Assembly: GCF_023101665.1 (NCBI RefSeq)
Contig: NZ_CP082161.1
Coordinates: forward strand, 7,918,501-7,982,500
Source: Bradyrhizobium sp. 195
Lineage (GTDB): Bacteria > Pseudomonadota > Alphaproteobacteria > Rhizobiales > Xanthobacteraceae
Direction of reading: 5' to 3'
Length of the DNA stretch: 64,000 nucleotides
Positions 1 to 64,000 of this stretch are shown here, piece by piece. The notes under the pieces are model-generated. The model did no database searches. It saw only the letters and a program-made list of their open reading frames with translations, and had not been told where the DNA came from. The position numbers were made by a program, and so were the translations under genes. How positions within the stretch are numbered: position 1 is the stretch's first letter; each line of letters starts with the position of its first letter.

Positions 1-251
1 GTGACGAGGATGGCGACTTCGCGCACCGGCGCGGGCAGCAGCGGGTTCGACGCGATCGCCTTGACCAGCTCCCACACCGGCTTGCCGAAGCGCGGCTCGC
101 GGACCCAGGGATTCCAGGGCCCGAGCAGCGCGCCGTCGTCGCGCATGTTCACAAAGCCCTTGAAGTGGTCCTTGATACCGGCTCGCATGTCGTCATAGAG
201 CGGCTTCTGTTCGTCGGTCAGATCCTTGGGATCGAGAATGGGAAGACGCAT
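1..251 (-). CDS. Carboxymuconolactone decarboxylase-family (AhpD-like) protein, 5' part
   Basis: Read on the minus strand from an ATG at 251, the first 83 residues begin MRLPILDPKDLTDEQKPLYDD and run off the left edge in frame. The opening 'LDPxDLTxEQKPLYDDM', a WNPWVREPRFG stretch and 'NPLLPAPVREVAIL' fit the all-helical carboxymuconolactone decarboxylase/AhpD fold. The Cys pair or catalytic region would lie outside the window, so decarboxylase and peroxidase-like roles cannot be separated. A purine-rich GAGGAGACTCCCACC lies just upstream of the ATG. The family call is from memory of the N-terminal pattern; the substrate is unknown. Confidence 0.7.
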   Translation of the reverse strand, partial: MRLPILDPKDLTDEQKPLYDDMRAGIKDHFKGFVNMRDDGALLGPWNPWVREPRFGKPVWELVKAIASNPLLPAPVREVAILV

Positions 252-406
252 GGTGGGAGTCTCCTCGTTGAGAAGAGAGGACGGTCGCGCGCGTTATCGC
301 GCAAGGCAAGTGAAGTTGCTGTGACGATCGTGCAACTTTGCAAGGAGTGTACAGACGCTCGCACAACCGTGCTATGTCCCGGTATCTGTCATTGGCGAGG
401 CATCGA

Positions 407-982
407 ATGACCGATCTAATCGTCGGACTTGATAGTTGGATAGTTCAGGACGGCAACTACGGTGATTTCGCTCAAGCGACAAATGTCTCATTCGCGCTCG
501 AATTTATTCCGGTAGTCCCACTTCCGAAGTGTGGCCGATTTGACCGCAAAGCTCCGTCACTCAGGCAAGTTGTGGAAAGTTCGTACGCAGTTGTTGGGCA
601 GGTGGTGCACGCGCAAGATGATTGGTGGGTGCTGGACGTTGGTATTCTCATGTATTGCGAGGGAAAGCCTCCAGACAATGCTCCCCTGGACGCCTGGTTG
701 GAAGGACTAATCTCTATCGGAGTGAACCCATTCTTTTACTTCGAAAGTCATGCGCACCAGCCAGGCGCCCCCGCCTTGGTCTACGATTGGAGCATCGACA
801 GGATTGAAATGGAGACAGGTCCCTTCATTGAAACGAAGCCAAAGCACTTTGAGCGGGATCCCGAGAAATGCGGATGGAAAGAGGTCGCCCGGACCGATGC
901 TTGGCACGAACAGGGCCCTTATCTGCTCCACTGTACGCGTCTAGGTGGGCCCCGCGCAGCGCAGAGCCAGCGCGGACCCTGA
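407..982 (+). CDS. Hypothetical protein, 191 aa
   Basis: The reading frame from ATG 407 begins MTDLIVGLDSWIVQDGNYGDF and encodes an acidic, aromatic-rich soluble protein with no signal peptide or membrane segment. In-frame ATGs also exist at 338 and 374, but the sequence before 407 is Arg/His-rich and does not look coding. I do not recognise the family. It stands alone between two minus-strand genes. Base composition is lower in GC than the flanks (many AAA, TTT and AAT codons), which suggests acquisition. The last dozen residues (GGPRAAQSQRGP) are low-complexity and may be read-through into non-coding DNA. Confidence 0.55.
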   Translation: MTDLIVGLDSWIVQDGNYGDFAQATNVSFALEFIPVVPLPKCGRFDRKAPSLRQVVESSYAVVGQVVHAQDDWWVLDVGILMYCEGKPPDNAPLDAWLEGLISIGVNPFFYFESHAHQPGAPALVYDWSIDRIEMETGPFIETKPKHFERDPEKCGWKEVARTDAWHEQGPYLLHCTRLGGPRAAQSQRGP

Positions 983-1006
983 TCGACGGATTGCAGGTCT
1001 GACCGC

Positions 1007-1471
1007 TCAAAACTCCAGCGGCGCGTTGTCGACGACTTCCTTCATCACGAAGAAGGTGCGGGTCTGGCGCACGCCGGGCAGCGCGATGAGCTGCTCGCCG
1101 TGGATGCGGTTGAAGTCTTCCATGTCGCCGACCCGGATCTTGAGGAAATAGTCGAAGTCGCCGGCGACGAGATGGCAATCGAGCACGAATTTCAGCTTGG
1201 CGATCGCCTGCTCGAAGATGGCAAAGCTCTCCGGCGTCGAGCGGTCGAGCACGACGCCGACCATCACCAGCGTACCCTTGGCCACCTTCTTGGGGGCGAC
1301 CATGGCGCGCACGGCGGCGATGAACCCGTCCTCGAACAGGCGCTGGGTCCGGCGATGACAGGTGGCGGGGCTGATCGCGACTGATACAGCCAGCTCGGCA
1401 TTGCTGAGCCGGCCGTTATTCTGGAGCAATCTCAGGATCTTAAGGTCAGTGCGATCGAGACGGGCGGCCAT
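1007..1471 (-). CDS. Lrp/AsnC-family regulator, probable acdS regulator
   Basis: A 154-residue protein starting MAARLDRTDLKILRLLQ. The N-terminal winged HTH includes 'NNGRLSNAELAVSVAISPATCHRR' (about residues 18-41) and the rest is a RAM/Lrp ligand-binding domain with 'CHLVAGDFDYFLKIRVGDMEDF'. An ATG five codons upstream (1486) is possible, but the MAARLDR start matches usual family length. It is divergent from acdS across 158 bp. Lrp-type proteins next to acdS (AcdR/LrpL) are known activators of ACC deaminase in rhizobia and pseudomonads, so control of acdS is the likely job (inference from context). The 'DFDYFLKIR' motif is typical of amino-acid-sensing Lrp members. Confidence 0.88.
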   Translation of the reverse strand: MAARLDRTDLKILRLLQNNGRLSNAELAVSVAISPATCHRRTQRLFEDGFIAAVRAMVAPKKVAKGTLVMVGVVLDRSTPESFAIFEQAIAKLKFVLDCHLVAGDFDYFLKIRVGDMEDFNRIHGEQLIALPGVRQTRTFFVMKEVVDNAPLEF

Positions 1472-1629
1472 GAAAGAAACTTCCATAGAAAAACGATTTT
1501 ACGGAAGAATTCTTAGCAAATGTCGCCGTATTCGCAAGAACCCGCGCAATATAGGCGCAATATTCGAGAGCACATTTTCCTAGAGCGATGCTAGGCAGCG
1601 GCGGACATCAACGCCAATCGGGATGCCCC
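1472..1629. promoter_or_regulatory. Divergent control region between the Lrp regulator and acdS
   Basis: A 158-bp spacer, AT-rich compared with the flanks. It holds an imperfect dyad with arms TTCTTAGC (1510-1517) and GCAAGAA (1534-1540), plus A/T tracts at 1480-1510, the kind of bendable sequence Lrp proteins bind. No sigma-70 hexamers were assigned with confidence. A role in binding the Lrp protein is inferred from the layout only. Confidence 0.45.
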
Positions 1630-2646
1630 ATGAAGCTGGACAAATTTCCGCGCTATCCGCTGACCTTCGGCCCGACGCCCATCGAGAAGCTGGAGCGGCT
1701 GTCAAAACATCTCGGCGGCAATGTCGAGGTCTATGCCAAGCGCGAGGACTGCAATTCGGGCCTTGCCTATGGCGGCAACAAGCTGCGCAAGCTCGAATAC
1801 ATCATCCCCGACGCGATCGCCTCCAACGCCGACACGCTGGTCTCGATCGGCGGGGTGCAGTCGAACCACACCCGCATGATCGCGGCGGTCGCGGCCAAGA
1901 TCGGAATGAAGTGCCGCCTGGTGCAGGAAGCCTGGGTGCCGCACGAGGACGCCGTCTATGATCGGGTCGGCAACATCATGCTCTCGCGCATCATGGGCGC
2001 CGACGTGCGCTTGGTCGACGACGGTTTCGACATCGGCATCCGCAAAAGCTGGGAGCAGGCGATCGAAGAGGTGAAGGCGGCCGGCGGCAAGCCTTACGCC
2101 ATTCCCGCCGGCGCCTCGGTGCACAAGTTCGGCGGCCTCGGTTACGTCGGCTTCGCCGAAGAGGTGCGCAAGCAGGAGAAAGAGCTCGGCTTCAAGTTCG
2201 ACTACATCATCGTCTGCACTGTCACCGGCTCCACCCATGCCGGCATGCTGGTCGGCTTCGCCGCCGATGGCCGCGCCCGCAAGGTGATTGGCATCGACGC
2301 CTCTTTCACGCCGGCCCAGACCAAGGCGCAGGTGCTCGAGATCGCGCAGAACACGGCTGAACTCGTCGAGCTCGACAGGGAGCTCGTCGCCGACGACGTC
2401 GTGCTGATCGAGGACTACGCCTATCCCGCCTATGGCGTGCCGTCGGAAGAGACCAAGGAGGCCATCCGCCTCAGCGCACGTCTCGAAGGCATGATCACCG
2501 ACCCCGTCTACGAGGGCAAGTCTATGCAGGGCCTGATCGATCTTGCGAAGAAGGGCTATTTCGAGAAGGGCGCAAAGATCCTCTACGCCCATCTCGGCGG
2601 CGCCCCCGCGCTGAATGGATATGCGTATGCGTTCCGGAATGGGTGA
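1630..2646 (+). CDS. acdS: 1-aminocyclopropane-1-carboxylate deaminase
   Basis: This cytosolic PLP enzyme cleaves ACC, the ethylene precursor of plants, to 2-oxobutyrate and ammonia. From the ATG at 1630 the protein is 338 residues, the standard family length; an upstream in-frame ATG at 1588 adds 14 unsupported residues. The PLP lysine is K51 in '[10 protein letters not shown]', Ser78 lies in 'VQSNH', and Tyr294, Glu295 and Leu322 are at the positions that separate true ACC deaminases from D-cysteine desulfhydrases. The gene is divergent from the Lrp regulator and followed at once by a strong hairpin, so it is probably monocistronic. Known role in the family: lowering plant ethylene during nodulation. 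Confidence 0.96.
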
Positions 2647-2651
2647 GGCAT

Positions 2652-2679
2652 GAGGAGGCGGGGCGATAGCCGCCTCCTC
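2652..2679 (+). terminator. Hairpin terminator after acdS
   Basis: A perfect 10-bp stem, GAGGAGGCGG (2652-2661) with CCGCCTCCTC (2670-2679), has an 8-nt loop and begins 5 nt after the acdS stop codon. No T-run follows, so termination efficiency is uncertain. Confidence 0.6.
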
Positions 2680-2684
2680 CATCT

Positions 2685-2759
2685 CCGTAGCCCGGATCCG
2701 GGAATCGTACGATACGGAAAGCCTGCCCCGGATTGCGCTTCGCTCCATCCAGGCTACGG
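2685..2759. repeat. Palindromic intergenic repeat (REP-like)
   Basis: Arms CCGTAGCCCG (2685-2694) and CAGGCTACGG (2750-2759) form an imperfect inverted repeat, with inner CCCGGATT/ATCC pieces. 'GTAGCCCGGAT' palindromes are common extragenic repeats in proteobacteria. It sits between the convergent genes acdS and recQ. Confidence 0.55.
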
Positions 2760-2772
2760 CACCTGCGATCGC

Positions 2773-4638
2773 TTACCGCGTCCTGACGATTTGCAGCAGC
2801 TCGTCGCCGTAATGCTCGAGCTTCTTGTCGCCGATGCCGGGCACGTTGCGTAGTTCATCGAGTGTGGCCGGCCAGGCCCGGACGATGCCGTCGATGGTGG
2901 CATCGTGCAGCACGACATAGGCCGGCACGCCGCGTTCGCGGGCGATGTCTGAACGCCAGGACCGCAGCCGCGCACGCAGTTCCGGATCGACGTCGCCCTG
3001 CGGCGCGCTGGCCGCAGGCGCGAGATCGCCGCGGCGCGATTTGCCGCGACTGGCGCGGACGCGCGTGCCGGGCGCTTCCTCACGCAGCCACACCTCGGTC
3101 TCCCCGCGCAGCACGCCGCGCGCAGTCTCGGTCAGCTTCAGCGCCCCAAACGCCTCGCTGTCGCTCTGCAAATGCCCCATCGCCACCAACTGCCGCAGCA
3201 CGGTGCGCCACTGCTTTTCGTTGAGTTCGCGGCCGATGCCGAACACCGACAATTTGTCGTGGCCGAACTGCGTCACCTTCTCGGTCAGGCGCCCGACCAG
3301 CACATCGATTAGGTGCATCGCGCCAAAACGCTGTCCGGTGCGATAGATGCAGGACAACAGCTTCTGCGCCAGCACCTTGCCGTCGCGCATCTTTGGCGGC
3401 GTCAGGCAATTGTCGCAATTGCCGCAAGCCTCGCCCATCACGATCTCGCCGAAATAGGCGAGCAGGCGGCGGCGCCGGCAGTGCGGCGTTTCGGCAAGGC
3501 CAACGAGCGCATCGAGCTTGCCGATCGAGACCCGCTTGAATTCGTCGGAGGCGCTGGACTCGTCGATCATCCGACGCTGCTGCACGATGTCAGAGAGACC
3601 ATAGGCCATCCAGGCCGCCGACGGCTTACCGTCGCGGCCGGCGCGGCCTGTCTCCTGATAATAGGCCTCGATGCTCTTGGGCAGATCGAGATGAGCGACG
3701 AAGCGCACGTCGGGCTTGTCGATGCCCATGCCGAACGCGACGGTCGCGACGATGACGATGCCGTCCTCATTGAGAAAGCGGTCCTGGTTGCGCGAGCGCA
3801 CTTGGCTGTCGAGCCCGGCGTGGTAGGGCAGCGCCGCAATGCCGGCGTCCTGAAGCGCGGCGGCGACCTCCTCGACTCGATTGCGGGACAGGCAATAGAC
3901 CACGCCGGCATCGCCCGCATGCCGCTCCCGGACGAATTCCTTCAGCTGCGATACGGCACTACGCTTGTCGACGATCTCGTAACGGATGTTGGGCCGGTCG
4001 AAGCTCGAGACGAATTGCGGTGCGCCCGTGAGCTGGAGCCGTTCGACGATCTCTCTGCGCGTCAAGTCGTCGGCGGTCGCGGTCAGCGCGATGCGCGGCA
4101 CGTCGGGAAAGCGCTCGGCGATGATGGAGAGGCCGACATATTCGGGACGGAAGTCATGGCCCCATTGCGAGACGCAATGCGCCTCGTCGATCGCGAATAG
4201 CGCCACCTTCGCCTGCGCCAGCAGCGACAGGCAGCGCGGCGTCACCAGGCGTTCCGGCGCGACATAGAGCAGATCGAGATCGCCCGCGAGCAGGCGCCGC
4301 TCGATATCGGAGGCATCCTGCAGAGTCAGCGACGAGTTCAACGCGGCGGCGTTGACACCGGCCTCGATGAGGCCGGCGACCTGATCGCGCATCAAGGCGA
4401 TCAACGGCGACACCACGATGCCGCAGCCTTCGCGCAGCAGTGAAGGAAGCTGGTAGCACAGCGACTTGCCGCCGCCGGTCGGCATCAGCACCAGGCAATT
4501 GCCGCCGTCGGTGACGTGCCTGACGATCTCACCCTGCTCGCCGCGAAAACCCGGCAGGCCGAATACCGAATGCAGCACCGACAGCGCATCGCGGCCGTTG
4601 GCCGGCGCAGGTAGCGGGGCGGTGGAGGGAGCGGACAT
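2773..4638 (-). CDS. recQ: ATP-dependent DNA helicase RecQ
   Basis: A 621-residue superfamily 2 helicase that unwinds DNA 3'-5' in recombination and replication repair. Visible parts in order: Walker A 'MPTGGGKSL' (about 52-60), the DEAH box (151-154, [17 protein letters not shown]), SF2 motif VI '[10 protein letters not shown]', the RecQ zinc-binding cysteines 'CGNCDNC' after a '[12 protein letters not shown]' helix, the winged-helix RQC region, and a C-terminal HRDC domain ending '[20 protein letters not shown]'. The Lys/Arg-rich linker '[11 protein letters not shown]' before HRDC is natural for the family. The first 15 residues are Ala/Pro-rich. It stands alone, convergent with acdS. Confidence 0.96.
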
Positions 4639-4731
4639 GGGCGGGATGGAACCAAGGCCGTGAGATTCGTCACAAGGCCAGTCGCATAGCGGCGCGGGCG
4701 TGGCAAGAGCGTTTGCGGGGCGCGGCGCGGC

Positions 4732-4935
4732 TCTTCCCCTCCCCTTGTGCGAGAGGGTGGCTCGCCGCGGAGCGGCGAGATGGGTGAGGGGTCTCTCTCC
4801 ACGAACTCGATAGTAGCGCTTGCGGAGAGATACCCCTCATCCGGCGCCATAGCCGAAGCTTCGCTTCGGCGTTCTTAAGAACGGCGGCCGAAGGCCGCCT
4901 ACGCCACCTTCTCCCGCAAGGGGAGAAGGGAAGAA
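4732..4935. repeat. Large imperfect inverted repeat between recQ and the deacetylase gene
   Basis: A roughly 200-bp stretch that pairs with itself. The outer left arm CTTCCCCTCCCCTTGTGCGA pairs with the right arm CGCAAGGGGAGAAGGGAAG, and the inner GGGTGAGGGGTCTCTCTCC pairs with GGAGAGATACCCCTCATCC. A nested GCGGCCGAAGGCCGC palindrome lies near 4882-4898. This is the common rhizobial palindromic intergenic element; no ORF is supported. It may fold as RNA or end transcription of the deacetylase gene. Confidence 0.65.
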
Positions 4936-4940
4936 GCCTC

Positions 4941-5726
4941 TTACGCTCCGATTCGTCGCAGCGCTTCTGCGACCGTCACGATCGGCATGTTGCGCTTTCC
5001 GGCCGCTTCCAGCGCATGACGCATCAGGTCTGGGGTGCAGCCGTAGGGGCTCGGCGTGATCGCCACGTCGTGGCCATAGAAGATGAGCCATCCGCCGCTC
5101 GCGACCGCCTCGTCGAAATAGCGATCGACGCCGGCCCTATCGATCTCGCAATCGACCAAGGGCGAAGCGCGCAGGAACTGGAGGTCGATGACGTCGCTGT
5201 TAACGCCGGGGAGGATGCCGCGCGCCGAACGGAAGGCCTTGGCGAGCTGCGGCTTGCGCCAGACCGAGGCAATCCCGTAGGGATGGGCGAAGTTCTCCAG
5301 CGTGATCGAGGAATCGATACGGCGGAAATAAGCGCGGTTTCGCTCGATCTCGCGCGCCATCGCAGCCTCGTCGAGATTGGCCGAGCACTGATGCGAGAAT
5401 GTGTGGCAGGCAATCTCGTGACCGGCGCGGTGAAGCCGGATGATCGCGTCATCGGACAGGCCATGCCAGTGATCCGACGGCTGGCCGATCAGGCTGCCGG
5501 CGAGATAGAATGTACCGCGGCCGCCATGCTTTTCCAGAAGCTCGGCGCCCTCGCCTGCCGCGCTGTCGGGGGCATCGTCGAAGGTGAAGCTCACGATCGG
5601 CGCATGCGCAGGCAGCCGGTGCGGCGCGGCGCGGAAATGCCGGGCCAGCCGATTGCTCACGCGTTCCTGGAGTGCCGACCACACGACTGCGTTTCCCGTG
5701 ATGTGCGTATTTCTGTACTGAAACAT
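4941..5726 (-). CDS. Polysaccharide deacetylase (NodB-homology) family protein
   Basis: A 261-residue protein with a NodB-type carbohydrate esterase 4 domain. Motif 1 is 'SFTFDDAPDS' (residues about 46-55, catalytic and metal Asp), motif 2 is 'HTFSHQ' (metal-binding His pair), and 'FAHPYG' matches the motif 3 region; 'IFYGHDV' near the end supplies the C-terminal His. No clear signal peptide is visible, so it may act in the cytoplasm or use a non-classical route. Family members remove N- or O-acetyl groups from glycans; the substrate here is unknown. The downstream end abuts the large inverted repeat. It starts just upstream of the metA end and is transcribed in the same direction. Confidence 0.85.
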   Translation of the reverse strand: MFQYRNTHITGNAVVWSALQERVSNRLARHFRAAPHRLPAHAPIVSFTFDDAPDSAAGEGAELLEKHGGRGTFYLAGSLIGQPSDHWHGLSDDAIIRLHRAGHEIACHTFSHQCSANLDEAAMAREIERNRAYFRRIDSSITLENFAHPYGIASVWRKPQLAKAFRSARGILPGVNSDVIDLQFLRASPLVDCEIDRAGVDRYFDEAVASGGWLIFYGHDVAITPSPYGCTPDLMRHALEAAGKRNMPIVTVAEALRRIGA

Positions 5727-5748
5727 TCGCGCACTGGTTGAGGCAAGC

Positions 5749-6789
5749 CTAACGCTTGGGTAATCCTAACGCGGAGCCAACGTCCTTCGGCTGACGCGCG
5801 GGGACCGACGCATGGGCTCCCTCGCTGAGATATTGCAACCAGTTGCGAAAAAGCACTGCCGCCGCGCCGCCGGCGCCGATATCGGCGCGCAAATTCAGCC
5901 CCGGCAGCTCGTTGGTGAGCGCGGGATGACGCTGGTGCGCCGCCTTCTTCTCGAAGCGGGCCAATTTCTCTTCCGTCGCTGCGTCAAAATAGCTCACGGG
6001 CAGGCGGGGATAATTCTCCCGCTCGCGCGCGAGATAGCGGCCGATGTCGCGCAGATATTCGCGCTGGAGCGACAGCGCATCGTATTCCGGGTGCCCCTGG
6101 AAGAACACGAAGCGGCTGGCATATTGGCGAACGAAAACATCGACGCCCGCATGGGCGGAGCGTGTCAGCACCTGATAACCGGCCTGCACCAGGTCGCTCT
6201 CCGCAATCTCGTTCAAGCGCGAATGCGAGACCTTCAGCGGCGCCGGCGCGGCGCGCGTCAGGGAATCGCTCGTCACGGCGTCGCAATCGAAGATGCCGTG
6301 GCATTTGGCCGGCAGCCGTCGCCGTTCGATGCCGTCGAGGTGCAGCACCGCCGCATGCGCGGCAAGGCACGACCAGATCGTCGAGCGCGTGTTGACCTTG
6401 GCCCAGTCGATGAGTTCGGTGAGGTCGCGCCAGTACGGCTCCTGGTCGAGTTCGGGCGCGACGGGCTCGGCGCCGGTCACGATCAGGCCGTCGAATTTCT
6501 GACGCTTGAGATCGGACAGGTCGGAATACTCGCTTTCGACATGCCACCTCGCTTCCGGCGAGCGCTTCACGCCGGGAAGCGAGAAGCAGTGGAAGCGGAT
6601 GCGGCACTGGCCTGCTGCGGCCTGAAGCAGCTTCATGAACTGCCGCTCGGTCGCCTTCAGCGCCGGATCCGGCATGTTGTTGACGAGGCCGATCGTGAGT
6701 TCGGGTTCGTGCTCTCGCGCGAGATCGCGCTCGGTCGGCACCAGCGCCGGACTCGAGATGACTTGATCCCTGTCGATCAAGATCGTCAT
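5749..6789 (-). CDS. metA: Homoserine O-acyltransferase (MetA family)
   Basis: From ATG 6789 the protein is 346 residues. It activates homoserine by acylation in methionine synthesis. The class-I glutamine-amidotransferase-like fold shows Cys141 in 'IWSCLAAHAAVLH', and His233 and Glu235 in 'FFQGHPEYDAL', the catalytic triad of MetA. A longer open frame upstream to 6999 overlaps metY and is not credible. It lies 13 nt after metY, so the two are co-transcribed. Since the partner is an O-acetylhomoserine sulfhydrylase type, acetyl-CoA may be the true donor; many MetA-family proteins are acetyltransferases. Acyl specificity was not determined here. Confidence 0.92.
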   Translation of the reverse strand: MTILIDRDQVISSPALVPTERDLAREHEPELTIGLVNNMPDPALKATERQFMKLLQAAAGQCRIRFHCFSLPGVKRSPEARWHVESEYSDLSDLKRQKFDGLIVTGAEPVAPELDQEPYWRDLTELIDWAKVNTRSTIWSCLAAHAAVLHLDGIERRRLPAKCHGIFDCDAVTSDSLTRAAPAPLKVSHSRLNEIAESDLVQAGYQVLTRSAHAGVDVFVRQYASRFVFFQGHPEYDALSLQREYLRDIGRYLARERENYPRLPVSYFDAATEEKLARFEKKAAHQRHPALTNELPGLNLRADIGAGGAAAVLFRNWLQYLSEGAHASVPARQPKDVGSALGLPKR

Positions 6790-6802
6790 GGGTGCCGCCC
6801 GC

Positions 6803-8104
6803 CTACTCCGCGGCCTCGAGGCGCGCTGATCGGCAGGCCTTGTCCAGCGCCTGGTCGATGTCCTCGATGATATCGGAGATATGCTCGATGCCGATCGAGA
6901 GCCGGATGGTCTCCGGCAGCACGCCGGCAACGCGCTGCTGCTCTGCCGACATCTGCCGGTGGGTGGTCGAGGCGGGATGACAGGCCAGCGACTTGGCATC
7001 GCCGATATTGACGAGGCGCGTGATCAGCTGCAGCGCATCATAGAAGCTCTTTCCGGCTTCCATCCCGCCCTTGATGCCGAAGGTGAACAGCGAGGAGGCG
7101 TTACCATCGAGATATTTCTGTACCAGCGGATAATAGGGACTGTCGGGAAAGCCGGTGTAGTTGACCCAGGCAACGCGCGAATCCTTGCGCAGGAATTCGG
7201 CGACCTTGCGGGCGTTCTCGACGTGGCGCTCCATGCGCAGCGCCACGGTCTCGATGCCCTGGAGCAGCAGGAAGGCGTTGAACGGCGACAGCACCGAGCC
7301 CATGGTGCGCTGATAGACGCTGCGCGCCCGCTCGATATAGGCGGTCCTGCCGAAGCGCTCGGCGTAGACGAGGCCGTGATAGGACGCGTCGGGCTTGTTG
7401 TAGGCCGGGAAGCGCTCGGCATGCTTGGCCCAGGGGAAGTTCCCGGAATCGACGATGGCGCCGCCGAGCGTCGTGCCGTGGCCGCCCAGGAACTTGGTCA
7501 GCGAGTGCACGGCGATATCGGCGCCATAGTCGAACGGCTTGAGCAGAATCGGTGTTGCGACGGTGTTGTCGACGATCAGCGGCACGCCATGCGCATGCGC
7601 GACCTTGGCCAGCGCCTCGATGTCGCAGACGTTGCCGGCGGGGTTGCCGATGGTCTCGGCGAACACGGCGCGGGTGTTCTCGTCGATCAGCTTCTCGATG
7701 GCATCTGGCTTGTCGCTCTCGGCGAAGCGGCCGGTGATGCCCTGCCGCGGCAGGATGTGCGAGAGCAGCGTATGCGTGGTGCCGTAAAGCTGCGGCACGG
7801 AAACGATGTTGCCGCCGTGATCGGCGACGTTGACGAAGGCAAAATGCAAGGCCGCCTGGCCGGTCGCGACCGCGAGCGCACCGACGCCGCCTTCAAGCTG
7901 GGCGATACGCTTCTCCAGCACCGCGCTGGTCGGATTGGCGATGCGGCTGTAACGAAAACCTTCGGCCTCGAGATTGAAGAGCGCCGCGCCGTGATCGGCG
8001 CTGTCGAAGGCATAGGCTGCGGTCTGGTAAATCGGCACGGCAACCGCGTGCGTGGTCGCCTCGGGCTCGTAACCGGCGTGAATAGCGATCGTCTCGTTGC
8101 GCAT
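6803..8104 (-). CDS. metY: O-acetylhomoserine aminocarboxypropyltransferase (sulfhydrylase)
   Basis: A 433-residue PLP enzyme of the Cys/Met metabolism fold that joins O-acylhomoserine with sulfide to give homocysteine. The PLP lysine is Lys204 in 'HSLTKFLGGHGTT', and 'SRIANPTSAVLEKRIAQLEGG' (53-73) is the family signature near the N-terminus. The start MRNETIAIHAGYEPE at 8104 fits family N-termini; 33 extra upstream residues in frame look non-coding. Together with metA this gives direct sulfhydrylation rather than the cystathionine route. A short dyad lies in the leader. Confidence 0.93.
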   Translation of the reverse strand: MRNETIAIHAGYEPEATTHAVAVPIYQTAAYAFDSADHGAALFNLEAEGFRYSRIANPTSAVLEKRIAQLEGGVGALAVATGQAALHFAFVNVADHGGNIVSVPQLYGTTHTLLSHILPRQGITGRFAESDKPDAIEKLIDENTRAVFAETIGNPAGNVCDIEALAKVAHAHGVPLIVDNTVATPILLKPFDYGADIAVHSLTKFLGGHGTTLGGAIVDSGNFPWAKHAERFPAYNKPDASYHGLVYAERFGRTAYIERARSVYQRTMGSVLSPFNAFLLLQGIETVALRMERHVENARKVAEFLRKDSRVAWVNYTGFPDSPYYPLVQKYLDGNASSLFTFGIKGGMEAGKSFYDALQLITRLVNIGDAKSLACHPASTTHRQMSAEQQRVAGVLPETIRLSIGIEHISDIIEDIDQALDKACRSARLEAAE

Positions 8105-8159
8105 CGTGCCACCTCCGCGTGGAGCGGCCGCACTTATTGGCCTGTATGAGGCATGTGCG

Positions 8160-8201
8160 TTGTCCGCCGTCCCCGTGTTAGAGGCGGGTGGTAAAGCGGA
8201 C
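8160..8201 (-). promoter_or_regulatory. Dyad in the metY leader
   Basis: A 7-bp inverted repeat, TGTCCGC (8160-8166) and GCGGACA (8195-8201), lies 56-97 nt upstream of the metY start. It could be an operator or an RNA hairpin controlling metYA. I looked for the SAM-II riboswitch pattern and could not support it. Confidence 0.3.
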
Positions 8202-8318
8202 AATAATTCGCTTAGAGATCGAGGAAGTAACCCTAATGCTTGTCGGCGAATTGGCCGGAATCCGGGTTAAATTGCATTAATGAAGATGCTGCTCGGTGCA
8301 ACTTGCGGATCGCGTCAC

Positions 8319-8777
8319 TCATCGCGCGGCAGACGACCGTGGATCGAAATCGCACCCTCGATACATCCCATGCAGCTGTTTACCTTGAAGAAAAACCGTA
8401 CGGGGAGTTAGTCCTCCTCGACGATCGAGCCATTGCTGGATTGGCGAGGGATACATTGAATACAGCATGCGGGTCGCCCCGCGGTCGGTAAATGTGCGCC
8501 CATTCCTGCCGAAGTCCCACGCAGCATGAAAGGCAAGTCTTGCCTTCGAGGTGACGCAGATGTCGTCCGATGCGATCGTCGCAAGGACGATCGTGCAGGC
8601 GGAAGCGCAGAGGCCATCGATGACGATCGATTGACGCGCGGCGCGCAATTTCTCGTATCGCTCGATGTAGTCAGCAATCGATCCGCCTCGATCATTCGCG
8701 ATGCGAACCACGGCATGGCTCGCCCCCGCGCCAGTGAGTAAGAGCAATCCCGCGACAACCCCTGCCGGAAATCTCAT
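8319..8777 (-). CDS. Exported hypothetical protein with a ClpP-like serine motif
   Basis: From ATG 8777 (152 residues) the protein opens with a clear signal peptide, MRFPAGVVAGLLLLTGAG followed by ASHA and VVRIAND, predicted cleavage near residue 22. The body holds 'IVIDGLCASACTIVL' and 'LAFHAAW', the pattern of periplasmic crotonase/ClpP-fold hypotheticals (COG3904-like) in Bradyrhizobium, where 'GxCxSACT' carries the Ser. The Cys pair flanking that Ser and a later lone Cys could be oxidised. Longer upstream frames to 8945 are not supported because they lack a signal peptide. Function unknown; a protease-like role is only a family guess. Confidence 0.7.
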   Translation of the reverse strand: MRFPAGVVAGLLLLTGAGASHAVVRIANDRGGSIADYIERYEKLRAARQSIVIDGLCASACTIVLATIASDDICVTSKARLAFHAAWDFGRNGRTFTDRGATRMLYSMYPSPIQQWLDRRGGLTPRTVFLQGKQLHGMYRGCDFDPRSSAAR

Positions 8778-8996
8778 GCTGCTCGCTCGATTGTGTGATG
8801 CCGCCACCTGGCCAGACCAGTGCTGATGGCGCGCCACCTTGATGCTTTCGGTCTTGGGACTCTTGACCTCGGTCGAAGAACCATCGCGCGTTGCTAGAGG
8901 GAACCTGGACAATTGGGTCACGGCGGGCTTGAGCCGAGGAAGCACCGGCAGCCTTGACGGACGGCAGCGGAGCTGGCCGCTGCCGTCCCGCCAACT

Positions 8997-9434
8997 TCAA
9001 TATCGATACCCGTATGGATATTGTCCGGGGCAAACGTAATTGCCGTAAGTGTCATAGGTGCAGCTGCTGGAGCCACCGTAGTAGCCGTAGGCGCCGGCTG
9101 CGGCGGCTCCTACTGCGGCCGCACCTAGACCATAGGCTGCGCCCCTATAAGCGCCGCGATAGGCTGCATTGCGATAGACCCCTCTGGCCACAGGGCGCCC
9201 CGCTATCGGGCGATAGCCATAACCACGGCCGGCGACGCCGTAGCGGCCTCCCGCAACCCGGTATCCGCCGCCCCGGACATGGGCGACGCGGGCGCCACCG
9301 CCATGGAAACCTCCGGCGCGCATACCACCACCATGGAAGCCGCCGCCGCCGCGGCGAGCGTATGCATCATCGGGAATGAGACTGACGGTGATCAGAACGA
9401 TCGCCGCCAAAGCAGCGAGAAGACATCGAAGCAT
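8997..9434 (-). CDS. Secreted Gly/Tyr/Arg-rich hypothetical protein
   Basis: A 145-residue protein with a signal peptide (MLRCLLAALAAIVLITVSL... cleaved near DAYA-RR) followed by GGGFHGGG, AGGFHGGG and GYGYRP repeats, an Ala-rich hydrophobic stretch 'GAAAVGAAAAGAYGYYGG', and a C-terminal 'SSSCTYDTYGNYVCPG' with two Cys that may form a disulfide. Such short glycine-rich exported proteins are frequent in Bradyrhizobium; no function is established. A FixK/FNR-like palindrome lies about 100 nt upstream. Confidence 0.75.
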   Translation of the reverse strand: MLRCLLAALAAIVLITVSLIPDDAYARRGGGGFHGGGMRAGGFHGGGARVAHVRGGGYRVAGGRYGVAGRGYGYRPIAGRPVARGVYRNAAYRGAYRGAAYGLGAAAVGAAAAGAYGYYGGSSSCTYDTYGNYVCPGQYPYGYRY

Positions 9435-9775
9435 GGCTTTCCTCCATTACTTGGGGTGCCGCGCACATGATAAGGCGATGCCGCTCACGGATCGGCACCC
9501 GGCAGGAACCTCTTCTCCTCCTCAAGGTCGGATTTGACCTAGATCAAGGAGTCGAAGATTGAGGACTTCTCGTGAAGAGATGCGGGCTGGAACACCCGTT
9601 GTGGAACTTGCTGCGGCTTCCCTGCCCCACGAGATCGAGAGGCTGACAACGGCGGCGACGCACACTCGACATGGTCAGCAACACGGGCACACGCGCTTTC
9701 ACGCCGCGGTGAACCGTTGCGTAGGCGAGCTTCGGGCGCGATGCGCGAAGCCCTGAAGCTCTTTTTGGAGCGGGT
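9435..9775. other. Intergenic stretch without a supported gene
   Basis: A 341-bp gap between the start of the glycine-rich gene and the end of the amidase gene. It contains the FixK-like box; small frames at 9559-9756 (+) and 9544-9843 (-) lack coding character. Confidence 0.5.
9534..9547. promoter_or_regulatory. FixK/FNR-type binding site
   Basis: TTGACCTAGATCAA matches the TTGAT-N4-ATCAA consensus of CRP/FNR-family FixK regulators except for one base of the left half-site. Its centre is about 106 nt upstream of the glycine-rich gene start (9434, minus strand), a workable activator position. Low-oxygen control of that gene is inferred, not shown. Confidence 0.5.
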
Positions 9776-11344
9776 TCAACCCATCCGATCCCACAGCCGA
9801 TGAGCGAGCACGCCGGCGCGCTTCTCGATCGCGGCCGCGGCATCGAGCGCGAGATCCTCGCGATAGCGCCCGGTAATCAGCTGCACGCCGATCGGCCTGC
9901 CGTCGTGAAGCGCCACCGGCACCACCGCGCCGGGCAGGCCGAGCACGTTGATCGCGGAGATGAAGCGGATCTCGCCCCAGAAAATCTCGCGCACGCGCTC
10001 GGGGCTGACGGTGTCATCGCGCGGGCCCGGCGTCGGCTTCACCGTGGTCGGCGCCAGCACGATTGGATACTCTTCGAAGAACAATTGCCAGGCGCGGATG
10101 TGGCCGTTGCGCGCGGCGGTCGCCTGCATCCAGGCCTTGAGATCGAGGACGTTGGCCTTGGCCTTCATGCCGCCCCAGGCTTTGTGGAAGTCTTCCGAAG
10201 TCACCTTCAGCATGGAGGCTTCCTGCATCACCACGGTCTCGTTGGTGATGATGTCGCACCAAGTCTGCCAGACGCCGTTGATGTCGGGCACCTCGACCTC
10301 GCTGACGCGGTAGCCGGACCGTTCGAGGTGGTCGGCGGCCTGGCGCAGCGCCGCGGCGACGGACGGATCGACCTCCATATCGTCGGGAATCTTGGCCAGG
10401 GCTACCTTGATCGGCCCCTTCGGCCTCTCGCCGAGCAGCGGCGCCGGCACCCACCAGGGATCGCGCGGATCGCGCTGGCTCATTACCTCCAGCGCAAGAC
10501 GGACGTCGGCGACGTGGCGGGCGAGCGGCCCCTGCGCCGACATCAGATGCGCCAGCATCGGACGCTCCGCCGTTGCGCTCTCGTTGAACGCGGGGATGCG
10601 TCCTTGCGTCGGCTTGATGGTGGCAACACCGTTGCAATGCGCGGGCCAGCGCAGCGAGCCGCCGATGTCGTTGCCATGGGCGATGGTGCCGATACCGGCA
10701 GCGACCGCCGAACCCGCGCCGCCCGAGGAGCCGCCGCAGGTGATATCAGGATCCCACGGGTTCAGTGTCAGCCCGTGCAGGGGATTGTCGGTAAAGCCGC
10801 GGAAGGAGAATTCTGGCGTATTGGTGAGCCCAATGACGATCGCGCCAGCCTTCTTCAGGTTGCGGACAACAGGCGCATCCGACGGCGCGACCAGGCCCTT
10901 GTTGGCGGGAACGCCGTTGAAATTCGGTCGGCCTTCGTAGTCGACATTTTCCTTGATGGTGACGGGCACGCCATGCAGAAGGCCGAGCGCACCGCCCTTG
11001 GCGCGCTGCTTGTCGGCCGCATGCGCCGCTTTCAGCGCTTCATCGCCGAGATCGACGACGACGGCGTTCAGCTTCGGATTGACGGCGCGCATCCGTTCAA
11101 GATGCGCCTCGACCGTGTCGACTGCGGAGATCGCGCCGGAGCGGATCGCGGCGGCGGTCTCCACTGCCGACCATTGCCAGGCAGGTCCCTTGGGACGGCG
11201 TGGTGCAGCGGGCCGGCGCGGAGCGGCTTTCTTGGCTTTCTTCGCAGTGACGGCCTTGCGGCTTGTGCTGGTCTTGCTGGAGGGCTTTGCAGGTTTCTTC
11301 GAAGCAGTCTTCTTTTTGGTTTTGTTGGTCGTCTTCTTCGCCAC
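9776..11344 (-). CDS. Amidase-signature enzyme with a Lys/Ala-rich N-terminal tail
   Basis: A 522-residue protein whose catalytic triad of the amidase signature family is visible: Lys131 in 'VTIKENVDY', the cis-Ser in 'GGSSGGAGS' (206-207) and the nucleophile Ser230 in 'DIGGSLRWPAHCNG'. Such enzymes hydrolyse amide bonds; the substrate cannot be read from sequence. The first 53 residues are very basic and repetitive (MAKKTTNKTKKKTASKKPAK..., RRPAAPRRPKGP), like histone-H1-type tails, and precede the family start 'WQWSAVETAAAIRSG'. The tail could be a late addition or could bind nucleic acid or membranes. It is transcribed alone. Confidence 0.88.
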   Translation of the reverse strand: MAKKTTNKTKKKTASKKPAKPSSKTSTSRKAVTAKKAKKAAPRRPAAPRRPKGPAWQWSAVETAAAIRSGAISAVDTVEAHLERMRAVNPKLNAVVVDLGDEALKAAHAADKQRAKGGALGLLHGVPVTIKENVDYEGRPNFNGVPANKGLVAPSDAPVVRNLKKAGAIVIGLTNTPEFSFRGFTDNPLHGLTLNPWDPDITCGGSSGGAGSAVAAGIGTIAHGNDIGGSLRWPAHCNGVATIKPTQGRIPAFNESATAERPMLAHLMSAQGPLARHVADVRLALEVMSQRDPRDPWWVPAPLLGERPKGPIKVALAKIPDDMEVDPSVAAALRQAADHLERSGYRVSEVEVPDINGVWQTWCDIITNETVVMQEASMLKVTSEDFHKAWGGMKAKANVLDLKAWMQATAARNGHIRAWQLFFEEYPIVLAPTTVKPTPGPRDDTVSPERVREIFWGEIRFISAINVLGLPGAVVPVALHDGRPIGVQLITGRYREDLALDAAAAIEKRAGVLAHRLWDRMG

Positions 11345-11465
11345 GTCGCACCTCCTGAAATTGTGCCGCGGAGGTTACGGATGGCGAAAGGACGTGTACA
11401 GGTGCGTTTTCTGCATGGCGCGATGGCGCGACGCGGCGAATTGTCTGCGGGTCGCGCCACCGACG

Positions 11466-12647
11466 CTATTCCGCGGGACAGGCCGCAACGGCCGCTTGCG
11501 CGCGGTCGAGCCGGAGGCTCCACAGCGCCAGCACGAGCCCGACAGCGGTGATGCCAGCCGCAACAAGCGGCAGCGCAGAGAGGCCGAGCCCGCGATCGAT
11601 GGTGACGCCGCCGGCCCAGGCGCCCAGCGCGTTGCCGAGATTGAACGCGGCGATGTTGAGGCTGGAGGCGAGCGTGCGCCCGCTGGAGCCGGCCGCTTCC
11701 AGCACGCGAAGCTGGAGCGGAGCGACGGTTGCAAAGGCGGCGATGCCGAGCAGCAGAATCAGCACGATGGCTGCGATCTTCACCGACAGCACGGCGCCGA
11801 GCCCAAGAAGCGCGATGGCGAGCGCGGCGAGCGTTCCGATCAGCGCGCCGGCGAGGCCACGGTCGGCGAACTTGCCGCCAGCAACGTTGCCGATCGCGAG
11901 CCCGACGCCGAACACCAGCAGGATCGGCGAGACCGCTCCTTCCGAGAACCCGGTGAAGCGCGTCAGGATCGGCTGAATGTAGGTGAAGACGACGAACAGG
12001 CCGGCAAAGCCGAACACGGTCATGGCGAGGCCGAGCAGCACCTGCGGACGGCCGAGCACGGCGACTTCCTCGGCAAGAGAGACCGGCTTGTCACCGTTGC
12101 CGACATGGCCGGGGACGAGCGCCGCAACCACCGCGAAGGCAATCACGCCGATGACAGTCACCGCCCAGAACGCCGCACGCCAGCCGAGCATCAGGCCGAA
12201 CCAGGCGCCGAAGGGCACGCCTAGCAGCGTCGCGACCGTGAGGCCGATGAACATGGTTGATATCGCGGAAGCCCGCTTGTCCTCGGCGACGAGGCTGGTC
12301 GCCACCACCGATCCCACGCCGAAAAACGTGCCGTGGGCAAGCGAGGTCAGCACGCGCGCGGCCATCAGCAATTCGTAGTTCGGCGCCAGCGCGCAGGCGG
12401 CATTGCCCAGCGTGAAGATCGCCATCAGCGCGAGCAGCACCGTTTTCCGCGGCATCCGCCGCGTCGCCAGCGTCAGGACGGGCGCGCCGATAAATACGCC
12501 GAGCGCATAACCGGAGATGAGCAGGCCCGCGACCGGCACCGAGACATGCATGTCGGCGGCGACCTGGAGCAGGAGACCCATGATGATGAATTCTGTGGTG
12601 CCGATGCCAAAGGCACCGGCGGTGAGCGCGAGAACGGCGGGAGGCAT
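11466..12647 (-). CDS. MFS transporter (AraJ/YdhP-like drug or sugar exporter)
   Basis: From ATG 12647 the protein has 393 residues and about 12 hydrophobic segments. The opening 'ALTAGAFGIGTTEFIIMGLLLQVA' is the well-known start of the AraJ/DHA1 class, and 'RMPRKTVLL' after segment 2 is the MFS motif A region. An ATG at 12704 would add 19 hydrophilic residues. Typical substrates are arabinose-like sugars or drugs; none can be named. It is divergent from the LysR gene at 12746, which probably regulates it. Confidence 0.88.
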   Translation of the reverse strand: MPPAVLALTAGAFGIGTTEFIIMGLLLQVAADMHVSVPVAGLLISGYALGVFIGAPVLTLATRRMPRKTVLLALMAIFTLGNAACALAPNYELLMAARVLTSLAHGTFFGVGSVVATSLVAEDKRASAISTMFIGLTVATLLGVPFGAWFGLMLGWRAAFWAVTVIGVIAFAVVAALVPGHVGNGDKPVSLAEEVAVLGRPQVLLGLAMTVFGFAGLFVVFTYIQPILTRFTGFSEGAVSPILLVFGVGLAIGNVAGGKFADRGLAGALIGTLAALAIALLGLGAVLSVKIAAIVLILLLGIAAFATVAPLQLRVLEAAGSSGRTLASSLNIAAFNLGNALGAWAGGVTIDRGLGLSALPLVAAGITAVGLVLALWSLRLDRAQAAVAACPAE

Positions 12648-12745
12648 GCGTGGCTCCGATGGTTGAGACGAGCCACGCAGATAGCCGCGCCGCGGCAAAG
12701 CCATTAGAATGTCCGCAATCCAATCATTTGTGACGTGAATTCAAC

Positions 12746-13699
12746 ATGGCCCGTTTCGACACCAACCGCTCCGCCGAAATGGAGGTCTTCGTCCGCGTCG
12801 TCGATCTCGGCGGGTTCACCCCGGCCGCGCAAAAGCTGCGCCTGACGCCATCGGGCGTGAGCAAGCTGATCTCGCGGCTCGAAGCCCGGCTCGGCTCGCG
12901 GCTCGTCAACCGCACCACGCGCAAGCTGACGCTGACGGAGGAGGGCCAGGCCTTCTATCAGCGCTCGTTGCGCATCCTCGCCGAGATGGACGAGGCCGAG
13001 CGCGAGGCGGCCTCGGGCGCGGCGCCGCGCGGCCGCCTCACCGTCAACAGCAACATCCCCTTCGGCATGCTGCATGTGATGCCGCTGATCCCGCGCTTCC
13101 TGGAACAGCATCCCGACGTCACGCTCGATCTCGTGCTGACCGACACGCTGATCGACCTGATGCAGGAGCGCGCCGACGTCGCCATCCGCGTTGGCCCGTT
13201 ACGCGCCTCGCGTCTCGTCGCGCGAAAGCTCGGCACCAGCCGCATGGTCGTGGTCGGCGCGCCAAGCTATCTCGCCCGCTGCGGCGCACCGAAGATTCCG
13301 GCCGATCTCGCCGATCACCGCGGCATCGGTTGGACCTTTCCACGCACGATCCGCGGCTGGCCCTTCAAGCGCGGCGACCACACCGAGGAAGCCATGCCGC
13401 CGCCCGTCGCGCGCGCCAGCGACGGCGAAGCCGCCCGCCGTCTCTGCCTCGGCGGCGTCGGCCTCGCCCGCCTCGCCCTCTTCCACATCTGGCCCGATAT
13501 CGAATCCGGCCGTCTCGTACCGGTGCTGCAAAACTACAATCCGGGCGACCGCGAAGACATCCACGCGGTCTATGTCGGCCATACCGCGCCGCTTCCGGCA
13601 CGGGTCCGCGCATTCATCGACTTTCTCGCCGAGCACGTGCGGGTGAGCGATCCCGCGCTGAAGCGGGCGGGGGACGGGAAATGGAATTTGGCGGGATGA
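12746..13699 (+). CDS. LysR-family transcriptional regulator
   Basis: A 317-residue protein. The N-terminal winged HTH reads 'EVFVRVVDLGGFTPAAQKLRLTPSGVSKLISRLEARLG' (residues about 13-50), followed by the linker helix and a periplasmic-binding-like effector domain beginning 'GRLTVNSNIPFGM'. Divergence from the MFS gene across about 98 bp suggests it controls that exporter, the usual LysR arrangement. The effector is unknown. Confidence 0.92.
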   Translation: MARFDTNRSAEMEVFVRVVDLGGFTPAAQKLRLTPSGVSKLISRLEARLGSRLVNRTTRKLTLTEEGQAFYQRSLRILAEMDEAEREAASGAAPRGRLTVNSNIPFGMLHVMPLIPRFLEQHPDVTLDLVLTDTLIDLMQERADVAIRVGPLRASRLVARKLGTSRMVVVGAPSYLARCGAPKIPADLADHRGIGWTFPRTIRGWPFKRGDHTEEAMPPPVARASDGEAARRLCLGGVGLARLALFHIWPDIESGRLVPVLQNYNPGDREDIHAVYVGHTAPLPARVRAFIDFLAEHVRVSDPALKRAGDGKWNLAG

Positions 13700-13713
13700 G
13701 GCAGACGGCGGCT

Positions 13714-13830
13714 TGCCAAGCCGAAGCAACCGGCAACGAGCCCACCCTTCGCCCTGCGGGCTTCGGCGCGACAGCCTCGCGCAAACGCGGTTTGCGAAGG
13801 CTGGCGGAGAGAGTGTCAGTCAATCCAGAT
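13714..13830 (+). repeat. Dispersed intergenic repeat, copy A
   Basis: This roughly 115-bp stretch is matched by the copy at 15829-15943: both run CTTGCC(A/G)AGCCGA, CGGCAACGAG, TTCGCCCTGCGGGCTTCGGC, then GCGAAGGCTGGCGGAGAGAG and TGTCAGTCAATCC. The GGCGGAGAGAGTG core equals the reverse complement of a tRNA-Ser 3' end. It lies between the LysR and nitroreductase genes. Confidence 0.75.
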
Positions 13831-13896
13831 TGAAAGATCAAGAATTTTCCGCGAAAATCCAACTGTTGCAAAACTTGTCAGGGGAATTCCACACAG

Positions 13897-14574
13897 ATGC
13901 AGTTCGACGACGTCATCCTCGGCCGCCGGAGTATCCGCGGCTACAAACCCGATCAGGTACCCAAGGAGCTGATTGCTGAAATCATTGGTTTGGCAATGCG
14001 CGCTCCGTCGTCGATGAACACCCAGCCCTGGAATTTCTATGTCATCACCGGTGAACCGCTGGATCGGATCCGCGCGGGCAACACCGAACGGATGGTGGCG
14101 GGCATTCCTCAGTCGCGCGAGTTCCGCACGGGGCAGGCCTTTGCAGGCAAGCACCGCGACAGGCAGGTCGGTGTTGCCAAGCAATTGTTCGCCGCGATGG
14201 GAATCGAGCGCGATAACAAGGACAAGCGCCAGGACTGGGTCCTGCGCGGCTTCCGCCAGTTCGACGCGCCCGTCTGCGTGATCATCACCTATGACCGCGT
14301 GCTTGATGGCAGCGACGATACGCCCTTCGACTGCGGCGCCGTGGCGACTGCCCTCGTCAATGCCGCCTGGTCCCGGGGGCTCGGCGCCGTGATCAACAGC
14401 CAGGGCATCATGCAATCCCCCGTGGTGCGCGAGCACGCGGGCATAGCCGACGATCAGGTCATCATGAAAAGCATCGCGCTGGGCTGGCCGGATGAGACGT
14501 TTCCGGCGAATGCGGTGGTGTCGGAGCGAAAGTCCGTCGATGAAGCGACGGTGTTCGTCGGGTTCGAGAATTAG
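13897..14574 (+). CDS. Nitroreductase-family FMN oxidoreductase
   Basis: A 225-residue protein opening 'MQFDDVILGRRSIRGYKPDQVPKE' with the FMN-binding 'RRSIRGY' (10-16) and 'RAPSSMNTQPWNFYV' (34-48) typical of NfsB/PnbA-like nitroreductases. The C-terminal 'IALGWPDE' is the usual family end. These flavoenzymes use NAD(P)H to reduce nitroaromatics, quinones or other small molecules; the natural substrate is unclear. It stands alone. Confidence 0.9.
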   Translation: MQFDDVILGRRSIRGYKPDQVPKELIAEIIGLAMRAPSSMNTQPWNFYVITGEPLDRIRAGNTERMVAGIPQSREFRTGQAFAGKHRDRQVGVAKQLFAAMGIERDNKDKRQDWVLRGFRQFDAPVCVIITYDRVLDGSDDTPFDCGAVATALVNAAWSRGLGAVINSQGIMQSPVVREHAGIADDQVIMKSIALGWPDETFPANAVVSERKSVDEATVFVGFEN

Positions 14575-14607
14575 CCGCGCGCGGTCCGAAGGGCTGGAGG
14601 CACAGCA

Positions 14608-15720
14608 GTGATCCGCGCGATGGTCCGACGTGTCCTTGTGCTGGCGGCGGCTTTCGCCACTGCCATGACGCCAGTCATTTGTCTTGGCGAAAGCAGCAAG
14701 CCGTTGCCGGCCAAGGCAACAAGGGAACTGCCCGCTGAGCTGCTCTCGTTGCTCGAACAGAAGAAGATGCCAAAATATTCACCTATCCTCGTGCGTCTTT
14801 TCAAGGAGGAGGCCGAGCTCGAGGTTTGGAAGCAGGACGCAAGCGGCCGTTTCCAGATCCTCAAGACCTATCTGATCTGCCGGTGGTCGGGCGATCTCGG
14901 GCCGAAGTTGTACGAGGGCGACCGACAGGCTCCGGAAGGATTCTATACAATTACACCTGAGTTGATGAATCCCAACTCCAACTTCTATCTTGCGATCAAC
15001 CTCGGCTACCCCAACGCGTTCGACAAGGCGAACAAGCGCAACGGCAGCTTCCTCATGATCCACGGCGATTGCTGGTCGAGCGGTTGCTATGCCATGACCG
15101 ACGAACAAATCAGCGAAATCTATTCGCTGGCCCGCGACTCCCTTAGCGGCAGGCCGTCATTCCAGGTCCAGGCCTATCCGTTCCGCCTGACGCCGGAAAA
15201 TCTGGCGCGGCATCGGAATAGTCCCAACCTGGCCTTCTGGAAAATGCTCAAGATCGGCAACGATCATTTCGAGACCACACGACTCGAACCGAGGGTGGAT
15301 GTCTGCAGTGGCCGCTACGTATTCAACGCGCAACCTCTCCCAAATTCACCATCCCTTCTTGTGTTCAACCCTGCCGAAAAATGTCCTCCCTTCGTCGTCA
15401 ATCCGGAAATCGCGCGGCGGGCGCTGGAGAAGAGCCGCGCCGACGAACTCGAATACGCGCGATCGCTTCAAGACAATGTGCCGGCTGCCCCGATCTACAG
15501 CGGACTGGACGGCGGAATGAACAAGGCGTTCCTCACACAGTTTCCGGGCAGAGTGACGCTTGCGAAAGTCATGCCGTATGCGTCCTACCTGCCGCAACTG
15601 CCGCCAATCCCGTGGATCGACAGTGATGGCTCATTGACGAGCAAATGGTTTGGCAGCTCGTTGGACAAGCCGCCCGAGTGTAATCCAACTCGTGCCGGCT
15701 TCCCGTCAGGTCGGTGCTGA
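14608..15720 (+). CDS. Exported L,D-transpeptidase (YkuD/YafK type)
   Basis: A 370-residue protein with an N-terminal signal sequence (MIRAMVRRVLVLAAAFATAMTPVICLG). The YkuD catalytic motif is 'IHGDCWSSGCYAMTDEQI' (HGxxxSxGC type, around residues 152-163), with the nucleophile Cys in 'SSGCYAM'. 'DRQAPEGFYTITP' upstream is the usual YafK substrate-loop region. It would act in the periplasm on peptidoglycan, making 3-3 links or attaching or releasing lipoproteins. The C-terminal third, with a further few Cys residues, is not typical of the minimal domain. It follows the nitroreductase by 33 nt and could share its transcript. Confidence 0.87.
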   Translation: MIRAMVRRVLVLAAAFATAMTPVICLGESSKPLPAKATRELPAELLSLLEQKKMPKYSPILVRLFKEEAELEVWKQDASGRFQILKTYLICRWSGDLGPKLYEGDRQAPEGFYTITPELMNPNSNFYLAINLGYPNAFDKANKRNGSFLMIHGDCWSSGCYAMTDEQISEIYSLARDSLSGRPSFQVQAYPFRLTPENLARHRNSPNLAFWKMLKIGNDHFETTRLEPRVDVCSGRYVFNAQPLPNSPSLLVFNPAEKCPPFVVNPEIARRALEKSRADELEYARSLQDNVPAAPIYSGLDGGMNKAFLTQFPGRVTLAKVMPYASYLPQLPPIPWIDSDGSLTSKWFGSSLDKPPECNPTRAGFPSGRC

Positions 15721-15828
15721 ACGCTCGTGCGGCGTTCGCGATGGATCATCAGCAGACAATGACTGGCATCGGCATTCCGTCCCAGCAAATGCGTCGGAGC
15801 GGAGGGCTTGGGAAAAATTCGTCCCCGG

Positions 15829-15943
15829 CTTGCCGAGCCGATGCAAACGGCAACGAGTCCGCTTTCGCCCTGCGGGCTTCGGCGCGCGAGCCTTGCGCAA
15901 ACTTCGTTCGCGAAGGCTGGCGGAGAGAGTGTCAGTCAATCCT
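15829..15943 (+). repeat. Dispersed intergenic repeat, copy B
   Basis: Second copy of the repeat at 13714-13830, in the same orientation, in the 340-bp gap between the L,D-transpeptidase gene and the FAD-dehydrogenase gene. It again ends in TGGCGGAGAGAGTGTCAGTC (15918-15937). Nothing else was seen in the gap. Confidence 0.75.
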
Positions 15944-16060
15944 CGTTGTCGAACAAGGTATTTTTCATTCCAGCACGTGCAAACCTACGGTCCTAGCTAC
16001 CAGCAACTGGCTCATCCCGGGCGCTCGCGGCGCCCAAGTCGCGCCATCCGCTCATGCCCG

Positions 16061-17476
16061 TCAAGGGTAGACCTTGCCCGGATTCATGATCCCGGTTGGG
16101 TCCAATGCCTTCTTCACCGCCTTCATCAGCGCGACGCCTTCGCCATGCTCGGCTTCCATATGGACGATCTTGTGCAGTCCGACGCCATGTTCGCCCGAAC
16201 AGGTGCCGCCCATCGCGATGGCGCGGCGCGCGGTGCGGAATGCGAGTCCCTCGGCCCGTGCCGTCTCGTCTGCATCTTTGGGATCAAACAGGATGCCGAG
16301 ATGGAAATTGCCGTCGCCGACATGCCCGACGATCGGCGCAGTCAATCCCGACGCGACGATGTCGGCTTTGGTCTCCAGCAGGCAGTCTGGCAAGGCCGCG
16401 ATCGGCACGCAGGCGTCGGTGCCCATATTGTTCTTGCCGGGACTCAGCGCCATAACGGCTTGATAGGAATTGTGGCGCGCCTTCCACAAGCGATTGCGAT
16501 CCTCTGGCCGCTCCGCGAACTGGAACGCTCCGCCGCCGTGTTCCTCCGTGATCGTCCGCATCATCTCGACGTCCTCGCGCACACCATTCGGCGTGCCCTG
16601 GAATTCGAGGAACAATGTCGGCGTCTCCGCATAATCGAGCTTTGAGTAATTGATCGCGGCACGCATCTGCATCTCGTCGAGCAGTTCGACGCGGGCCATC
16701 TTCAGGTTCGATTGCAGCGCCGTCACCACGGCGGCGACGGCCCCTTCGAGCGATTGGAACTGGCAAACCGCCGCGACGATCGTCTCCGGCAGGCCATAGA
16801 GCTTGAGCTGGATCTCGGTGATGACGCCGAGCGTGCCTTCGCTACCGACATAGAGATGGGTGAGATCGAGGCCGGCTGAGGATTTACGCGCGCGGCTGCC
16901 GGTGCGCACGATACGGCCATCGGGCGTGACGACGGTGAGCCCGAGGATGTTCTCGCGCATCGTACCATAACGCACCGCATTGGTGCCGGACGCGCGGGTC
17001 GAGGCCATGCCGCCGATCGAGGCGTTCGCTCCGGGGTCAACTGGAAAGAACAGGCCGGTGTCGCGGATATGTGCATTGAGCGCTTCGCGCGTCACGCCGG
17101 CCTGGACCCGGCAATCGAGCGAATCCGGCGAGACGTCGAGGATCTTGTCGAAGCGACTGGTGTCGAGCGAAACGCCACCGGCAACCGCCGCGAGCTGGCC
17201 CTCCAGCGATGAGCCGGCACCGAACGGCGTGACCGGCACGCGGTGTTCGTTGCAGAGCGCGAGAACGAACGCGACCTCCTCGTTGGTCTCGGGAAATACC
17301 ACGAGATCGGGCATGCCGATCGCCGGCAGACCCTCGCCATGACTGTGCTGGTCGAGCATGGCCTGCGAAACGCTCACGCGCGTGCCGAGGCGCTCGACGA
17401 GTTTTGCTCGCACGGCGGCGATAACCTCCGGCCCGGGACGTCGCAGAACCTCGGCGTACATCGCGGCCTCCTTCAT
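16061..17476 (-). CDS. FAD-linked D-2-hydroxyacid dehydrogenase (GlcD/Dld type)
   Basis: A 471-residue flavoenzyme of the PCMH/FAD-oxidase C-terminal type. The FAD pyrophosphate loop is 'VPVTPFGAGSSLEGQ' (about 80-94), 'VDPGANASIGGMASTRASGTNAVRYG' follows, and the C-terminal domain ends 'TCSGEHGVGLHKI ... LDPTGIMNPGKVYP'. Members oxidise D-lactate, glycolate or longer D-2-hydroxy acids. It is the last gene of the liv-dha operon, 37 nt after dhaL. An ATG five codons into the protein (MYAEVL) is an alternative start. Confidence 0.9.
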   Translation of the reverse strand: MKEAAMYAEVLRRPGPEVIAAVRAKLVERLGTRVSVSQAMLDQHSHGEGLPAIGMPDLVVFPETNEEVAFVLALCNEHRVPVTPFGAGSSLEGQLAAVAGGVSLDTSRFDKILDVSPDSLDCRVQAGVTREALNAHIRDTGLFFPVDPGANASIGGMASTRASGTNAVRYGTMRENILGLTVVTPDGRIVRTGSRARKSSAGLDLTHLYVGSEGTLGVITEIQLKLYGLPETIVAAVCQFQSLEGAVAAVVTALQSNLKMARVELLDEMQMRAAINYSKLDYAETPTLFLEFQGTPNGVREDVEMMRTITEEHGGGAFQFAERPEDRNRLWKARHNSYQAVMALSPGKNNMGTDACVPIAALPDCLLETKADIVASGLTAPIVGHVGDGNFHLGILFDPKDADETARAEGLAFRTARRAIAMGGTCSGEHGVGLHKIVHMEAEHGEGVALMKAVKKALDPTGIMNPGKVYP

Positions 17477-17512
17477 GACCCTGCCCTCACCTGTACCACC
17501 GCAATCCGGCGT

Positions 17513-18118
17513 TCAAGCCGCGACTGCGGCCAGCAGACGGGAAAAGGCGAGCATGCCGGGATCATCGAGCCCGATCGTCCGCTCGCCGAACATACGGGCA
17601 CGTCCGAGCCTGTTCGGCCGCTCCCGGAACGCGTCGAGCGTTTCGCGCGCGGCCTTTTGCGCCGCGGCGATCGCTTCATCGCGCGTTTTGCAATGCGCCA
17701 GTGCAATCGCGACGGCATCGAGCATATCGACAACCGTCTTGTCGCCGATCCCGGCGCCGCCGCGCGTCATCATCTGGTCGCGGATCGAAGCGAGTAAGCC
17801 GCCGAGTTCGTCCCAGCCGATCTCATCGCGCCCCATGGTCGTTTTGGCCAGCGTCATCATCGCAACCGTGACCAGCGTTCCCAGGCTCGATCCCGTTCCG
17901 CTGGCGCAGGCCTTGGCACAGGCCCGAAACACCAGGCCGACGTCGGTCTCTTCATTGGGAATGGCAGTTGCGACGGCGTCGAACAGGCGGCGCAGCATGA
18001 CGCCGGTGTCGCCGTCGCCGATCTTGCCGTCGGCGGCGTTGAGATCATCCTGGGCGGCCGCAGCCGCGTCTCTGGCACGAAAGGCTGCGTTGCGGAGCGT
18101 ATCGGCCGTGATTGCCAC
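17513..18118 (-). CDS. dhaL: Dihydroxyacetone kinase subunit L-type protein
   Basis: The chosen start is GTG 18118, one nucleotide after the dhaK stop, giving a 201-residue protein (VAITADTLRNAAF...). The nucleotide/Mg-binding Asp cluster is 'DGKIGDGDTG' and 'GTGSSLGTL' matches the DhaL phosphate loop. It supplies the ATP- or ADP-binding half of DhaKL. No dhaM or PTS gene is present, so an ATP-dependent kinase is likely. Related KL pairs phosphorylate dihydroxyacetone or other ketoses such as erythrulose, so the exact substrate is open. Confidence 0.87.
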   Translation of the reverse strand: MAITADTLRNAAFRARDAAAAAQDDLNAADGKIGDGDTGVMLRRLFDAVATAIPNEETDVGLVFRACAKACASGTGSSLGTLVTVAMMTLAKTTMGRDEIGWDELGGLLASIRDQMMTRGGAGIGDKTVVDMLDAVAIALAHCKTRDEAIAAAQKAARETLDAFRERPNRLGRARMFGERTIGLDDPGMLAFSRLLAAVAA

Positions 18119-18119
18119 G

Positions 18120-19106
18120 TCACACCCTCCAGAACGGACAGGCGCAGGGCGCTGCCAGCAGCTTCTCTCGCTCGGCATCAAGGTGAATCAGACTGATCGA
18201 CAGCCCCGCCATCTCCATCGAGGTGACGTAGTGCCCGACCAGCGGACGCACGATGGTCAACCCGTCCTTCCTGAGAAGCGCTGCAACACGGCGATAGACG
18301 ATGAACAGCTCCTCGAGCGGCGTCGCACCGAGGCTGTTCACGAGCACGGAAACGCGGTCGGACCCGTGCGCGACGGCATCGGCACGCAAGCGCTTCACCA
18401 TCTCGTCGGCGATCTCGTCTGCCGAACGGAGCTTGTCGCGCCAAATGCCCGGCTCGCCATGAATGCCCATGCCCATCTCGATCTCGTCAGCGCCGATCTC
18501 GAAGGTCGGCTTCGCGGCCCCCGGGATCTGGCAAGGCGCGAGTGCGACGCCGATGGTGCGGCAGGCATCGACAGCGGACTGAGCGGTCGCGGTGACCTCG
18601 GCGAGATCGGCACCGGTATCGGCCTTCGCGCCAGCGATCTTGTAGGCATAGATGATTCCGGCGACGCCGCGGCGCTTGCCCGCCTCTTGCGGCGGCGCGG
18701 AGGCGATATCGTCCGTGCCGAGCACGGTCGTGGTCGGAATGTCGTCCATCTCGACCATCTCGCCGGCGAGATCGAAGTTCATGCGGTCGCCGCCGTAATT
18801 TCCGTAGAGGCGCAGCACGCCTCGTCCGCCATCGACCGCCTTGATCGCCTGCACGCAGGAATCCACCGACGGTCCCGCGAACACGTCGCCGATCGCGCAG
18901 GCGTCGAGCAGGCCCTGGCCGACATAGCCGGTGAACAGCGGCAGATGTCCCGAGCCGCCGCCCGATACGATGCCGACCTTGCCGCGCTTCGGCGCATGGG
19001 CGGCGCGGACGACCCGCGCCTCCCGCACCAGTGCCGGGTGAGCCGCCACCAGCCCGTCAAGCATCTCGTCGACGAAGGCGTCGGCGGTATTCATCAGCTT
19101 CTTCAT
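18120..19106 (-). CDS. dhaK: Dihydroxyacetone kinase subunit K-type protein
   Basis: A 328-residue protein holding the substrate. His216 in 'GIHGEPG' is the histidine that forms a hemiaminal with the ketose carbonyl. His54 in 'GGGSGHLPL' and Asp107 in 'NYGGDRMNFD' are the other catalytic residues, each shifted by two from the E. coli numbers as I recall them. It sits between the DapA-family aldolase (27 nt upstream) and dhaL. With that aldolase it suggests catabolism of a keto-sugar or sugar acid brought in by the Liv-type transporter (inference). Confidence 0.92.
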   Translation of the reverse strand: MKKLMNTADAFVDEMLDGLVAAHPALVREARVVRAAHAPKRGKVGIVSGGGSGHLPLFTGYVGQGLLDACAIGDVFAGPSVDSCVQAIKAVDGGRGVLRLYGNYGGDRMNFDLAGEMVEMDDIPTTTVLGTDDIASAPPQEAGKRRGVAGIIYAYKIAGAKADTGADLAEVTATAQSAVDACRTIGVALAPCQIPGAAKPTFEIGADEIEMGMGIHGEPGIWRDKLRSADEIADEMVKRLRADAVAHGSDRVSVLVNSLGATPLEELFIVYRRVAALLRKDGLTIVRPLVGHYVTSMEMAGLSISLIHLDAEREKLLAAPCACPFWRV

Positions 19107-19133
19107 GGACCGGTTCTCCCCGAACGATCTCGA

Positions 19134-20021
19134 TCAGACGTCGTATTCGAGCAGGGCCGGCAGCGTGCGCTCGATGGCGGCGCGGGTGGCCGCGTCGGGC
19201 ATCGGCATGGGCTGGCGGGAGATGCCGCAGTCGAGACCCTGGAGATGGAGCGAATACTTCACGCAGGCCGGCAAATTGCCATGCGGCAGCACCGACCAGA
19301 AGTTGACGAGGCGGTGGTGGATGGCGAGCGCGGTCTCGTCGTCCTTCTTCTTGACGGCGTTCCACAGGCGTACGCAGGGGCCCGGTGCTGCGGTCGGAGA
19401 AGCCGCCAGCGTGCCGTGAGCACCGAACTGGAAGCAGGAGTAGAGAAGGTTATCGACGGCGGCGAGGATGACCTTGTCCTTCGGCGCATTGGCGACGAGC
19501 TCGGCCGTGCGCGTGATGTGGCCCTGGCTCTGCTTGATGCCGACGACCCACGGAATCTCGTTCAGGATACGCAGCACGAGCGGCGTCGAAAGCAGATTCC
19601 AGGGAATGACGTTGTAGAGCAGAACCGGCGTCTTCAGCTCTTCGGTCAACGTCTTGAAGTGGCCGAAATTCGAATCGTCGTCGGGTTGGAAGACGTAGAA
19701 GACCGGCGTCACCTGCAAGGCATCGACCTTGAGATCGGCGATCAGTTCGCCGCGTTTGATCACCTCGCGCGTCGAGTTGGCAATGATGCCGGCGACGACC
19801 GGCACCCGGCCCGCGACTTCCTCCATGGTGATCTCGCCGAGCCGGCGAAACTCGCCGAGCTCCAGCGCCTGGCCCTCACCCGTCGAGCCGCCGAAGCAGA
19901 GGCCGTGCACACCCTTGCCGAGCATGAAGCGGATCTGGTTTCGGAACTTGGCCTCGTCGATGTCGCCCTTCTCGTCGAAGGGTGTGGTGAGTGCGGGTAT
20001 GATGCCGTGAAGCTTCGTCAT
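19134..20021 (-). CDS. DapA/NAL-family class I aldolase
   Basis: From ATG 20021 the protein has 295 residues in the DHDPS fold: 'LTTPFDEKGDID' at the N-terminus, 'GSTGEGQALELGEF' (about 45-58), Tyr in 'LLYNVIPWN' and the Schiff-base Lys in 'VVGIKQSQGH'. Members join or split pyruvate and aldehydes (DapA, NanA, KdgD and others). As it lies in a catabolic operon with dhaKL, a lyase or dehydratase role is more likely than lysine synthesis. The frame stays open upstream to 20162, but that overlaps livF. Confidence 0.85.
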   Translation of the reverse strand: MTKLHGIIPALTTPFDEKGDIDEAKFRNQIRFMLGKGVHGLCFGGSTGEGQALELGEFRRLGEITMEEVAGRVPVVAGIIANSTREVIKRGELIADLKVDALQVTPVFYVFQPDDDSNFGHFKTLTEELKTPVLLYNVIPWNLLSTPLVLRILNEIPWVVGIKQSQGHITRTAELVANAPKDKVILAAVDNLLYSCFQFGAHGTLAASPTAAPGPCVRLWNAVKKKDDETALAIHHRLVNFWSVLPHGNLPACVKYSLHLQGLDCGISRQPMPMPDAATRAAIERTLPALLEYDV

Positions 20022-20070
20022 GATGTGGTACTTGCCTCTGCTTGGGGTTGGGTGAATAAGAGGAATGGCA

Positions 20071-20808
20071 TCAGGCGCCGAGATAGGCGTCGCGCACATG
20101 ATCATCGCGCAGCAGCTCGTCGGCATGGCCCTCGAGCGCGATGCTGCCGCCCTCGAGCACATAGCCGTAGTCGGCGACGCCGAGGGCCGCGTAAGCGTTT
20201 TGCTCGACGATCACGACGGTGCGGCCGCCCTCGGCGATCCTGCGGATGCTCGCAAACATCTCGGTGGTCAGCTTGGGTGACAGGCCCATCGAGGGTTCGT
20301 CGAGGAGCAGCAGCCGCGGGCCGGCCATCAGCCCGCGTCCGATCGCGAGCGCCTGCTGCTCGCCGCCCGAGAGCACGCCGCCCATGTCAGCCGCCTTGCG
20401 CTTCAGAACCGGAAACAGTTCGAAGACCTCGTCGAGGGTGGCGCTGATCCCACCCTTGTCGTGACGGCGCACATAGGCACCGACCTCGAGGTTCTCCATC
20501 ACGGTCAGCGTGCTGAAGATCCGCCGGCGCTGCGGCACGCAGGCGATGCCGCCGGCGACGACCTTGTTGATCGGGCGGCCGGCGATCGGCTCGCCGGCGA
20601 AGCTGACGGTGCCCACCGACGGCTTGAGCTTGCCGATAATCAGATTGAGCGTCGTCGACTTGCCGGCGCCGTTGGCGCCGATGATCGCCGCGACCTCACC
20701 GCGTTCAACACGGATGGAGAGGTCGAAGAGGACCTGCGCCTTTCCGTAGAACACGTCGACATGCGACAGTTCCAGCTCGGGCGGTTCGGTGGCGGGGATC
20801 TTCAGCAT
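20071..20808 (-). CDS. livF: Branched-chain-amino-acid-type ABC transporter ATPase LivF
   Basis: A 245-residue ATPase: Walker A 'GANGAGKSTT', Q-loop 'CVPQRRRIF', signature 'LSGGEQQALAIGRGL' and Walker B 'LLLLDEPSMGLSP'. The short length without extra domains matches LivF rather than LivG. It is part of the operon with the binding protein, the LivM-G fusion and LivH. HAAT-family importers also carry amides, urea or aromatic acids, so the substrate is not fixed. Confidence 0.92.
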   Translation of the reverse strand: MLKIPATEPPELELSHVDVFYGKAQVLFDLSIRVERGEVAAIIGANGAGKSTTLNLIIGKLKPSVGTVSFAGEPIAGRPINKVVAGGIACVPQRRRIFSTLTVMENLEVGAYVRRHDKGGISATLDEVFELFPVLKRKAADMGGVLSGGEQQALAIGRGLMAGPRLLLLDEPSMGLSPKLTTEMFASIRRIAEGGRTVVIVEQNAYAALGVADYGYVLEGGSIALEGHADELLRDDHVRDAYLGA

Positions 20809-20823
20809 CGAGGCGTCCGGCGT

Positions 20824-21975
20824 TCAGTAGCGGACCGCTTCGAGGACCACGGGCTGCCCGCCCTTGATCTCGACGATGTTGACCTGGCGGTTGCAGTCCC
20901 CCTTCTCGTCGCATCCATACGACGCAAGCAGGCCGTCGTACTTCACGGTAGCAAAGGAGTCGCGGATCTTGGCAACATCAGCGGACCCGGCAGCGTTGAT
21001 CGCTTTCGCCGCGAGCATCGCCGCATCGTAGTAGGTTGCCGACCAGACGTCGGGCGCCATCTTGAAGCGTTCCTCATAGCGCTTGACAAAGGTCTGCACT
21101 GCCGGATTGGGATCTGTCGGGACGAAATAGGAAGCGCTTATCGCGCCTTCGGCCCCGCTGCCGGCGAGCTTGAGAAAAGCGTCTTCACTGAGCACTGCCC
21201 CCGCGAACCGGAAAGGCAGACCGAACTGTTTCGCCTGCTTGACGATCAGCGCGGCATCGGTGTCGTGGGCCCAGAGGATCACGAGCGCCGCACCGGCATT
21301 CTTCAACTTGCTGAGTTGAGCCGAATAGTCCTTGTCATTGGGATTGTGACTCTCGATCGCTACCGGCTTGAGGCCGAGCGCCGCCATCTGCGCGACCACG
21401 CGGGCCTGGCCCGACTTGCCGAAATCGTCATTGGCATAGAAGATCGCGACCTTGTCTGCAGCCTTCAGTGCCTTCTGGGCATAATCGATGATCGCCTTTG
21501 CCTGGACGTCATCGTTGGAACGGGTCCGGATGACGAATTTGCAGCCGCTATTGGTGACGGGAACGCCGGTGCCGCCGGTGAGCGAGACAATCTTGCCGTT
21601 GCAGTAGATGTTCTGGGTCGCCATCTGCGTCACCGAATAGTGCGGCCCGATCATCACGGGCGTCTTGTGCACCTGCATGATCTTGTTGACGGCGTTGATC
21701 GCGCCGTTGGTGTTGTCACCCTGGTCGTCCTCGAAGACCACCTGCAGAGGCTTGCCGAGCACACCACCCGCGGCATTGATGTCGGCGATGGCGAGTTCGA
21801 CACCCTGTTTGAAGTTGCGGCCGACGAGAGCCTTCGCTCCTGTCATCGGCAGCGAGACGCCGATCAGCGGCTGTTCCTGAGCCGTAGCCCCACCCAGCGA
21901 CATTGTCACCAGCACTGCGCTAGCGCCAGCCAGAGCCAGCAGGCCGCGCACCCCCATTGTCCTTTTCCTGTTCAC
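20824..21975 (-). CDS. Periplasmic substrate-binding protein of the Liv-type transporter
   Basis: The start GTG 21975 (VNRKRTMGVRG...) is preceded by a strong GGGGAGGA ribosome site; an ATG at 21957 is the alternative. The signal peptide is 'GLLALAGASAVLVTMSLGGATAQ' and the mature protein begins near 'EQPLIGVSLPMTG'. The rest is a type-I periplasmic-binding fold ('VFEDDQGDNTNGAINAVNKI', 'FYANDDFGKSGQ'). About 383 residues. It feeds the LivH/LivM channel. The ligand is unknown; the neighbouring dhaKL and aldolase suggest a polyol, sugar acid or related small molecule. Confidence 0.9.
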   Translation of the reverse strand: MNRKRTMGVRGLLALAGASAVLVTMSLGGATAQEQPLIGVSLPMTGAKALVGRNFKQGVELAIADINAAGGVLGKPLQVVFEDDQGDNTNGAINAVNKIMQVHKTPVMIGPHYSVTQMATQNIYCNGKIVSLTGGTGVPVTNSGCKFVIRTRSNDDVQAKAIIDYAQKALKAADKVAIFYANDDFGKSGQARVVAQMAALGLKPVAIESHNPNDKDYSAQLSKLKNAGAALVILWAHDTDAALIVKQAKQFGLPFRFAGAVLSEDAFLKLAGSGAEGAISASYFVPTDPNPAVQTFVKRYEERFKMAPDVWSATYYDAAMLAAKAINAAGSADVAKIRDSFATVKYDGLLASYGCDEKGDCNRQVNIVEIKGGQPVVLEAVRY

Positions 21976-22012
21976 GGTCGTCCTCCCCTGAAAATTGGAA
22001 ACTTGGTCTTGT

Positions 22013-23857
22013 TCAACCATGCGCTCCGGCATGATCAACGGAGCGGCGCCGGATCTGGCGTGCCCTCGTCTCCTGAGAGGCCGTGCCGGCGCGCTCGCCG
22101 AGATAGGCCTCGATGACAACAGGCGACTCCATCACGGCAGCGGGAGCGCCATTCGCAATGAGGTCGCCCAGATTGAGCACGACGACGCGGTCACACATGC
22201 TGGTCACGAGCTTGATGCGATGCTCGACGACGAGGATCGTCATGCCCTGCGCGCGCAACCGTTGCAGGATGGTCGACAGCTCCATGACGAGACCGCCGCG
22301 CAGGCCGGCCGCCGGTTCGTCAAGCAGGAGCACCTTGGGCCGCCCGACGATGGCGCGGGCCATCTCGACGAGGCGGCTCTGGCCAAAGGAGAGGTCGCCC
22401 GCCTGGCGCCTGGCGAGATGGCGCACACCCATCTGCTCCAGCGCTGCCAGCGAGGCCTGACGGATCGCGGCCTCCCCGCCCGGCTGGCCGGGGATTCGTC
22501 GCCAGGCGACCATGACGTTCTCGAGAACGGTCATGGATTCCCACAGCCGCACGTTCTGAAAGATTCGGGCGACGCCGTGAGCATGCACCTCCCAGGCCGG
22601 CCGGTTCTGCAGCGGATGGGAGTCCAGCTCGATCAAGCCGTCGACATGGATCACGCCCGAGCAGGCGTTGATCATGGTCGATTTGCCGGATCCGTTCGGG
22701 CCGATCAGGCCGAGGATTTCACCGCGCATGACGTCGAAGGAGACGTCATTCAATGCGCGCACACCGCCGAAGCTGCGCGAGACCTTGCGCATGCGCATCA
22801 ACGGACCGCTGGAATCCGGCAACGCCGCCCCCGCAGCGACTCCGGAACTGGCGGCCGCGACCGCCGCGGCCAGGCTGAGCGGGCCAGCCGGAGAAGCCGC
22901 CTCCGGCTCGCGCCGGCCTGTCAGGATGCTGCCCCAGAGCCAGTCGGCGAAGACGCCCAGTCCCTTCGGCCAGACCAGCATGATGATCACCACGGCGGCG
23001 CCGAAGGCGGCCATGTAGTAGGTCTGCAGATCGCGCAGTGCCTCGGGCAAGATCGTCACGACGATCGCGCCGAGCATCGTGCCGGGAATTGAACCGAGGC
23101 CGCCGATAACGACCATCAACATCATCTTCACGCTCTCGGCGATGGTGAAGTTGGTGGGCGCGACAAAGCCGACCAGCAGCACGTAGAGACCGCCGGAGAG
23201 CGACGCCCACAGGCTGCAGATCACGAAGGCGATCGTCTTGGCCCGCACGGAGTTTACGCCCATCGCCTCCGCTGCCATCTCGTCGTCGCGCACGGCGCGC
23301 AACTCGCGGCCGAGCGCAGAGCGATGAAAGAGGATCATCAGCAGATAGCTCGCAAGCATCAGGCCGGCGAGCGGCAGATACAGCTGCTGGGTGACCGTCT
23401 CGCCGAGCCCGGGAATCCGCAGCGTCGGGATGTTGCGCAGCCCCATCGGGCCGCCGGTCAGCGCCTCTTCGTTGACCGCGACGATGCGGAAGATCTCGTT
23501 CAGGGCGAGGGTGACGATGGCGAGGTAATGGCCTTTGATGCGGGTCGAGATCAGCCCGAGCAGAGCGCCGACCGCTCCGGTCAGCGCCATCGCCAGCGGC
23601 AGGGCGAGCCACCAGGGCAGAGACAGGCGCATCATCAACAGCGCCGTCGCGTAGGCTCCGATCCCGACGAGCGCGGCTTGTCCGAGCACGATCTGCCCGG
23701 CGACTCCGGTCGCGACCGAGAGCCCCAGCGCGGCGATGGCGAAGATCCACGCCAGGTTGAGCACGTGGAGATAATAGGTATTCATGCCTATCGCGATGGG
23801 CGCAACAATCGCGGCTGCAATCAGCAGCCAGGCAGTTAGACGCAGGAAAGAAGACAT
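22013..23857 (-). CDS. LivM permease fused to LivG ATPase
   Basis: From ATG 23857 the protein has 614 residues. Residues 1 to about 330 form a LivM permease with roughly 9-10 hydrophobic segments ('[20 protein letters not shown]', '[17 protein letters not shown]'). An Ala/Ser/Pro linker follows (about 330-360), then a LivG ATPase: Walker A 'GPNGSGKST', signature '[15 protein letters not shown]', Walker B '[13 protein letters not shown]', H-loop 'VVEHRI'. Fusion of these two subunits occurs in some rhizobia and fixes their 1:1 ratio. It starts 10 nt after livH. The C-terminal 25 residues are Arg-rich and beyond the usual end. Confidence 0.92.
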
Positions 23858-23867
23858 CGCGAGCACC

Positions 23868-24740
23868 TCAGGCGCGGTCTGCGTTGCGCTCTGGGATGAG
23901 CCCTTCGGGGCGCACCACGAGGAAGACGAGCAGCAGCGTGAAGGCGATTGCGTCCTTGTAGGTGGACGAGATGGTGAAGGCGCCGACATTCTCGATGACG
24001 CCGAGCAGAACGCCGCCGATAATCGCGCCCGGGACGCTGCCGAAGCCGCCGATGATCATCGCAACGAAGCCCTTGAGGCCGACGAGCGTGCCCATCTCCG
24101 TGGTGACGTAGAAAAGCGGCGCCAGCAGGATACCTGCGAGCGCGGCCAATACCGCGGAAAAGGCGAAGGTCCCGGCCAGCACTGCATTGACCGGGACGCC
24201 CATCAAGGCTGCAGTCTCGCGGTCGAGCGCCGTGGCGCGCATGATCTTGCCGATCATGCTGTAGCGCAGGACGAGATACTGAGCCGCGGTGACGACGACA
24301 ACCACGACCATGATCAGAAGCTGCTGCACGGACAGGCGGAATGCGCCGAAATCGAGCATGTCATCACCGAACGGGCTGACATAAAGCAATGGCTCAGGCC
24401 CGTAGAGGATACGCGCCATCTCCTTCAGGAAAATGCCGAAGCCGACGGTCGCAATGATCGCCACGAGCGCGCGCTGGCGCTGCAGGCGGGCGAAGACGAG
24501 GCGCGAGAACAGGGCGCCGAGCGCCGCCATCGCAATCGCCGTCAAAAGCAGCGACAACCAGAACGGCAGGCCCAGGCTCATCGTGAAGGTGGCGACAAAG
24601 ACATAGGCCGCGAAGGTCAGGAACTCGCCAGCAGCGAAGTTCACGATCGCCATCGTGTTCCAGACATAGGCGTAACCCAGCGCCACAAGGGCGTAGATGC
24701 AGCCCATCGCAAGGCCGCTGGCGACTACTTGGCCGAGCAT
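23868..24740 (-). CDS. livH: Liv-type ABC transporter permease LivH
   Basis: A 290-residue inner-membrane permease with about 8 hydrophobic segments. 'AYVWNTMAIVNFAAGEFLTFAAYV' (about 22-45) and 'GGFGSVPGAIIGGVLLGVIE' near the C-terminus are LivH hallmarks. It is the first gene of the minus-strand operon; the 220-bp space to the divergent GntR start (24961) must hold the operon promoter. Regulation by that GntR protein is inferred. Confidence 0.92.
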   Translation of the reverse strand: MLGQVVASGLAMGCIYALVALGYAYVWNTMAIVNFAAGEFLTFAAYVFVATFTMSLGLPFWLSLLLTAIAMAALGALFSRLVFARLQRQRALVAIIATVGFGIFLKEMARILYGPEPLLYVSPFGDDMLDFGAFRLSVQQLLIMVVVVVVTAAQYLVLRYSMIGKIMRATALDRETAALMGVPVNAVLAGTFAFSAVLAALAGILLAPLFYVTTEMGTLVGLKGFVAMIIGGFGSVPGAIIGGVLLGVIENVGAFTISSTYKDAIAFTLLLVFLVVRPEGLIPERNADRA

Positions 24741-24960
24741 ATCTCCTCCCGCCCCGTCGAGCGGGCGGAAGCCGCCAGCTATTCCGGGGTCCTTGCAATT
24801 TTTGATTTCACCTGGCCGGCCGATGAGCAGACGCCGTGAACACTCACTAACATGCTACAGCGTGTTTTGCATTGGCTTACGCCGTTGTCAAGCAATCACG
24901 CCGACCCGCTGGAAATGCGGAGGCCGGAGTGATAGGCTCCTGCGGGTACGAGGAGCCAAC

Positions 24961-25650
24961 TTGTCCAAAGCATTGAGAAAAAGAAAAACGCCGGTCGTGT
25001 CCCAGCGTCTGCTCGCCTATGAGGGCTTCCGCGAGAAGATCATAAGCGCACAAATCCGCCCTGGGCAGTTCGTCTCGCAGCGTGAGCTGACTGAGCAACT
25101 TGGTCTACCGCTCGGCGCCATTCGCGAGATGATTCCACGGCTCGAGGCTGCGCGCCTGATTGTCACCGTTCCAAAGCGCGGCCTGCAGGTCGCTCCCGTC
25201 GATCTCAAACTCGTGCGCAACGCATTTCAAGTTCGCAGCATGATCGAGTGCGAAGCCGTTCGTCATTTCGCGAGGACGGCCTCCGACCAGGAACTCGACG
25301 CGCTCGAGGCCGCCCATCGCGATATTCTGCGGCGCGTTGAAGGTTCGCATGACGAAGAAGCGCTTGACGCTGAGGCGAGAGCAGTGGATTGGGGCATGCA
25401 CGATCGCATGGTCGACGCCATCGGCAACGAGATCCTCTCCGAAATTTATCGCGTCAACAGCCTGCACGTACGGCTGATCCGGATCGATGCCGATCGGGTT
25501 GTGCGTCAACGAGTCTTGCCGGCCATGCAGGAGCATCTCGTCATCCTCGGCGCCCTGAGGAAGCGAGACGAGAACGCTGGCATCGCAGCTATGATGGCTC
25601 ATATCGAGAGTTCGAAGCAGCGCGTGCTCGAAGCCATGCTTCATGGTTGA
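24961..25650 (+). CDS. GntR-family (FCD) transcriptional regulator
   Basis: The start is TTG 24961 (LSKALRKRKTPVVSQRLLAYEGF...), supported by a GAGGAG ribosome site 6-8 nt upstream; 88 upstream residues in frame overlap the control region and are not credible. 229 residues: a GntR winged HTH ('GQFVSQRELTEQLGLPLGAIREMIPRLEAARLI', about 38-70) and an all-helical FCD effector domain with metal-type His/Asp residues. Divergent from the livH-led operon, so it is probably its repressor, with a pathway intermediate as effector. A decayed relative lies at 26520-26700. Confidence 0.9.
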   Translation: MSKALRKRKTPVVSQRLLAYEGFREKIISAQIRPGQFVSQRELTEQLGLPLGAIREMIPRLEAARLIVTVPKRGLQVAPVDLKLVRNAFQVRSMIECEAVRHFARTASDQELDALEAAHRDILRRVEGSHDEEALDAEARAVDWGMHDRMVDAIGNEILSEIYRVNSLHVRLIRIDADRVVRQRVLPAMQEHLVILGALRKRDENAGIAAMMAHIESSKQRVLEAMLHG

Positions 25651-25727
25651 TTCTGCGGCTTTCCACTCCAGCCGAACCGTGGTGTCAGGGCCTCTGTCGC
25701 ATTAGCTGCGACATCGAGGGGCCGTTC

Positions 25728-25759
25728 CGGCCCGACAAGGAGCGAATTTTGTCGGGCCG
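25728..25759. terminator. Bidirectional terminator hairpin between gntR and the DUF1080 gene
   Basis: A perfect 11-bp stem, CGGCCCGACAA (25728-25738) with TTGTCGGGCCG (25749-25759), has a 10-nt loop, exactly between the two convergent stop codons. Confidence 0.75.
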
Positions 25760-25786
25760 ATCGCTGCACCGGACCTGCCGGCAAAA

Positions 25787-26407
25787 TCAAAGCGGCTTGA
25801 TCTGCACTTTGCGAAATTTGACGACACCCAAGCCGTATTGCAGGGCGAAAGGCCCTTCGGCATGCTGGGAGTCCTGCACGTCGGCGGTCTTCTCGCCGTT
25901 GAGAACAACGATCAGATGCGGGCCCTGCGCAGTGATCTCGTAGGTGTTCCATTTGCCCGCCGCTTTCGGCATTGAAGCGGGCACCTTCGATACGTCGACA
26001 ATCGCGCCGGTAGCGTAAGTCTGGTCGGGGCGCTTGTCGAAAATGTTGACCTCGTAGCAGACCTTGGCATTGATCACCTTGGGGCCGCCATCGCAGCGGA
26101 TGAATATGCCGCTGTTGGCCTCCTCGTCGGTCCAGAACTCTACCTTTAGCTGAAAGTTCTTGTAGGCGTTCTTGGTGACGAGATAGGAATCGTCCTTGCC
26201 CGGCGTGCCAGCCGTAAGCTTGTCCGCAACGAGCGTGCCGTCTTTGAATTCCCAATTGGCTTTGCCGACCTCGTCCCACTCGCCCATCTTGGTATTGTCG
26301 AGCAGCGTGACCCAGCCGCCGTCAGCTTGGCTTGATGCGGGACTGGAATATTGCAAGGCGACAAGGCCAATAGCAACGCCGGCCGCAAGCGCAGTGATGC
26401 GTTTCAT
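25787..26407 (-). CDS. Exported DUF1080 (3-keto-disaccharide hydrolase-like) protein
   Basis: From ATG 26407 the protein has 206 residues with a signal peptide (MKRITALAAGVAIGLVALQYSSPASSQA). The body is a jelly-roll DUF1080/LamG-like fold: 'WVTLLDNTKMGEWDEVGKANWEFKDGTLVAD', 'FQLKVEFWTDEEANSGIFIRC', 'WNTYEITAQGPHLIVVLNGE' and the terminal 'GPFALQYGLGVVKFRKVQIKPL'. The 'NSGIFIR' and 'WN.YEI...' strings are strong family marks. Family members bind or hydrolyse (keto-)disaccharides in the periplasm. The gene lies convergent with gntR and may belong to the same carbohydrate pathway. Confidence 0.85.
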   Translation of the reverse strand: MKRITALAAGVAIGLVALQYSSPASSQADGGWVTLLDNTKMGEWDEVGKANWEFKDGTLVADKLTAGTPGKDDSYLVTKNAYKNFQLKVEFWTDEEANSGIFIRCDGGPKVINAKVCYEVNIFDKRPDQTYATGAIVDVSKVPASMPKAAGKWNTYEITAQGPHLIVVLNGEKTADVQDSQHAEGPFALQYGLGVVKFRKVQIKPL

Positions 26408-26519
26408 AATAGTGCTTCCCCCTGTTATCGTTCTAACAAGTTTGTTAAAACACGTTGACATGTTACGATAGCCTTTGTGCGCCGGTCAATGAGCCTGCCA
26501 GGCCGCCGCACGGAAAGAA

Positions 26520-26700
26520 CCGAGCCAGGCGTCGCTCCGCAGCGACTCCTCGCCTACGAGGACTTGCGCGATCAGACTGATCAAATTGCCCGGGCCATTC
26601 GTCTCGCAACGCCAGTCGACCGAACGGCTCAGCTCTCGTTCGGCCGCGAGACGATGCGCGGCTGGGGGCAGCGCGCCTGATCGTCAGTGCGACACGAGGC
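26520..26700 (+). pseudogene. Remnant of a GntR-family regulator N-terminus
   Basis: The translation 'VAPQRLLAYEDLRDQTDQIARAI' matches 'VVSQRLLAYEGFREKIISAQIRP' of the intact regulator at 24961. At DNA level, 'CATTCGTCTCGCAACG' parallels 'CAGTTCGTCTCGCAGCG' and 'GCGCGCCTGATCGTCA' parallels 'GCGCGCCTGATTGTCA'. The match crosses at least one frameshift and an internal loss of the HTH region, and no effector domain follows. It is therefore a broken duplicate or an old divergent regulator of the DUF1080 gene. Confidence 0.7.
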
Positions 26701-26903
26701 AGAAAGCGCCATCGATGCAGCTATCCGGGATACGATTGCGGTCATCGCTCGCGGGAGTATTGCAGAGGATGCCGGATCGCTGATCGCTCTGACGCTCGCC
26801 GTCTTTCCAGAACGCCCCGCGTTCGTGGCAAGGGATAGGGGCCGCGGCCCTCAAGAGCACAGACTCGTGGACGATCGGAGTTTTGCGGGAGAAATCGCGC
26901 AAT

Positions 26904-26920
26904 TGGCGGAGAGAGTGTCC
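26904..26920 (-). other. tRNA-Ser 3'-end-like fragment, candidate attachment site
   Basis: TGGCGGAGAGAGTG (26904-26917) equals the reverse complement of a tRNA-Ser 3' terminus (CACTCTCTCCGCCA); the rest of a tRNA is absent. It lies about 125 nt upstream of the integrase gene, where att sites are usually found. The same 14-mer also occurs inside the repeats at 13802 and 15918, so chance or a shared repeat family cannot be ruled out. Confidence 0.4.
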
Positions 26921-27043
26921 TTAGCGATAAATTCTGAAGAAGTCCAACCGCGTCCAATTTATCAATTGTAATCAGCCACTTAAACCGATTGATCCTCCAA
27001 CGGAGTCCAATCAAACCTTGTAAAATCCAGAAACTTTTGTGGT

Positions 27044-28234
27044 ATGGATTGTGGTATGGAAGCCCGCCGCAAGCATCCCCAAAAGGCCCTTACCCAGGTT
27101 CGGATCAACAGCTTGTCTAAACCCGGCCGCTACGGCGATGGGAATGGACTGTACCTCGTCGTCGATGAGTCCGGTGCAAAGCGTTGGGTGCTCCGGACGG
27201 TAGTGCATGGGAAGCGAAGGGACATGGGGCTCGGTAGCCTGCGTCTCGTCCCTCTTGCCGAGGCTCGTATCAAAGCGGTCGAGTACCGGAAGCTAGCACG
27301 GGATGGAGGTGACCCGGTCGCAGCCAGGCGTTCGGCTAAGGTAGGCGTACCGTCGTTCACAGACGCCGCACGTACCGCGCTTGAACAAAGACGACCGGGT
27401 TGGAAGGATGGGAAAAGTGCCTCGCAATGGCTGAACAGCTTATCCAACTACGTTTTTCCTGTCATGGGCGACAAACGGGTTGACCGCATCGAGACTTCCG
27501 ACGTGCTTCGAGCCCTCTCACCGATATGGCTCTCCAAGCCCGAAACAGCGCGCCGTATCCGTCAACGGATAGCTATCGTTCTAGACTGGGCCAAAGCGGC
27601 GGGTCATCGGAGCGGCGACAATCCGGTTGAGGGGGTTGGGAAGGGACTACCTCGCCAAAACGAACGGCGCGGTCATTTTAACGCGATTCCCTACGCCGAC
27701 GTACCCGAGTTCGTGAGGAAGCTGCCGGAATTCCCCACTAACGACTTTGCTCGGCTCGCATTCGAGTTCTTGATCCTGACTGCGGCTCGAACAAATGAAG
27801 TTCTGAGAGCCGAATGGTCTGAAGTGGATTTTGAGCGATCCGTCTGGACCATTCCAGGAGCCAGGATGAAAGTCGGGAGAGATCATCGCGTGCCTCTAGC
27901 TGCTCGATCCGTTTCATTGCTGCAGTCCGCCCGTGAGAAGACTGACGGATCACAGCTGATCTTTCCCGGTCGAACGACCGGAACGCCGATGTCCAACATG
28001 GTGTTCTTAATGATGCTTCGTCGAATAGGGGCTAGCTTCACCGCACATGGCTTCCGCTCTGCATTTCGAGATTGGGCGGCCGAGTGCACAAATTTCCCAA
28101 GGGAGGTCTGCGAGATGGCGCTGGCGCACTCAATCAAAGATAAGACGGAAGCGGCTTATCGGCGTGGCGACCTCTTCGTCAAACGTGTGGAACTTATGCG
28201 AGCGTGGGCGGACTATGCGGGAGGGCACACTTGA
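27044..28234 (+). CDS. P4-type tyrosine integrase (DUF4102 arm-binding domain)
   Basis: A 396-residue site-specific recombinase. The N-terminal arm-binding domain is 'KPGRYGDGNGLYLVVDESGAKRWVLRTVVHGKRRDMGLGS' (about 26-66), the core-binding domain is in the middle, and catalytic residues are the Arg in 'TAARTNEVLRAEW', His-x-x-Arg in 'HGFRSAF', a second His in 'ALAHS' and the Tyr in 'EAAYRRGD'. The start could be ATG 27044 or ATG 27056. It is the leftmost gene of the accessory region and presumably inserted the island. Its stop overlaps a TTG start of the next gene. Confidence 0.93.
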   Translation: MDCGMEARRKHPQKALTQVRINSLSKPGRYGDGNGLYLVVDESGAKRWVLRTVVHGKRRDMGLGSLRLVPLAEARIKAVEYRKLARDGGDPVAARRSAKVGVPSFTDAARTALEQRRPGWKDGKSASQWLNSLSNYVFPVMGDKRVDRIETSDVLRALSPIWLSKPETARRIRQRIAIVLDWAKAAGHRSGDNPVEGVGKGLPRQNERRGHFNAIPYADVPEFVRKLPEFPTNDFARLAFEFLILTAARTNEVLRAEWSEVDFERSVWTIPGARMKVGRDHRVPLAARSVSLLQSAREKTDGSQLIFPGRTTGTPMSNMVFLMMLRRIGASFTAHGFRSAFRDWAAECTNFPREVCEMALAHSIKDKTEAAYRRGDLFVKRVELMRAWADYAGGHT

Positions 28235-29124
28235 GCGATAAGACATTCAAGCAGCGCGTTATGGAGGAGGCCGAGTCCTTCGCGGAAATCTATGAATACT
28301 TCCGCGAGGACCTCGAGACTTGGCAAGCAGAAAAAGGACTGATGGACAATGACTGGGCCCATCTGTTCGCTGTTCCCCTCCATGGCAGCGAAGCCAATGA
28401 AACAGAGGAGCGGAAGAAGGCTCGGCGCGAATGGAAGGTATTGCATAAGCACGATGCTGCACGAGAGGCCGTACAACAACTAGGAGACGCAACGCGCGTC
28501 GGTCCGATTGTGCTCAAGGATTCCCGCGTTTCTACAGCGCTTGAGATGGGGCTTCTAAATTCTAATGATATCGCCCCGAAATCAAAGGGAAGCTTTGTTG
28601 GCGCTGAAAAATTAGCTCAACGCCTAAAGCCGGAGCACGATGATCCGATCTTCTGGCGGACGCTTCTTGAAATCTTTTGCAGGGCTTTTACGGCGCCGCG
28701 CGGCCGCCCGCCATGGCCTATAGGAAAGATGATCGAACTGGCTTTTGACTTGAACGATATTAAAAGCACGCGTCCGGACAAGAAGTGGACTATCAGCGAT
28801 TTCTGCGAAGTGCTTAAGACGGACAAAAGGTATATCAGAGTTTATAGCAAGTACTCATCTGCAGGCGATCAATCCGGCATCGGAGAGGACCGTATAAAGC
28901 AGATATTTAAGCTCATCGGCTCTATGGATGACAATTCACTGCGCCGATTGAGAGACCTATTTCCCGACGAGTTCTACAAGGGGGCCGATCGGCATCTCCG
29001 CCGCAAGATACTGGATCGCAGCGAGGATTATCTCCGCACAATTTTAGACATGGCAGACGACGTGAACGACGCGCTCGAGAAATCTCGCAGCACGAGCAGC
29101 ACCTCAAGTCAGGAGGGGCAATAG
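28231..29124 (+). CDS. Island-borne hypothetical protein, 297 aa
   Basis: The chosen start is TTG 28231, which overlaps the integrase stop (TTGA) and has GGGAGG 7-12 nt upstream; ATG 28261 is an alternative. The protein is hydrophilic, begins LSDKTFKQRVMEEAESFAEIYEYF and ends in a Ser/Thr-rich tail. 'WTISDFCEVLKTDKRYIRVYSKYS' could be an HTH, but I do not recognise the family. Coupling to the integrase suggests an accessory function for the element. GC content is clearly lower than in the core region. Confidence 0.6.
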   Translation: MSDKTFKQRVMEEAESFAEIYEYFREDLETWQAEKGLMDNDWAHLFAVPLHGSEANETEERKKARREWKVLHKHDAAREAVQQLGDATRVGPIVLKDSRVSTALEMGLLNSNDIAPKSKGSFVGAEKLAQRLKPEHDDPIFWRTLLEIFCRAFTAPRGRPPWPIGKMIELAFDLNDIKSTRPDKKWTISDFCEVLKTDKRYIRVYSKYSSAGDQSGIGEDRIKQIFKLIGSMDDNSLRRLRDLFPDEFYKGADRHLRRKILDRSEDYLRTILDMADDVNDALEKSRSTSSTSSQEGQ

Positions 29125-29196
29125 GCCCCTTTTTAGTCCCCGGCACTAGTCTCTAATTGTCCACTCCATCGCAGCTCAGACCGATGGAGTACGACA

Positions 29197-29430
29197 GTGA
29201 AGACGACCACGACGGCGGGCCTGAGAAGGCTGGCCACTATCATCAAGCCAAACGGGCCCATCCCCGTGGGGAAATCGACCTGGTGGGCCGGCGTGAAGTC
29301 TGGTCGGTTCCCCGCTCCCGTTAAGCTCGGACCGAGGATCACCGCTTGGCGGGATTCTGACATCCAGCAATTAATTCAAGAAGGCATCCCGCGAGTAGCC
29401 ATCGCCCCCGGGAATGGGGACGCGTCATGA
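29197..29430 (+). CDS. AlpA-like HTH regulator / excisionase-type protein
   Basis: A 77-residue protein from GTG 29197. The body 'PIPVGKSTWWAGVKSGRFPAPVKLGPRITAWRDSDIQQLI' is the AlpA/MerR-like winged helix of phage and island regulators. It ends in an ATGA overlap with the next gene (29427), so it heads the modification operon. In its family AlpA controls integrase expression or acts as a directionality factor; regulation of the downstream operon is likely. Confidence 0.85.
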   Translation: MKTTTTAGLRRLATIIKPNGPIPVGKSTWWAGVKSGRFPAPVKLGPRITAWRDSDIQQLIQEGIPRVAIAPGNGDAS

Positions 29431-30422
29431 TCCTCGCGCCAAACGAAGCAGATGAACGAAGTCAGCACCCGACTGGCCTCGATGCGCAGATCGCCGACAA
29501 AGCCCAAACTTCGCACGAACTCTGCGCCGCAGCATCGGATGCCGAGGCGGCGGCTGACGAGGTCGCCGATCATTGGATCCGCGCCGCCAACTTCCTGATT
29601 CTAGGCTGCAAGAAATTGGTTGCGGCACTGCAAGACTTCGAAAACCAACCTGAAAAGATCCAGGCCTTCCTGCGCCGCCTCGTTGCCAGGGGGATTCTCT
29701 CGGAGAATGACGTGCTGGCGCGGCTCAAAGCAAATGGGAAACTGGCGATGCTGTCGAAGATCGGCAAGCACGCTGACGTTCTTCTGCAGCAGTCGTTTCT
29801 TCGGGTGCTGGCCTTGAGGGGTTACTCCGTCGCCTATCAAGTCTGTCTGCTGATCGAGGAGGCCGGCGTTGTGCGAGCGCTGGCCGAATTATCCAATCAT
29901 CCGGAGGTCACCCGCGACGATGTGGTCAGAATCCGCGCAACACTGAGGTCGCCCAAAGGCGTGTCCCACGAGAAAAAGCAGGATTCGTTGGATGGCGCGG
30001 CGCAGTTGTTTGCGATGCGGCTGACCGGGCGTGATGCGCGGCTTTTCGTCACCGAATACGCGCAATCCGACACCCTCGCCAATTGCCTTCGGTGCCCTCT
30101 GCCTGCAGATGATGCCGGCCTCGTGGCAGTCGTTCCCATTGCCACGCTGGGCGCCTTCGAGCGCAACCTGATGCCCGTGTTGGGCTTCGGTTCGATCGAT
30201 GGGCTGTTTCTCGAAAGCGACCCGCACCACCCCGAAATTACAGACTTCGACGTCATTGTGGTCGCCGGGCGCGGGAGCTTTCGCGCGCAAGCACTGACCG
30301 AGTTTCGAGACGCAGAGAATGTGCTCGACCTAGCAGAATTCTTCTTTCCCGGTTGCGCCGCTAAGCACCAGCTGTTTGCAGACTGCGGATTCCGACGAAG
30401 TCGCCCAGGCGTACCGATATGA
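29427..30422 (+). pseudogene. IS-disrupted gene for an unknown 341-aa protein
   Basis: The frame from ATG 29427 encodes 319 native residues and then reads 12 residues (CGFRRSRPGVPI) into the IS21 element. If the element (30384-33134) and one copy of the TGCAGAC duplication are removed, the frame continues through 33142-33210 for 22 more residues and stops at a TGA overlapping the ATG of the next gene. The original protein was thus 341 residues with translational coupling on both sides. It is predicted soluble and helical in its first half; 'ADHWIRAANFLILGCKKLVAAL' is amphipathic. I do not recognise it. Loss of the last 22 residues may or may not abolish function. Confidence 0.85.
30377..30383 (+). 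repeat. Target site duplication, left copy
   Basis: TGCAGAC immediately left of the IS21-family element. The identical right copy is at 33135-33141. Confidence 0.9.
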
Positions 30423-30643
30423 AGTCGCCCGTGGATTCCGAGACGATGTCGCCCACCTTTCCGATTTGATCTCGCCCAGCGGCGAGGCGTTCTGGCCGGC
30501 TGGTTCTCTGGCATCGGTCAAGCCGCGTGGTCAATCTGGAATCGCGACTTCGACCTGTTTTTCTTCTTCTGCAGTTGCTGTGGGCATGTGGGCAACGCGA
30601 TTGCGTTGTCCAAGCGCAGCGGCATGTCCACAGCGCCACGGGC

Positions 30644-31387
30644 TCAGGTCTTTCGGGCGGATTGCCGGGTTCGGCGCAGGCTCTCACCGGTGAGGTCGAG
30701 CCGATGGGCATTGTGGACGAGGCGATCGAGCACGGCGTCGGCATAGGTGGGATCTCCAATGAGCAGATGCCACTGGTCCACGGGGAGCTGGCTGGTGACG
30801 ATGGTGGAGCGATGACCGTAGCGATCTTCGAGGATTTCCAGGAGGTCGTGACGGGCACCGGCGTCGAGCGGCTCGAGTCCCCAATCATCGAGGATCAGCA
30901 GATCGACACGGCCAAGGCCGCGCAACAGGCGTGGATGGCGGCCGTCGCCGCGGGCGAGCGCCAGATCGTCGAACAGTCGCGGGACGCGCTGATAGAGCAC
31001 GGAGCGATTGTCGCGACAGGCCTTGTGGCCGAGCGCCGAGGCGAGCCAACTCTTGCCAACGCCGGCCGGGCCGCAGATCAGGAGATTGACGTGGTCGTCG
31101 ATCCAGCGGCCCTCGACAAGCTTAGCGAACAGCGGGCGGTCGAGACCGCGCGGGGTGCGGTAGTCGATGTCCTCGACGCACGCCTGCTGGCGCAGCTTGG
31201 CGTAGCGCAGGCGAGTGGCGAGCCGTTTGTCGTGCCGCAGCGAGGCTTCACGTTCGAGCAGCAGCGCAAGCCATTCGGTGTGACCGAGGCTTGCGGCCTC
31301 ACCGGTGGCTTCGATGTCGGCGAAGGCCTTGGCCATGCCGTGGAGGCCGAGGGCGTTGAGGCGGTCGAGGGTCGGATGGGTGAGCAA
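30644..31387 (-). CDS. istB: IS21-family ATP-binding helper protein IstB
   Basis: A 247-residue AAA+ ATPase from TTG 31387 with a GGAG ribosome site. Walker A is 'ICGPAGVGKSWLA' and Walker B is 'LLILDDWG', with 'TIVTSQLPVDQWH' as the sensor-1 region. It selects targets and stimulates the IstA transposase. The start was set at TTG because the family N-terminus is 'LTHPTLDRLNALGLHGM'; the open frame further upstream overlaps istA and is not coding. istA ends about 11 nt before this start. Confidence 0.93.
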   Translation of the reverse strand: MLTHPTLDRLNALGLHGMAKAFADIEATGEAASLGHTEWLALLLEREASLRHDKRLATRLRYAKLRQQACVEDIDYRTPRGLDRPLFAKLVEGRWIDDHVNLLICGPAGVGKSWLASALGHKACRDNRSVLYQRVPRLFDDLALARGDGRHPRLLRGLGRVDLLILDDWGLEPLDAGARHDLLEILEDRYGHRSTIVTSQLPVDQWHLLIGDPTYADAVLDRLVHNAHRLDLTGESLRRTRQSARKT

Positions 31388-31398
31388 GGGATGATCTC

Positions 31399-32952
31399 CT
31401 AATTGTAGTAGCGCGGTCCGCGGATGTTGGCATGCAGGATCGGCGCATCGTCCGCGGAACGCTGGTGAGCAGAACGCCGATCGAGATTGTTGGCGAGGAT
31501 CGACTTGACCGAGCCATAGGTGCGCGCGCCGATGTCGATTGCCCGCGCAGCCGCGGCGTCCAGCCGTTCGCGCCCATAGGAGGCGGCGAGCCTGAGGATG
31601 CCGAGGCAGGCGCGGAAGCCTTGCTCGGGGTGCGAGCGCTCGTCGAGAATGAGGTCGCACAACGCGCTGGTCGCCGGCCCGATCGCGGCGGCGTCCTGGC
31701 GGATACGCGCGATGGTCCAGCCGGCGTAGCGCCGATGGCTGGAGGCCATGTGCTCCGGCACGGTGGTGTGTTTGTGATTGCCGCTCATGCGCTGATGCGC
31801 GGCGATCCGCTCGCCCTTGTGGAAGATCTCGACGGTACGGGCCGTGAACCGCACCTCGACCTCGGCGCGGGCGAAGCGATGCGGAACGCTGTAGTAATGC
31901 TTCTCCACCTCGACGTGGTAATCGAGACTGACGCGGCGGATCCGCCACTCGGCGAGGACATAGGGGGACGCCGGCAATGGCTTGAGCGCCGGCCGGTCGA
32001 CCTCCTCGAGCAACCGGCGGCGTGTCACGCCGAGCCGCCGGATCGGCCGTTCCTCATTCAGCCTCGTGAGCAGTTCGCCGATCGCCGCATTGACCTCGGC
32101 CAGGCTGTAGAAGGTGCGATGGCGCAGGCGGCCGAGCAGCCAGCGCTCGACGATGAGGACGGCCTGCTCGACCTTGGCCTTGTCGCGCGGCTTGCGCGGC
32201 CGCGCCGGCAAGATGGCGGTGCCGTAATGCGCCGCCATCTCCGCGTAGGTACGATTGATCTGCGGGTCGTACAGGCTCGCCTTAATGACCGCGACCTTGG
32301 TGTTGTCGGGCACCACCAGCGCCGGTATGCCGCCGATCGCCGCGAAGGCGCCAACATGGGCGCTGATCCAGTCGGCGAGCCCCTGCGTCCACGTCGCCTG
32401 CGCGTAGGTGAAGCTCGATGCGCCGAGCACGGCGACGAAGATCTGCGCCGTTCTGCGCTCACCGGTCAGGCGGTCGACCACCACCGGCACGCCATCGCCG
32501 GCATAGTCGACGAACAACTTGTCGCCGGCCGCATGGGCCTGGCGCATCGTCACCGACAGGCGGCCCTCCCAGGCGCGGTAGAGCTCACAGAAGCGCGAGT
32601 ACCGGTATCCGCCGGGCTCGGTGGCGATATATTCCTCCCACAGGATCGACAGCGTCACGTGCTTGCGTTTGAGCTCGCGGTGCACGGTCGCCCAGTCGGG
32701 CTCGGCGATGCGGCGGTGACCCTGACGGTTGCCATTGCCGGTCTTCGCGAACAGGCGAAGTTCCAGAACCGTGTCGGTGACGTCGTCTGGCAACGGCCAG
32801 CTCAAGCCCGCGGCCTCGAACCGCCGGAGCGCCAGGCGCACCGTCGAGGGCGCCGCGCCCACCCGTCGCGCAATCTCGCGGCTCGGCAGCCCGGCCGCCT
32901 TCATTCTGATCACATCGCGCACACGGCGCATCGCAAGCCTCTCCGTCGGCAT
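31399..32952 (-). CDS. istA: IS21-family transposase IstA
   Basis: A 517-residue DDE transposase from ATG 32952. The N-terminal HTH 'MRRVRDVIRMKAAGLPSREIARRVGAAPSTVRLALRR' is followed by the rve catalytic core: 'LFVDYAGDGVPVV' (first Asp), 'ALVVPDNTKVAVI' (second Asp) and the Glu in 'KAKVEQAVL'. A Mu-transposase-like C-terminal domain is present. An upstream ATG at 33015 lies in the end repeats and is not favoured. Confidence 0.95.
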   Translation of the reverse strand: MPTERLAMRRVRDVIRMKAAGLPSREIARRVGAAPSTVRLALRRFEAAGLSWPLPDDVTDTVLELRLFAKTGNGNRQGHRRIAEPDWATVHRELKRKHVTLSILWEEYIATEPGGYRYSRFCELYRAWEGRLSVTMRQAHAAGDKLFVDYAGDGVPVVVDRLTGERRTAQIFVAVLGASSFTYAQATWTQGLADWISAHVGAFAAIGGIPALVVPDNTKVAVIKASLYDPQINRTYAEMAAHYGTAILPARPRKPRDKAKVEQAVLIVERWLLGRLRHRTFYSLAEVNAAIGELLTRLNEERPIRRLGVTRRRLLEEVDRPALKPLPASPYVLAEWRIRRVSLDYHVEVEKHYYSVPHRFARAEVEVRFTARTVEIFHKGERIAAHQRMSGNHKHTTVPEHMASSHRRYAGWTIARIRQDAAAIGPATSALCDLILDERSHPEQGFRACLGILRLAASYGRERLDAAAARAIDIGARTYGSVKSILANNLDRRSAHQRSADDAPILHANIRGPRYYN

Positions 32953-33134
32953 CCAGGGTCCCCTTCGCAAAGCCGAAAGAGTTGACCCTATGGGAGCCAG
33001 AAGAGGCCTCGTCACCCGGGCGACATCATCCCGGAATGGTGGGCGACATCATTTCGGAACGGGTGGGCGACTTCAAATCGGAATGGTGGGCGAGATCATC
33101 TCGGAATCCTGGGCGACATCGATCGGAATCCGCA

Positions 33135-33141
33135 TGCAGAC
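33135..33141 (+). repeat. Target site duplication, right copy
   Basis: TGCAGAC immediately right of the IS21-family element, identical to 30377-30383. Confidence 0.9.
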
Positions 33142-33206
33142 CAGCGCGCCGACGGCTGGACCTGCTCGATTGGGGACGAGAACTGGACGGAAAGGCCGAC
33201 CATCCG

Positions 33207-35282
33207 ATGAGCGACGATCTTCGCACCATTCTTCGCGCCGAAGTAGCGGCACGGAGTTCGTGCAGCCAAGTCGCTCTCCTATTGTCCGGCGGTGCCGACA
33301 GCTTCGTCGTTGGTTACTTCTGTGAGGAGGTCGGTAAAAGAGTCGTCGCCTACACCTATGAACTTGATGGCATCCCTTCGGTTGAGCGGCCGGCCGCAGA
33401 AGCGATAGCCCGCCACATGGGCTGGCCACTTCGGATCGTTCGCGTGCCGACTGGGGGATTGAGAGCGGCGTTCCTGCGGTTAGCGATCCAACACGGTTGC
33501 TCGAAGAAGACCCAGTTCGAGGTCACATACCCGATCGCTCACGTCATCCCCGAAGTGGCGGAATGCGAGATCTTCACGGGCTGGAACTTTGACGATCACT
33601 ACGGCAATACCCGCGAAGACATTATGGAAATGGCTGGGCTCAAGCGGGCCGGGCTCTCCTGCGCCGAGTTGCAAGTGCATTTCGACGCCTTGCGAGCCTC
33701 AAAGTATGCGAAATCGGACGCGGCCGGCTCCCCCGACACGTTCTGGTTCGCTACCCGGATCGCTTCGGCACTTGGCAAACGGCTCGTCGACCCTTCCACG
33801 GCCGAACCGGTGCGCCGGTTCTTTCGCCAGTTTTCCCACGACGAGCTGTCGCGGCTCGACAAGCCCATCATCAGAAAGATCTTTGCTGACGCCTTTCGCC
33901 GCCTTCCTCAGGGTTTGGTCGCCAAGGGCGTCAAGCTGCAGAAGGGCGGCGGCGTCCACGAGCTTTTTAGGACGTTGGTGGACGATCCGATTATCAATCG
34001 GTTTGAGACGAAGTACGCGACCTTGAGCGCGCTCTGCAAGCGCTGGGCGTCGGAGGTGCGCGCGAATCCGGACCAATACCTCAATGAACTGGCCGCGGCT
34101 CCCCCGCTTCGCAAGGCGACCGTGATCCAGGCTCGGGGCGCCAACGTCGGTCGCCCGACGATGGCCGAGGTGAATGCGGCGTCGTTGCGCAAGCGCTTCA
34201 CGGTCGTTTCGCTGTTCGCGGGCGGCGGCGGGTCCTCGATGGGGTACAGGCTGGCGGGCGGAGACGTCCGGGCAATCAACGAATTCGTCGCGGAAGCCGC
34301 TCGCACCTACTCACGCAACTTTCCCGGGACCATTATCGATAAAAGGGACATCCGCGACATCGTTCGCGATCGGGCGAACGTCATCGCTTTCCTGGCAATG
34401 ATCGGCCTGCTGGTTGGCGAACTGGACCTGCTCGACGGTTCTCCACCCTGCTCAGAGTTCAGCACCGCGGGAAACGGCCCGACAGAGCCCGGCGTGCTGA
34501 AAGCGTACTCCGACCGAACTCAAAAGGACATCTCGATGCTCCCCTTCGAGTTCGCGAGGTTCGCCCTGATCGCCCGCCCGAAGGTCGTCGTGATGGAGAA
34601 CGTGCCTGCGCTCGCCTCCCGCGGGGAGGCGATCTTCAAAGCCCTGCTCAAGATGCTGAGCGCCGAATTCGTCGTGACATGGCGCGTCTTATCCGCGAAC
34701 GACTTCGGCGTTCCGCAGACCCGGCGCCGGCTGTTCGTCCTGGCCGTTCGAAAGGACGTCGCAGAAGCCGTTGGGATCACGAGCGAGTTCGCGGCGTCGT
34801 TGCTGTTTCCCAACCCGACACATACGGGCACCACGGTTCGAGATGCGTTCGCTGATCTGAACCAGTCACACGAAGACGTTCGCCCGTGGATCGCCTCTGC
34901 GCGGACGACCACGATCGCGACGGCCGCCGCCAGGCTACCGAAGAGCCCGGCCCGGCTGTTGCGGCCCAACCACGTGGGCCTTCAGGTCACCGGCAACTAT
35001 ACGCTCACGCGGTGCTCTTACGATCTGCCCGCGCCGACGCTGACGGTCACGGGGCAGCAACCGAGCGGATTGGCCGGCGCCATCCATCCCGAGCACGACC
35101 GCAAGTTCACTATCCCCGAACTGAAGCGCCTGACCGGCCTTCCCGACGATTACGCGCTCACCGGCACGCTCGGGCAAGCGGCGGAAAGGATATGCCGCAT
35201 GGTCACTCCCTTCGTAGCCGAGGCGATCGCCGAGAGCATCCACCGGAAGATCTTGAAGCCCTACAGAGAGACCCTGAAATGA
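33207..35282 (+). CDS. Asparagine-synthetase-like PP-loop domain fused to DNA cytosine-C5 methyltransferase
   Basis: A 691-residue fusion. Residues 1 to about 300 are an AsnB-type synthetase without the glutaminase domain: PP-loop 'LLLSGGADSF' (about 24-33), 'IFTGWNFDDHYG' in place of the usual GDGxDE loop, and a C-terminal region like AsnB 'R..P.....R.A...LP'. Residues about 330-691 are a C5-methyltransferase: motif I 'SLFAGGGGSSMGY', catalytic Cys in 'GSPPCSEFS', motif VI 'MENVPAL', motif VIII 'QTRRRLFVLAV' and motif IX 'APTLTVTG'. Motif X reads 'ICRMVTPFVAEA' instead of the usual GN(A/S)VP, with Arg664 in place of the conserved Asn. The start overlaps the stop of the IS-disrupted gene; the end overlaps the next ATG. 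I propose a base-hypermodifying enzyme (see findings). Confidence 0.88.
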   Translation: MSDDLRTILRAEVAARSSCSQVALLLSGGADSFVVGYFCEEVGKRVVAYTYELDGIPSVERPAAEAIARHMGWPLRIVRVPTGGLRAAFLRLAIQHGCSKKTQFEVTYPIAHVIPEVAECEIFTGWNFDDHYGNTREDIMEMAGLKRAGLSCAELQVHFDALRASKYAKSDAAGSPDTFWFATRIASALGKRLVDPSTAEPVRRFFRQFSHDELSRLDKPIIRKIFADAFRRLPQGLVAKGVKLQKGGGVHELFRTLVDDPIINRFETKYATLSALCKRWASEVRANPDQYLNELAAAPPLRKATVIQARGANVGRPTMAEVNAASLRKRFTVVSLFAGGGGSSMGYRLAGGDVRAINEFVAEAARTYSRNFPGTIIDKRDIRDIVRDRANVIAFLAMIGLLVGELDLLDGSPPCSEFSTAGNGPTEPGVLKAYSDRTQKDISMLPFEFARFALIARPKVVVMENVPALASRGEAIFKALLKMLSAEFVVTWRVLSANDFGVPQTRRRLFVLAVRKDVAEAVGITSEFAASLLFPNPTHTGTTVRDAFADLNQSHEDVRPWIASARTTTIATAAARLPKSPARLLRPNHVGLQVTGNYTLTRCSYDLPAPTLTVTGQQPSGLAGAIHPEHDRKFTIPELKRLTGLPDDYALTGTLGQAAERICRMVTPFVAEAIAESIHRKILKPYRETLK

Positions 35283-35971
35283 CCAAGTGCCGGCCCAAGA
35301 AAGATTTCTCCTTTGGAGACTACGCCGAAACCTTCGACGCTCATATCCGTGCGTCGATACCCGGCTTCCAGCAGCTGGTCGATTACACCGTCGACCGGTC
35401 GGTCACATACGTCCAGCGGGAGACTACGGTCGTCGACGTCGGCTGCTCGACCGGGCGGACGCTAGCAGCCATCCGGCGGGTAAACCAAGCGGCGCGGCCG
35501 GACGCAGACTATCTCGGCATCGACATCGAGCCGCGGTTTCGTCCCTGCTGGGAGAAGCATTCGTTCATGAACTTCCGCTGCGAGGTCGGCGACGCGCTGA
35601 CGCATCCGTTCGACAATGTCTCATTGGCATGCTGCATCATGACGCTTCTGTTCCTGCGGCCGGCTCACAAGCTGCCTTTGCTTAAGCGCATCCGGAGCTC
35701 GATGGTCGAAGGGGGTGCGCTCCTCATCGCGGAGAAGACGCTGGCAGAGACGTCGCGTCAGGAAAGCGACGCGGAGGCCGCTTACATGGACTTCAAGCGC
35801 AGGCAGGGCTTCCGCGCGGAAGAGATCTTGGAGAAGCAGAGCAGCCTCCGGGGTCAGATGACCAGAATGACCGAGCGGGAGCTGCGAGAGATCTTGGTGT
35901 TGGCCGGCTTCCGTGACGTAGAGTCCTACTGGAGGGGGCACATGTTTGTGGCCTTCGTGGCGCTGATATAG
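35279..35971 (+). CDS. CmoA-like SAM-dependent enzyme (possible carboxy-SAM synthase)
   Basis: A 230-residue Rossmann protein, start coupled by ATGA to the fusion gene. It follows E. coli CmoA along its length: 'FDAHIRASIPGFQQL', motif I 'VVDVGCSTGRTLAAI', 'LGIDIEP', 'SLACCIMTLLFLRP', 'MVEGGALLIAEKTL', 'DFKRRQGFRAEEILEKQSS' and the end 'VAFVAL'. CmoA converts SAM and prephenate to carboxy-SAM for tRNA modification. The residue aligning with CmoA Arg199, which holds the carboxylate, is Gln187 here by my hand alignment, so the product may differ. Its place next to a DNA methyltransferase rather than cmoB points to DNA, not tRNA. A plain methyltransferase is the alternative. Confidence 0.78.
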   Translation: MTKCRPKKDFSFGDYAETFDAHIRASIPGFQQLVDYTVDRSVTYVQRETTVVDVGCSTGRTLAAIRRVNQAARPDADYLGIDIEPRFRPCWEKHSFMNFRCEVGDALTHPFDNVSLACCIMTLLFLRPAHKLPLLKRIRSSMVEGGALLIAEKTLAETSRQESDAEAAYMDFKRRQGFRAEEILEKQSSLRGQMTRMTERELREILVLAGFRDVESYWRGHMFVAFVALI

Positions 35972-36096
35972 CACCACGCTGGACCAATGTTTTTACCGAG
36001 TAAAACCGCGACACGTCGGCACAGTTGATTCTTGATGACACCCCGCCGTTCTCTTCTGCTGTCCAACCCACCCAAATCGAGAAAGGAAGTATTGCA

Positions 36097-36477
36097 ATGA
36101 CGCGAACATCAGCATTCGGCCGGTACGGCGTCCGCTCGGCCATGAACCGGTGGTCCGGGGTTTCCGCTGACGGGTCGACCGCAGCAGTCAGCCTCTGGAA
36201 AGATGAGCTTGAAGGACCGGCGGGAGCGATGGTCTATCACAAGGCAGACACTAGAGACTGGACGAACGGGATAGCCAAGCGCGAGTTTTTCCGGCACCTC
36301 CAGCATGCTGTCGATCGCTGCGGAGGCATCGTCAGGGTAGTCATGGTCGTCCGTGATCCGTCCAACCCCTCTCGGACGATCGACTGCTACCCGGCGCCGA
36401 ACGTGATCATGCGAGTGGCAGCCTTGAACATGGTTGGGCTCGCGTTTCGGCTCGAACAGGCGGATCTCGGAGTCTGA
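36097..36477 (+). CDS. Hypothetical protein after the modification operon, 126 aa
   Basis: From ATG 36097, with GAAAGGAAG 7-15 nt upstream, the protein begins MTRTSAFGRYGVRSAMNRWSG. It is small, basic to neutral and soluble, with 'GGIVRVVMVVRDPSNPSRTIDCYPAPNVIMRV' forming likely beta strands. I do not recognise it. The 125-bp gap to the CmoA-like gene leaves room for its own promoter, but direction and proximity allow membership of the same system. Confidence 0.6.
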   Translation: MTRTSAFGRYGVRSAMNRWSGVSADGSTAAVSLWKDELEGPAGAMVYHKADTRDWTNGIAKREFFRHLQHAVDRCGGIVRVVMVVRDPSNPSRTIDCYPAPNVIMRVAALNMVGLAFRLEQADLGV

Positions 36478-36615
36478 AGTCGGCGGCCTGACGGACCGAC
36501 CAACCGGGCTGGATAATCCCATCGGTCGTCGGCCTCGGTACGTGTCCGGTCATCCTCCAACCCGAGGAGGACTGAGGACTCAGCCAGCTGGGCGAAGTCG
36601 TCCGAGCCAGCTGGC

Positions 36616-37368
36616 TCATTGGAGCTCGCCATTAGCTCGGGGTAATACAAGCAGAGCATCGTCATAGGAAATTCGTCCGCGGAGTACCGTTTTGAACACG
36701 TATTCGACCACGCAATCCGGCGTGCTGGTTATCGGCTGGACGTGGATGCGAGCTACCAGCTTCCTCGGCCCGGCATACAAGTCCGCTTGGTTCTTGAAAT
36801 GCTCGGCTAGGGGCTCCTTCAAGCGGGTGAGCGGTGGGACCAATAAGACGGCATGAAAATGCAGGCCGCCATTGCACGAAGTGGGCTCGTTCGAGCGAGC
36901 GGACTTAGCAACCGGAAGGTCCGCCACCGCGATCAGGACGGGAAGCTGGTAGATGGGGATGGCCCTGGGCTTGCGATGCGTCCTAGTCACAAAGGTCGAG
37001 TAAACTCGTTGGACCTCATCTCGCATCTGGCCGACGACGGATGCACGTGGACCGCGGAGATGATCAAATACGAAGGTCACGAGATATGCCGACCACCCAT
37101 CTTCCATTCGGTCGGATACCAGCCGCGAGTACCCGCCGATCATCAATTGCAGGGATCGGCTAGCCGGGAAAAGCTGCTTGAATGGGACGGAAGATTGATG
37201 AACGGCTTGGATAGGATCGATGTCTCGTTCAAGCTCCGTTTGATGGATTGGATATTCGAGCTTGGTCTGTAATGTAGCAATAGAAGACCATATGCCTTCC
37301 GTAGCCGGTGGCATTCTGTAAAACTCCGGGTCGCAGGGATGCTCATGTGGCCATCCAACAAGACGCAA
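36616..37368 (-). CDS. Probable HUH-type replication/relaxase-like protein
   Basis: A 250-residue protein with three features in the order of rolling-circle Rep proteins: 'SAYLVTFVFDHLRG' (motif I-like strand), 'CNGGLHFHAVLLVPP' (His-hydrophobic-His, metal site) and 'VVEYVFKTVLRGR' (Tyr-x-x-Lys, nicking Tyr). This suggests nicking or replication of a small mobile element, or an inovirus-type Gp2/YagK relative. The assignment rests on these motifs only. It is transcribed toward the modification operon and separated from it by 138 bp. Confidence 0.55.
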   Translation of the reverse strand: MRLVGWPHEHPCDPEFYRMPPATEGIWSSIATLQTKLEYPIHQTELERDIDPIQAVHQSSVPFKQLFPASRSLQLMIGGYSRLVSDRMEDGWSAYLVTFVFDHLRGPRASVVGQMRDEVQRVYSTFVTRTHRKPRAIPIYQLPVLIAVADLPVAKSARSNEPTSCNGGLHFHAVLLVPPLTRLKEPLAEHFKNQADLYAGPRKLVARIHVQPITSTPDCVVEYVFKTVLRGRISYDDALLVLPRANGELQ

Positions 37369-37586
37369 AGGCCTGCGCGTTATTTAGCTACTTGGGACCC
37401 GCCGAAAGCATCTCATCGGAGACTTTTTTCAGCTACTCCCGGTAGCGATCTTGAACTGCGGCTACGGTAGGCGCTGACGCGCAATTCGCGATACATTTCT
37501 GGGGACAATTGCGCATCCACCTGCAAAGAGATTCAAAGAACCCGTTTGGCAAGCGGTTAGCAACGAAGCTGAGATCCGAGGAGGAC

Positions 37587-39071
37587 ATGACCAAAAAGCG
37601 AAACATGACCGATGTCGAAGTCGGCCTGGCACGAGCCATGCTCGCGAAGGGCATGAAGAACGATCAGGTGCATTTCTACTTCAACCGCGCCGACCGTTTG
37701 ATCAGCTCCGGTCGTATTGCGCAGATCAAGGACGGCAGTTACGCCAAGGACGTCGCTGCGGCTACCGACGATGAACTGGCAGATTTCATCACTAAGTGGG
37801 ATGCAGAGCACGCCGCCATTTACACAAAAGGCCCGCAATCGCCCACTGAGTCTGACTTTATTGATGCCTTGTTCGAGAAGCGCAAGAGCAGTTGGCATGT
37901 ACGACACGGCGAGACCGACACCGTTGAATGCAAACTCAACTACGCCGTCAGTGGCAAAATCCTTAGAGCCATCGCGGGGCTTGCAAACAACAAAGGCGGG
38001 CACATTCTGTTCGGAATCAGAAATGAAGCAACCATCGTTGACGGCATGTCGGACGACAAGTTCGAAACACTCGATCCAGCGCTGCTGACTTCACATTTGG
38101 TGAGCTTTCTCGACCCAGTTCCGACGGTAACGCGCATCTCACATGTGATTGGAGGCAGGAAGATCGGAGTGCTTCACGTAGAGAAGCATGAAAGGCCGCC
38201 GATAATCGTCCTCAAAGGAATGGGTGGCGACCTTCGTGAGGGTGCCGTGTATTTCCGGTATGTCGGTGAAACGCGGCAGATCAAGCCAGGAGAGATGAGG
38301 GCGATTATCGAAGCGCGAGAGGCTCGCGCGGTCGCCGAATTTAGCAGGAGAATGAGTCGCGTGGCCTCCGGCGCAGGCGCCACTATCGATCTCGATACCG
38401 GTGAGGTGACGGGAAGGACAGGCAGTTTCGTCATAGACCGAGAACTGCTTCCCTCGATCCAATTCGTTCGAGAAGGAGACTTCTCGCAAACAAAAGGCGC
38501 TCCCACATTGCGACTTGTTGGGGATGTGCAGCCGATGTCGGCTGCGGATCGGGATAGAATCCACGTCGTGCGAGACAATATTCCGCCGAACTCGATTGTC
38601 GAAAACTTCTTAGATGACAATCAAGTAAGGGATCCGTTGGCTTATCTGCACGCCCAAGCCTACTACCAACGGAAGTGGATGCCAATTTGGCACTACGTGC
38701 GCCAGCTTTCCATGAGCATCGATGATCTGGTTGAGGACTTGCGCCAACTTTCGGCGTGTATGCCGTCTAGTCGCGACGCTATCGTACAACGGCTGCGCGG
38801 CACGCTGTCGGCCTATAAGATTTACACCGGAAAGCCAAAAACGATGTTGAACGATCTGCGAGCGGGCAAGATCAAAATTCCCAAAAACGACGTCGATCTC
38901 AGCGCCTTTGCCTACGCACTTCATGGTCTACCCAACGATTTCGAAGAGATCGAAAAAGTCCGACCGATAATACACGAATGCTTAAAGAGAGATAACGCGG
39001 AGAAACACCGGAGCCAGATCTACCGAGCCGCATGTCGGGTCGACGAAATCATCCATTATCAGCGAAAATGA
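37587..39071 (+). CDS. AlbA_2 / Schlafen-domain putative DNA-binding protein
   Basis: From ATG 37587 with a strong GAGGAGG site the protein has 494 residues. The N-terminal 'MTDVEVGLARAMLAKGMKNDQVHFYFNRADRLISSGRIAQI' resembles an HTH. The AlbA_2/Schlafen domain is 'TVECKLNYAVSGKILRAIAGLANNKGGHILFGIRN' (about 112-150). The helical C-terminal half is unassigned. Schlafen-like proteins occur as regulators and as nuclease or defence effectors. It is followed by the first copy of the island repeat at 39118. Confidence 0.75.
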   Translation: MTKKRNMTDVEVGLARAMLAKGMKNDQVHFYFNRADRLISSGRIAQIKDGSYAKDVAAATDDELADFITKWDAEHAAIYTKGPQSPTESDFIDALFEKRKSSWHVRHGETDTVECKLNYAVSGKILRAIAGLANNKGGHILFGIRNEATIVDGMSDDKFETLDPALLTSHLVSFLDPVPTVTRISHVIGGRKIGVLHVEKHERPPIIVLKGMGGDLREGAVYFRYVGETRQIKPGEMRAIIEAREARAVAEFSRRMSRVASGAGATIDLDTGEVTGRTGSFVIDRELLPSIQFVREGDFSQTKGAPTLRLVGDVQPMSAADRDRIHVVRDNIPPNSIVENFLDDNQVRDPLAYLHAQAYYQRKWMPIWHYVRQLSMSIDDLVEDLRQLSACMPSSRDAIVQRLRGTLSAYKIYTGKPKTMLNDLRAGKIKIPKNDVDLSAFAYALHGLPNDFEEIEKVRPIIHECLKRDNAEKHRSQIYRAACRVDEIIHYQRK

Positions 39072-39784
39072 AGCACCGGGCAGTTACAGGGAGCCTTGAG
39101 CGAAGTATCATTTGAGCAGCTGTGCTACCCATTCCGGGGACCCAGATTCAGATACCCCCCGGGTCTGACACGGTTCACGTGCTAGGCAATTGTCCAAACA
39201 AGTCGGAAGAGATGCTAGTCATCTACCAATTGCCGTCGGTGAACGAACCAACAGGCGGTCGGACCCCGGCTGTCGTCGAGATTTAATGTGCGGTTACGGA
39301 GAAGGTCATCACTTTGCCTTGCCGGCAAGTGACCCGTGCGTCTAACGGCATCGGCAGCATCGGACCAGAAGAACCACCATCGTGGTCGGGGCCGGCAGTG
39401 CGGTGAGCCCCGTTACTCCTCTGCTTGTCTGCGCAGGATCGCGGCAAGACCGATCCGACGATCCATGCCACCCTCGACGGTCTAAAGCTTTCCCGTCTCT
39501 CGTCAGGCTTCGTTTAGCGACCGTTGCCTGCTTAGGTCGTTCATTTCCAGGAGTGGGCCGGACGATGAGTCTGACGCTCCGACCGATGTGCCAGCCCACC
39601 GGGGTTTCCGCGATTGCTCTTGCTCAGAGGTCACGGTGTAGCGCACGACGCTGAGATTTCCTGTTATCTATACAAGAGCCACGCGATCGGCGATCGCAGT
39701 ATGGCCGCTAGGCTCGCGGTTTAGATATGCAGTTCTCGCTTATCTTGTCGGGCAGGAACATGGTCGAAAAGCAACGGGGTCTAA
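39072..39784. other. Gene-poor stretch with repeat copy 1
   Basis: 713 bp with repeat copy 1 at 39118-39163. Small frames on both strands lack coding character or homology I can recognise, and a decayed mobile fragment is possible. Confidence 0.4.
39118..39163 (+). repeat. Island border repeat, copy 1
   Basis: AGCTGTGCTACCC-ATTCC-GGGGACCCAGATTCAG-ATACCCCCCGG. It shares the pattern GTGCTACCC...GGGACCC...TTC-GCTACCCCCCGG with the other five copies, 47 nt after the Schlafen-domain gene. Confidence 0.8.
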
Positions 39785-40111
39785 GTGGCGCTGAGTTCGA
39801 TGGGTTGGATTGCGGATTTGCTCCGTAGGCCGGATGTCGGCCTACGACCCCGGGAAGGCGCACAGGTCGATTTGCAGCCGCTATCGGAGCGCGGCGGCCG
39901 ATGGTTGAAGCACAACCTGTTTCGCTTCCCGGGGGCGACGTGGTCCCGAAAGCGTGGCTGCGTGGAGCTGGCCGAGGCTGACGTGATCGCACTGCATCTG
40001 GTCGTCGAGCGACTTAGGGAAGCTGGGGTGCGGGTGCGATTCAAGGGGCGACTTCGTCATTGGGATGGGGTGTCGCCGGTATGGAGGATGCTAGTGCGGG
40101 GAAAGCGCTAA
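39785..40111 (+). CDS. Doubtful hypothetical protein, 108 aa
   Basis: An open frame from GTG 39785, Arg-rich ('MGWIADLLRRPDVGLRPREG', 'FRFPGATWSRKRG'), without a recognised domain. The composition could reflect coding or simply GC-rich DNA. It is listed as the only plausible frame in the stretch between the Schlafen gene and the recombinase. Confidence 0.3.
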   Translation: MALSSMGWIADLLRRPDVGLRPREGAQVDLQPLSERGGRWLKHNLFRFPGATWSRKRGCVELAEADVIALHLVVERLREAGVRVRFKGRLRHWDGVSPVWRMLVRGKR

Positions 40112-40206
40112 GCCGCCGTTCAAGATCACGCGTACTCGATCGACCTTTATTTGGTCTCTTCCAGTTGCGACCCCCAACCTCTCCCGGGACTGTCGCAGTA
40201 GATCCA

Positions 40207-40791
40207 TCAAAGCTGTTGTACCACCCGCCTCTGCGCGTCTGCATTCTCCTCTATGTATCGCTGTGTCGTCCGAAGGTTGGAGTGTCCGGCTAAAGCCTGG
40301 ACATCCCTGAGTGATCCGCCAACAGTAGAAATCTTTCGCGCCGCGCCGGTAATGAAGGTCCGTCGGCCGCTGTGGCTGGAGCAGCCGATGAAGCCCAAGT
40401 GTCGGTACCAACGCTGGAACATGTTCACGACGACCTGCGGTGACGTACCGGGGGATCGCTCTGTGCCGATCACGTAGTCTCCGGTCGCTGTTGCCGTGGT
40501 CTTCCGGTACGCAGTGAGCGCGGCTCTTACTGCCGGGTGCATCGGGATCACGCGGCCAGACGTGCCCTTGCTTGCATCGTTGGTCAGGTGGATAGCATGG
40601 CCGACCTGCCCAGCCGCGTCACACACCATCCGCCAAGTCAGGTGAGCTATCTCCTTCGCCCTAAGCCCGGCCTTTGCCGAGAGCAGGAAGATTAGCCTGT
40701 CTCGTTCGGGGTATCTGGTAGTCGAGAGATAGGCGAGAATGGCTTCAGCCTGCCCCTTGGCCAGCGTCTTCGCTTGCTTCCCCAAACCCAT
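40207..40791 (-). CDS. Small tyrosine recombinase, catalytic domain only
   Basis: A 194-residue XerC/D-like phage integrase without an N-terminal SAM-like domain. Catalytic residues are the Arg in 'AGLRAKEIAHLTW', His-x-x-Arg in 'HSGRRTFITGAA', the His in 'LAGHSNLRTTQRYI' and the Tyr of that same string. Such short recombinases occur in rhizobial islands. Its start lies about 128 nt from repeat copy 2, so that repeat may be its recombination site (inference). Confidence 0.85.
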   Translation of the reverse strand: MGLGKQAKTLAKGQAEAILAYLSTTRYPERDRLIFLLSAKAGLRAKEIAHLTWRMVCDAAGQVGHAIHLTNDASKGTSGRVIPMHPAVRAALTAYRKTTATATGDYVIGTERSPGTSPQVVVNMFQRWYRHLGFIGCSSHSGRRTFITGAARKISTVGGSLRDVQALAGHSNLRTTQRYIEENADAQRRVVQQL

Positions 40792-40918
40792 TTTCGTCCT
40801 CCAGACGTCGGATCGACGGCTAACAGGACGCTGGACTGTAATTGGTCCAGATCATTCGTACATGCTGATACCTCAGAGCTGGCGACCGGAAAGACTGCTC
40901 TCGGAGCGTCAATTCGCG

Positions 40919-40964
40919 AGCTGTGCTACCCTTTCCAGGGACCCAAATTCAGCTACCCCCCGGC
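40919..40964 (+). repeat. Island border repeat, copy 2
   Basis: AGCTGTGCTACCCTTTCC then AGGGACCCAAATTCAGCTAC and CCCCCGGC: the best-preserved copy, between the recombinase start and the hxs gene cluster. Confidence 0.85.
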
Positions 40965-41069
40965 TGGGCTCCGCAATACGCCGGCCCTCATCGCGAGATC
41001 GACTTATGACTCACGGAGATCGTATGCGAAGGTTTGTTGACTCACACGCCGCCGTCCCGAGCTAATCAC

Positions 41070-42266
41070 TTAGGCCGAAGTAGCCCCTAAAATCGGTGAA
41101 ACTCCCCGACTGATGCGTGGCCGACCAGTCGTGAAAAAGCCGCTGCAGCGTTCTTTCTCTAGACAGCCTGAGCACGCTTCTACATATGCGTTCTTCCAAT
41201 CTGAGATAGATTGAACTGCCTGAGGCCAAATAGTTCGAGGCAGCACGCACCGAGGCAGATTGTAAATCGAAACCTTGATCCCGGCCGAATTGAGGGCGGC
41301 CACTCCTTCGGCAAGCTGATCTTGATAGTCGAGTGGGTCAATCCAGAGCATTGCATCGTTCGCGATTGCGAATCCGGTGTTCTCAAGGCCCATCAAAGCG
41401 ACATGATCCACAATGGGAAGGTTGCGCGCAAGCCAACGGCATGTCTCCGCGACGATTGGAGCCGTCAAAGCGTGGAGGACAACTCGAACTTCCACCCGCT
41501 GTTTGCGATCCTTTAACTTTAGCACGCCAAGGACCGTCTCGTCGAATGCACCTTTAGCTTGGACTACGTAATCGTGAATGTGGTCCACAGCGGCATAGAT
41601 AGGTATGCCAGCGGTCAGTTGGGGATGTCGCAAATCTGCCCAAGCAGCGGCCACCTCTGTTCGTGCAAAGGCTCGTCCGTTTGTGAGGACATGAATGGCG
41701 GTATCAGGCAAAGATGACTTACATTGCGCGAGGAGATCTATGAACTCCCGCCAATCAGTCAGAGTCTCGCCGCCGGTGAACGCAAAGGACTTCGTTGTAG
41801 GGTCCACAAACGGCAACGCGCGACTAATCTCCTCCAGCACCCATCTGTCGTCCACATTTCGCGGCGGCTGCGAACACATCAAGCAGTTATGGTTGCATCG
41901 TTCGGTTACTAAGAACGAATTATGATTTGACTCGCGTCGATAGAGTGACCGGAACTTCCCTGTTTGAGGCTGCAGCCCAATTAAGTCCCCGTCCGCCAGA
42001 TAGCTATATTCGGGCGTGACCACCAAGAGATCACGGAATTGACTTCCAGGGATGGTGGTGTGATTTCCCACCAACACGGCCTTCGTGAATCCGGATTTGA
42101 CGGCGGTTCCAATCTCTTCTGAGCTTTTGATTACGGCCGCATCAACCGCGTGACGTGGCGATCTAGTCGGCGCAGCCAGACGAACAACCTCTGAAGGGTG
42201 CGGCGTCTCGAATCCGCGCACATAGGATGCAGTGCCACGAAGCGGCAGCATCACATCATGCTCCAT
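41070..42266 (-). CDS. hxsC: His-Xaa-Ser system radical SAM maturase HxsC
   Basis: A 398-residue radical SAM enzyme. The 4Fe-4S site is 'CNHNCLMC' (CxxxCxxC), with 'SFAFTGGETLTDWREFIDLL' as the SAM-binding GGE region, and a C-terminal Cys cluster 'CSGCLEKERC'. It is the last gene of hxsA-D-B-C, overlapping hxsB by 16 nt. With HxsB it is expected to modify the His-Xaa-Ser repeats of HxsA; the chemical change is not settled as far as I know. Confidence 0.9.
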   Translation of the reverse strand: MEHDVMLPLRGTASYVRGFETPHPSEVVRLAAPTRSPRHAVDAAVIKSSEEIGTAVKSGFTKAVLVGNHTTIPGSQFRDLLVVTPEYSYLADGDLIGLQPQTGKFRSLYRRESNHNSFLVTERCNHNCLMCSQPPRNVDDRWVLEEISRALPFVDPTTKSFAFTGGETLTDWREFIDLLAQCKSSLPDTAIHVLTNGRAFARTEVAAAWADLRHPQLTAGIPIYAAVDHIHDYVVQAKGAFDETVLGVLKLKDRKQRVEVRVVLHALTAPIVAETCRWLARNLPIVDHVALMGLENTGFAIANDAMLWIDPLDYQDQLAEGVAALNSAGIKVSIYNLPRCVLPRTIWPQAVQSISDWKNAYVEACSGCLEKERCSGFFTTGRPRISRGVSPILGATSA

Positions 42267-43708
42267 GACCTGAGCACGGCCGCGTCCTCCGGGGAGTTGT
42301 CAAGCAGATCGAGTATGGTGGATATCACCCCCTTCTGTCGCTGGCAGAAGCCGGAAAGCGGCTTGATGCCCAGGGGGTCGCCATGAGTGGCGTGATGATA
42401 GACCGGATCAGCGCCGCAGTGGCTCTCATACACACAGTCGTGGCACTCTGGCGCACATTGACTGAGTGACGCAGCAACGTTCGATACAAGCTTGTTGGAT
42501 AGAATGAGGGAACGATAGTCGTTGTCCACGACGTGGCCCAGCTCAAAGCTGCGATCTCCCATCTCGGCAAGCATGCGTCCTTCGTCAGACGCGAAAACCA
42601 AGCCGTCGTAGTTGTAAACGAGAGCGCCCAGCCCTATGCCCGCAGGGCTTCGGAGATCGACATACCCGATGGGCTGATCCGTCAGGATTCGCCGCAGGAG
42701 CAGGAGCGTATAGAACTCGAAGAACTTGCGACCCTTGCGGTTCAGATCGAGAATGTATCGGAGCCCGCGCCGATAGAAGCCCATCCATTCGGCAGAGTCA
42801 TACTTTTGAAACTGCTTGGTTTTAATCGCGAAGCCGTATGGCGATAATGGCCTTAGGAAGACGCCATCCAGTCCGTGCGCAACGTACTCATCAATGATCT
42901 CTTCGACACGGTCAAGACTGTGCCTCGTGGTCGTCATCAGCGCGCTGACGCGATCAAGCCCCAATGTTGCTTGAGCCTTCTTAATTCCTTGGATGGCGAG
43001 TTCATGACTATCTCCACCCGGCCTCGGACGGTTGCGGTTGTGAAGGTCCGGCGGCCCATCCAGCGATGTTGATAGAGAGACATGGTTCGCCTTGCAAAAC
43101 GAAAGGATCTCGTCAGTCAGCAGCGCCAAGTTCGACGCAATGACGAAATCAACCTCCTTGCCCTTGCCTGGGGCCTCCCGTTTTGCAGCTTCAACGACCT
43201 TCTGAATCAAGGAAAAGTTCAGAAGTGGCTCGCCTCCCTGAAACTCGATCTTGATGTGAGACGATGGACTTTGAAGCGCGATGGAAAGCGCGCGGTGAGC
43301 CGTCTCCTCACTCATATCGAAAAGCGAGTGATCTGTGCTCTGTCGAGATACCTGACAATAAGGGCACGAATGTTCGCACCGGAGAGTGACGACAAACATG
43401 TGGAGTGCTGTCGGCTGACGCAGAAACGACATCCGAGTTCGCAGCCGCATAGCCAGGATTTGATGCTGCGCGCTCTGTCCCTCTCGGGAGACTAGGTGAG
43501 CCGAGTACGCTCGCTCGTACAGGCCATCACCCGGCTGCAGTTGGAGGTCGATCAGCCGCTGGAATTCATTCGCGTTGAGGCGGATAAAGTCACCAACGAT
43601 GTTGGAGACAAGATATTCCGTGGCGCTCTTCCGCTCAAAGCGAAGCGGCATAAGTTGCAACGGCGCTTCACTTCCATGAAAATCGCCGGGTGGGAAGAAG
43701 CGAGACAT
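42251..43708 (-). CDS. hxsB: His-Xaa-Ser system radical SAM maturase HxsB
   Basis: A 485-residue radical SAM/SPASM enzyme. The cluster is 'CEHSCPYC' (CxxxCxxC), followed by 'IKIEFQGGEPLLNFSLI' (SAM-binding GGE), and the SPASM-type auxiliary cysteines are 'CAPECHDCVYESHC' and the late 'LSGFC'. It opens 'MSRFFPPGDFHGSEAPLQLMPLRFER'. It lies 6 nt after hxsD. SPASM maturases typically act on ribosomal peptides, in keeping with HxsA as the substrate. Confidence 0.92.
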   Translation of the reverse strand: MSRFFPPGDFHGSEAPLQLMPLRFERKSATEYLVSNIVGDFIRLNANEFQRLIDLQLQPGDGLYERAYSAHLVSREGQSAQHQILAMRLRTRMSFLRQPTALHMFVVTLRCEHSCPYCQVSRQSTDHSLFDMSEETAHRALSIALQSPSSHIKIEFQGGEPLLNFSLIQKVVEAAKREAPGKGKEVDFVIASNLALLTDEILSFCKANHVSLSTSLDGPPDLHNRNRPRPGGDSHELAIQGIKKAQATLGLDRVSALMTTTRHSLDRVEEIIDEYVAHGLDGVFLRPLSPYGFAIKTKQFQKYDSAEWMGFYRRGLRYILDLNRKGRKFFEFYTLLLLRRILTDQPIGYVDLRSPAGIGLGALVYNYDGLVFASDEGRMLAEMGDRSFELGHVVDNDYRSLILSNKLVSNVAASLSQCAPECHDCVYESHCGADPVYHHATHGDPLGIKPLSGFCQRQKGVISTILDLLDNSPEDAAVLRSWSMM

Positions 43709-43714
43709 CTTCTG

Positions 43715-44020
43715 CTACGAGTTTTCGCCCTGTGGGTAAGCAAGCGACCCGAACGCGAGGGCCAAGATGAGATTCCGTACCGGCTCGGTTCGTCGAGCAA
43801 TCTGCTGCCTGACGTTTTCGTCGATAACGGTGGCTATGAAACGCTGGCTCAAGTCGTCGGCGTTGGTTGCGCCCGGCGTAGGCGCCTCCACCGAGACCAC
43901 ATACTTCGTCCCAACCAGCTCGACCTTACAGATCGCCGAACCAAGCAATCTGTAGGCAGCAGCATTCAAGGCCTCAAGCGATTGGGTCGCCTGATCGAAT
44001 TCGATGGTTTTTGCCGCCAT
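43715..44020 (-). CDS. hxsD: His-Xaa-Ser system protein HxsD
   Basis: A 101-residue acidic protein starting one nucleotide after hxsA. 'AAYRLLGSAICKVELVGTKYVVSVEAP' is a likely beta-rich segment, and the C-terminus is helical. It matches HxsD by size and gene order (hxsA-hxsD-hxsB-hxsC). In analogous systems such small proteins bind the precursor peptide, but its function is unknown. Confidence 0.85.
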   Translation of the reverse strand: MAAKTIEFDQATQSLEALNAAAYRLLGSAICKVELVGTKYVVSVEAPTPGATNADDLSQRFIATVIDENVRQQIARRTEPVRNLILALAFGSLAYPQGENS

Positions 44021-44021
44021 T

Positions 44022-44309
44022 CTAGCGACTTGAGTGGTGAGACGAATGGGACGAGTGCGAGGAGTGGGATGAATGTGAACCGTGGGCTGCGAACAGCGTG
44101 CCGTCCTCGCGCTCGGTCACGATCAAGCCCAGTAAGTCATGTCCAACTTGATAGAACATGTTGGACTGAGACTTTTCGGCGGATGCCTGCTCTGGGTCCG
44201 TCGGCTGAGCGACAACGCCGGTCGAAGCAGGCACAGCAGCGGTTGCGGCGGTCCCGAGCGAAGCGAGCGCGGCTGCCAGCGGAATGATCGATATTTTGCT
44301 CTGACTCAT
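44022..44309 (-). CDS. hxsA: His-Xaa-Ser repeat precursor protein HxsA
   Basis: From ATG 44309, after a purine-rich GGGGGGTA site, the protein has 95 residues: a hydrophobic leader-like segment 'IPLAAALASLGTAATAA', an acidic middle, and a C-terminal repeat 'HGSHSSHSSHSSHSSHHSSR' of His-Ser-Ser units. This repeat is the defining feature of the system and the presumed maturation site. The leader may be a signal peptide, which would place the product outside the cytoplasm. Confidence 0.93.
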   Translation of the reverse strand: MSQSKISIIPLAAALASLGTAATAAVPASTGVVAQPTDPEQASAEKSQSNMFYQVGHDLLGLIVTEREDGTLFAAHGSHSSHSSHSSHSSHHSSR

Positions 44310-44369
44310 GAAGTACCCCCCGTTTGCCATCTGCAAAGATACCGGGCACACCTAATCAGTCAACCCCAA

Positions 44370-45027
44370 CTAAAGCTGCACGGTTCGGTTGTGGGGGACG
44401 GCCTGCGTTACGAACTCCTTTTGACTTTTGCACTGCAGCAAGCTTTTGGAGCGGCCCATCGCGCTCACAAGAAAGTCCTGGATCTCGTCGAAGTATTCCC
44501 ATTCGCTGCGTACCTCGTATGGATACCGAAGCAGCGTGCCGACGAGACCCTTGTCCATCGGCTCAAGCGCGATGATGTGCTCGCGACTGGTCAGTACCAC
44601 CCGTCCGATCGCGACCTTGTTCATCTCTCGGATGGTCTCTCGGATCACGGCGAAAGCGTCGTGACCGACCTTCCCATCCGGGCGAAGGTAATAGGGCCTG
44701 ATAAGGTAGCGCGGATCGATGTCGGATTTGTCCACGAACTCATCGATCTCGATGGTGCGCGTGGATTCCAGCGCGATCTCTTCGAGTTCTTCTTTGGTGA
44801 CTCGATGAACTGGTCCTTCTCGATCTGGTAGCCCTTGACGATGTTCTCGTTGGGCACCTCGTCGCCGGTGTCTGCGTCCACCTTCAGGTACTTGATACGG
44901 TGGCCGGTCTGCCGGTTGAGCTGGTTGAACGAGATCTTCTCGCTCTCGGATGTGGCGGGGTAAAGCGCCACCGGTCAAGTAACCAGAGACAATGCAGGAA
45001 GCCTTTCCAGTTGGCGCGCGGTGCCAT
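44370..45027 (-). pseudogene. ku: Broken Ku gene (non-homologous end joining)
   Basis: The opening MAPRANWKGFL is Ku-like, but the frame is lost after about 11 residues and a TGA replaces the Cys codon before 'PVALYPATSESEKISFNQLNRQTGH'. That frame gives good Ku sequence to 'YQIEKDQFIE', then a second frameshift leads into 'VTKEELEEIALESTRTIEIDEF' and 'YYLRPDGKVGHDAFAVIRETIREMNKVAIGRVVLTSREHIIALEP'. The C-terminus is cut after 'EYFDEIQD' by foreign sequence, next to the hxs operon. At least two frame changes and a truncation make it a pseudogene. Confidence 0.88.
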
Positions 45028-45191
45028 TTACGCAGAACTCCTGCTTCGGGACGCACAGACTCAAGACGAACGATCCGCCCGGTTCCGACCGGCCGAAAGC
45101 GCCCACAGGATCATTTTTTCGAAGGGGGATCGACTCCTTTGTTCCCGATATGTTCTAATTGGGCATAACCGACCGACCCGCGAGCTGGCGC

Positions 45192-45560
45192 ATGCCGACC
45201 CCGAAGCAGATGGAAAAGATGACCGCCGCCGTCCGCAGAAACATGCCAGTGGCCCCCGGCTTGGCGCCAGAGGACGACCTGCCGCCGGAATACTGGCAGG
45301 CTCTCCTGGACGACCGTCGTGCAGAGACGAAACCCGGGCACCCCGCAGGGACGCAGCGGCTGTGCGAAATTCCGCACCATATCCTGCGAGTTGGCTGCAG
45401 CCGGTGCGGCAGGCTGGTGGAGATCCAGAGGGTCGATGCCACCCGCCTCTACGGTGCGGACGCGGTCTGGAAGGAGGTCGGCCGCCGAACATTGGACAAC
45501 ACCTGCACCCAGCGGACCGGCCGTCACGAAGAGGATGGCTGCTGGCCGACGTTCGACTAA
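45192..45560 (+). CDS. Hypothetical zinc-ribbon protein, 122 aa
   Basis: From ATG 45192 the protein reads MPTPKQMEKMTAAVRRNMPV with a C-terminal 'VGCSRCGRLVEIQRVDATRLYG' and two later Cys (NTC, DGC), a probable four-Cys zinc site. Such CSRCGR proteins are common in Bradyrhizobium. It is followed after 5 nt by the next gene and belongs to a three-gene set with the SRAP gene. Function unknown. Confidence 0.7.
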   Translation: MPTPKQMEKMTAAVRRNMPVAPGLAPEDDLPPEYWQALLDDRRAETKPGHPAGTQRLCEIPHHILRVGCSRCGRLVEIQRVDATRLYGADAVWKEVGRRTLDNTCTQRTGRHEEDGCWPTFD

Positions 45561-45565
45561 GGGCG

Positions 45566-46015
45566 ATGGCGCCTAAGCACCATCCGACCCCGCTCTCCGG
45601 GGGCGACCGAAAGGCGCTCAGTAAGGAGCTTAGCAAGGCCCGCGCGATGACCACGATCCTCGGGTCGCAGTCGGCTGAAGTCCGTGCCAAGGGCGAAGCT
45701 CTCATCCGTCAGGCCGACAAGCTTCTGTGCGAATCTTGGAACGAGAAGATGTGGGCAGATGGAGGACCGATCGATCCGTCGCCCACGATCGACCAAGCCG
45801 TGAATGGTGGCTACTCATCACTTGAAATCGAATGCTCACGCTGCAAGACCAAGAGGGACGTCGACCTGGCCACGTTGCGGCATCCTCCAACTACATCGGT
45901 CCACGACCTCGCCAGTCGGCTTCGTTGCAGCAACTGCGCTAAGGCCGGCCGACGTCCGGCCGCGACCCTCCTGCAACTGAGGCCCCGTCCCCGCCAAGCA
46001 CCTTTGGAGACCTGA
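45566..46015 (+). CDS. Hypothetical zinc-ribbon protein, 149 aa
   Basis: From ATG 45566 ([28 protein letters not shown]) the C-terminal part carries '[17 protein letters not shown]' and '[13 protein letters not shown]', two CxxC knuckles for one zinc ion. Short rhizobial proteins of this pattern are frequent beside SRAP genes. It ends 2 nt before the SRAP start. DNA or RNA binding is only a guess from the zinc site. Confidence 0.7.
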
Positions 46016-46017
46016 AC

Positions 46018-46746
46018 GTGTGCAATCTGTACTCGATGACGAAAAATGTGGACGCGATCCGTCGTCTGTTCGGCGCGCTCAATAGCAACGTCGGCAATCT
46101 GCCAAGCATGCCGGGGATCTTCCCTGACTACCCGGCTCCTATTGTCCGCAATGCCTCGGATGGACGAGAGATCGTCATGGCCCGTTGGGGCATGCCATCG
46201 TCGCAGAAGGCACTTATGGACGCGACCAAGAAGCGAGCTGAAAAACTGGAAGCCAAGGGCAAGACGGTCGACTTCAAGGAATTGCTCCGGACGGAGCCGG
46301 ACAGCGGCACAACTAATATCCGGAATGTCAGTAGCGCGCACTGGAAGCGGTGGCTCGGTCCGGGCAATCGCTGCCTCGTCCCGCTGACCTCGTTCTCCGA
46401 GTACGACACGATCGAGGGCAAGAAGGTGCCGGTGTGGTTCGCCCTCGACGAGTCCCGGCCCCTCGTCGCCTTCGCGGGCATTTGGACGAACTGGACATCC
46501 GTTCGGAAGGCAAAGGAAGGCGAAGTGAACGCCGATATTTTCGGTTTCCTGACTTGCGAACCGAATGCGGAGGTGAAGCGCGTCCACCCAAAAGCAATGC
46601 CGGCGATTCTGACGACGGCCGAAGAATACGACGCTTGGCTTCGGGCTCCCTGGGATGAAGCAAAGGCCTTGCAACGGCCGCTACCCGACGGAGCGCTCAA
46701 GATCGTGGCCACCGGCGAGAAGGAAGACCCAGCGACGACAGCTTAG
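46018..46746 (+). CDS. SOS response-associated (SRAP/HMCES-type) protein
   Basis: A 242-residue SRAP protein from GTG 46018, so that after loss of Met the catalytic Cys2 is N-terminal ('[18 protein letters not shown]'). The family His is in '[13 protein letters not shown]', and '[12 protein letters not shown]' plus 'FAGIWTNW' are conserved core strings. SRAP proteins such as YedK/HMCES form thiazolidine crosslinks with abasic sites in single-stranded DNA and shield them. Its position next to a former Ku gene suggests an accessory DNA-repair cassette. Confidence 0.93.
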
Positions 46747-46868
46747 GTTCTGCGCACGCGCGCGGAACAAGTGGACGAGCCCAGCCTCGTCGATACGGAA
46801 TCCCTGGTACGTGCTAATCGCGCGGAACGACCAAGGGACGGGAGGATTCTTCTCGCAGGAGCGATCTC

Positions 46869-47138
46869 ATGCTGATGACGAGAGAGAGACGGCCGGCAAT
46901 TCGGACGTCGCGGGGGTGGGCGATCTCAGTGCTGCAAGAAGCTGGCGCAATCCGAGAGTGCGAGGAGCATGGCTGGATGAAGGACACGGCCGAACCTCAC
47001 GCCCGCAACCGAGCGCTGGAAATCGCACGACAAGATCCGCCAGCAGGCTTATCTGCGGAGCAAGCCGTCTCCGAGGTTCGGGACGTACTGGACTCGATCG
47101 GCGATACCTGCCCCGCTTGTCCGGACGGAGATTGCTGA
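46869..47138 (+). CDS. Hypothetical protein, 89 aa
   Basis: A frame from ATG 46869 preceded by AGGAG. The protein is hydrophilic: 'RTSRGWAISVLQEAGAIRECEEHGWMKDTAEPHARNRALEIARQDPP' then a C-terminal 'CPACPDGDC' that could bind metal. Its composition resembles real coding sequence of this genus; no family is recognised. Confidence 0.6.
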   Translation: MLMTRERRPAIRTSRGWAISVLQEAGAIRECEEHGWMKDTAEPHARNRALEIARQDPPAGLSAEQAVSEVRDVLDSIGDTCPACPDGDC

Positions 47139-47272
47139 ACAGACCCTTGAATGTTGAGATGGGAAGCGGTCTACTTCGCAGACGCTCTATTGCGATAGTT
47201 TGCGCCACCGGAGCGTGCGTCAGCATATTTTTTGGCTTTCTCAGTGTGGCAAAAGTCTTTGGAATTTGAAGA

Positions 47273-47797
47273 ATGCTTTCCATTCGCGACGACTGGTGGG
47301 ATCCTGCGGTTAGTAACAACACATCTCGCCCTAAATCGCGTAACGAAGATTGCCAATACTTTGCCGGAAAACTCTCGACTGCTGTCGCTTTGGATCGTGC
47401 CTATGATTATGAATGGCCAAAACAATATGGGCGATTCATTGAGCGAGACCGCCGCTTCTATATCGCTAGTTTAGCTATACATCTGCACGGCAACGCCAAG
47501 AGCGGCGTCGCCTTCGCGCAACTTCAGCCGTTTCATAAGCAAATTGCGTCAGCGCTCTTTGGTATAAACGGGGATGACGAGACAGAGCGCAAGCTAGTAG
47601 CTCGACTTCGAAAATGGGCAGAGCGCGAAGACAAACAAGGCGTGTTTTCCCTCGAGTGGATCGATCAGAAGAACGTCGATTGCATTTTCTTTACATCTAA
47701 ACAAATGACGCGCCTTCTGAAGGTCTGTCCTGCTCCGCCTCCTAAGCCCAATCAAGAAACATTCGATTCTCGATATCCCGGTTCAGAGCGTCTCTAA
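47273..47797 (+). CDS. Hypothetical protein, 174 aa
   Basis: From ATG 47273 (MLSIRDDWWDPAVSNNTSRPKSRNEDCQYF) the protein is soluble, mixed alpha/beta, with 'EWPKQYGRFIERDRRFYIASLAIHLHGN' and a Pro-rich C-terminus. Codon use is more AT-rich than the core. It stands alone between the 89-aa gene and the exported coiled-coil protein. Not recognised. Confidence 0.55.
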   Translation: MLSIRDDWWDPAVSNNTSRPKSRNEDCQYFAGKLSTAVALDRAYDYEWPKQYGRFIERDRRFYIASLAIHLHGNAKSGVAFAQLQPFHKQIASALFGINGDDETERKLVARLRKWAEREDKQGVFSLEWIDQKNVDCIFFTSKQMTRLLKVCPAPPPKPNQETFDSRYPGSERL

Positions 47798-47968
47798 AAA
47801 ATTAAAGAGTGAAAATTTTCATACGCTAAGGGCGCCGGCTCATTGATTCTGGCACCCTCGTCTCGCGCATCGTAGCTCGGTGTCGAAAGATCACCGTCCT
47901 GAGCGGCTTTCGTGCCGTTGCTGGCGTGGAGCCTAAGCGTGCGCATGAGGGACCAAAGGGAGACGAAT

Positions 47969-48943
47969 ATGAAGTTGCATTTCGGCGTGTTTGGGATCGG
48001 CAATCGCTTTTTCAAAGTCGGGGCGCTGTTGTGTTTCACTGCCCTCAGCACCCCATTCCAGGTAACAGCGCAGGTAACGGCCGTGACGTCTGGCGCTGGC
48101 GCAACACTCTCGGCGGAGCATTTCGATGACTTCGCAACCCACCTGCGAGACATGCTCCAGGACTGGATCATCGGCGCGGAGGTGGACAAGGCTGTCGAGC
48201 GATCTAAGACGCTCGCCCAGAGTTTCATCAAGGCAGATGGTGATGGCTATCTAATCCGGGTCCGCGTTTACCAGAACTCCGAGGGGGTGAAGCAACTCGG
48301 CGACAGCGGCAACGTGCAGATCATCGGCTCTGGAAAAAACATGGACGAAGTTGTTCGTAACTTCGTGCGTTCGCCGCCCGCTGAGTTGGCACCGATGACC
48401 AGCAAGATGGATCGCGCGGCCGAAGACGGCTTTCTGATCTGGACTTATCAGAAGGACGGCAAGCTCGTGACGAAGAGGACTGACTACCCAATGTCGGAAG
48501 CTGTTTTCGAGAACGCGAAGGTGGCCATTGAAAAAGAGCGAGAAGCCGCGGCGCACGCGGAAGCCGCGAAAGCTGCAGCTGAGCGAGAAGCTGCCGCCCG
48601 AGGCGCGGCCTTGAATGAGTATAACCGTCGTCAGACGGAGGAGATGGCAGAAGCTCAGCGTAGAGCCCTTGCCGAACAGGAGGCAAAGAGAAGGGCGGAA
48701 ATAGAAGAAAACACCCGAAGATTCCAGCAGATGCAAATTGACTCCCAGCGTCGCATGGCCGAGGAGCAACAACGTCTTCAACAACAGAGAGCGCTTGCGG
48801 CACAACAGCAGGCGCAGCAACTTCGGGACCAGATTGCGCAACAAGCGCTCCGCAACAGCATGGGGCAGGCTCCGATCGGTGGCGGAGGTCCCGCCATTAG
48901 CCCCGGCGGCATGCCCGGTGTTGCAATTCCCGGCAGGCGATAG
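47969..48943 (+). CDS. Exported coiled-coil protein, Ala/Glu/Gln-rich
   Basis: From ATG 47969 with a GGGAGACG site the 324-residue protein opens with a signal peptide (MKLHFGVFGIGNRFFKVGALLCFTALSTPFQVTAQ). A globular N-terminal domain follows ('EHFDDFATHLRDMLQDWIIGAEVDKAVERSKTL'). Then comes a long coiled coil from about 185 to 285 ('EKEREAAAHAEAAKAAAERE', 'EQEAKRRAEIEENTRRFQQM', 'QQRALAAQQQAQQLRDQIAQQ') and a Gly/Pro tail. Likely periplasmic or surface-associated; function unknown. It is the last gene before repeat copy 3. Confidence 0.75.
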   Translation: MKLHFGVFGIGNRFFKVGALLCFTALSTPFQVTAQVTAVTSGAGATLSAEHFDDFATHLRDMLQDWIIGAEVDKAVERSKTLAQSFIKADGDGYLIRVRVYQNSEGVKQLGDSGNVQIIGSGKNMDEVVRNFVRSPPAELAPMTSKMDRAAEDGFLIWTYQKDGKLVTKRTDYPMSEAVFENAKVAIEKEREAAAHAEAAKAAAEREAAARGAALNEYNRRQTEEMAEAQRRALAEQEAKRRAEIEENTRRFQQMQIDSQRRMAEEQQRLQQQRALAAQQQAQQLRDQIAQQALRNSMGQAPIGGGGPAISPGGMPGVAIPGRR

Positions 48944-49135
48944 CCGCCCCTGACTCAAGCCAATATACAGCTTTCAAAATGAGGCCGCTTGCGGAACGTG
49001 AGCGGCCTTAGCTCCGGGAAGAAGCCGAGGGCAGGTACGGGATTATCGGGGCAAACCGGTCTGGACTTCGCGCGGAACAGGAAGCGAGGTCCGCACGATG
49101 CCGAACCAGAGGAAAAGCCGAATTCACAGGATCGA

Positions 49136-49468
49136 TCAGCAAAGGATCTTTAGTTGCGGTGCTACCCTTTTGGGGGTCCCAATTCGGCTAGCCCCCGCCC
49201 CGGCCTCCTGGGCGCGGGCAAGCTTCGTGATGTGGATATACCAGTCAGCGTAGAGCGTGTCCTTCACCATACGCCGGTCGTAGGTCTGGAGCGCCGTAGT
49301 CCTACCCAAAATGGGACCCCATTCGCCGAGTGCCTGCTTAGCCTTATCCACTGCTTGATGCGCGATGGCCAGGGAGCGCGCGCCATTCGCGGCCGCGAAT
49401 GGCCAATCGATTGCCGTCTCGCGAATGCGCCCGTCAACAAGACCCGCCCCACATTGTACACCTGACAA
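49136..49468 (-). CDS. Doubtful hypothetical protein, 110 aa
   Basis: The frame contains 'QAVDKAKQALGEWGPILGRTTALQTYDRRMVKDTLYADWYIHITKLARAQEAG', which has protein-like composition, but its 3' end overlaps repeat copy 3 and there is no recognisable domain. It may be a remnant of a mobile-element gene. Confidence 0.35.
   Translation of the reverse strand: MSGVQCGAGLVDGRIRETAIDWPFAAANGARSLAIAHQAVDKAKQALGEWGPILGRTTALQTYDRRMVKDTLYADWYIHITKLARAQEAGAGASRIGTPKRVAPQLKILC
49142..49200 (+). repeat. Island border repeat, copy 3
   Basis: AAGGATCTTTAGTTGCGGTG, then GCTACCCTTTTGGGGGTCCC, AATTCGGCTAGCCCCCGCC. It shares a longer left part (AAGGATCTTTAGTTGC) with copy 5. It borders the retron cassette on its left. 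Confidence 0.8.
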
Positions 49469-49533
49469 GATTGGAGCATTGTCGGTTTATCGTTGAGCCG
49501 GCTTATGGCTCAGAGGTCGGAACGTAGCAACTA

Positions 49534-50760
49534 ATGAGCAGGTTATCGGAGACGCCATTCGGCGAGGAGTGGCTGGCGAACTTCAGCGAGGAAGCGGACC
49601 GTGCAGTCGCGGCTGCCCTTATTGATGAAATCCTTCTCGTGAGTCGAACTGCGTTCGCCCGTGGGCTCCGGTCATTGATCGAGACCATTCTGCGTAATCG
49701 CGAGGATCCGGACAGGCCGATTGCTTTATTCTCGGAGAGGGCGGTCGCCAAGGCTAGCGGGAGGGCGTTGCCTTTTTTCCCGAACACGGAGAGAGGAAGG
49801 GCGGTCGGGCCGGGCGTCGCTCCGATATTGGTAAATCCTGCGGACCAGGAAGTGGGAAGTGAAGGTCTCGTCGGAAATCTCATCACGGATTTGTCGCGAC
49901 ACCACGACGGGGAAGTGCTCTCTCATCCTGGGCCTGATCGCATGCGGCGCGACCGAATCCGTAATATCGTGATCGTCACGGACTTCATAGGATCGGGAAA
50001 GCGAGTGTGGGAAATGCTCGAAGCATTCCGAGCAGTGGCTACCCTTCGCAGCTGGCGATCGTATCATCTCGTCACGTTCAACGTCGTGGCGTACTGTGCC
50101 ACGGAGCAAGGTCTCAGCCAGGTGCGATCCAGCCGTCTTAAGCCCCAGGTCGCGACAATCGCCGGTTCTCCGAACCTTTGGAATACGTTCTCGGGCGCGC
50201 AGTTGCAGAGCATTATAGAGCTTTGCCGCCGTTACCCCCCAGGTCACCCGCATCCCTTAGGATTCATGTACGGCGGAGCTCTGGTGGCGTTCGCCCACGG
50301 CATGCCCAACAATGCGCCCCCGATCCTCCATAGCAGGACCAGGGGATGGACGCCGCTGTTCCGTAAACGCAGCACGGCCGGAGCTGAGACGCGTTTTCCG
50401 GCGACCGCCATGGAAACCGTCGCCGATCGCGCAACGAGACTGCTCCAAATCAAGAATGCGAATGAATATCTGGCCGATCCGACAGGGAAGCGGTGGATCA
50501 CGACCCTGATGGTGCTGGCCGCGATTAAGGCAGGTGCCCGGTCTCCTTCCGACATCTCTGTGCAGTCGGGATTACCTCTTTCGCAGGTCGACGAGATTTT
50601 AGGATACACGCGAATCGCAAGATGGACATCGCGCCACAACGGACTTACCTCGCTGGGGCGGCAGGAGCTTGCGCATTTGCATCGACGCCGGCGACGCGCA
50701 CCGGAGCTTCCCAAAGTGAATTCGCCATTCTACTATCCGACGCAGCTGAGGGCTCGGTGA
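49534..50760 (+). CDS. Phosphoribosyltransferase-like protein, probable retron effector
   Basis: A 408-residue protein. 'RNIVIVTDFIGSGKRVWEML' (about 147-166) resembles the PRPP-binding loop of type I phosphoribosyltransferases, here with Gly-Ser-Gly in the loop. The C-terminal third, from about 310, contains 'ARSPSDISVQSGLPLSQVDEILGYT', an HTH-like segment. It sits directly upstream of a reverse transcriptase, with the hairpin-rich spacer between them. PRTase-like proteins are reported as effectors of some retron types; a toxic, PRPP- or nucleotide-directed role is likely. I cannot assign the retron subtype. Confidence 0.75.
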   Translation: MSRLSETPFGEEWLANFSEEADRAVAAALIDEILLVSRTAFARGLRSLIETILRNREDPDRPIALFSERAVAKASGRALPFFPNTERGRAVGPGVAPILVNPADQEVGSEGLVGNLITDLSRHHDGEVLSHPGPDRMRRDRIRNIVIVTDFIGSGKRVWEMLEAFRAVATLRSWRSYHLVTFNVVAYCATEQGLSQVRSSRLKPQVATIAGSPNLWNTFSGAQLQSIIELCRRYPPGHPHPLGFMYGGALVAFAHGMPNNAPPILHSRTRGWTPLFRKRSTAGAETRFPATAMETVADRATRLLQIKNANEYLADPTGKRWITTLMVLAAIKAGARSPSDISVQSGLPLSQVDEILGYTRIARWTSRHNGLTSLGRQELAHLHRRRRRAPELPKVNSPFYYPTQLRAR

Positions 50761-50936
50761 GGGCGTCTAGGAATGCGCCGCGAGAGCGGCGACGGGCTCC
50801 TCGGGGGCCTGGGGCAGGGGATTTCCCATGTCCGCGAAGCGGAGCGTTATCTTCGCGCTGCGCGTTACTACGAGACACGCCTGGCGGCGTCTTGGTCGAG
50901 CCTCGCAGTATCACCCACCATGGTGGGTCAAAGTAG
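50761..50936 (+). ncRNA. Candidate retron msr-msd RNA region
   Basis: A 176-bp spacer between effector and reverse transcriptase, dense in hairpins: CGCGAAG (50833-50839) pairs with CTTCGCG (50851-50857) across an 11-nt loop; GCCGC-GAGA-GCGGC near 50777-50790; and the 16-bp palindrome ACCCACCATGGTGGGT (50913-50928) just before the start codon. Retron RNAs are normally just upstream of the RT gene and rich in such stems. The branching G and the a1/a2 arms were not resolved, and the borders are uncertain. Confidence 0.5.
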
Positions 50937-52094
50937 GTGTCCCTGCTGAGCTCTCAGCGCTATCGGTCCAGAGGACGTCGTCTGGGAATAGATTCCACGA
51001 CCCTCGAGCGGGCGATCGCGACGATCGAACGCATTCAACGCTCCGATCCGCGTCTAACGCCAGTTCTAACGCTTCGACATCTGAGCGAGCTGACGGGAGC
51101 GCCTTACGGCTACTTGCGACGGGTGGTTGGCCGAATCTTAGGCGGATACCGCCATGTTCACCTTCGAAAGCGTATTCCCGGGCGGAGCCGGCGCCGGGTC
51201 ATCAGCATCCCGCCAAAGCGGTTGCTCCAGGTGCAACAATGGATTGCACAGAACATACTTCGTTTTTCCGAGCCCTCTCGCGCGAGCTTCGCCTATCATC
51301 CCAACAGTAGTCCAGTTCTCGCGGCTGAAGAACATTGCGGATGCGAATGGTTGCTCAAAGTGGACATCGAGGATTTCTTTCACTCAATAACCGAAGGACG
51401 TGTCTCGGCGATGTTCTATAGGCTCGGCTATCCTCGACTTCTCGCTTTCGAACTGGCGAGGTTGACGACGATGCCGCTCTTCAAGGAAGCCCTTCAAAGA
51501 GATCCGGTCACGCGGTGGTTGACGATTCCGTATTACCATTCCGAATACGAAGGCGTTCTTCCTCAGGGGGCCCCCACAAGTCCTATGCTGTCGAATCTCG
51601 TCATGCGCGAGCTGGATGAAAGGCTCATCAAACTCGCGGCACAGCACGGGATGCGCTATACTAGATATGCAGACGATCTTGCCTTTTCCTGCGGAAAAGG
51701 ACCCGATAGATCCCATGTCGAGCGGTTCAAACGACTCGTGTTGTCTGAGCTCTCGCGCGAGGGTTTCAATCCCAATCTACGAAAAACGGTGATTAGAGGG
51801 CCGGGCACACGGCGGATCGTGCTCGGTATGCTCGTCGATGGACCGTCCCCCAGACTCCCAAGAGAGTTCAAGGACATGCTTCGCCTGCACCTTTATTTTC
51901 TCCGGTGCCATGGTCCTTCCGTACACGCTCAGAACCGACGGCTATCCGTATCCGGATTGTACCACCATATCCGCGGACTGATCGGTTGGGCCATGAGTGT
52001 CGAGCCGAAGTACGGTGCGCGCCTCCTTGCAGAGTTCGAGGAGATCTCTTGGCCGCCGGTACAGCCACATTGGATAGAGCGTGTTGATCAGTGA
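50937..52094 (+). CDS. Retron-type reverse transcriptase
   Basis: A 385-residue RT from GTG 50937. Motif A is 'KVDIEDFFHSI' (Asp143), the B' region 'LPQGAPTSPMLSN' (208-220), the catalytic 'YADD' at 244-247 in 'YTRYADDLAFS', and the late 'TRRIVLGMLV' is in the place of the retron VTG motif. The string 'AAEEH' before motif A corresponds to the NAxxH-type retron element in degenerate form. No protease or nuclease domain is fused. With the upstream PRTase-like gene and hairpin spacer it forms a retron-type defence cassette bounded by repeat copies 3 and 4. Other RT classes (DGR, group II intron) lack this arrangement. Confidence 0.87.
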   Translation: MSLLSSQRYRSRGRRLGIDSTTLERAIATIERIQRSDPRLTPVLTLRHLSELTGAPYGYLRRVVGRILGGYRHVHLRKRIPGRSRRRVISIPPKRLLQVQQWIAQNILRFSEPSRASFAYHPNSSPVLAAEEHCGCEWLLKVDIEDFFHSITEGRVSAMFYRLGYPRLLAFELARLTTMPLFKEALQRDPVTRWLTIPYYHSEYEGVLPQGAPTSPMLSNLVMRELDERLIKLAAQHGMRYTRYADDLAFSCGKGPDRSHVERFKRLVLSELSREGFNPNLRKTVIRGPGTRRIVLGMLVDGPSPRLPREFKDMLRLHLYFLRCHGPSVHAQNRRLSVSGLYHHIRGLIGWAMSVEPKYGARLLAEFEEISWPPVQPHWIERVDQ

Positions 52095-52105
52095 ATGTCT
52101 TTCAG

Positions 52106-52142
52106 GCATCCCTTTCCGGGGCCCTCTTTCGGCTACCCTCCG
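52106..52142 (+). repeat. Island border repeat, copy 4
   Basis: GCATCCCTTTCCGGGGCCCT, then CTTTCGGCTACCCTCCG, 12 nt after the reverse transcriptase stop; it is the most diverged copy. Confidence 0.65.
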
Positions 52143-52204
52143 AGCTGGGTAGCCGAGCGGTCGGCCGCGTGCGAAGACGCCTGGAACCGAGCATCTTCAC
52201 GGGA

Positions 52205-52429
52205 CTATCCGCCGACTAGCCAAGAAAAGCCGTGCTTTCCAAGCCAGCCCATCGCCGCTGAACAAGCGAGCGAGATCACGCCGGCAAAAAACCAGGAACG
52301 GCGGCGTGCGGCATTGATCGAGCGCAGATAAAGGAAGGCTCCGAGCAGCGCTCCGTAGTTCCTCCTGAAGTCTCCGTTGAGCTTGGCTATCTTCGATAGC
52401 TCTGAGGAGGTCTCGTATTCGTCAGTCAC
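52205..52429 (-). CDS. Small membrane protein, 74 aa
   Basis: The frame opens MTDEYETSSELSKIAKLNGDFRRNYGALLGAF and contains one clear hydrophobic helix 'SWFFAGVISLACSAAMGWLG'. The acidic N-terminus and basic 'RSINAARRR' before the helix fit a single-pass topology. No family recognised. Confidence 0.5.
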   Translation of the reverse strand: MTDEYETSSELSKIAKLNGDFRRNYGALLGAFLYLRSINAARRRSWFFAGVISLACSAAMGWLGKHGFSWLVGG

Positions 52430-52716
52430 GGTGCTGGCTCCAATTTCACTACCAGCACGCTATCAACCACTGTTTTGCCCGACGGAGCAAGCGTTATTTC
52501 GGTTTATCGAAATCTCGCTATTCACCTTCCTACGGCAGAAGCTGAGGCACTGAAAGTATGAGTACATCACAGCACGCTCAGGCGACGTAACCGAACCACA
52601 AAATGTCGGCTATCCGTGCTGAAGCGGACAAAGGGGGCGATCACCCCAACCGCAGCTAATGACCCTTAGCGGACTCCAGCATTCACCGGAAATCGGGAAC
52701 CTCGAACAGTACCCAA

Positions 52717-53397
52717 CTACGATGGCGGAAACTCGCAAAATGGGCGATCAGGTGGAACTACCGAAGAGTCGAGAGAATGTGCGATTTCGACGGACTTGCG
52801 ATAGAGCGCATCGGCTGTGTCCCAAGCAGTCTCAGCATCCTTGACGACAACTTCCTTTAGATCGGGGGCTGCTGGATCGAGGCCGAGTTCGTTGACGATT
52901 TTATCGACAGTGCGCGCTTTTGCATCGAGCCGGATTTCGAATTGCCTCGCGACCGAAGGTCCGTCGAAGCCCACAAGAGCCCCGATGCGCGGACCATCCT
53001 TGCGGAACTGCGCCGCCAAACAATTCAGGGTTCTTTGCAACAAGACAGAAGATTCATAGATCATTGGGTCATACGCAGACCGTGGTGAATCAATGACTAG
53101 TAGAACCGCGCGCGCGAAGCGCGCCTTGTCTTCCTTTAGGCGATAGAACCCGCCTGACAACCTAAGCATCGCCTTTGCCATCAGATACCGCTCGTTAGCA
53201 GCCATGCGGTCGGCCGTGGCCTTATCGAGCTTCTCAAAGAGATTCATCAAATCAATTAACTGCTTTGTATACGACGATAGCGCGTTGGGATTCTCCGCGG
53301 CTTGTCCGACATTGAGCGAAAATAGAATGGCCAATGCCGGGAAGCAGAGCCAGCGGGCGAGACGGCGCGGCCTATTTGCGCTTCCGACGCGTTGCAT
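52717..53397 (-). CDS. Exported hypothetical protein, 226 aa
   Basis: From ATG 53397 the protein opens with a signal or anchor sequence (RRLARWLCFPALAILFSLNVGQAAENP). The rest is mainly helical ('QLIDLMNLFEKLDKATADRMAANERYLMAKAMLRLSGGFYRLKEDK'), without a recognised domain. It overlaps the preceding 75-aa membrane-protein gene by 26 nt, so the two are co-transcribed. Since the pair occupies its own cassette between repeat copies 4 and 5 it could be an uncharacterised defence module. Confidence 0.6.
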   Translation of the reverse strand: MQRVGSANRPRRLARWLCFPALAILFSLNVGQAAENPNALSSYTKQLIDLMNLFEKLDKATADRMAANERYLMAKAMLRLSGGFYRLKEDKARFARAVLLVIDSPRSAYDPMIYESSVLLQRTLNCLAAQFRKDGPRIGALVGFDGPSVARQFEIRLDAKARTVDKIVNELGLDPAAPDLKEVVVKDAETAWDTADALYRKSVEIAHSLDSSVVPPDRPFCEFPPS

Positions 53398-53599
53398 GTT
53401 TCTTCTCCGACTTGAAGAAATAGACTCCGGCTGCGATGCACGCACAGCCCCATAGTATCGCTATTGTAGGAAACCAACTCAGGGTGCCGTTAGAGACTAT
53501 CTCAGACCGAATGAGCCGGTCCCAGATTGCGAAAACCACATACGCGCCGCCCAACGCGAACAGGGGTACTCCAGCCGTGAGTACCAGTACTCTGCGCAT
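53372..53599 (-). CDS. Small membrane protein, 75 aa
   Basis: From ATG 53599 (MRRVLVLTAGVPLFALGGAYVVFAIWDRLIRSE) two hydrophobic segments are visible, with the second 'WFPTIAILWGCACIAAGVYFF' and a basic tail 'KSEKKHATRRKRK' placing the C-terminus in the cytoplasm. It precedes and overlaps the exported 226-aa protein gene. Confidence 0.55.
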   Translation of the reverse strand: MRRVLVLTAGVPLFALGGAYVVFAIWDRLIRSEIVSNGTLSWFPTIAILWGCACIAAGVYFFKSEKKHATRRKRK

Positions 53600-54011
53600 T
53601 ACTCCCCTCCGGTAAAACGACCCTAGCGGACGTGCGGCCACCAGCTATTCGTTCGACAAGGATACACGGAAACGTTGAGAGAGATACCTGCACGTCGATC
53701 AGCGAAATAGATGTTAGGCAACAGAGACTTAGCAGGATTTTACAGAGCATCCGTCCAGTTCGCTGACACAGGTAGGCGAGATAGCTGTTCCGCTTAGGCG
53801 CTTCGCTGACCTCCCTGCCCCTCCTCGAACTGAAGTACGATAACCGCCCTTAGCTGACCAATCGCCGCGTGGTTGCGATGGCAGCTTCTGGCCCTTAGGC
53901 GACATGGCGGACTGCGGCATCGTCGTCCGCTACTTGGCCGAAAGCAGACGTTCGTCTTACAAGTGGAGAAGCTGCGACAGTCAGGGGAATGGCTTGAAGG
54001 GTCTCGCAACG
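53600..54011. other. Gene-free stretch
   Basis: 412 bp without a supported gene up to repeat copy 5. It contains only short frames on both strands and no tRNA. Confidence 0.4.
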
Positions 54012-54070
54012 AAGGATCTTTAGTTGCTGTGCTACCCTTTCCAGGGACCCATTTTTGGCTACCCCCCGGC
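54012..54070 (+). repeat. Island border repeat, copy 5
   Basis: AAGGATCTTTAGTTGCTGTG, then CTACCCTTTCCAGGGACCC, ATTTTTGGCTACCCCCCGGC. Almost identical in its left 35 nt to copy 3 and in its right part to copy 2. It borders the helicase cassette. Confidence 0.85.
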
Positions 54071-54241
54071 GTCTACCACCCTGCCCGCTCTGGCTGATGA
54101 TTTGCTTCGTTCCTCTTCCGGTGGGTCTTCCCAGCCCGGGGACCTTACTCGGAAGTTTGCCTGGAGCCATTGCAGCCGTCGCGGGCGTCGCTTGGGGAGG
54201 AACGTGATGGCAGATAACCAATCACGTGGCGAGAGGGTAGG

Positions 54242-56710
54242 TTAATGGCTCTCTAGGTAGTCCACTCGATAATTTGTCACGTCAAGCAGTTCGTTTTTGA
54301 ATTTCAGGAAGTCGCCGTGCGGCCCATAGGTGGTCAACACGTTCCAATCGTATTTCTCATTCGGTTTGCGAGTGCTGTTCTCAACAGTCAGAAAGCCGTC
54401 GAAAACGGATGTCGGAATCACGAAGCCATATCGTGAATATTCACTCCAGATCACGAAATACCGTCGGGTGCGGTCTTCGGGCGTGACGGCGTTGAAGAAG
54501 GTGTACTTCTCGATGTAGACCTTCGAATTGGAGCAAGAGATCGAGAAATCGACCAAGCCGTCGACCGTCTCGCCGCGCTTTCGACTGATCCTGATCTCTT
54601 GGCCGAATCGCCGCTCCAGAAACGCCTGCACCCTCTCTTCCATGTCATCGATGGCAACGTAGGGCTGCGGGTCTCGTGCGTAAAGGCGCGCGAACTCGCC
54701 CAGTTCCTCGACGACTTTTACCGCGATTGATGACTGAAGAACGTCCTCCACGTCGGAGGAGCCGATCACTTGCAGGAATCCCGAGAGTGAGTTGGCGTCA
54801 TCGGACGACTTATTGCGCAACTGATTTACCCTGAGTTTCTCAACGGTCTCGGTCAATTGAAGATCCTGCGCCATCAAAGCCCGAAGGACGTACCAAACGT
54901 CATTGAACTCCGATCCATTGACCGCCGTATTGATTTCCGCACCGTCTTCGACGTCGATATAGACGGGTAGCAGGATATAGCCGTACGTCTTCGTTGAATT
55001 GTGCCGAGGCTTGCGCAGCGCGCGTCCGATCGCTTGAACAATGTCGACCATCGAACGCTTTGGGTCCATAAAGGCCACAAGGTCGACTGCGGGAACATCA
55101 ATGCCCTCGTTCAAGCAGCGCGCGTTCGACATGATCGCTGGGTTGTCACCCCTGAACTGGACCATACGCGTTTCTCGATCCGCAGTTCTCATAGAGCCGG
55201 AGACGTGGAGGCACGTGAAGTCCGACAAAAAACGCTCTAAGCCGAATTCACCGGGAGAGATGAAAGACGCCGCACTTTTCACCGTCTGGTGGAAGGTGAA
55301 CGCCTTGCGTAACCCAAGCCGGGCCATAGCCTGCGACAGCACATAGCGCCCCGCGATCTCCTCCAACGCCTTGGTTCGTCCATCCATTCGGACACCGGTC
55401 TGCTGGATGTATTCCGCCAGTTCCGACTTCGTCACGACCGAGATGAGGACCTTGTACGGACAAATAATGCCGAGGTCCGCGGCCTGTCGGAAATTAAGAG
55501 AATAGGCTATCTGTCCATAGAGTGGGACGTCGTCCATGGAGTGGACAACAGAAGTCTTCTTGATCTTCGGCGCGAAAATCCGGCGCGTCGCCGTCATGAA
55601 CAACCGACGACGGATCGGCAAACGTTCCTCATCCAGCGGAAGCGTAAAATCAGAATGGCCGGCGCGCGCCGTGCGGTGGGCCTCATCGCAAACCGCCAGG
55701 TCGAACTCGAAGCCACCGAGGCTCTCGACCGCTTCGCGGACGCGTTCCGAGGACTGATAGGTCGAGAAGACCGTTCGAACGCCGGAACCTGTCAGGAAGC
55801 GACGTATCTCATCTGGCTGCGTAGTGACTGGGATCGGCAGTTCGTTCGGGTTCAATTCGATTTCGTCGTCGTCCGCAATAGTCTCGTCGGAACAGACGCA
55901 ACAGGAATGGAATGCGCCGCCCCAGGGCTGCGCCAGTGACCACGCCTTCAGCGTCTGGGAGACCAGCGCGAGCGACGGTACCAAAATCAGGATACGCGCC
56001 GTTGAGTCCAGTGTCAGGAGGCCCTGCGCCACCCACAAGCCGACGAAGGTCTTGCCGCTGCCGCACGCCATCAGCGCAGTTGCCCGCGGATTTGCGGTCA
56101 ACTCGTCCACCAAGGCGCGAACCGCAGCGTCCTGGTGAGCGGCGGGGTGGGGTCGCTCCCGCGCCAACACAACGCCGGCGCGGATCAGCGTGAAGATGCG
56201 CGACAGGTCCTCAGGTGACAGGCCGCGGAGGTCACTCCCGAGGAGCGAACTCAGATTCGGACGGCTCTGCGCCTCGGGTGCTACTCCACCCGCTGTCGTG
56301 ACCACTAGCCGACGCTTCGCAAACTCCGAAAGACCGACAAAAGTGGATAGGTCCCGCCACGACAGCGTGTCCGTCTGGCTGCGAAACTTGACCTGGTAGG
56401 CACCAAGCTCGTGGTCATCTGTCAAGAATGCCCCGTCTACGCCGCGGTCGTTGGAGCCGAGCCGCAGGATGTCGCGAACGCGCTCCGGAATCCGGCCGTG
56501 CGGCCAGACCTCTCGCGCGCCGATCACTGGATAAGTCCGCAATAGCGCTTCGACGAATACCTCGAACAGGTCACCAACCTCGCGGGTGCTAAGGTGTCCG
56601 GCAGCCAGTTCCCGCGTCAGCCACGATTCCACTTGCGTAAAGTCGTCCACGCCCGCGCTGAAGATTGGCGATGCGGCGGCGATCGACAGTGCGGGGTGGA
56701 GAAGGGTCAC
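54242..56710 (-). CDS. Restriction-type nuclease-helicase fusion
   Basis: An 822-residue protein. The N-terminus is an Mrr/PD-(D/E)xK-like nuclease: 'EVGDLFEVFVEALL' (Glu50), 'SNDRGVDGAFL' (Asp92) and 'ELGAYQVKFRS' (Gln106-x-Lys108). An SF2 helicase follows: Walker A 'ACGSGKT' (about 215-221), DEAH in 'AVCDEAHRTARAG', motif III 'FMTATRR', motif VI 'QAIGRALRKP'. The C-terminal region is unassigned. Predicted to cut foreign DNA while translocating. It is the sole gene of the cassette between repeat copies 5 and 6; no methylase accompanies it. Confidence 0.88.
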   Translation of the reverse strand: MTLLHPALSIAAASPIFSAGVDDFTQVESWLTRELAAGHLSTREVGDLFEVFVEALLRTYPVIGAREVWPHGRIPERVRDILRLGSNDRGVDGAFLTDDHELGAYQVKFRSQTDTLSWRDLSTFVGLSEFAKRRLVVTTAGGVAPEAQSRPNLSSLLGSDLRGLSPEDLSRIFTLIRAGVVLARERPHPAAHQDAAVRALVDELTANPRATALMACGSGKTFVGLWVAQGLLTLDSTARILILVPSLALVSQTLKAWSLAQPWGGAFHSCCVCSDETIADDDEIELNPNELPIPVTTQPDEIRRFLTGSGVRTVFSTYQSSERVREAVESLGGFEFDLAVCDEAHRTARAGHSDFTLPLDEERLPIRRRLFMTATRRIFAPKIKKTSVVHSMDDVPLYGQIAYSLNFRQAADLGIICPYKVLISVVTKSELAEYIQQTGVRMDGRTKALEEIAGRYVLSQAMARLGLRKAFTFHQTVKSAASFISPGEFGLERFLSDFTCLHVSGSMRTADRETRMVQFRGDNPAIMSNARCLNEGIDVPAVDLVAFMDPKRSMVDIVQAIGRALRKPRHNSTKTYGYILLPVYIDVEDGAEINTAVNGSEFNDVWYVLRALMAQDLQLTETVEKLRVNQLRNKSSDDANSLSGFLQVIGSSDVEDVLQSSIAVKVVEELGEFARLYARDPQPYVAIDDMEERVQAFLERRFGQEIRISRKRGETVDGLVDFSISCSNSKVYIEKYTFFNAVTPEDRTRRYFVIWSEYSRYGFVIPTSVFDGFLTVENSTRKPNEKYDWNVLTTYGPHGDFLKFKNELLDVTNYRVDYLESH

Positions 56711-57303
56711 GGGCCTGAGGGGTCGAAGGGTGTCGGCGTCATAATGACATCGTCTGATCTGCCGCCTAGCAGATCAACAGGTAATTATTGACGCGGTCTG
56801 ACAGGGTTAATCCTACAACTCGGCGAGCTGTTCGCCTGGCTGATCGAAATCCATTTCGTTCTTCAGTGTCTCAGACCTCGACCCGCCACCGTCTTCTATG
56901 ACCCACATGGCCATCTTTCAACAACGAACTTGAGTCTGCCTTCGGGACGGTGAACTGTGAGCTTGACGCTGGGCGTTGCCTTCGAGGGACCCATTTTCGG
57001 CTACCCCCGGCCCCCGTTCGTCCATAGCTGAACCAGACGAACCAGCCCTTGCACCTCGCCAACTCTTGCGACCCGTGATGAAACGCCAGCGCGATGCTGG
57101 ATTATAATTGGTCTGAGAAGGGGTCGCTTCCGTCTGGTCTTCAAAACGCCCACCGGTCAGGGACTTGTAGGGACTGATGATAGAAGGGTTACTCCATAAT
57201 CAATTGGCGTACGTGCTTTGCTGCTTGATAATCGCGCTTGTAATTGAGCGCTACGCGGCACGAAGCTGCACAACCACTAGCTAGAACAACGAGGCAAGTT
57301 CTT
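56711..57303. other. Gene-free stretch with repeat copy 6
   Basis: 593 bp between the helicase start and the end of the Sel1-repeat gene, holding repeat copy 6 at 56975-57012. The open frames lack coding character. Confidence 0.45.
56975..57012 (+). repeat. Island border repeat, copy 6
   Basis: GTTGCCTTCGAGGGACCC, ATTTTCGGCTACCCCCGG, preserved in its right half. It separates the helicase cassette from the TIR-MoxR operon. Confidence 0.75.
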
Positions 57304-60300
57304 CTACTTGGAGGACAGCCGTTGGAGTGCCTCAGTTGCTTTTTTATGTCCCTGGTTGCTCGCCTTGCGATACCAGATAATCGCGTCGTCCATCTTCCGT
57401 TCATACTCCAAAATCATACCAAGAGAATATTGCGAGTTTTCATCACCACCCTCCGCGGACTCCTTGAGCTGAGCCATAATCAGCGTTGGCTCCACCCCCA
57501 ATTTTGTGAACTCTGTCGGAGACGCTGAGAAGATTTCGTAGATCAGCTCGATCGCATCCTGTTCAGCCAAACGCGCCGCGAACATCGCCCAGTAAAGCGC
57601 CTGATTGATGTTCCTTTCGACGCCGTTCCCCGAATAATAATTGCGCGCGAGAAGCCTAGCCGCTGAAGGTACTGCATCCCATTCGATCGCTTTCAAATAA
57701 TACCAACTTGCCGTCTTAGGATCTCGCGTGCACCCCTCGCAAATTTCTCCTGTCCCGTAGAGATAGCCAAGCCAGACGGCTGATTCTCCATCCTTACGTT
57801 CGGCACCAAGCCGGATAATTTCTAAAAACTTCTTTTGATCGGACGAAAACCCGAAAGTTCCGTCGCGAAATGACATCGCGTAGGATGCTAGCTTCGAGCC
57901 GCCCTTTTCTGCGTATTCCTTTAAAAGGCGGGACCTCTCACCTCGGTAGTAAGGCGTGTCAAACTCAGGTGCTTCGTAAGTAACCGCCAAATTCTTTCCT
58001 GCCTCGACGGAACCGAGGCTGTATGCCTTCAAAAACAATTCAGCCGCTTTCCTCAGATCATGAGGAAAAACTCCATCCTTATACATGTACCCGAGAGTGT
58101 TTATCGCGGGAATATAGTCGATCTTCGCTAGCTCGAAGAGGATTTCATTGACCTGATCATTTGGAATTGTCGCATGTGCACGTGCAAATTGGTAACGAAA
58201 GCGCACTTTATCTGGCTCGCGGTCCATGGCCGCTTTGCACGCGGCAACCACCTTGTCGATGTAACCGCTACGGTCCAGAAGAAAACTAGAAAACGGAGGC
58301 CCAACATTGTCCGTTTGGAGCGGACTGGTGCCCCAGAGATCGCATTTGTCGATCGGCACCAGGGAGAGCGCACCAAATGATCCTACCGCCGCCAATACTG
58401 CACCGCAAACAGCGGCGGTTAGTAGCCTACGCCAAGGACGGCGTGCGATTTTCCGAGCCCATTCTTCCGGGACAGCGAAAAACTGACTCTTCGAGGTAAG
58501 ACCGGGCAGCAGATAGTCGACGAGAATATTGTCGGAGCGGAGGCGTTCCGTCGGTGGCCCGCCGGCCGCGTTCCGGACCGAGACGTCTACTGACGCCGCC
58601 GGTCGGGTCGCAGTACCGATGTCCATAGCCTCGATCAATAGCGAGCGCACCCTACGATGTTCCGAACCCGATAGCTCCTTGAGCAGTCGCGTCCGGACCC
58701 AGTCGGGCATCCAGCCCCGGCGGAACCAAGGCAACTGTGCTACATTCAGAATGTCTGGAGCCAGTGTCGCTGGCAGGCCGCGGCGATTTGTCAATCGATC
58801 ACGTAGATGCAGCGTCATTGCCCATCGCAGTTCGGGATAAACCGATGTCGCAGCAAGCCACCGATAGGTATCGGCGCCGGCGGCTTGGCGCAGTCCCGCT
58901 ACGAGTGCGTTTAGATCTCTCGCGGCTGGCTGAGCGCTTTGCATCCACCGGTCGGCACGTTCATTGATGCGGGTGACCAGCTGTGACAGTCCCGGAACGG
59001 TAGCGCACACGGTGGTGGGTACGGTGCGGCCGAGCAGACGATTTGCAATCGCGCGAAGTCCCGTGGGTGAAGCATCCGCGACCGAGATGCCATCAGGAAA
59101 TGCCAACTCGAGCGGACTTGCGCCGAGGCCCGCCGCCGGTACCATTAGGAAGATATTCGTCGTACCGCCGATCTCGTCGATCCAGGTCCGCGGTTCGCCT
59201 GAACTAGGATCCAGCAATTCGCTCTCGGTAACGAAAAACAGGAAGATTGCTCCCGGAAAACTGCCGAGAACGGAACGCAAGGTTTCAGTCTCGCCGGAAC
59301 GCCTGCGCCGACAGGTCCAGGGCGAGCGGTCGAAGTCAAACTGCTCGACGAAGAGGCCACTGCTACGCAACGTTTCGACTATCGCATCACCGTAGGCCGC
59401 GAGATGGTCGAGCCGGCTGCGCCGGTCGATCAAGACAACAAAGTCCGCTGGTATGGGTCGCATTAGCCAGCGTAGGGTTAATAGACCGCCCTGCTTTGCC
59501 GTCGCAAAAACAGTAGCTTCGGAATCTATGTCACGAATTTCATGGCGCGCGAGAATGCGCAGGGGTTGGAGGTCGGCGAGTAGCGCGCGGTCACCAAAAC
59601 GCGGTCGATCGCTACGAAAGGAGAATGGTAGCGTTCGAAGGTTCTGGCGCAGTGCCTCGCGTCGAAGATGCGCTAATGTTAGATAAACTAAAGCGCTGAA
59701 GCCCAGAGCGTATACAAGCCAAGGTAATGCCGCCGCAGCAAATTTCTGCCAGCCGAACTCGGTATAGTACCAGCGAAAAGTCCGGTTCCACGGCGCTTGT
59801 TTCGGTAGATCCAATTCCTTGAGAGGGTATTGTTGTATCCAATCGTCCAATCGCTTATTGGATTTCGATTCGGTTCGAGACGTGACAATTGGTGGCTTCT
59901 CGTCCACACGGCGGTCGAACGACCTCACCGCGAACACTACGATCGCGATCGTAGCAAAGATCACGACGGCAACCGCTGCCCACGTCACGCCGCGAGTGAT
60001 ATGGCGCAGCGAAATCTTCCACTCCACCGGCTTATCTTCTGCGGCGGCGGACCTTTCTATTTGGTCTGGCGCCTCGTCCAGTTCAGAGAACATGGCGCGG
60101 AAGTGGCTGTGGCAAATCGCCTGCTGCGCTGGTGTGCCGGCGAGCACAGGTACTACATAGCGCGCCAACGTACTCGCCATCTTGGGCAAAGTGCCAGCGC
60201 TCTCAAGGCGTGACAGCAATATAAAAAGTCGTGATTCCTGCTCGACGCCAATTGCTAGTCCCTCAAGCCTGAGCCGCGCGAGATATTCTGGCAGCCGGCG

Positions 60301-60345
60301 ATAGAACGTTTCAGGAGCAAGCTGAACTTCAGCTGCGCCCGGCAT
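57304..60345 (-). CDS. Membrane protein with degenerate vWA-like domain and Sel1/TPR repeats
   Basis: A 1013-residue protein, third gene of a TIR-MoxR operon (17-nt overlap). Two membrane segments lie in the N-terminal third ('WAAVAVVIFATIAIVVFAV', 'FAAAALPWLVYALGFSALVYLTLA') and one near residue 670 ('LLTAAVCGAVLAAVGSFGAL'). The segment 'PADFVVLIDRRSRLDHLAAYGDAIV' looks like a vWA domain with a damaged metal site. From about 720 to the end there are Sel1-like repeats ('AINTLGYMYKDGVFPHDLRKAAELFLKAY', 'AVWLGYLYGTGEICEGC', 'NSQYSLGMILEYERKMDDAI'). In predicted MoxR-vWA-TPR conflict systems, such proteins sense invaders at the membrane; that role is inferred. Confidence 0.75.
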   Translation of the reverse strand: MPGAAEVQLAPETFYRRLPEYLARLRLEGLAIGVEQESRLFILLSRLESAGTLPKMASTLARYVVPVLAGTPAQQAICHSHFRAMFSELDEAPDQIERSAAAEDKPVEWKISLRHITRGVTWAAVAVVIFATIAIVVFAVRSFDRRVDEKPPIVTSRTESKSNKRLDDWIQQYPLKELDLPKQAPWNRTFRWYYTEFGWQKFAAAALPWLVYALGFSALVYLTLAHLRREALRQNLRTLPFSFRSDRPRFGDRALLADLQPLRILARHEIRDIDSEATVFATAKQGGLLTLRWLMRPIPADFVVLIDRRSRLDHLAAYGDAIVETLRSSGLFVEQFDFDRSPWTCRRRRSGETETLRSVLGSFPGAIFLFFVTESELLDPSSGEPRTWIDEIGGTTNIFLMVPAAGLGASPLELAFPDGISVADASPTGLRAIANRLLGRTVPTTVCATVPGLSQLVTRINERADRWMQSAQPAARDLNALVAGLRQAAGADTYRWLAATSVYPELRWAMTLHLRDRLTNRRGLPATLAPDILNVAQLPWFRRGWMPDWVRTRLLKELSGSEHRRVRSLLIEAMDIGTATRPAASVDVSVRNAAGGPPTERLRSDNILVDYLLPGLTSKSQFFAVPEEWARKIARRPWRRLLTAAVCGAVLAAVGSFGALSLVPIDKCDLWGTSPLQTDNVGPPFSSFLLDRSGYIDKVVAACKAAMDREPDKVRFRYQFARAHATIPNDQVNEILFELAKIDYIPAINTLGYMYKDGVFPHDLRKAAELFLKAYSLGSVEAGKNLAVTYEAPEFDTPYYRGERSRLLKEYAEKGGSKLASYAMSFRDGTFGFSSDQKKFLEIIRLGAERKDGESAVWLGYLYGTGEICEGCTRDPKTASWYYLKAIEWDAVPSAARLLARNYYSGNGVERNINQALYWAMFAARLAEQDAIELIYEIFSASPTEFTKLGVEPTLIMAQLKESAEGGDENSQYSLGMILEYERKMDDAIIWYRKASNQGHKKATEALQRLSSK

Positions 60346-61342
60346 CGCGCCATTCCGAAAGCATTTCGCTTACCCGTGCTTGGTCGCCGCTGATTTTCGC
60401 TAGTGCGGGTAAACTGCGCAGCGCAATGTCTCGAGCTACCGGATCGGTGAGAGAGCTTGACGGTGATGCGCCTAACCGCACCATCGCGCTCAGCCAGTTG
60501 AGAAGTTCTGACGTTCCGGGTTTCTTCTCCAGCCCGGTTACATCATTTCGAATGAACAAGGCGAACCTCACGACGTCGCGCATCAGTGAGAGGTCGGTGT
60601 CTTTTGGAAAATACCTCGGCAGGCGAGCGAGTATGATTTCTTCCATGGCATTCGCCTCAGGAAACGGGATATTGTAGTAGATACAGCGCCGCAGGAATGC
60701 ATCTGGCAGCGATTTCTCAGAGTTATTAGTCATTACCACGATAGGGTGGTAGTTTGGGTCGACGGCTGCAATTGCGCGATTGCCTAGTTCCGGAATTCGG
60801 AAATACATACGCTCTATTTCATTCAGCATATCATTTGGGAAATCGCGCGGAGCCTTCTCTACTTCATCTATCAATACCACCGAGCGACGCTTGCCGTGGT
60901 GGACGTAGCCTGCCGGTAGTACGTCCTTTAGGTCCTCTGGATCGTTGGCGTGCACGATCGCTTCACCAAGCGCATTGTAAGCGATGTAGTCTGCCGGCCG
61001 ACCGACCGATGATGCGAGCTCCTTCGCGGTGAAACGACCGAGCGTGTCGTAGCCGTAGAAGAGATCACGCGCTTGCGACGTCGATTTAGTCTCGAATATG
61101 AGTGGCTGCCCAAGCCCTAGTTCGTAAGCAATACTGGCTGCAAGCACAGTCTTTCCGGTACCTGGTTCCCCAGTCACCATCAACGGCTGTCGCAGGAGCA
61201 ACGCGACATTGACGGCATCGACCAGCCCCGGGTCGCGGCGGTATTCGCGGGGATCGCGCATCTCGGCGCCCGGTGACGGCGGAAGCGGTTTCGGGGCGCT
61301 GGGTGGCGCACTCGACGGTGTCGCTGGGTAGAGCAAAGTCAT
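60329..61342 (-). CDS. MoxR-family AAA+ ATPase
   Basis: A 337-residue AAA+ ATPase. Walker A is 'VTGEPGTGKTVLA' (about 57-69), Walker B 'SVVLIDEVEKAPRDFPNDML', and sensor 1 'PIVVMTNNSEKSLPDAFLRRCIYYNIPFP' is typical of the MoxR class. The Pro-rich N-terminus 'SAPPSAPKPLPPSPGAEM' is a linker. It overlaps the TIR gene by 4 nt (ATGA) and the Sel1 gene by 17 nt, so the three products should be made together. MoxR ATPases act as chaperones for vWA partners, matching the degenerate vWA of the next gene. Confidence 0.92.
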   Translation of the reverse strand: MTLLYPATPSSAPPSAPKPLPPSPGAEMRDPREYRRDPGLVDAVNVALLLRQPLMVTGEPGTGKTVLAASIAYELGLGQPLIFETKSTSQARDLFYGYDTLGRFTAKELASSVGRPADYIAYNALGEAIVHANDPEDLKDVLPAGYVHHGKRRSVVLIDEVEKAPRDFPNDMLNEIERMYFRIPELGNRAIAAVDPNYHPIVVMTNNSEKSLPDAFLRRCIYYNIPFPEANAMEEIILARLPRYFPKDTDLSLMRDVVRFALFIRNDVTGLEKKPGTSELLNWLSAMVRLGASPSSSLTDPVARDIALRSLPALAKISGDQARVSEMLSEWRDAGRS

Positions 61343-62706
61343 GATGCGCCGCCCTGAGATTGAGGAATATCAGTACTGATCTTCATCTCGTCTATGATCA
61401 TCCTCAATAACGTCGCCGCTTGCACCATCGGCACTTTACGTTCGCCAATGCCAAGCCATCCGGTGAAAAATTTGCGGAGCCGTTGGCGCAGATCGGGCGG
61501 AGCCTCGGCAGCAAAATCGGCATTCTCGTTGATCCAAGCTTCAATATCCTCGAAACCGATATGGCCGAGCTGCGGCAAAATCGCCGTCATTACTCGATTG
61601 CCCGCGTTCGTTGAGAGAACCGTAAGATCATTTAAGAGACGCATGATCAGGGACCTGCTTGCAAATGCCCAAATACCCTGATCGGCAGAGCAAAATCGTC
61701 CCACTACAATTATCGGATAGTGGCGCCCCGTCATGCTTAGCCAGTTCCACCAGTTGATCCATTCCCCGAGCAGACGACGATGTGCAGTGTTCCACTTGCG
61801 GATATCGACATCAAAATAGAGAAACAGCGCTCCACTTTGGCGCTGAAGCCGACGCTCGATCTCGGTGAGGCTCGACCGGTGTTTGAGCCCGATCTTATCC
61901 GCGAGTTCGTATTGAAGCTCGTTAAGATAATCTCTTATTTCATCAACGTCTGCGCGAGGATCGATGTCCGCTGGCCACCGTAGCAGCCGGTCTTCGACCA
62001 CATTCGAGAGCCCATTACGCTGCAGCAGCTCTGGCATATCAACAAAGAAAAGTTGCTCAACGAATTTGTCCGCGCATTGCGAGTCCTCGCCTAGCACGAA
62101 GAATATCTGCGGCCGCACTACATCCCGCTCCAGCTCGGATTCTATCGCTTCGCGGAAATATCGTCGTTGCGTGCGTCGGTCGCACAGATAAGGTAGCAGC
62201 CGAGCGAATCTTTTCGACCGCGCTTTTCCCGACTGATTTGGCGCTACTCCCTCATTCAACACAAATCGATGCAGCTCCGCAATTAATTCATCAAGGTTGG
62301 TGGAGCCCGTCCGATCGAAAGCGGACAGGTCGACGGCCTGCCTGATCCGCACCAAGCCGCTCATTTCCTCGCGGCCAATATCGTCAAGTTTGGCTATGAC
62401 CAGCTTGTTCTTTGCGCTGCCATGGTCGAACTCTCGGAAAAGAGAATCAGAGCGCGCGGGATTGTTCGAATTTCGAGAGAGAAAGAAAAGAACGCAGGCC
62501 GCGCCCTCATACGCTTTGCGTATTTCGTCCTCCCACGATGCGCCGGACCGTATACCCGGGAGCGCTAATCGGTGCGCGGCAATGCCAACTTCACCCGGTC
62601 GATCAATCCATAGTGGGATTCCGGCTGCCAGAAGTGCCCCTAGTATGGGCTTCACGGTCGCTCTATCTAAGCTGGCGTAGGAAATGAAAATGTAGCGCAT
62701 CGGCAA
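61339..62706 (-). CDS. TIR-domain protein with unknown C-terminal domain
   Basis: A 455-residue protein. The N-terminal TIR domain opens 'MRYIFISYASLDRATVKPILGALLAAGI' and contains 'GAACVLFFLSRNSNNPARSDSLFREFD', where the Glu after the 'SDSLF' helix is at the usual NADase catalytic place. The C-terminal part from about 180 ('PQIFFVLGEDSQCADKFVEQLFFVDMPELL') looks like an inactive STAND-type or effector-associated module; this is weakly supported. TIR proteins deplete NAD or make signalling nucleotides in defence. First gene of the operon. Confidence 0.83.
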   Translation of the reverse strand: MPMRYIFISYASLDRATVKPILGALLAAGIPLWIDRPGEVGIAAHRLALPGIRSGASWEDEIRKAYEGAACVLFFLSRNSNNPARSDSLFREFDHGSAKNKLVIAKLDDIGREEMSGLVRIRQAVDLSAFDRTGSTNLDELIAELHRFVLNEGVAPNQSGKARSKRFARLLPYLCDRRTQRRYFREAIESELERDVVRPQIFFVLGEDSQCADKFVEQLFFVDMPELLQRNGLSNVVEDRLLRWPADIDPRADVDEIRDYLNELQYELADKIGLKHRSSLTEIERRLQRQSGALFLYFDVDIRKWNTAHRRLLGEWINWWNWLSMTGRHYPIIVVGRFCSADQGIWAFASRSLIMRLLNDLTVLSTNAGNRVMTAILPQLGHIGFEDIEAWINENADFAAEAPPDLRQRLRKFFTGWLGIGERKVPMVQAATLLRMIIDEMKISTDIPQSQGGAS

Positions 62707-63378
62707 ACAGCCTGCTGCAATAGGAGACAGTCACCTAAAGTTGCTAGGCTCTCACCACCTAATTTCTCTGTCAATTGGAAATTGTCTCCGCTAGTACAGC
62801 AGACTGACTGACGCCGCATTGCGGAAAACCAAAGCTGACACATCAAACCGGGGACCAGCTTTCCAAATCGGCACCGTCAAACATACATGTTAGGTCATTG
62901 CCTTTGACGGGTCGCGTAGCGTCTTCGTCTTGCCTTGATCCAGGCGCGTCGGACGCTTTGGCATTCCGCGGGCACTTTATTGGGAACTCGCGCGGGCGCG
63001 CTTCCATAGAGAAAACCGTCTAGGAACCCCGGGCCTAATATCGCTGCCAATCGTTTTATGGAACATTTGATAAGCCTCGCCCTTCAATGAGGTTTAGATC
63101 TTTGCTGTGCGGCTTCCTCCTGCACCCATGGGGACGTCGCGGCTGCACATGATTCGACACCCATGTCCTGTGGTTGTATTGATTCATTAGCAAAGCCGGT
63201 TTCGATGGCTCCTGCGGCGTTTCTAGCGACGGAGGATCAAGCCTCAACAATTACCGCGGCAATTACAATCCAGACGAGGTAAACTTCGGGCCTCAAGTAC
63301 AACTAAAGATTGCGACTCGACGAATACGGAACTACAATTTTTTATAGAGGAACGACACCGCATGAGCAGGTGAACAGA
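62707..63378. other. Gene-free stretch upstream of the TIR operon
   Basis: 672 bp without a supported gene. It must include the promoter of the TIR-MoxR operon (minus strand, starting 62706). It is more AT-rich toward 63300-63378, before the ThsB-like fragment. Confidence 0.4.
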
Positions 63379-63510
63379 ATGGCTAAGCCCAAGGTTTTTG
63401 TCAGTTACGATCATTCTGAAGACAGCGATTATAAGCGATTGCTTCAGGCTTGGGATGCAAATCCTAACTTCAAGTTCGACTTCGATAGTAGGGGCAACTT
63501 GCCTGTGTAA
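63379..63510 (+). pseudogene. Truncated ThsB-like (MTH538 TIR-like) fragment
   Basis: From ATG 63379 the 43-residue product reads MAKPKVFVSYDHSEDSDYKR then LLQAWDANPNFKFDFDSRG and stops. This is the N-terminal strand and helix of the MTH538 TIR-like family, including ThsB of Thoeris ('VFVSYDHSEDSDYKRLLQAWDAN' is highly characteristic). The rest of the domain is missing, so it is a remnant; no ThsA gene is seen in the window. Confidence 0.8.
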
Positions 63511-63663
63511 CGCTTGTTACGATAATCGGAAAAATCCAAATAAGATCATCGACAAGGGTAAGCTGGCGACCTTCCCGTGGCACCAACGATCGGTGTACGG
63601 CATGTACAATGCGATTGATCGAGTTAGGATCGGGCGGGTTTATCCCAACAACGGAGAACCCGG

Positions 63664-64000
63664 ATGCCGATCCTCAAGTCCCTCTCGTTCACCGCGTTGC
63701 CCAAAGCTGCCAATGACCCGGTCCAGATGCGCCGGACCAAGTTCATCGCCAAGCTGGAGGAGCAGAAGTTGCTCCTCGCCGATCCGAACCACATCCGGAC
63801 CGTCCAGCGCTGGACCAAGGTCAACGGCGAGCGTCAAGCTACGACCAAGCAACAGGCTGTCCGTCCCTGGTGGAAGACCGACGCGAGCGGACAGGTGGTC
63901 ATGTCGGTCAAGTTTGGATCGAAGCCGATGGAGTTCGAGAAGGGCAAGGCCGGCATCGTCGTCGGCTCGAAGGACAAGCTGCCTGCTGTCATCGATGCCC
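63664..64000 (+). CDS. DUF6641-like hypothetical protein, 5' part
   Basis: From ATG 63664, after ACGGAGAACC, the frame is open to the right edge: MPILKSLSFTALPKAANDPV, 'RTKFIAKLEEQKLLLADPNH', 'RTVQRWTKVNGERQATTKQQAVRPWWKTDASG' and 'FEKGKAGIVVGSKDKLPAVI'. This matches small DUF6641 proteins that occur in rhizobial plasmid and island backbones. It probably starts the next module, beyond the window. Family named from memory; function unknown. Confidence 0.7.
   Translation, partial: MPILKSLSFTALPKAANDPVQMRRTKFIAKLEEQKLLLADPNHIRTVQRWTKVNGERQATTKQQAVRPWWKTDASGQVVMSVKFGSKPMEFEKGKAGIVVGSKDKLPAVIDA

Follow-up and report, generated by a model that had tools for sequence, protein, structure and literature searches.

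A CmoY–CmoX fusion gene beside a CmoA homolog on a Bradyrhizobium island: a candidate DNA hypermodification module

Introduction

A pathway in which a carboxylate on cytosine serves for the attachment of an amine to DNA was described in December 2025 for Synechococcus phage S-B43 (PMC12783734). In this phage, CmoA synthesizes carboxy-SAM (Cx-SAM), with which CmoX forms 5-carboxymethylcytosine within GC motifs; the AsnB-like ligase CmoY then attaches glycine. Arg350 of CmoX, which corresponds to Asn304 of HhaI, contacts the carboxymethyl group, and the wild-type enzyme (SpCmoX) accepts only Cx-SAM. Ligase clusters with other pocket residues and as yet unassigned amines are also presented (PMC12783734).

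Here, we analyzed a 64,000-nucleotide stretch of DNA from Bradyrhizobium sp. 195 (hereafter, the window); the genome carrying it is 9.1 Mb in size. An initial annotation of this DNA had proposed a route from carboxy-SAM through a C5-methyltransferase homolog to an AsnB-like amide formation, and had been aware of no described natural system with this set; CmoA, CmoX, and CmoY of S-B43 are now such a described system (PMC12783734). In a term search of the main text of that report, neither a ligase–methyltransferase fusion nor a chromosomal carrier in bacteria was mentioned, and no other report of such a system was among the papers listed by searches of the full-text literature, with bioRxiv and most subscription journals being outside the scope of the search. 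Judging from homology, we consider it likely that the locus in the window represents the phage CmoA–CmoX–CmoY set in a bacterial-island form, with CmoY and CmoX in one polypeptide, which would produce 5-carboxymethylcytosine in DNA and then cap it with an amine.

Results

Identity of the fused enzyme

The central gene of the locus (33207..35282, plus strand) encodes a 691-aa protein, in which a homolog of AsnB-like, ATP-dependent amide ligases with a PP-loop (the CmoY half; 33207..34150) is followed by a homolog of C5-cytosine carboxymethyltransferase (the CmoX half; 34151..35282), the boundary between the two being approximate. In Pfam, the halves matched Asn_synthase (PF00733, E 4.3e-5) and DNA_methylase (PF00145, E 3.1e-42), respectively; the former match is weak, but the same half aligned with SpCmoY at residues 7-264 with 30% identity (E 6e-35), and the AsnB–C5-methyltransferase fusion called in the initial annotation is hence real. 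Both halves were present in all of the 120 homologs listed (the best 120 of 1429), 109 of which have at least 620 residues, and the AlphaFold model of the fusion was confident (pLDDT 88.8, pTM 0.85); the fusion is therefore more than chance. The best structure match was, by far, CmoX, and the CmoX half was 39% identical to CmoX of S-B43 (PDB 8yf3).

The CmoX half shares the fold and the SPPC catalytic motif with M.HhaI and the DNMT-type C5-cytosine methyltransferases, but the Asn in their motif X (Asn304 in HhaI; PMC12783734) is absent from the fusion, where Arg is found instead. With residue numbers following P0001 without the initiator Met, the catalytic Cys is Cys414 (34449-34451), and the Arg at SpCmoX position 350, which would bind the carboxymethyl group, is Arg663 (35196-35198). 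We examined this position in an alignment of 121 fusion-family proteins (the window and the best 120 of 1429), CmoX of 83 viral loci (three plus the best 80 of 549, selected for their similarity), and 57 ordinary C5-methyltransferases from matches in genomes of the same order. All of the 112 fusion rows with a residue in the Arg350 column had Arg (nine gaps), as did all 83 viral rows in which the column is filled (another 12 rows, all partial, had gaps), whereas the ordinary C5-methyltransferases had Asn in 45, Gln in one, and Arg in none of the 46 rows with a residue (the other 45 rows being gaps). The equivalent of Cys98 was conserved in 120 of these 121 fusion-family members, with one gap. 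Also, the residues contacting Cx-SAM in SpCmoX, namely Phe, Glu, Phe, and Asp, are kept in the window and are nearly invariant among the same 121 proteins (the window and the best 120 of 1429): the Phe25 position is Phe in 121, the Glu47 position Glu in 114 and Asp in seven, the Phe48 position Phe in 120 and Leu in one, and the Asp69 position Asp in 117, Asn in three, and Glu in one.

The Pfam names alone would allow this protein to be an ordinary 5-methylcytosine methyltransferase, accidentally fused to AsnB and with an unrelated methyltransferase as its neighbor. That is hardly credible given the replacement of the motif X Asn with Arg in every aligned member with a residue there, the structural match to CmoX, and the adjacency of CmoA in all four chromosomal loci found (see below); wild-type SpCmoX, moreover, does not take a donor other than Cx-SAM (PMC12783734).

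A tree was built from 100 sequences, namely 17 fusions (of the 121), 71 viral CmoX (of the 83), 10 ordinary enzymes (of the 57), SpCmoX, and an unfused chromosomal CmoX of G1137, and came with warnings of long branches and uneven composition. In this tree, the fusions formed a single clade (100/98) nested in CmoX (100/100). L070, the only viral fusion, grouped with the unfused CmoX of G1137 (100/99) and may thus be a separate fusion. In PADLOC, the fusion matched generic methylase models, and these were not accepted as a defense assignment.

The adjacent CmoA homolog

The fusion gene overlaps a downstream gene (35279..35971, plus strand) for a phage-type homolog of the carboxy-SAM synthase CmoA. 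The prediction of a CmoA-like gene was borne out by matches to TIGR00740 (E 1.7e-25) and to the structure of E. coli CmoA (E 1.3e-16), while the TIGR00740 score of 90.1 bits is below the cut-off of 193.3 and counts against our proposal. A phage family, phrog_4752, was closer (E 4.9e-46), and the identity to CmoA of S-B43 was 32%. In a phage collection, a CmoA relative was found in 57 of the 50,697 records, the best being those of Synechococcus phages with at most 34% identity.

Like tRNA CmoA of E. coli (PDB 4gek; PMC3663124), the protein in the window has the SAM-binding core residues and the Glu164–Lys165 pair, but Arg199, which is reported to bind the carboxylate by a salt bridge in the E. 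coli enzyme (PMC3663124), is replaced. The window has Gln at this position; Glu occupies it in two of the other chromosomal fusion loci (L005 and L006), in SpCmoA, and in all 67 viral rows that have a residue there (of 69 rows; loci are three plus the best 80 of 549). Position 203, Glu in E. coli, is occupied by Arg in the window, L005, L006, SpCmoA, and those viral rows (from the same three plus best 80 of 549 loci); because SpCmoA is an active synthase (PMC12783734), Arg203 probably takes over the carboxylate role. The Tyr39 position is Tyr in 69 of the 69 viral rows (three plus the best 80 of 549 loci), Phe in the window, and Val in L006. The Gln199 and Phe39 departures of the window are both counted against our proposal.

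CmoA adjoins and overlaps the fusion in all of the four distinct chromosomal fusion loci found (the window, L005, L006, and L183). Among the 83 viral CmoX loci (three plus the best 80 of 549), 69 have cmoA no farther than 3 kb from CmoX, 40 have an AsnB-like gene, and 37 have both, with the ligase and CmoX being fused in one; when only the 35 of these loci that extend for 2 kb or more in both directions are considered, cmoA is found in 33 and the ligase in 20. The commonest viral three-gene order in this sample, ligase, CmoX, and CmoA (24 of the 83), is that of the bacterial fusion. Furthermore, neither CmoB (TIGR00452) nor CmoA (TIGR00740) exceeded the curated cut-offs in any of the 60 genus genomes searched; weaker matches occurred in all 60 and in 53, respectively, and the best CmoB match reached 71.6 bits across part of the model against a cut-off of 275. 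The database check proposed in the initial annotation, repeated co-occurrence of the fusion with CmoA-like genes without cmoB, therefore came out positive (four of four chromosomal and 69 of the 83 viral loci from three plus the best 80 of 549, with CmoB in none of 60 genomes), and there is strong support for the predicted route from carboxy-SAM to amide formation. The genus has two further CmoA-like genes, one in G630 and one on a second contig of G457, for which no CmoX or CmoY was found in the stretches covered (19.9 and 10.8 kb, respectively), and this counts against our proposal; as judged by eye, the gene directly before that of G630 has a radical-SAM-like cysteine motif, and carboxy-SAM may hence serve another enzyme there.

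Acceptor of the ligase half

The ligase half resembles asparagine synthetase B in its PP-loop ligase domain (PF00733), but the N-terminal glutaminase domain is absent from the fusion by both Pfam and sequence. The fusion starts about 25 residues before the PP-loop, and SpCmoY is built likewise; where the pattern was found in the family (100 of 121; the window and the best 120 of 1429), the PP-loop begins at or before residue 45. An acceptor loop of the form NxDDxxGN was present in 12 of 13 aligned fusions, the 13th having NADRYYGN, but in none of 38 viral ligases and not in SpCmoY; ADGxxG was found in 31 of the 38 viral ligases and in SpCmoY. With the looser pattern NxDxxxGN (or C for G), 108 of the 121 family proteins matched, while two had the viral-like form (the window and the best 120 of 1429).

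It had been predicted that the AsnB half uses ammonia and that the product is 5-carbamoylmethylcytosine. The AsnB ancestry of this half and an acceptor loop that is not of the SpCmoY type speak for ammonia, and glutamine-derived ammonia has been suggested for a second ligase cluster, one with a glutaminase domain (PMC12783734). The fusion, however, has no such domain, with the PP-loop being so near its start, and the characterized ligase that also lacks the domain adds glycine (PMC12783734); the use of ammonia is thus improbable. 5-Carbamoylmethylcytosine is not favored because the fusion has no glutaminase domain and an acceptor loop different from the glycine type, and, since this loop differs from those of SpCmoY and the viral ligases, glycine is not assumed either. 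From these comparisons, an amino acid or other amine would be favored over ammonia as the acceptor.

Gene order and the upstream accessory gene

Upstream of the fusion gene are a gene for an AlpA-like regulator (29197..29430, plus strand), which is confirmed as such by PF05930 (E 8.8e-6) and has homologs in L005, L183, and L006, and a gene for an accessory protein of a 340-aa family (29427..30383, plus strand), which is interrupted by an IS21-type insertion sequence (30384..33134, minus strand). This IS21-family element is 2751 bp long, has inverted repeats with termini starting with TG and finishing with CA, and is flanked by a 7-bp target duplication, TGCAGAC, at 30377-30383 and 33135-33141; it encodes an IstA-like protein (istA, 31399-33015) and IstB (istB, about 30644-31402; IstB_IS21 domain, E 1.1e-69). 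On its far side remains the 3' tail of the accessory gene (33142..33210, plus strand). Four genes had been described as coupled by ATGA overlaps, and the overlaps are real, namely at 29427-29430 (AlpA and accessory genes), 33207-33210 (remnant tail and fusion), and 35279-35282 (fusion and CmoA-like genes), but the run is interrupted: because IS21 splits the accessory gene, the four genes do not form a continuous operon in the window copy. The accessory gene, which the initial annotation took for an intact 341-aa protein without mention of IS21, has 331 codons with its end split by the element; its relative in L005 is intact.

Because IS21 separates the module from upstream DNA, the module may be poorly expressed in this strain, and the insertion may be polar or may silence the window copy. 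Scanning 28900-36100 for promoters and terminators yielded no excess over shuffles (1 versus 1.2 and 5 versus 5.9, respectively), and an Rfam scan of 25000-64000 gave nothing at gathering scores. The module might be a decaying passenger in this strain, in which IS21 disrupted the accessory gene and cut transcription so that no modified base is made; the Gln199 and Phe39 departures in CmoA would fit decay, as would a related fusion in another genus (G879) that is split between two reading frames. The fusion and CmoA frames in the window are intact, however, and the catalytic signature residues of CmoX are all present; also, IS elements are able to supply promoters. We regard decay as a real possibility, albeit one that is on balance doubtful.

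The accessory homolog precedes the fusion also in L005, L006, and L183. A 340-aa homolog was apparently on the same contig for 17 of 25 close fusions and none of 16 selected distant ones, as counted by an indirect contig matching that missed the distant accessory homologs later found in L006 and L183. From its predicted structure, the accessory protein possibly consists of an N-terminal helical/HTH part and a C-terminal half with an MT-A70-like fold without DPPW. In Foldseek, MT-A70 proteins (METTL3/METTL14, METTL4, and MTA1) occupied 48 of the 50 PDB rows shown for the C-terminal half, the other two being M1.HpyAVI, and a further structural comparison likewise gave MT-A70 rows; no PDB match of the protein in Foldseek was at E 0.001 or better. 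Unlike MT-A70 proteins, none of the 34 members of our accessory-family alignment, nor the copies in the window, L006, and L183, has the DPPW catalytic motif. Sequence comparisons did not recover the relationship: Pfam gave no MT-A70 even at E up to 10, with seven other families matching one each of the 34 members; the best PDB sequence match was unrelated (E 1.5); and profile comparison of the 340-aa family gave 0.1% with two cellular MT-A70 proteins and 0.7% with 16 MT-A70 rows. Only a 308-aa protein of G1137 and its L070 relative matched MT-A70 (95%), and the 308-aa protein matched the 340-aa family weakly (7.9%); with a mixed alignment, 62% was obtained. We thus rejected an MT-A70 assignment by sequence, and the assignment stays a suggestion. 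ParB-fold proteins fused to MT-A70 are described in archaea, in passages that do not mention CmoA (PMC12704722).

Island and distribution

Repeats of tRNA-Ser(GGA) mark the integration site of an island. By direct-repeat search and ARAGORN, attL (26904..26917) consists of 14 bp that repeat the 3' end of tRNA-Ser(GGA), and the matching copy is inside an intact tRNA-Ser(GGA) gene at a position equivalent to 65552 (L157:1552-1641). From 26904, the order is a tyrosine integrase gene (27044..28234, plus strand; Arm-DNA-bind_3 domain in Pfam), with relatives of 75% identity in L005 and 63% in L183, a gene for a 306-aa protein (28204..29124, plus strand) without a match in Pfam, AlpA, the 331-codon gene, the IS21 element, the fusion, and the CmoA-like gene. 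A related island in G879 has the same run, with the integrase at 63% identity and the 306-aa homolog, kept in place, at 32%, followed by AlpA, the accessory gene, the fusion, and CmoA; its 19-bp repeat has the far copy at the end of tRNA-Ser(GGA), 50 kb off. No end repeat was found for the L005 island. As comparison with the empty sites of G431 and G623 gave no clean right flank, the island end in the window rests on the tRNA repeat. The exact 14-bp core also occurs at 13802 and 15918 (when up to two mismatches are allowed, chance alone would give 0.82 matches, and six of 100 shuffles reach three), and a truncated integrase is at 40207-40791; several islands may therefore be stacked, and the 38.6 kb from attL to the tRNA is a distance, with the extent of one element being unsure.

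The fusion is a rare, mobile trait. In genome samples that overlap one another, full-length fusions were found in two of 265 genus genomes; fusions at E 1e-60 or better in three of 391 family genomes, including the two-frame split copy of G879; and, at E 1e-50 or better in 385 class genomes, only that of the window, plus the unfused CmoX of G1137. A profile search of 397 order genomes gave the window as the only full-length match among the matches listed, the others being ordinary methyltransferases, and none of the 258 matching plasmid records covered 80% of the fusion. The rarity in the genus and the split copy were counted against our proposal.

The cargo of the islands raises the possibility of a restriction-modification or defense system, in which the hypermodification would be a self mark for a cognate nuclease. 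The window has a helicase-Mrr protein (54242-56710), L005 an Mrr-like protein, and L183 an SNF2 helicase, and the window island also encodes a TIR protein and, next to a PRTase, a reverse transcriptase. The nuclease- or helicase-like genes, however, are located about 18, 5, and 2 kb beyond CmoA and are of different kinds from island to island, and no nuclease domain was recognized within the integrase–AlpA–accessory–fusion–CmoA run of the window, which is weak evidence because the run contains genes without a recognized function. We give a defense system little likelihood.

Discussion

Our preferred reading, the bacterial-island form of the phage set, implies the following pathway. The CmoA-like protein would convert SAM and prephenate to carboxy-SAM; in the CmoX half, the SPPC cysteine would attack C6 of cytosine, and the carboxymethyl group would be transferred to C5, with Arg663 holding the carboxylate during the transfer. 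The fused CmoY half would then adenylate the carboxylate with ATP and join an amine to it; homology points to an amino acid, for instance glycine, as this amine, although the fusion does not have an acceptor loop of the glycine type. The most probable role of such a modification would be as a mark on the DNA of the island and/or the host that allows escape from restriction.

The locus is thus like the S-B43 system in having three homologous proteins (identities of 32% for CmoA, 39% for CmoX, and 30% for CmoY), overlapping genes, and the CmoX signature residues. Unlike in S-B43, the CmoY and CmoX homologs form one protein, the genes run CmoYX–CmoA instead of CmoA, CmoY, and CmoX, a bacterial island at tRNA-Ser serves as the carrier, the acceptor loop is different, and an extra conserved protein is encoded upstream. 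Relative to the main text of PMC12783734, the fusion clade, islands at tRNA-Ser(GGA) as carriers, and the conserved upstream protein are new; within the reach of our searches, we found no precedent for the fused enzyme, for its occurrence on a bacterial island, for its deviating ligase pocket, or for the accessory protein, while the kind of chemistry is already known.

A more far-reaching scheme can be drawn, which we consider rather unlikely as a whole: the fusion clade would make a new DNA base, a non-glycine amide of 5-carboxymethylcytosine, with one channeled enzyme; the accessory protein, an HTH part with a dead MT-A70 subunit, would be a METTL14-like DNA-targeting partner; and islands at tRNA-Ser would be marked as self.

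In conclusion, we have identified a CmoYX fusion with an adjoining CmoA homolog on an integrative island of Bradyrhizobium. If our reading is true, the carboxylate-handle chemistry published from phages in December 2025 also occurs in bacterial chromosomes on integrative islands, with one fused enzyme performing the carboxymethylation and the amide step and a ligase pocket pointing to another amine. The module would then offer a concrete enzyme pair for seeking a new DNA base and a means of coupling amines to DNA with a single protein, and bacteria may use 5-carboxymethylcytosine for self-marking of islands or for anti-restriction.

Gene content of the island around the module

In the window, the core of the tRNA-Ser 3' end occurs without mismatch at three positions (13802, 15918, and 26904), which suggests that islands have been stacked at a single tRNA. 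Shortly downstream of the module, a protein with a Schlafen AlbA_2 domain is encoded (37509–39071). Also downstream of CmoA is a minus-strand gene (36616–37368), the product of which is 44% identical to a protein (13651–14544) located downstream of CmoA in another island, that of the chromosomal fusion locus L006. Both homologues have an HxH and YxxK pattern, which we take to be reminiscent of HUH replication proteins, and no match was found for them in the PHROG comparison.

Several candidate defense genes were also found in the window. A reverse transcriptase (RVT_1) gene and the adjoining PRTase-CE gene (49534–52094), the latter matching PADLOC PRTase_III-A at 4e-115, are together a predicted retron-like defense unit. 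On the minus strand, a TIR/iSTAND protein, an AAA ATPase, and a Sel1-repeat protein are encoded by overlapping genes in a single run (57304–62706), possibly a defense operon. The minus strand also encodes a helicase with an Mrr-like nuclease domain (54242–56710), which resembles the restriction portion of type IIG enzymes, and two neighboring radical-SAM proteins (41070–43708) with weak viperin-like matches.

Other arrangements of CmoX and CmoA

In L185 (9607–12377), from a genome of the same class as that of the window, unfused CmoX and CmoA flank a 308-aa HTH-like protein, and no AsnB-like ligase was found in the 19.9 kb of sequence at this locus. The viral contig L070 (1082–4805) carries CmoA, a protein of the 308-aa type, and a second ligase-CmoX fusion, which probably arose independently. 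Furthermore, an MT-A70-like gene with DPPW lies upstream of CmoX in L073, L074, L075, and 15 further viral loci, where adenine and cytosine could both be modified.

CmoA-like genes were also noticed in L171 (8408–10663; genome G630) and L172 (9434–10177; genome G457), with neither CmoX nor CmoY in the surrounding sequence (19.9 and 10.8 kb, respectively). The gene that precedes the one in L171 encodes a protein whose cysteine motif is radical-SAM-like, a hint that carboxy-SAM may be put to another use in G630.
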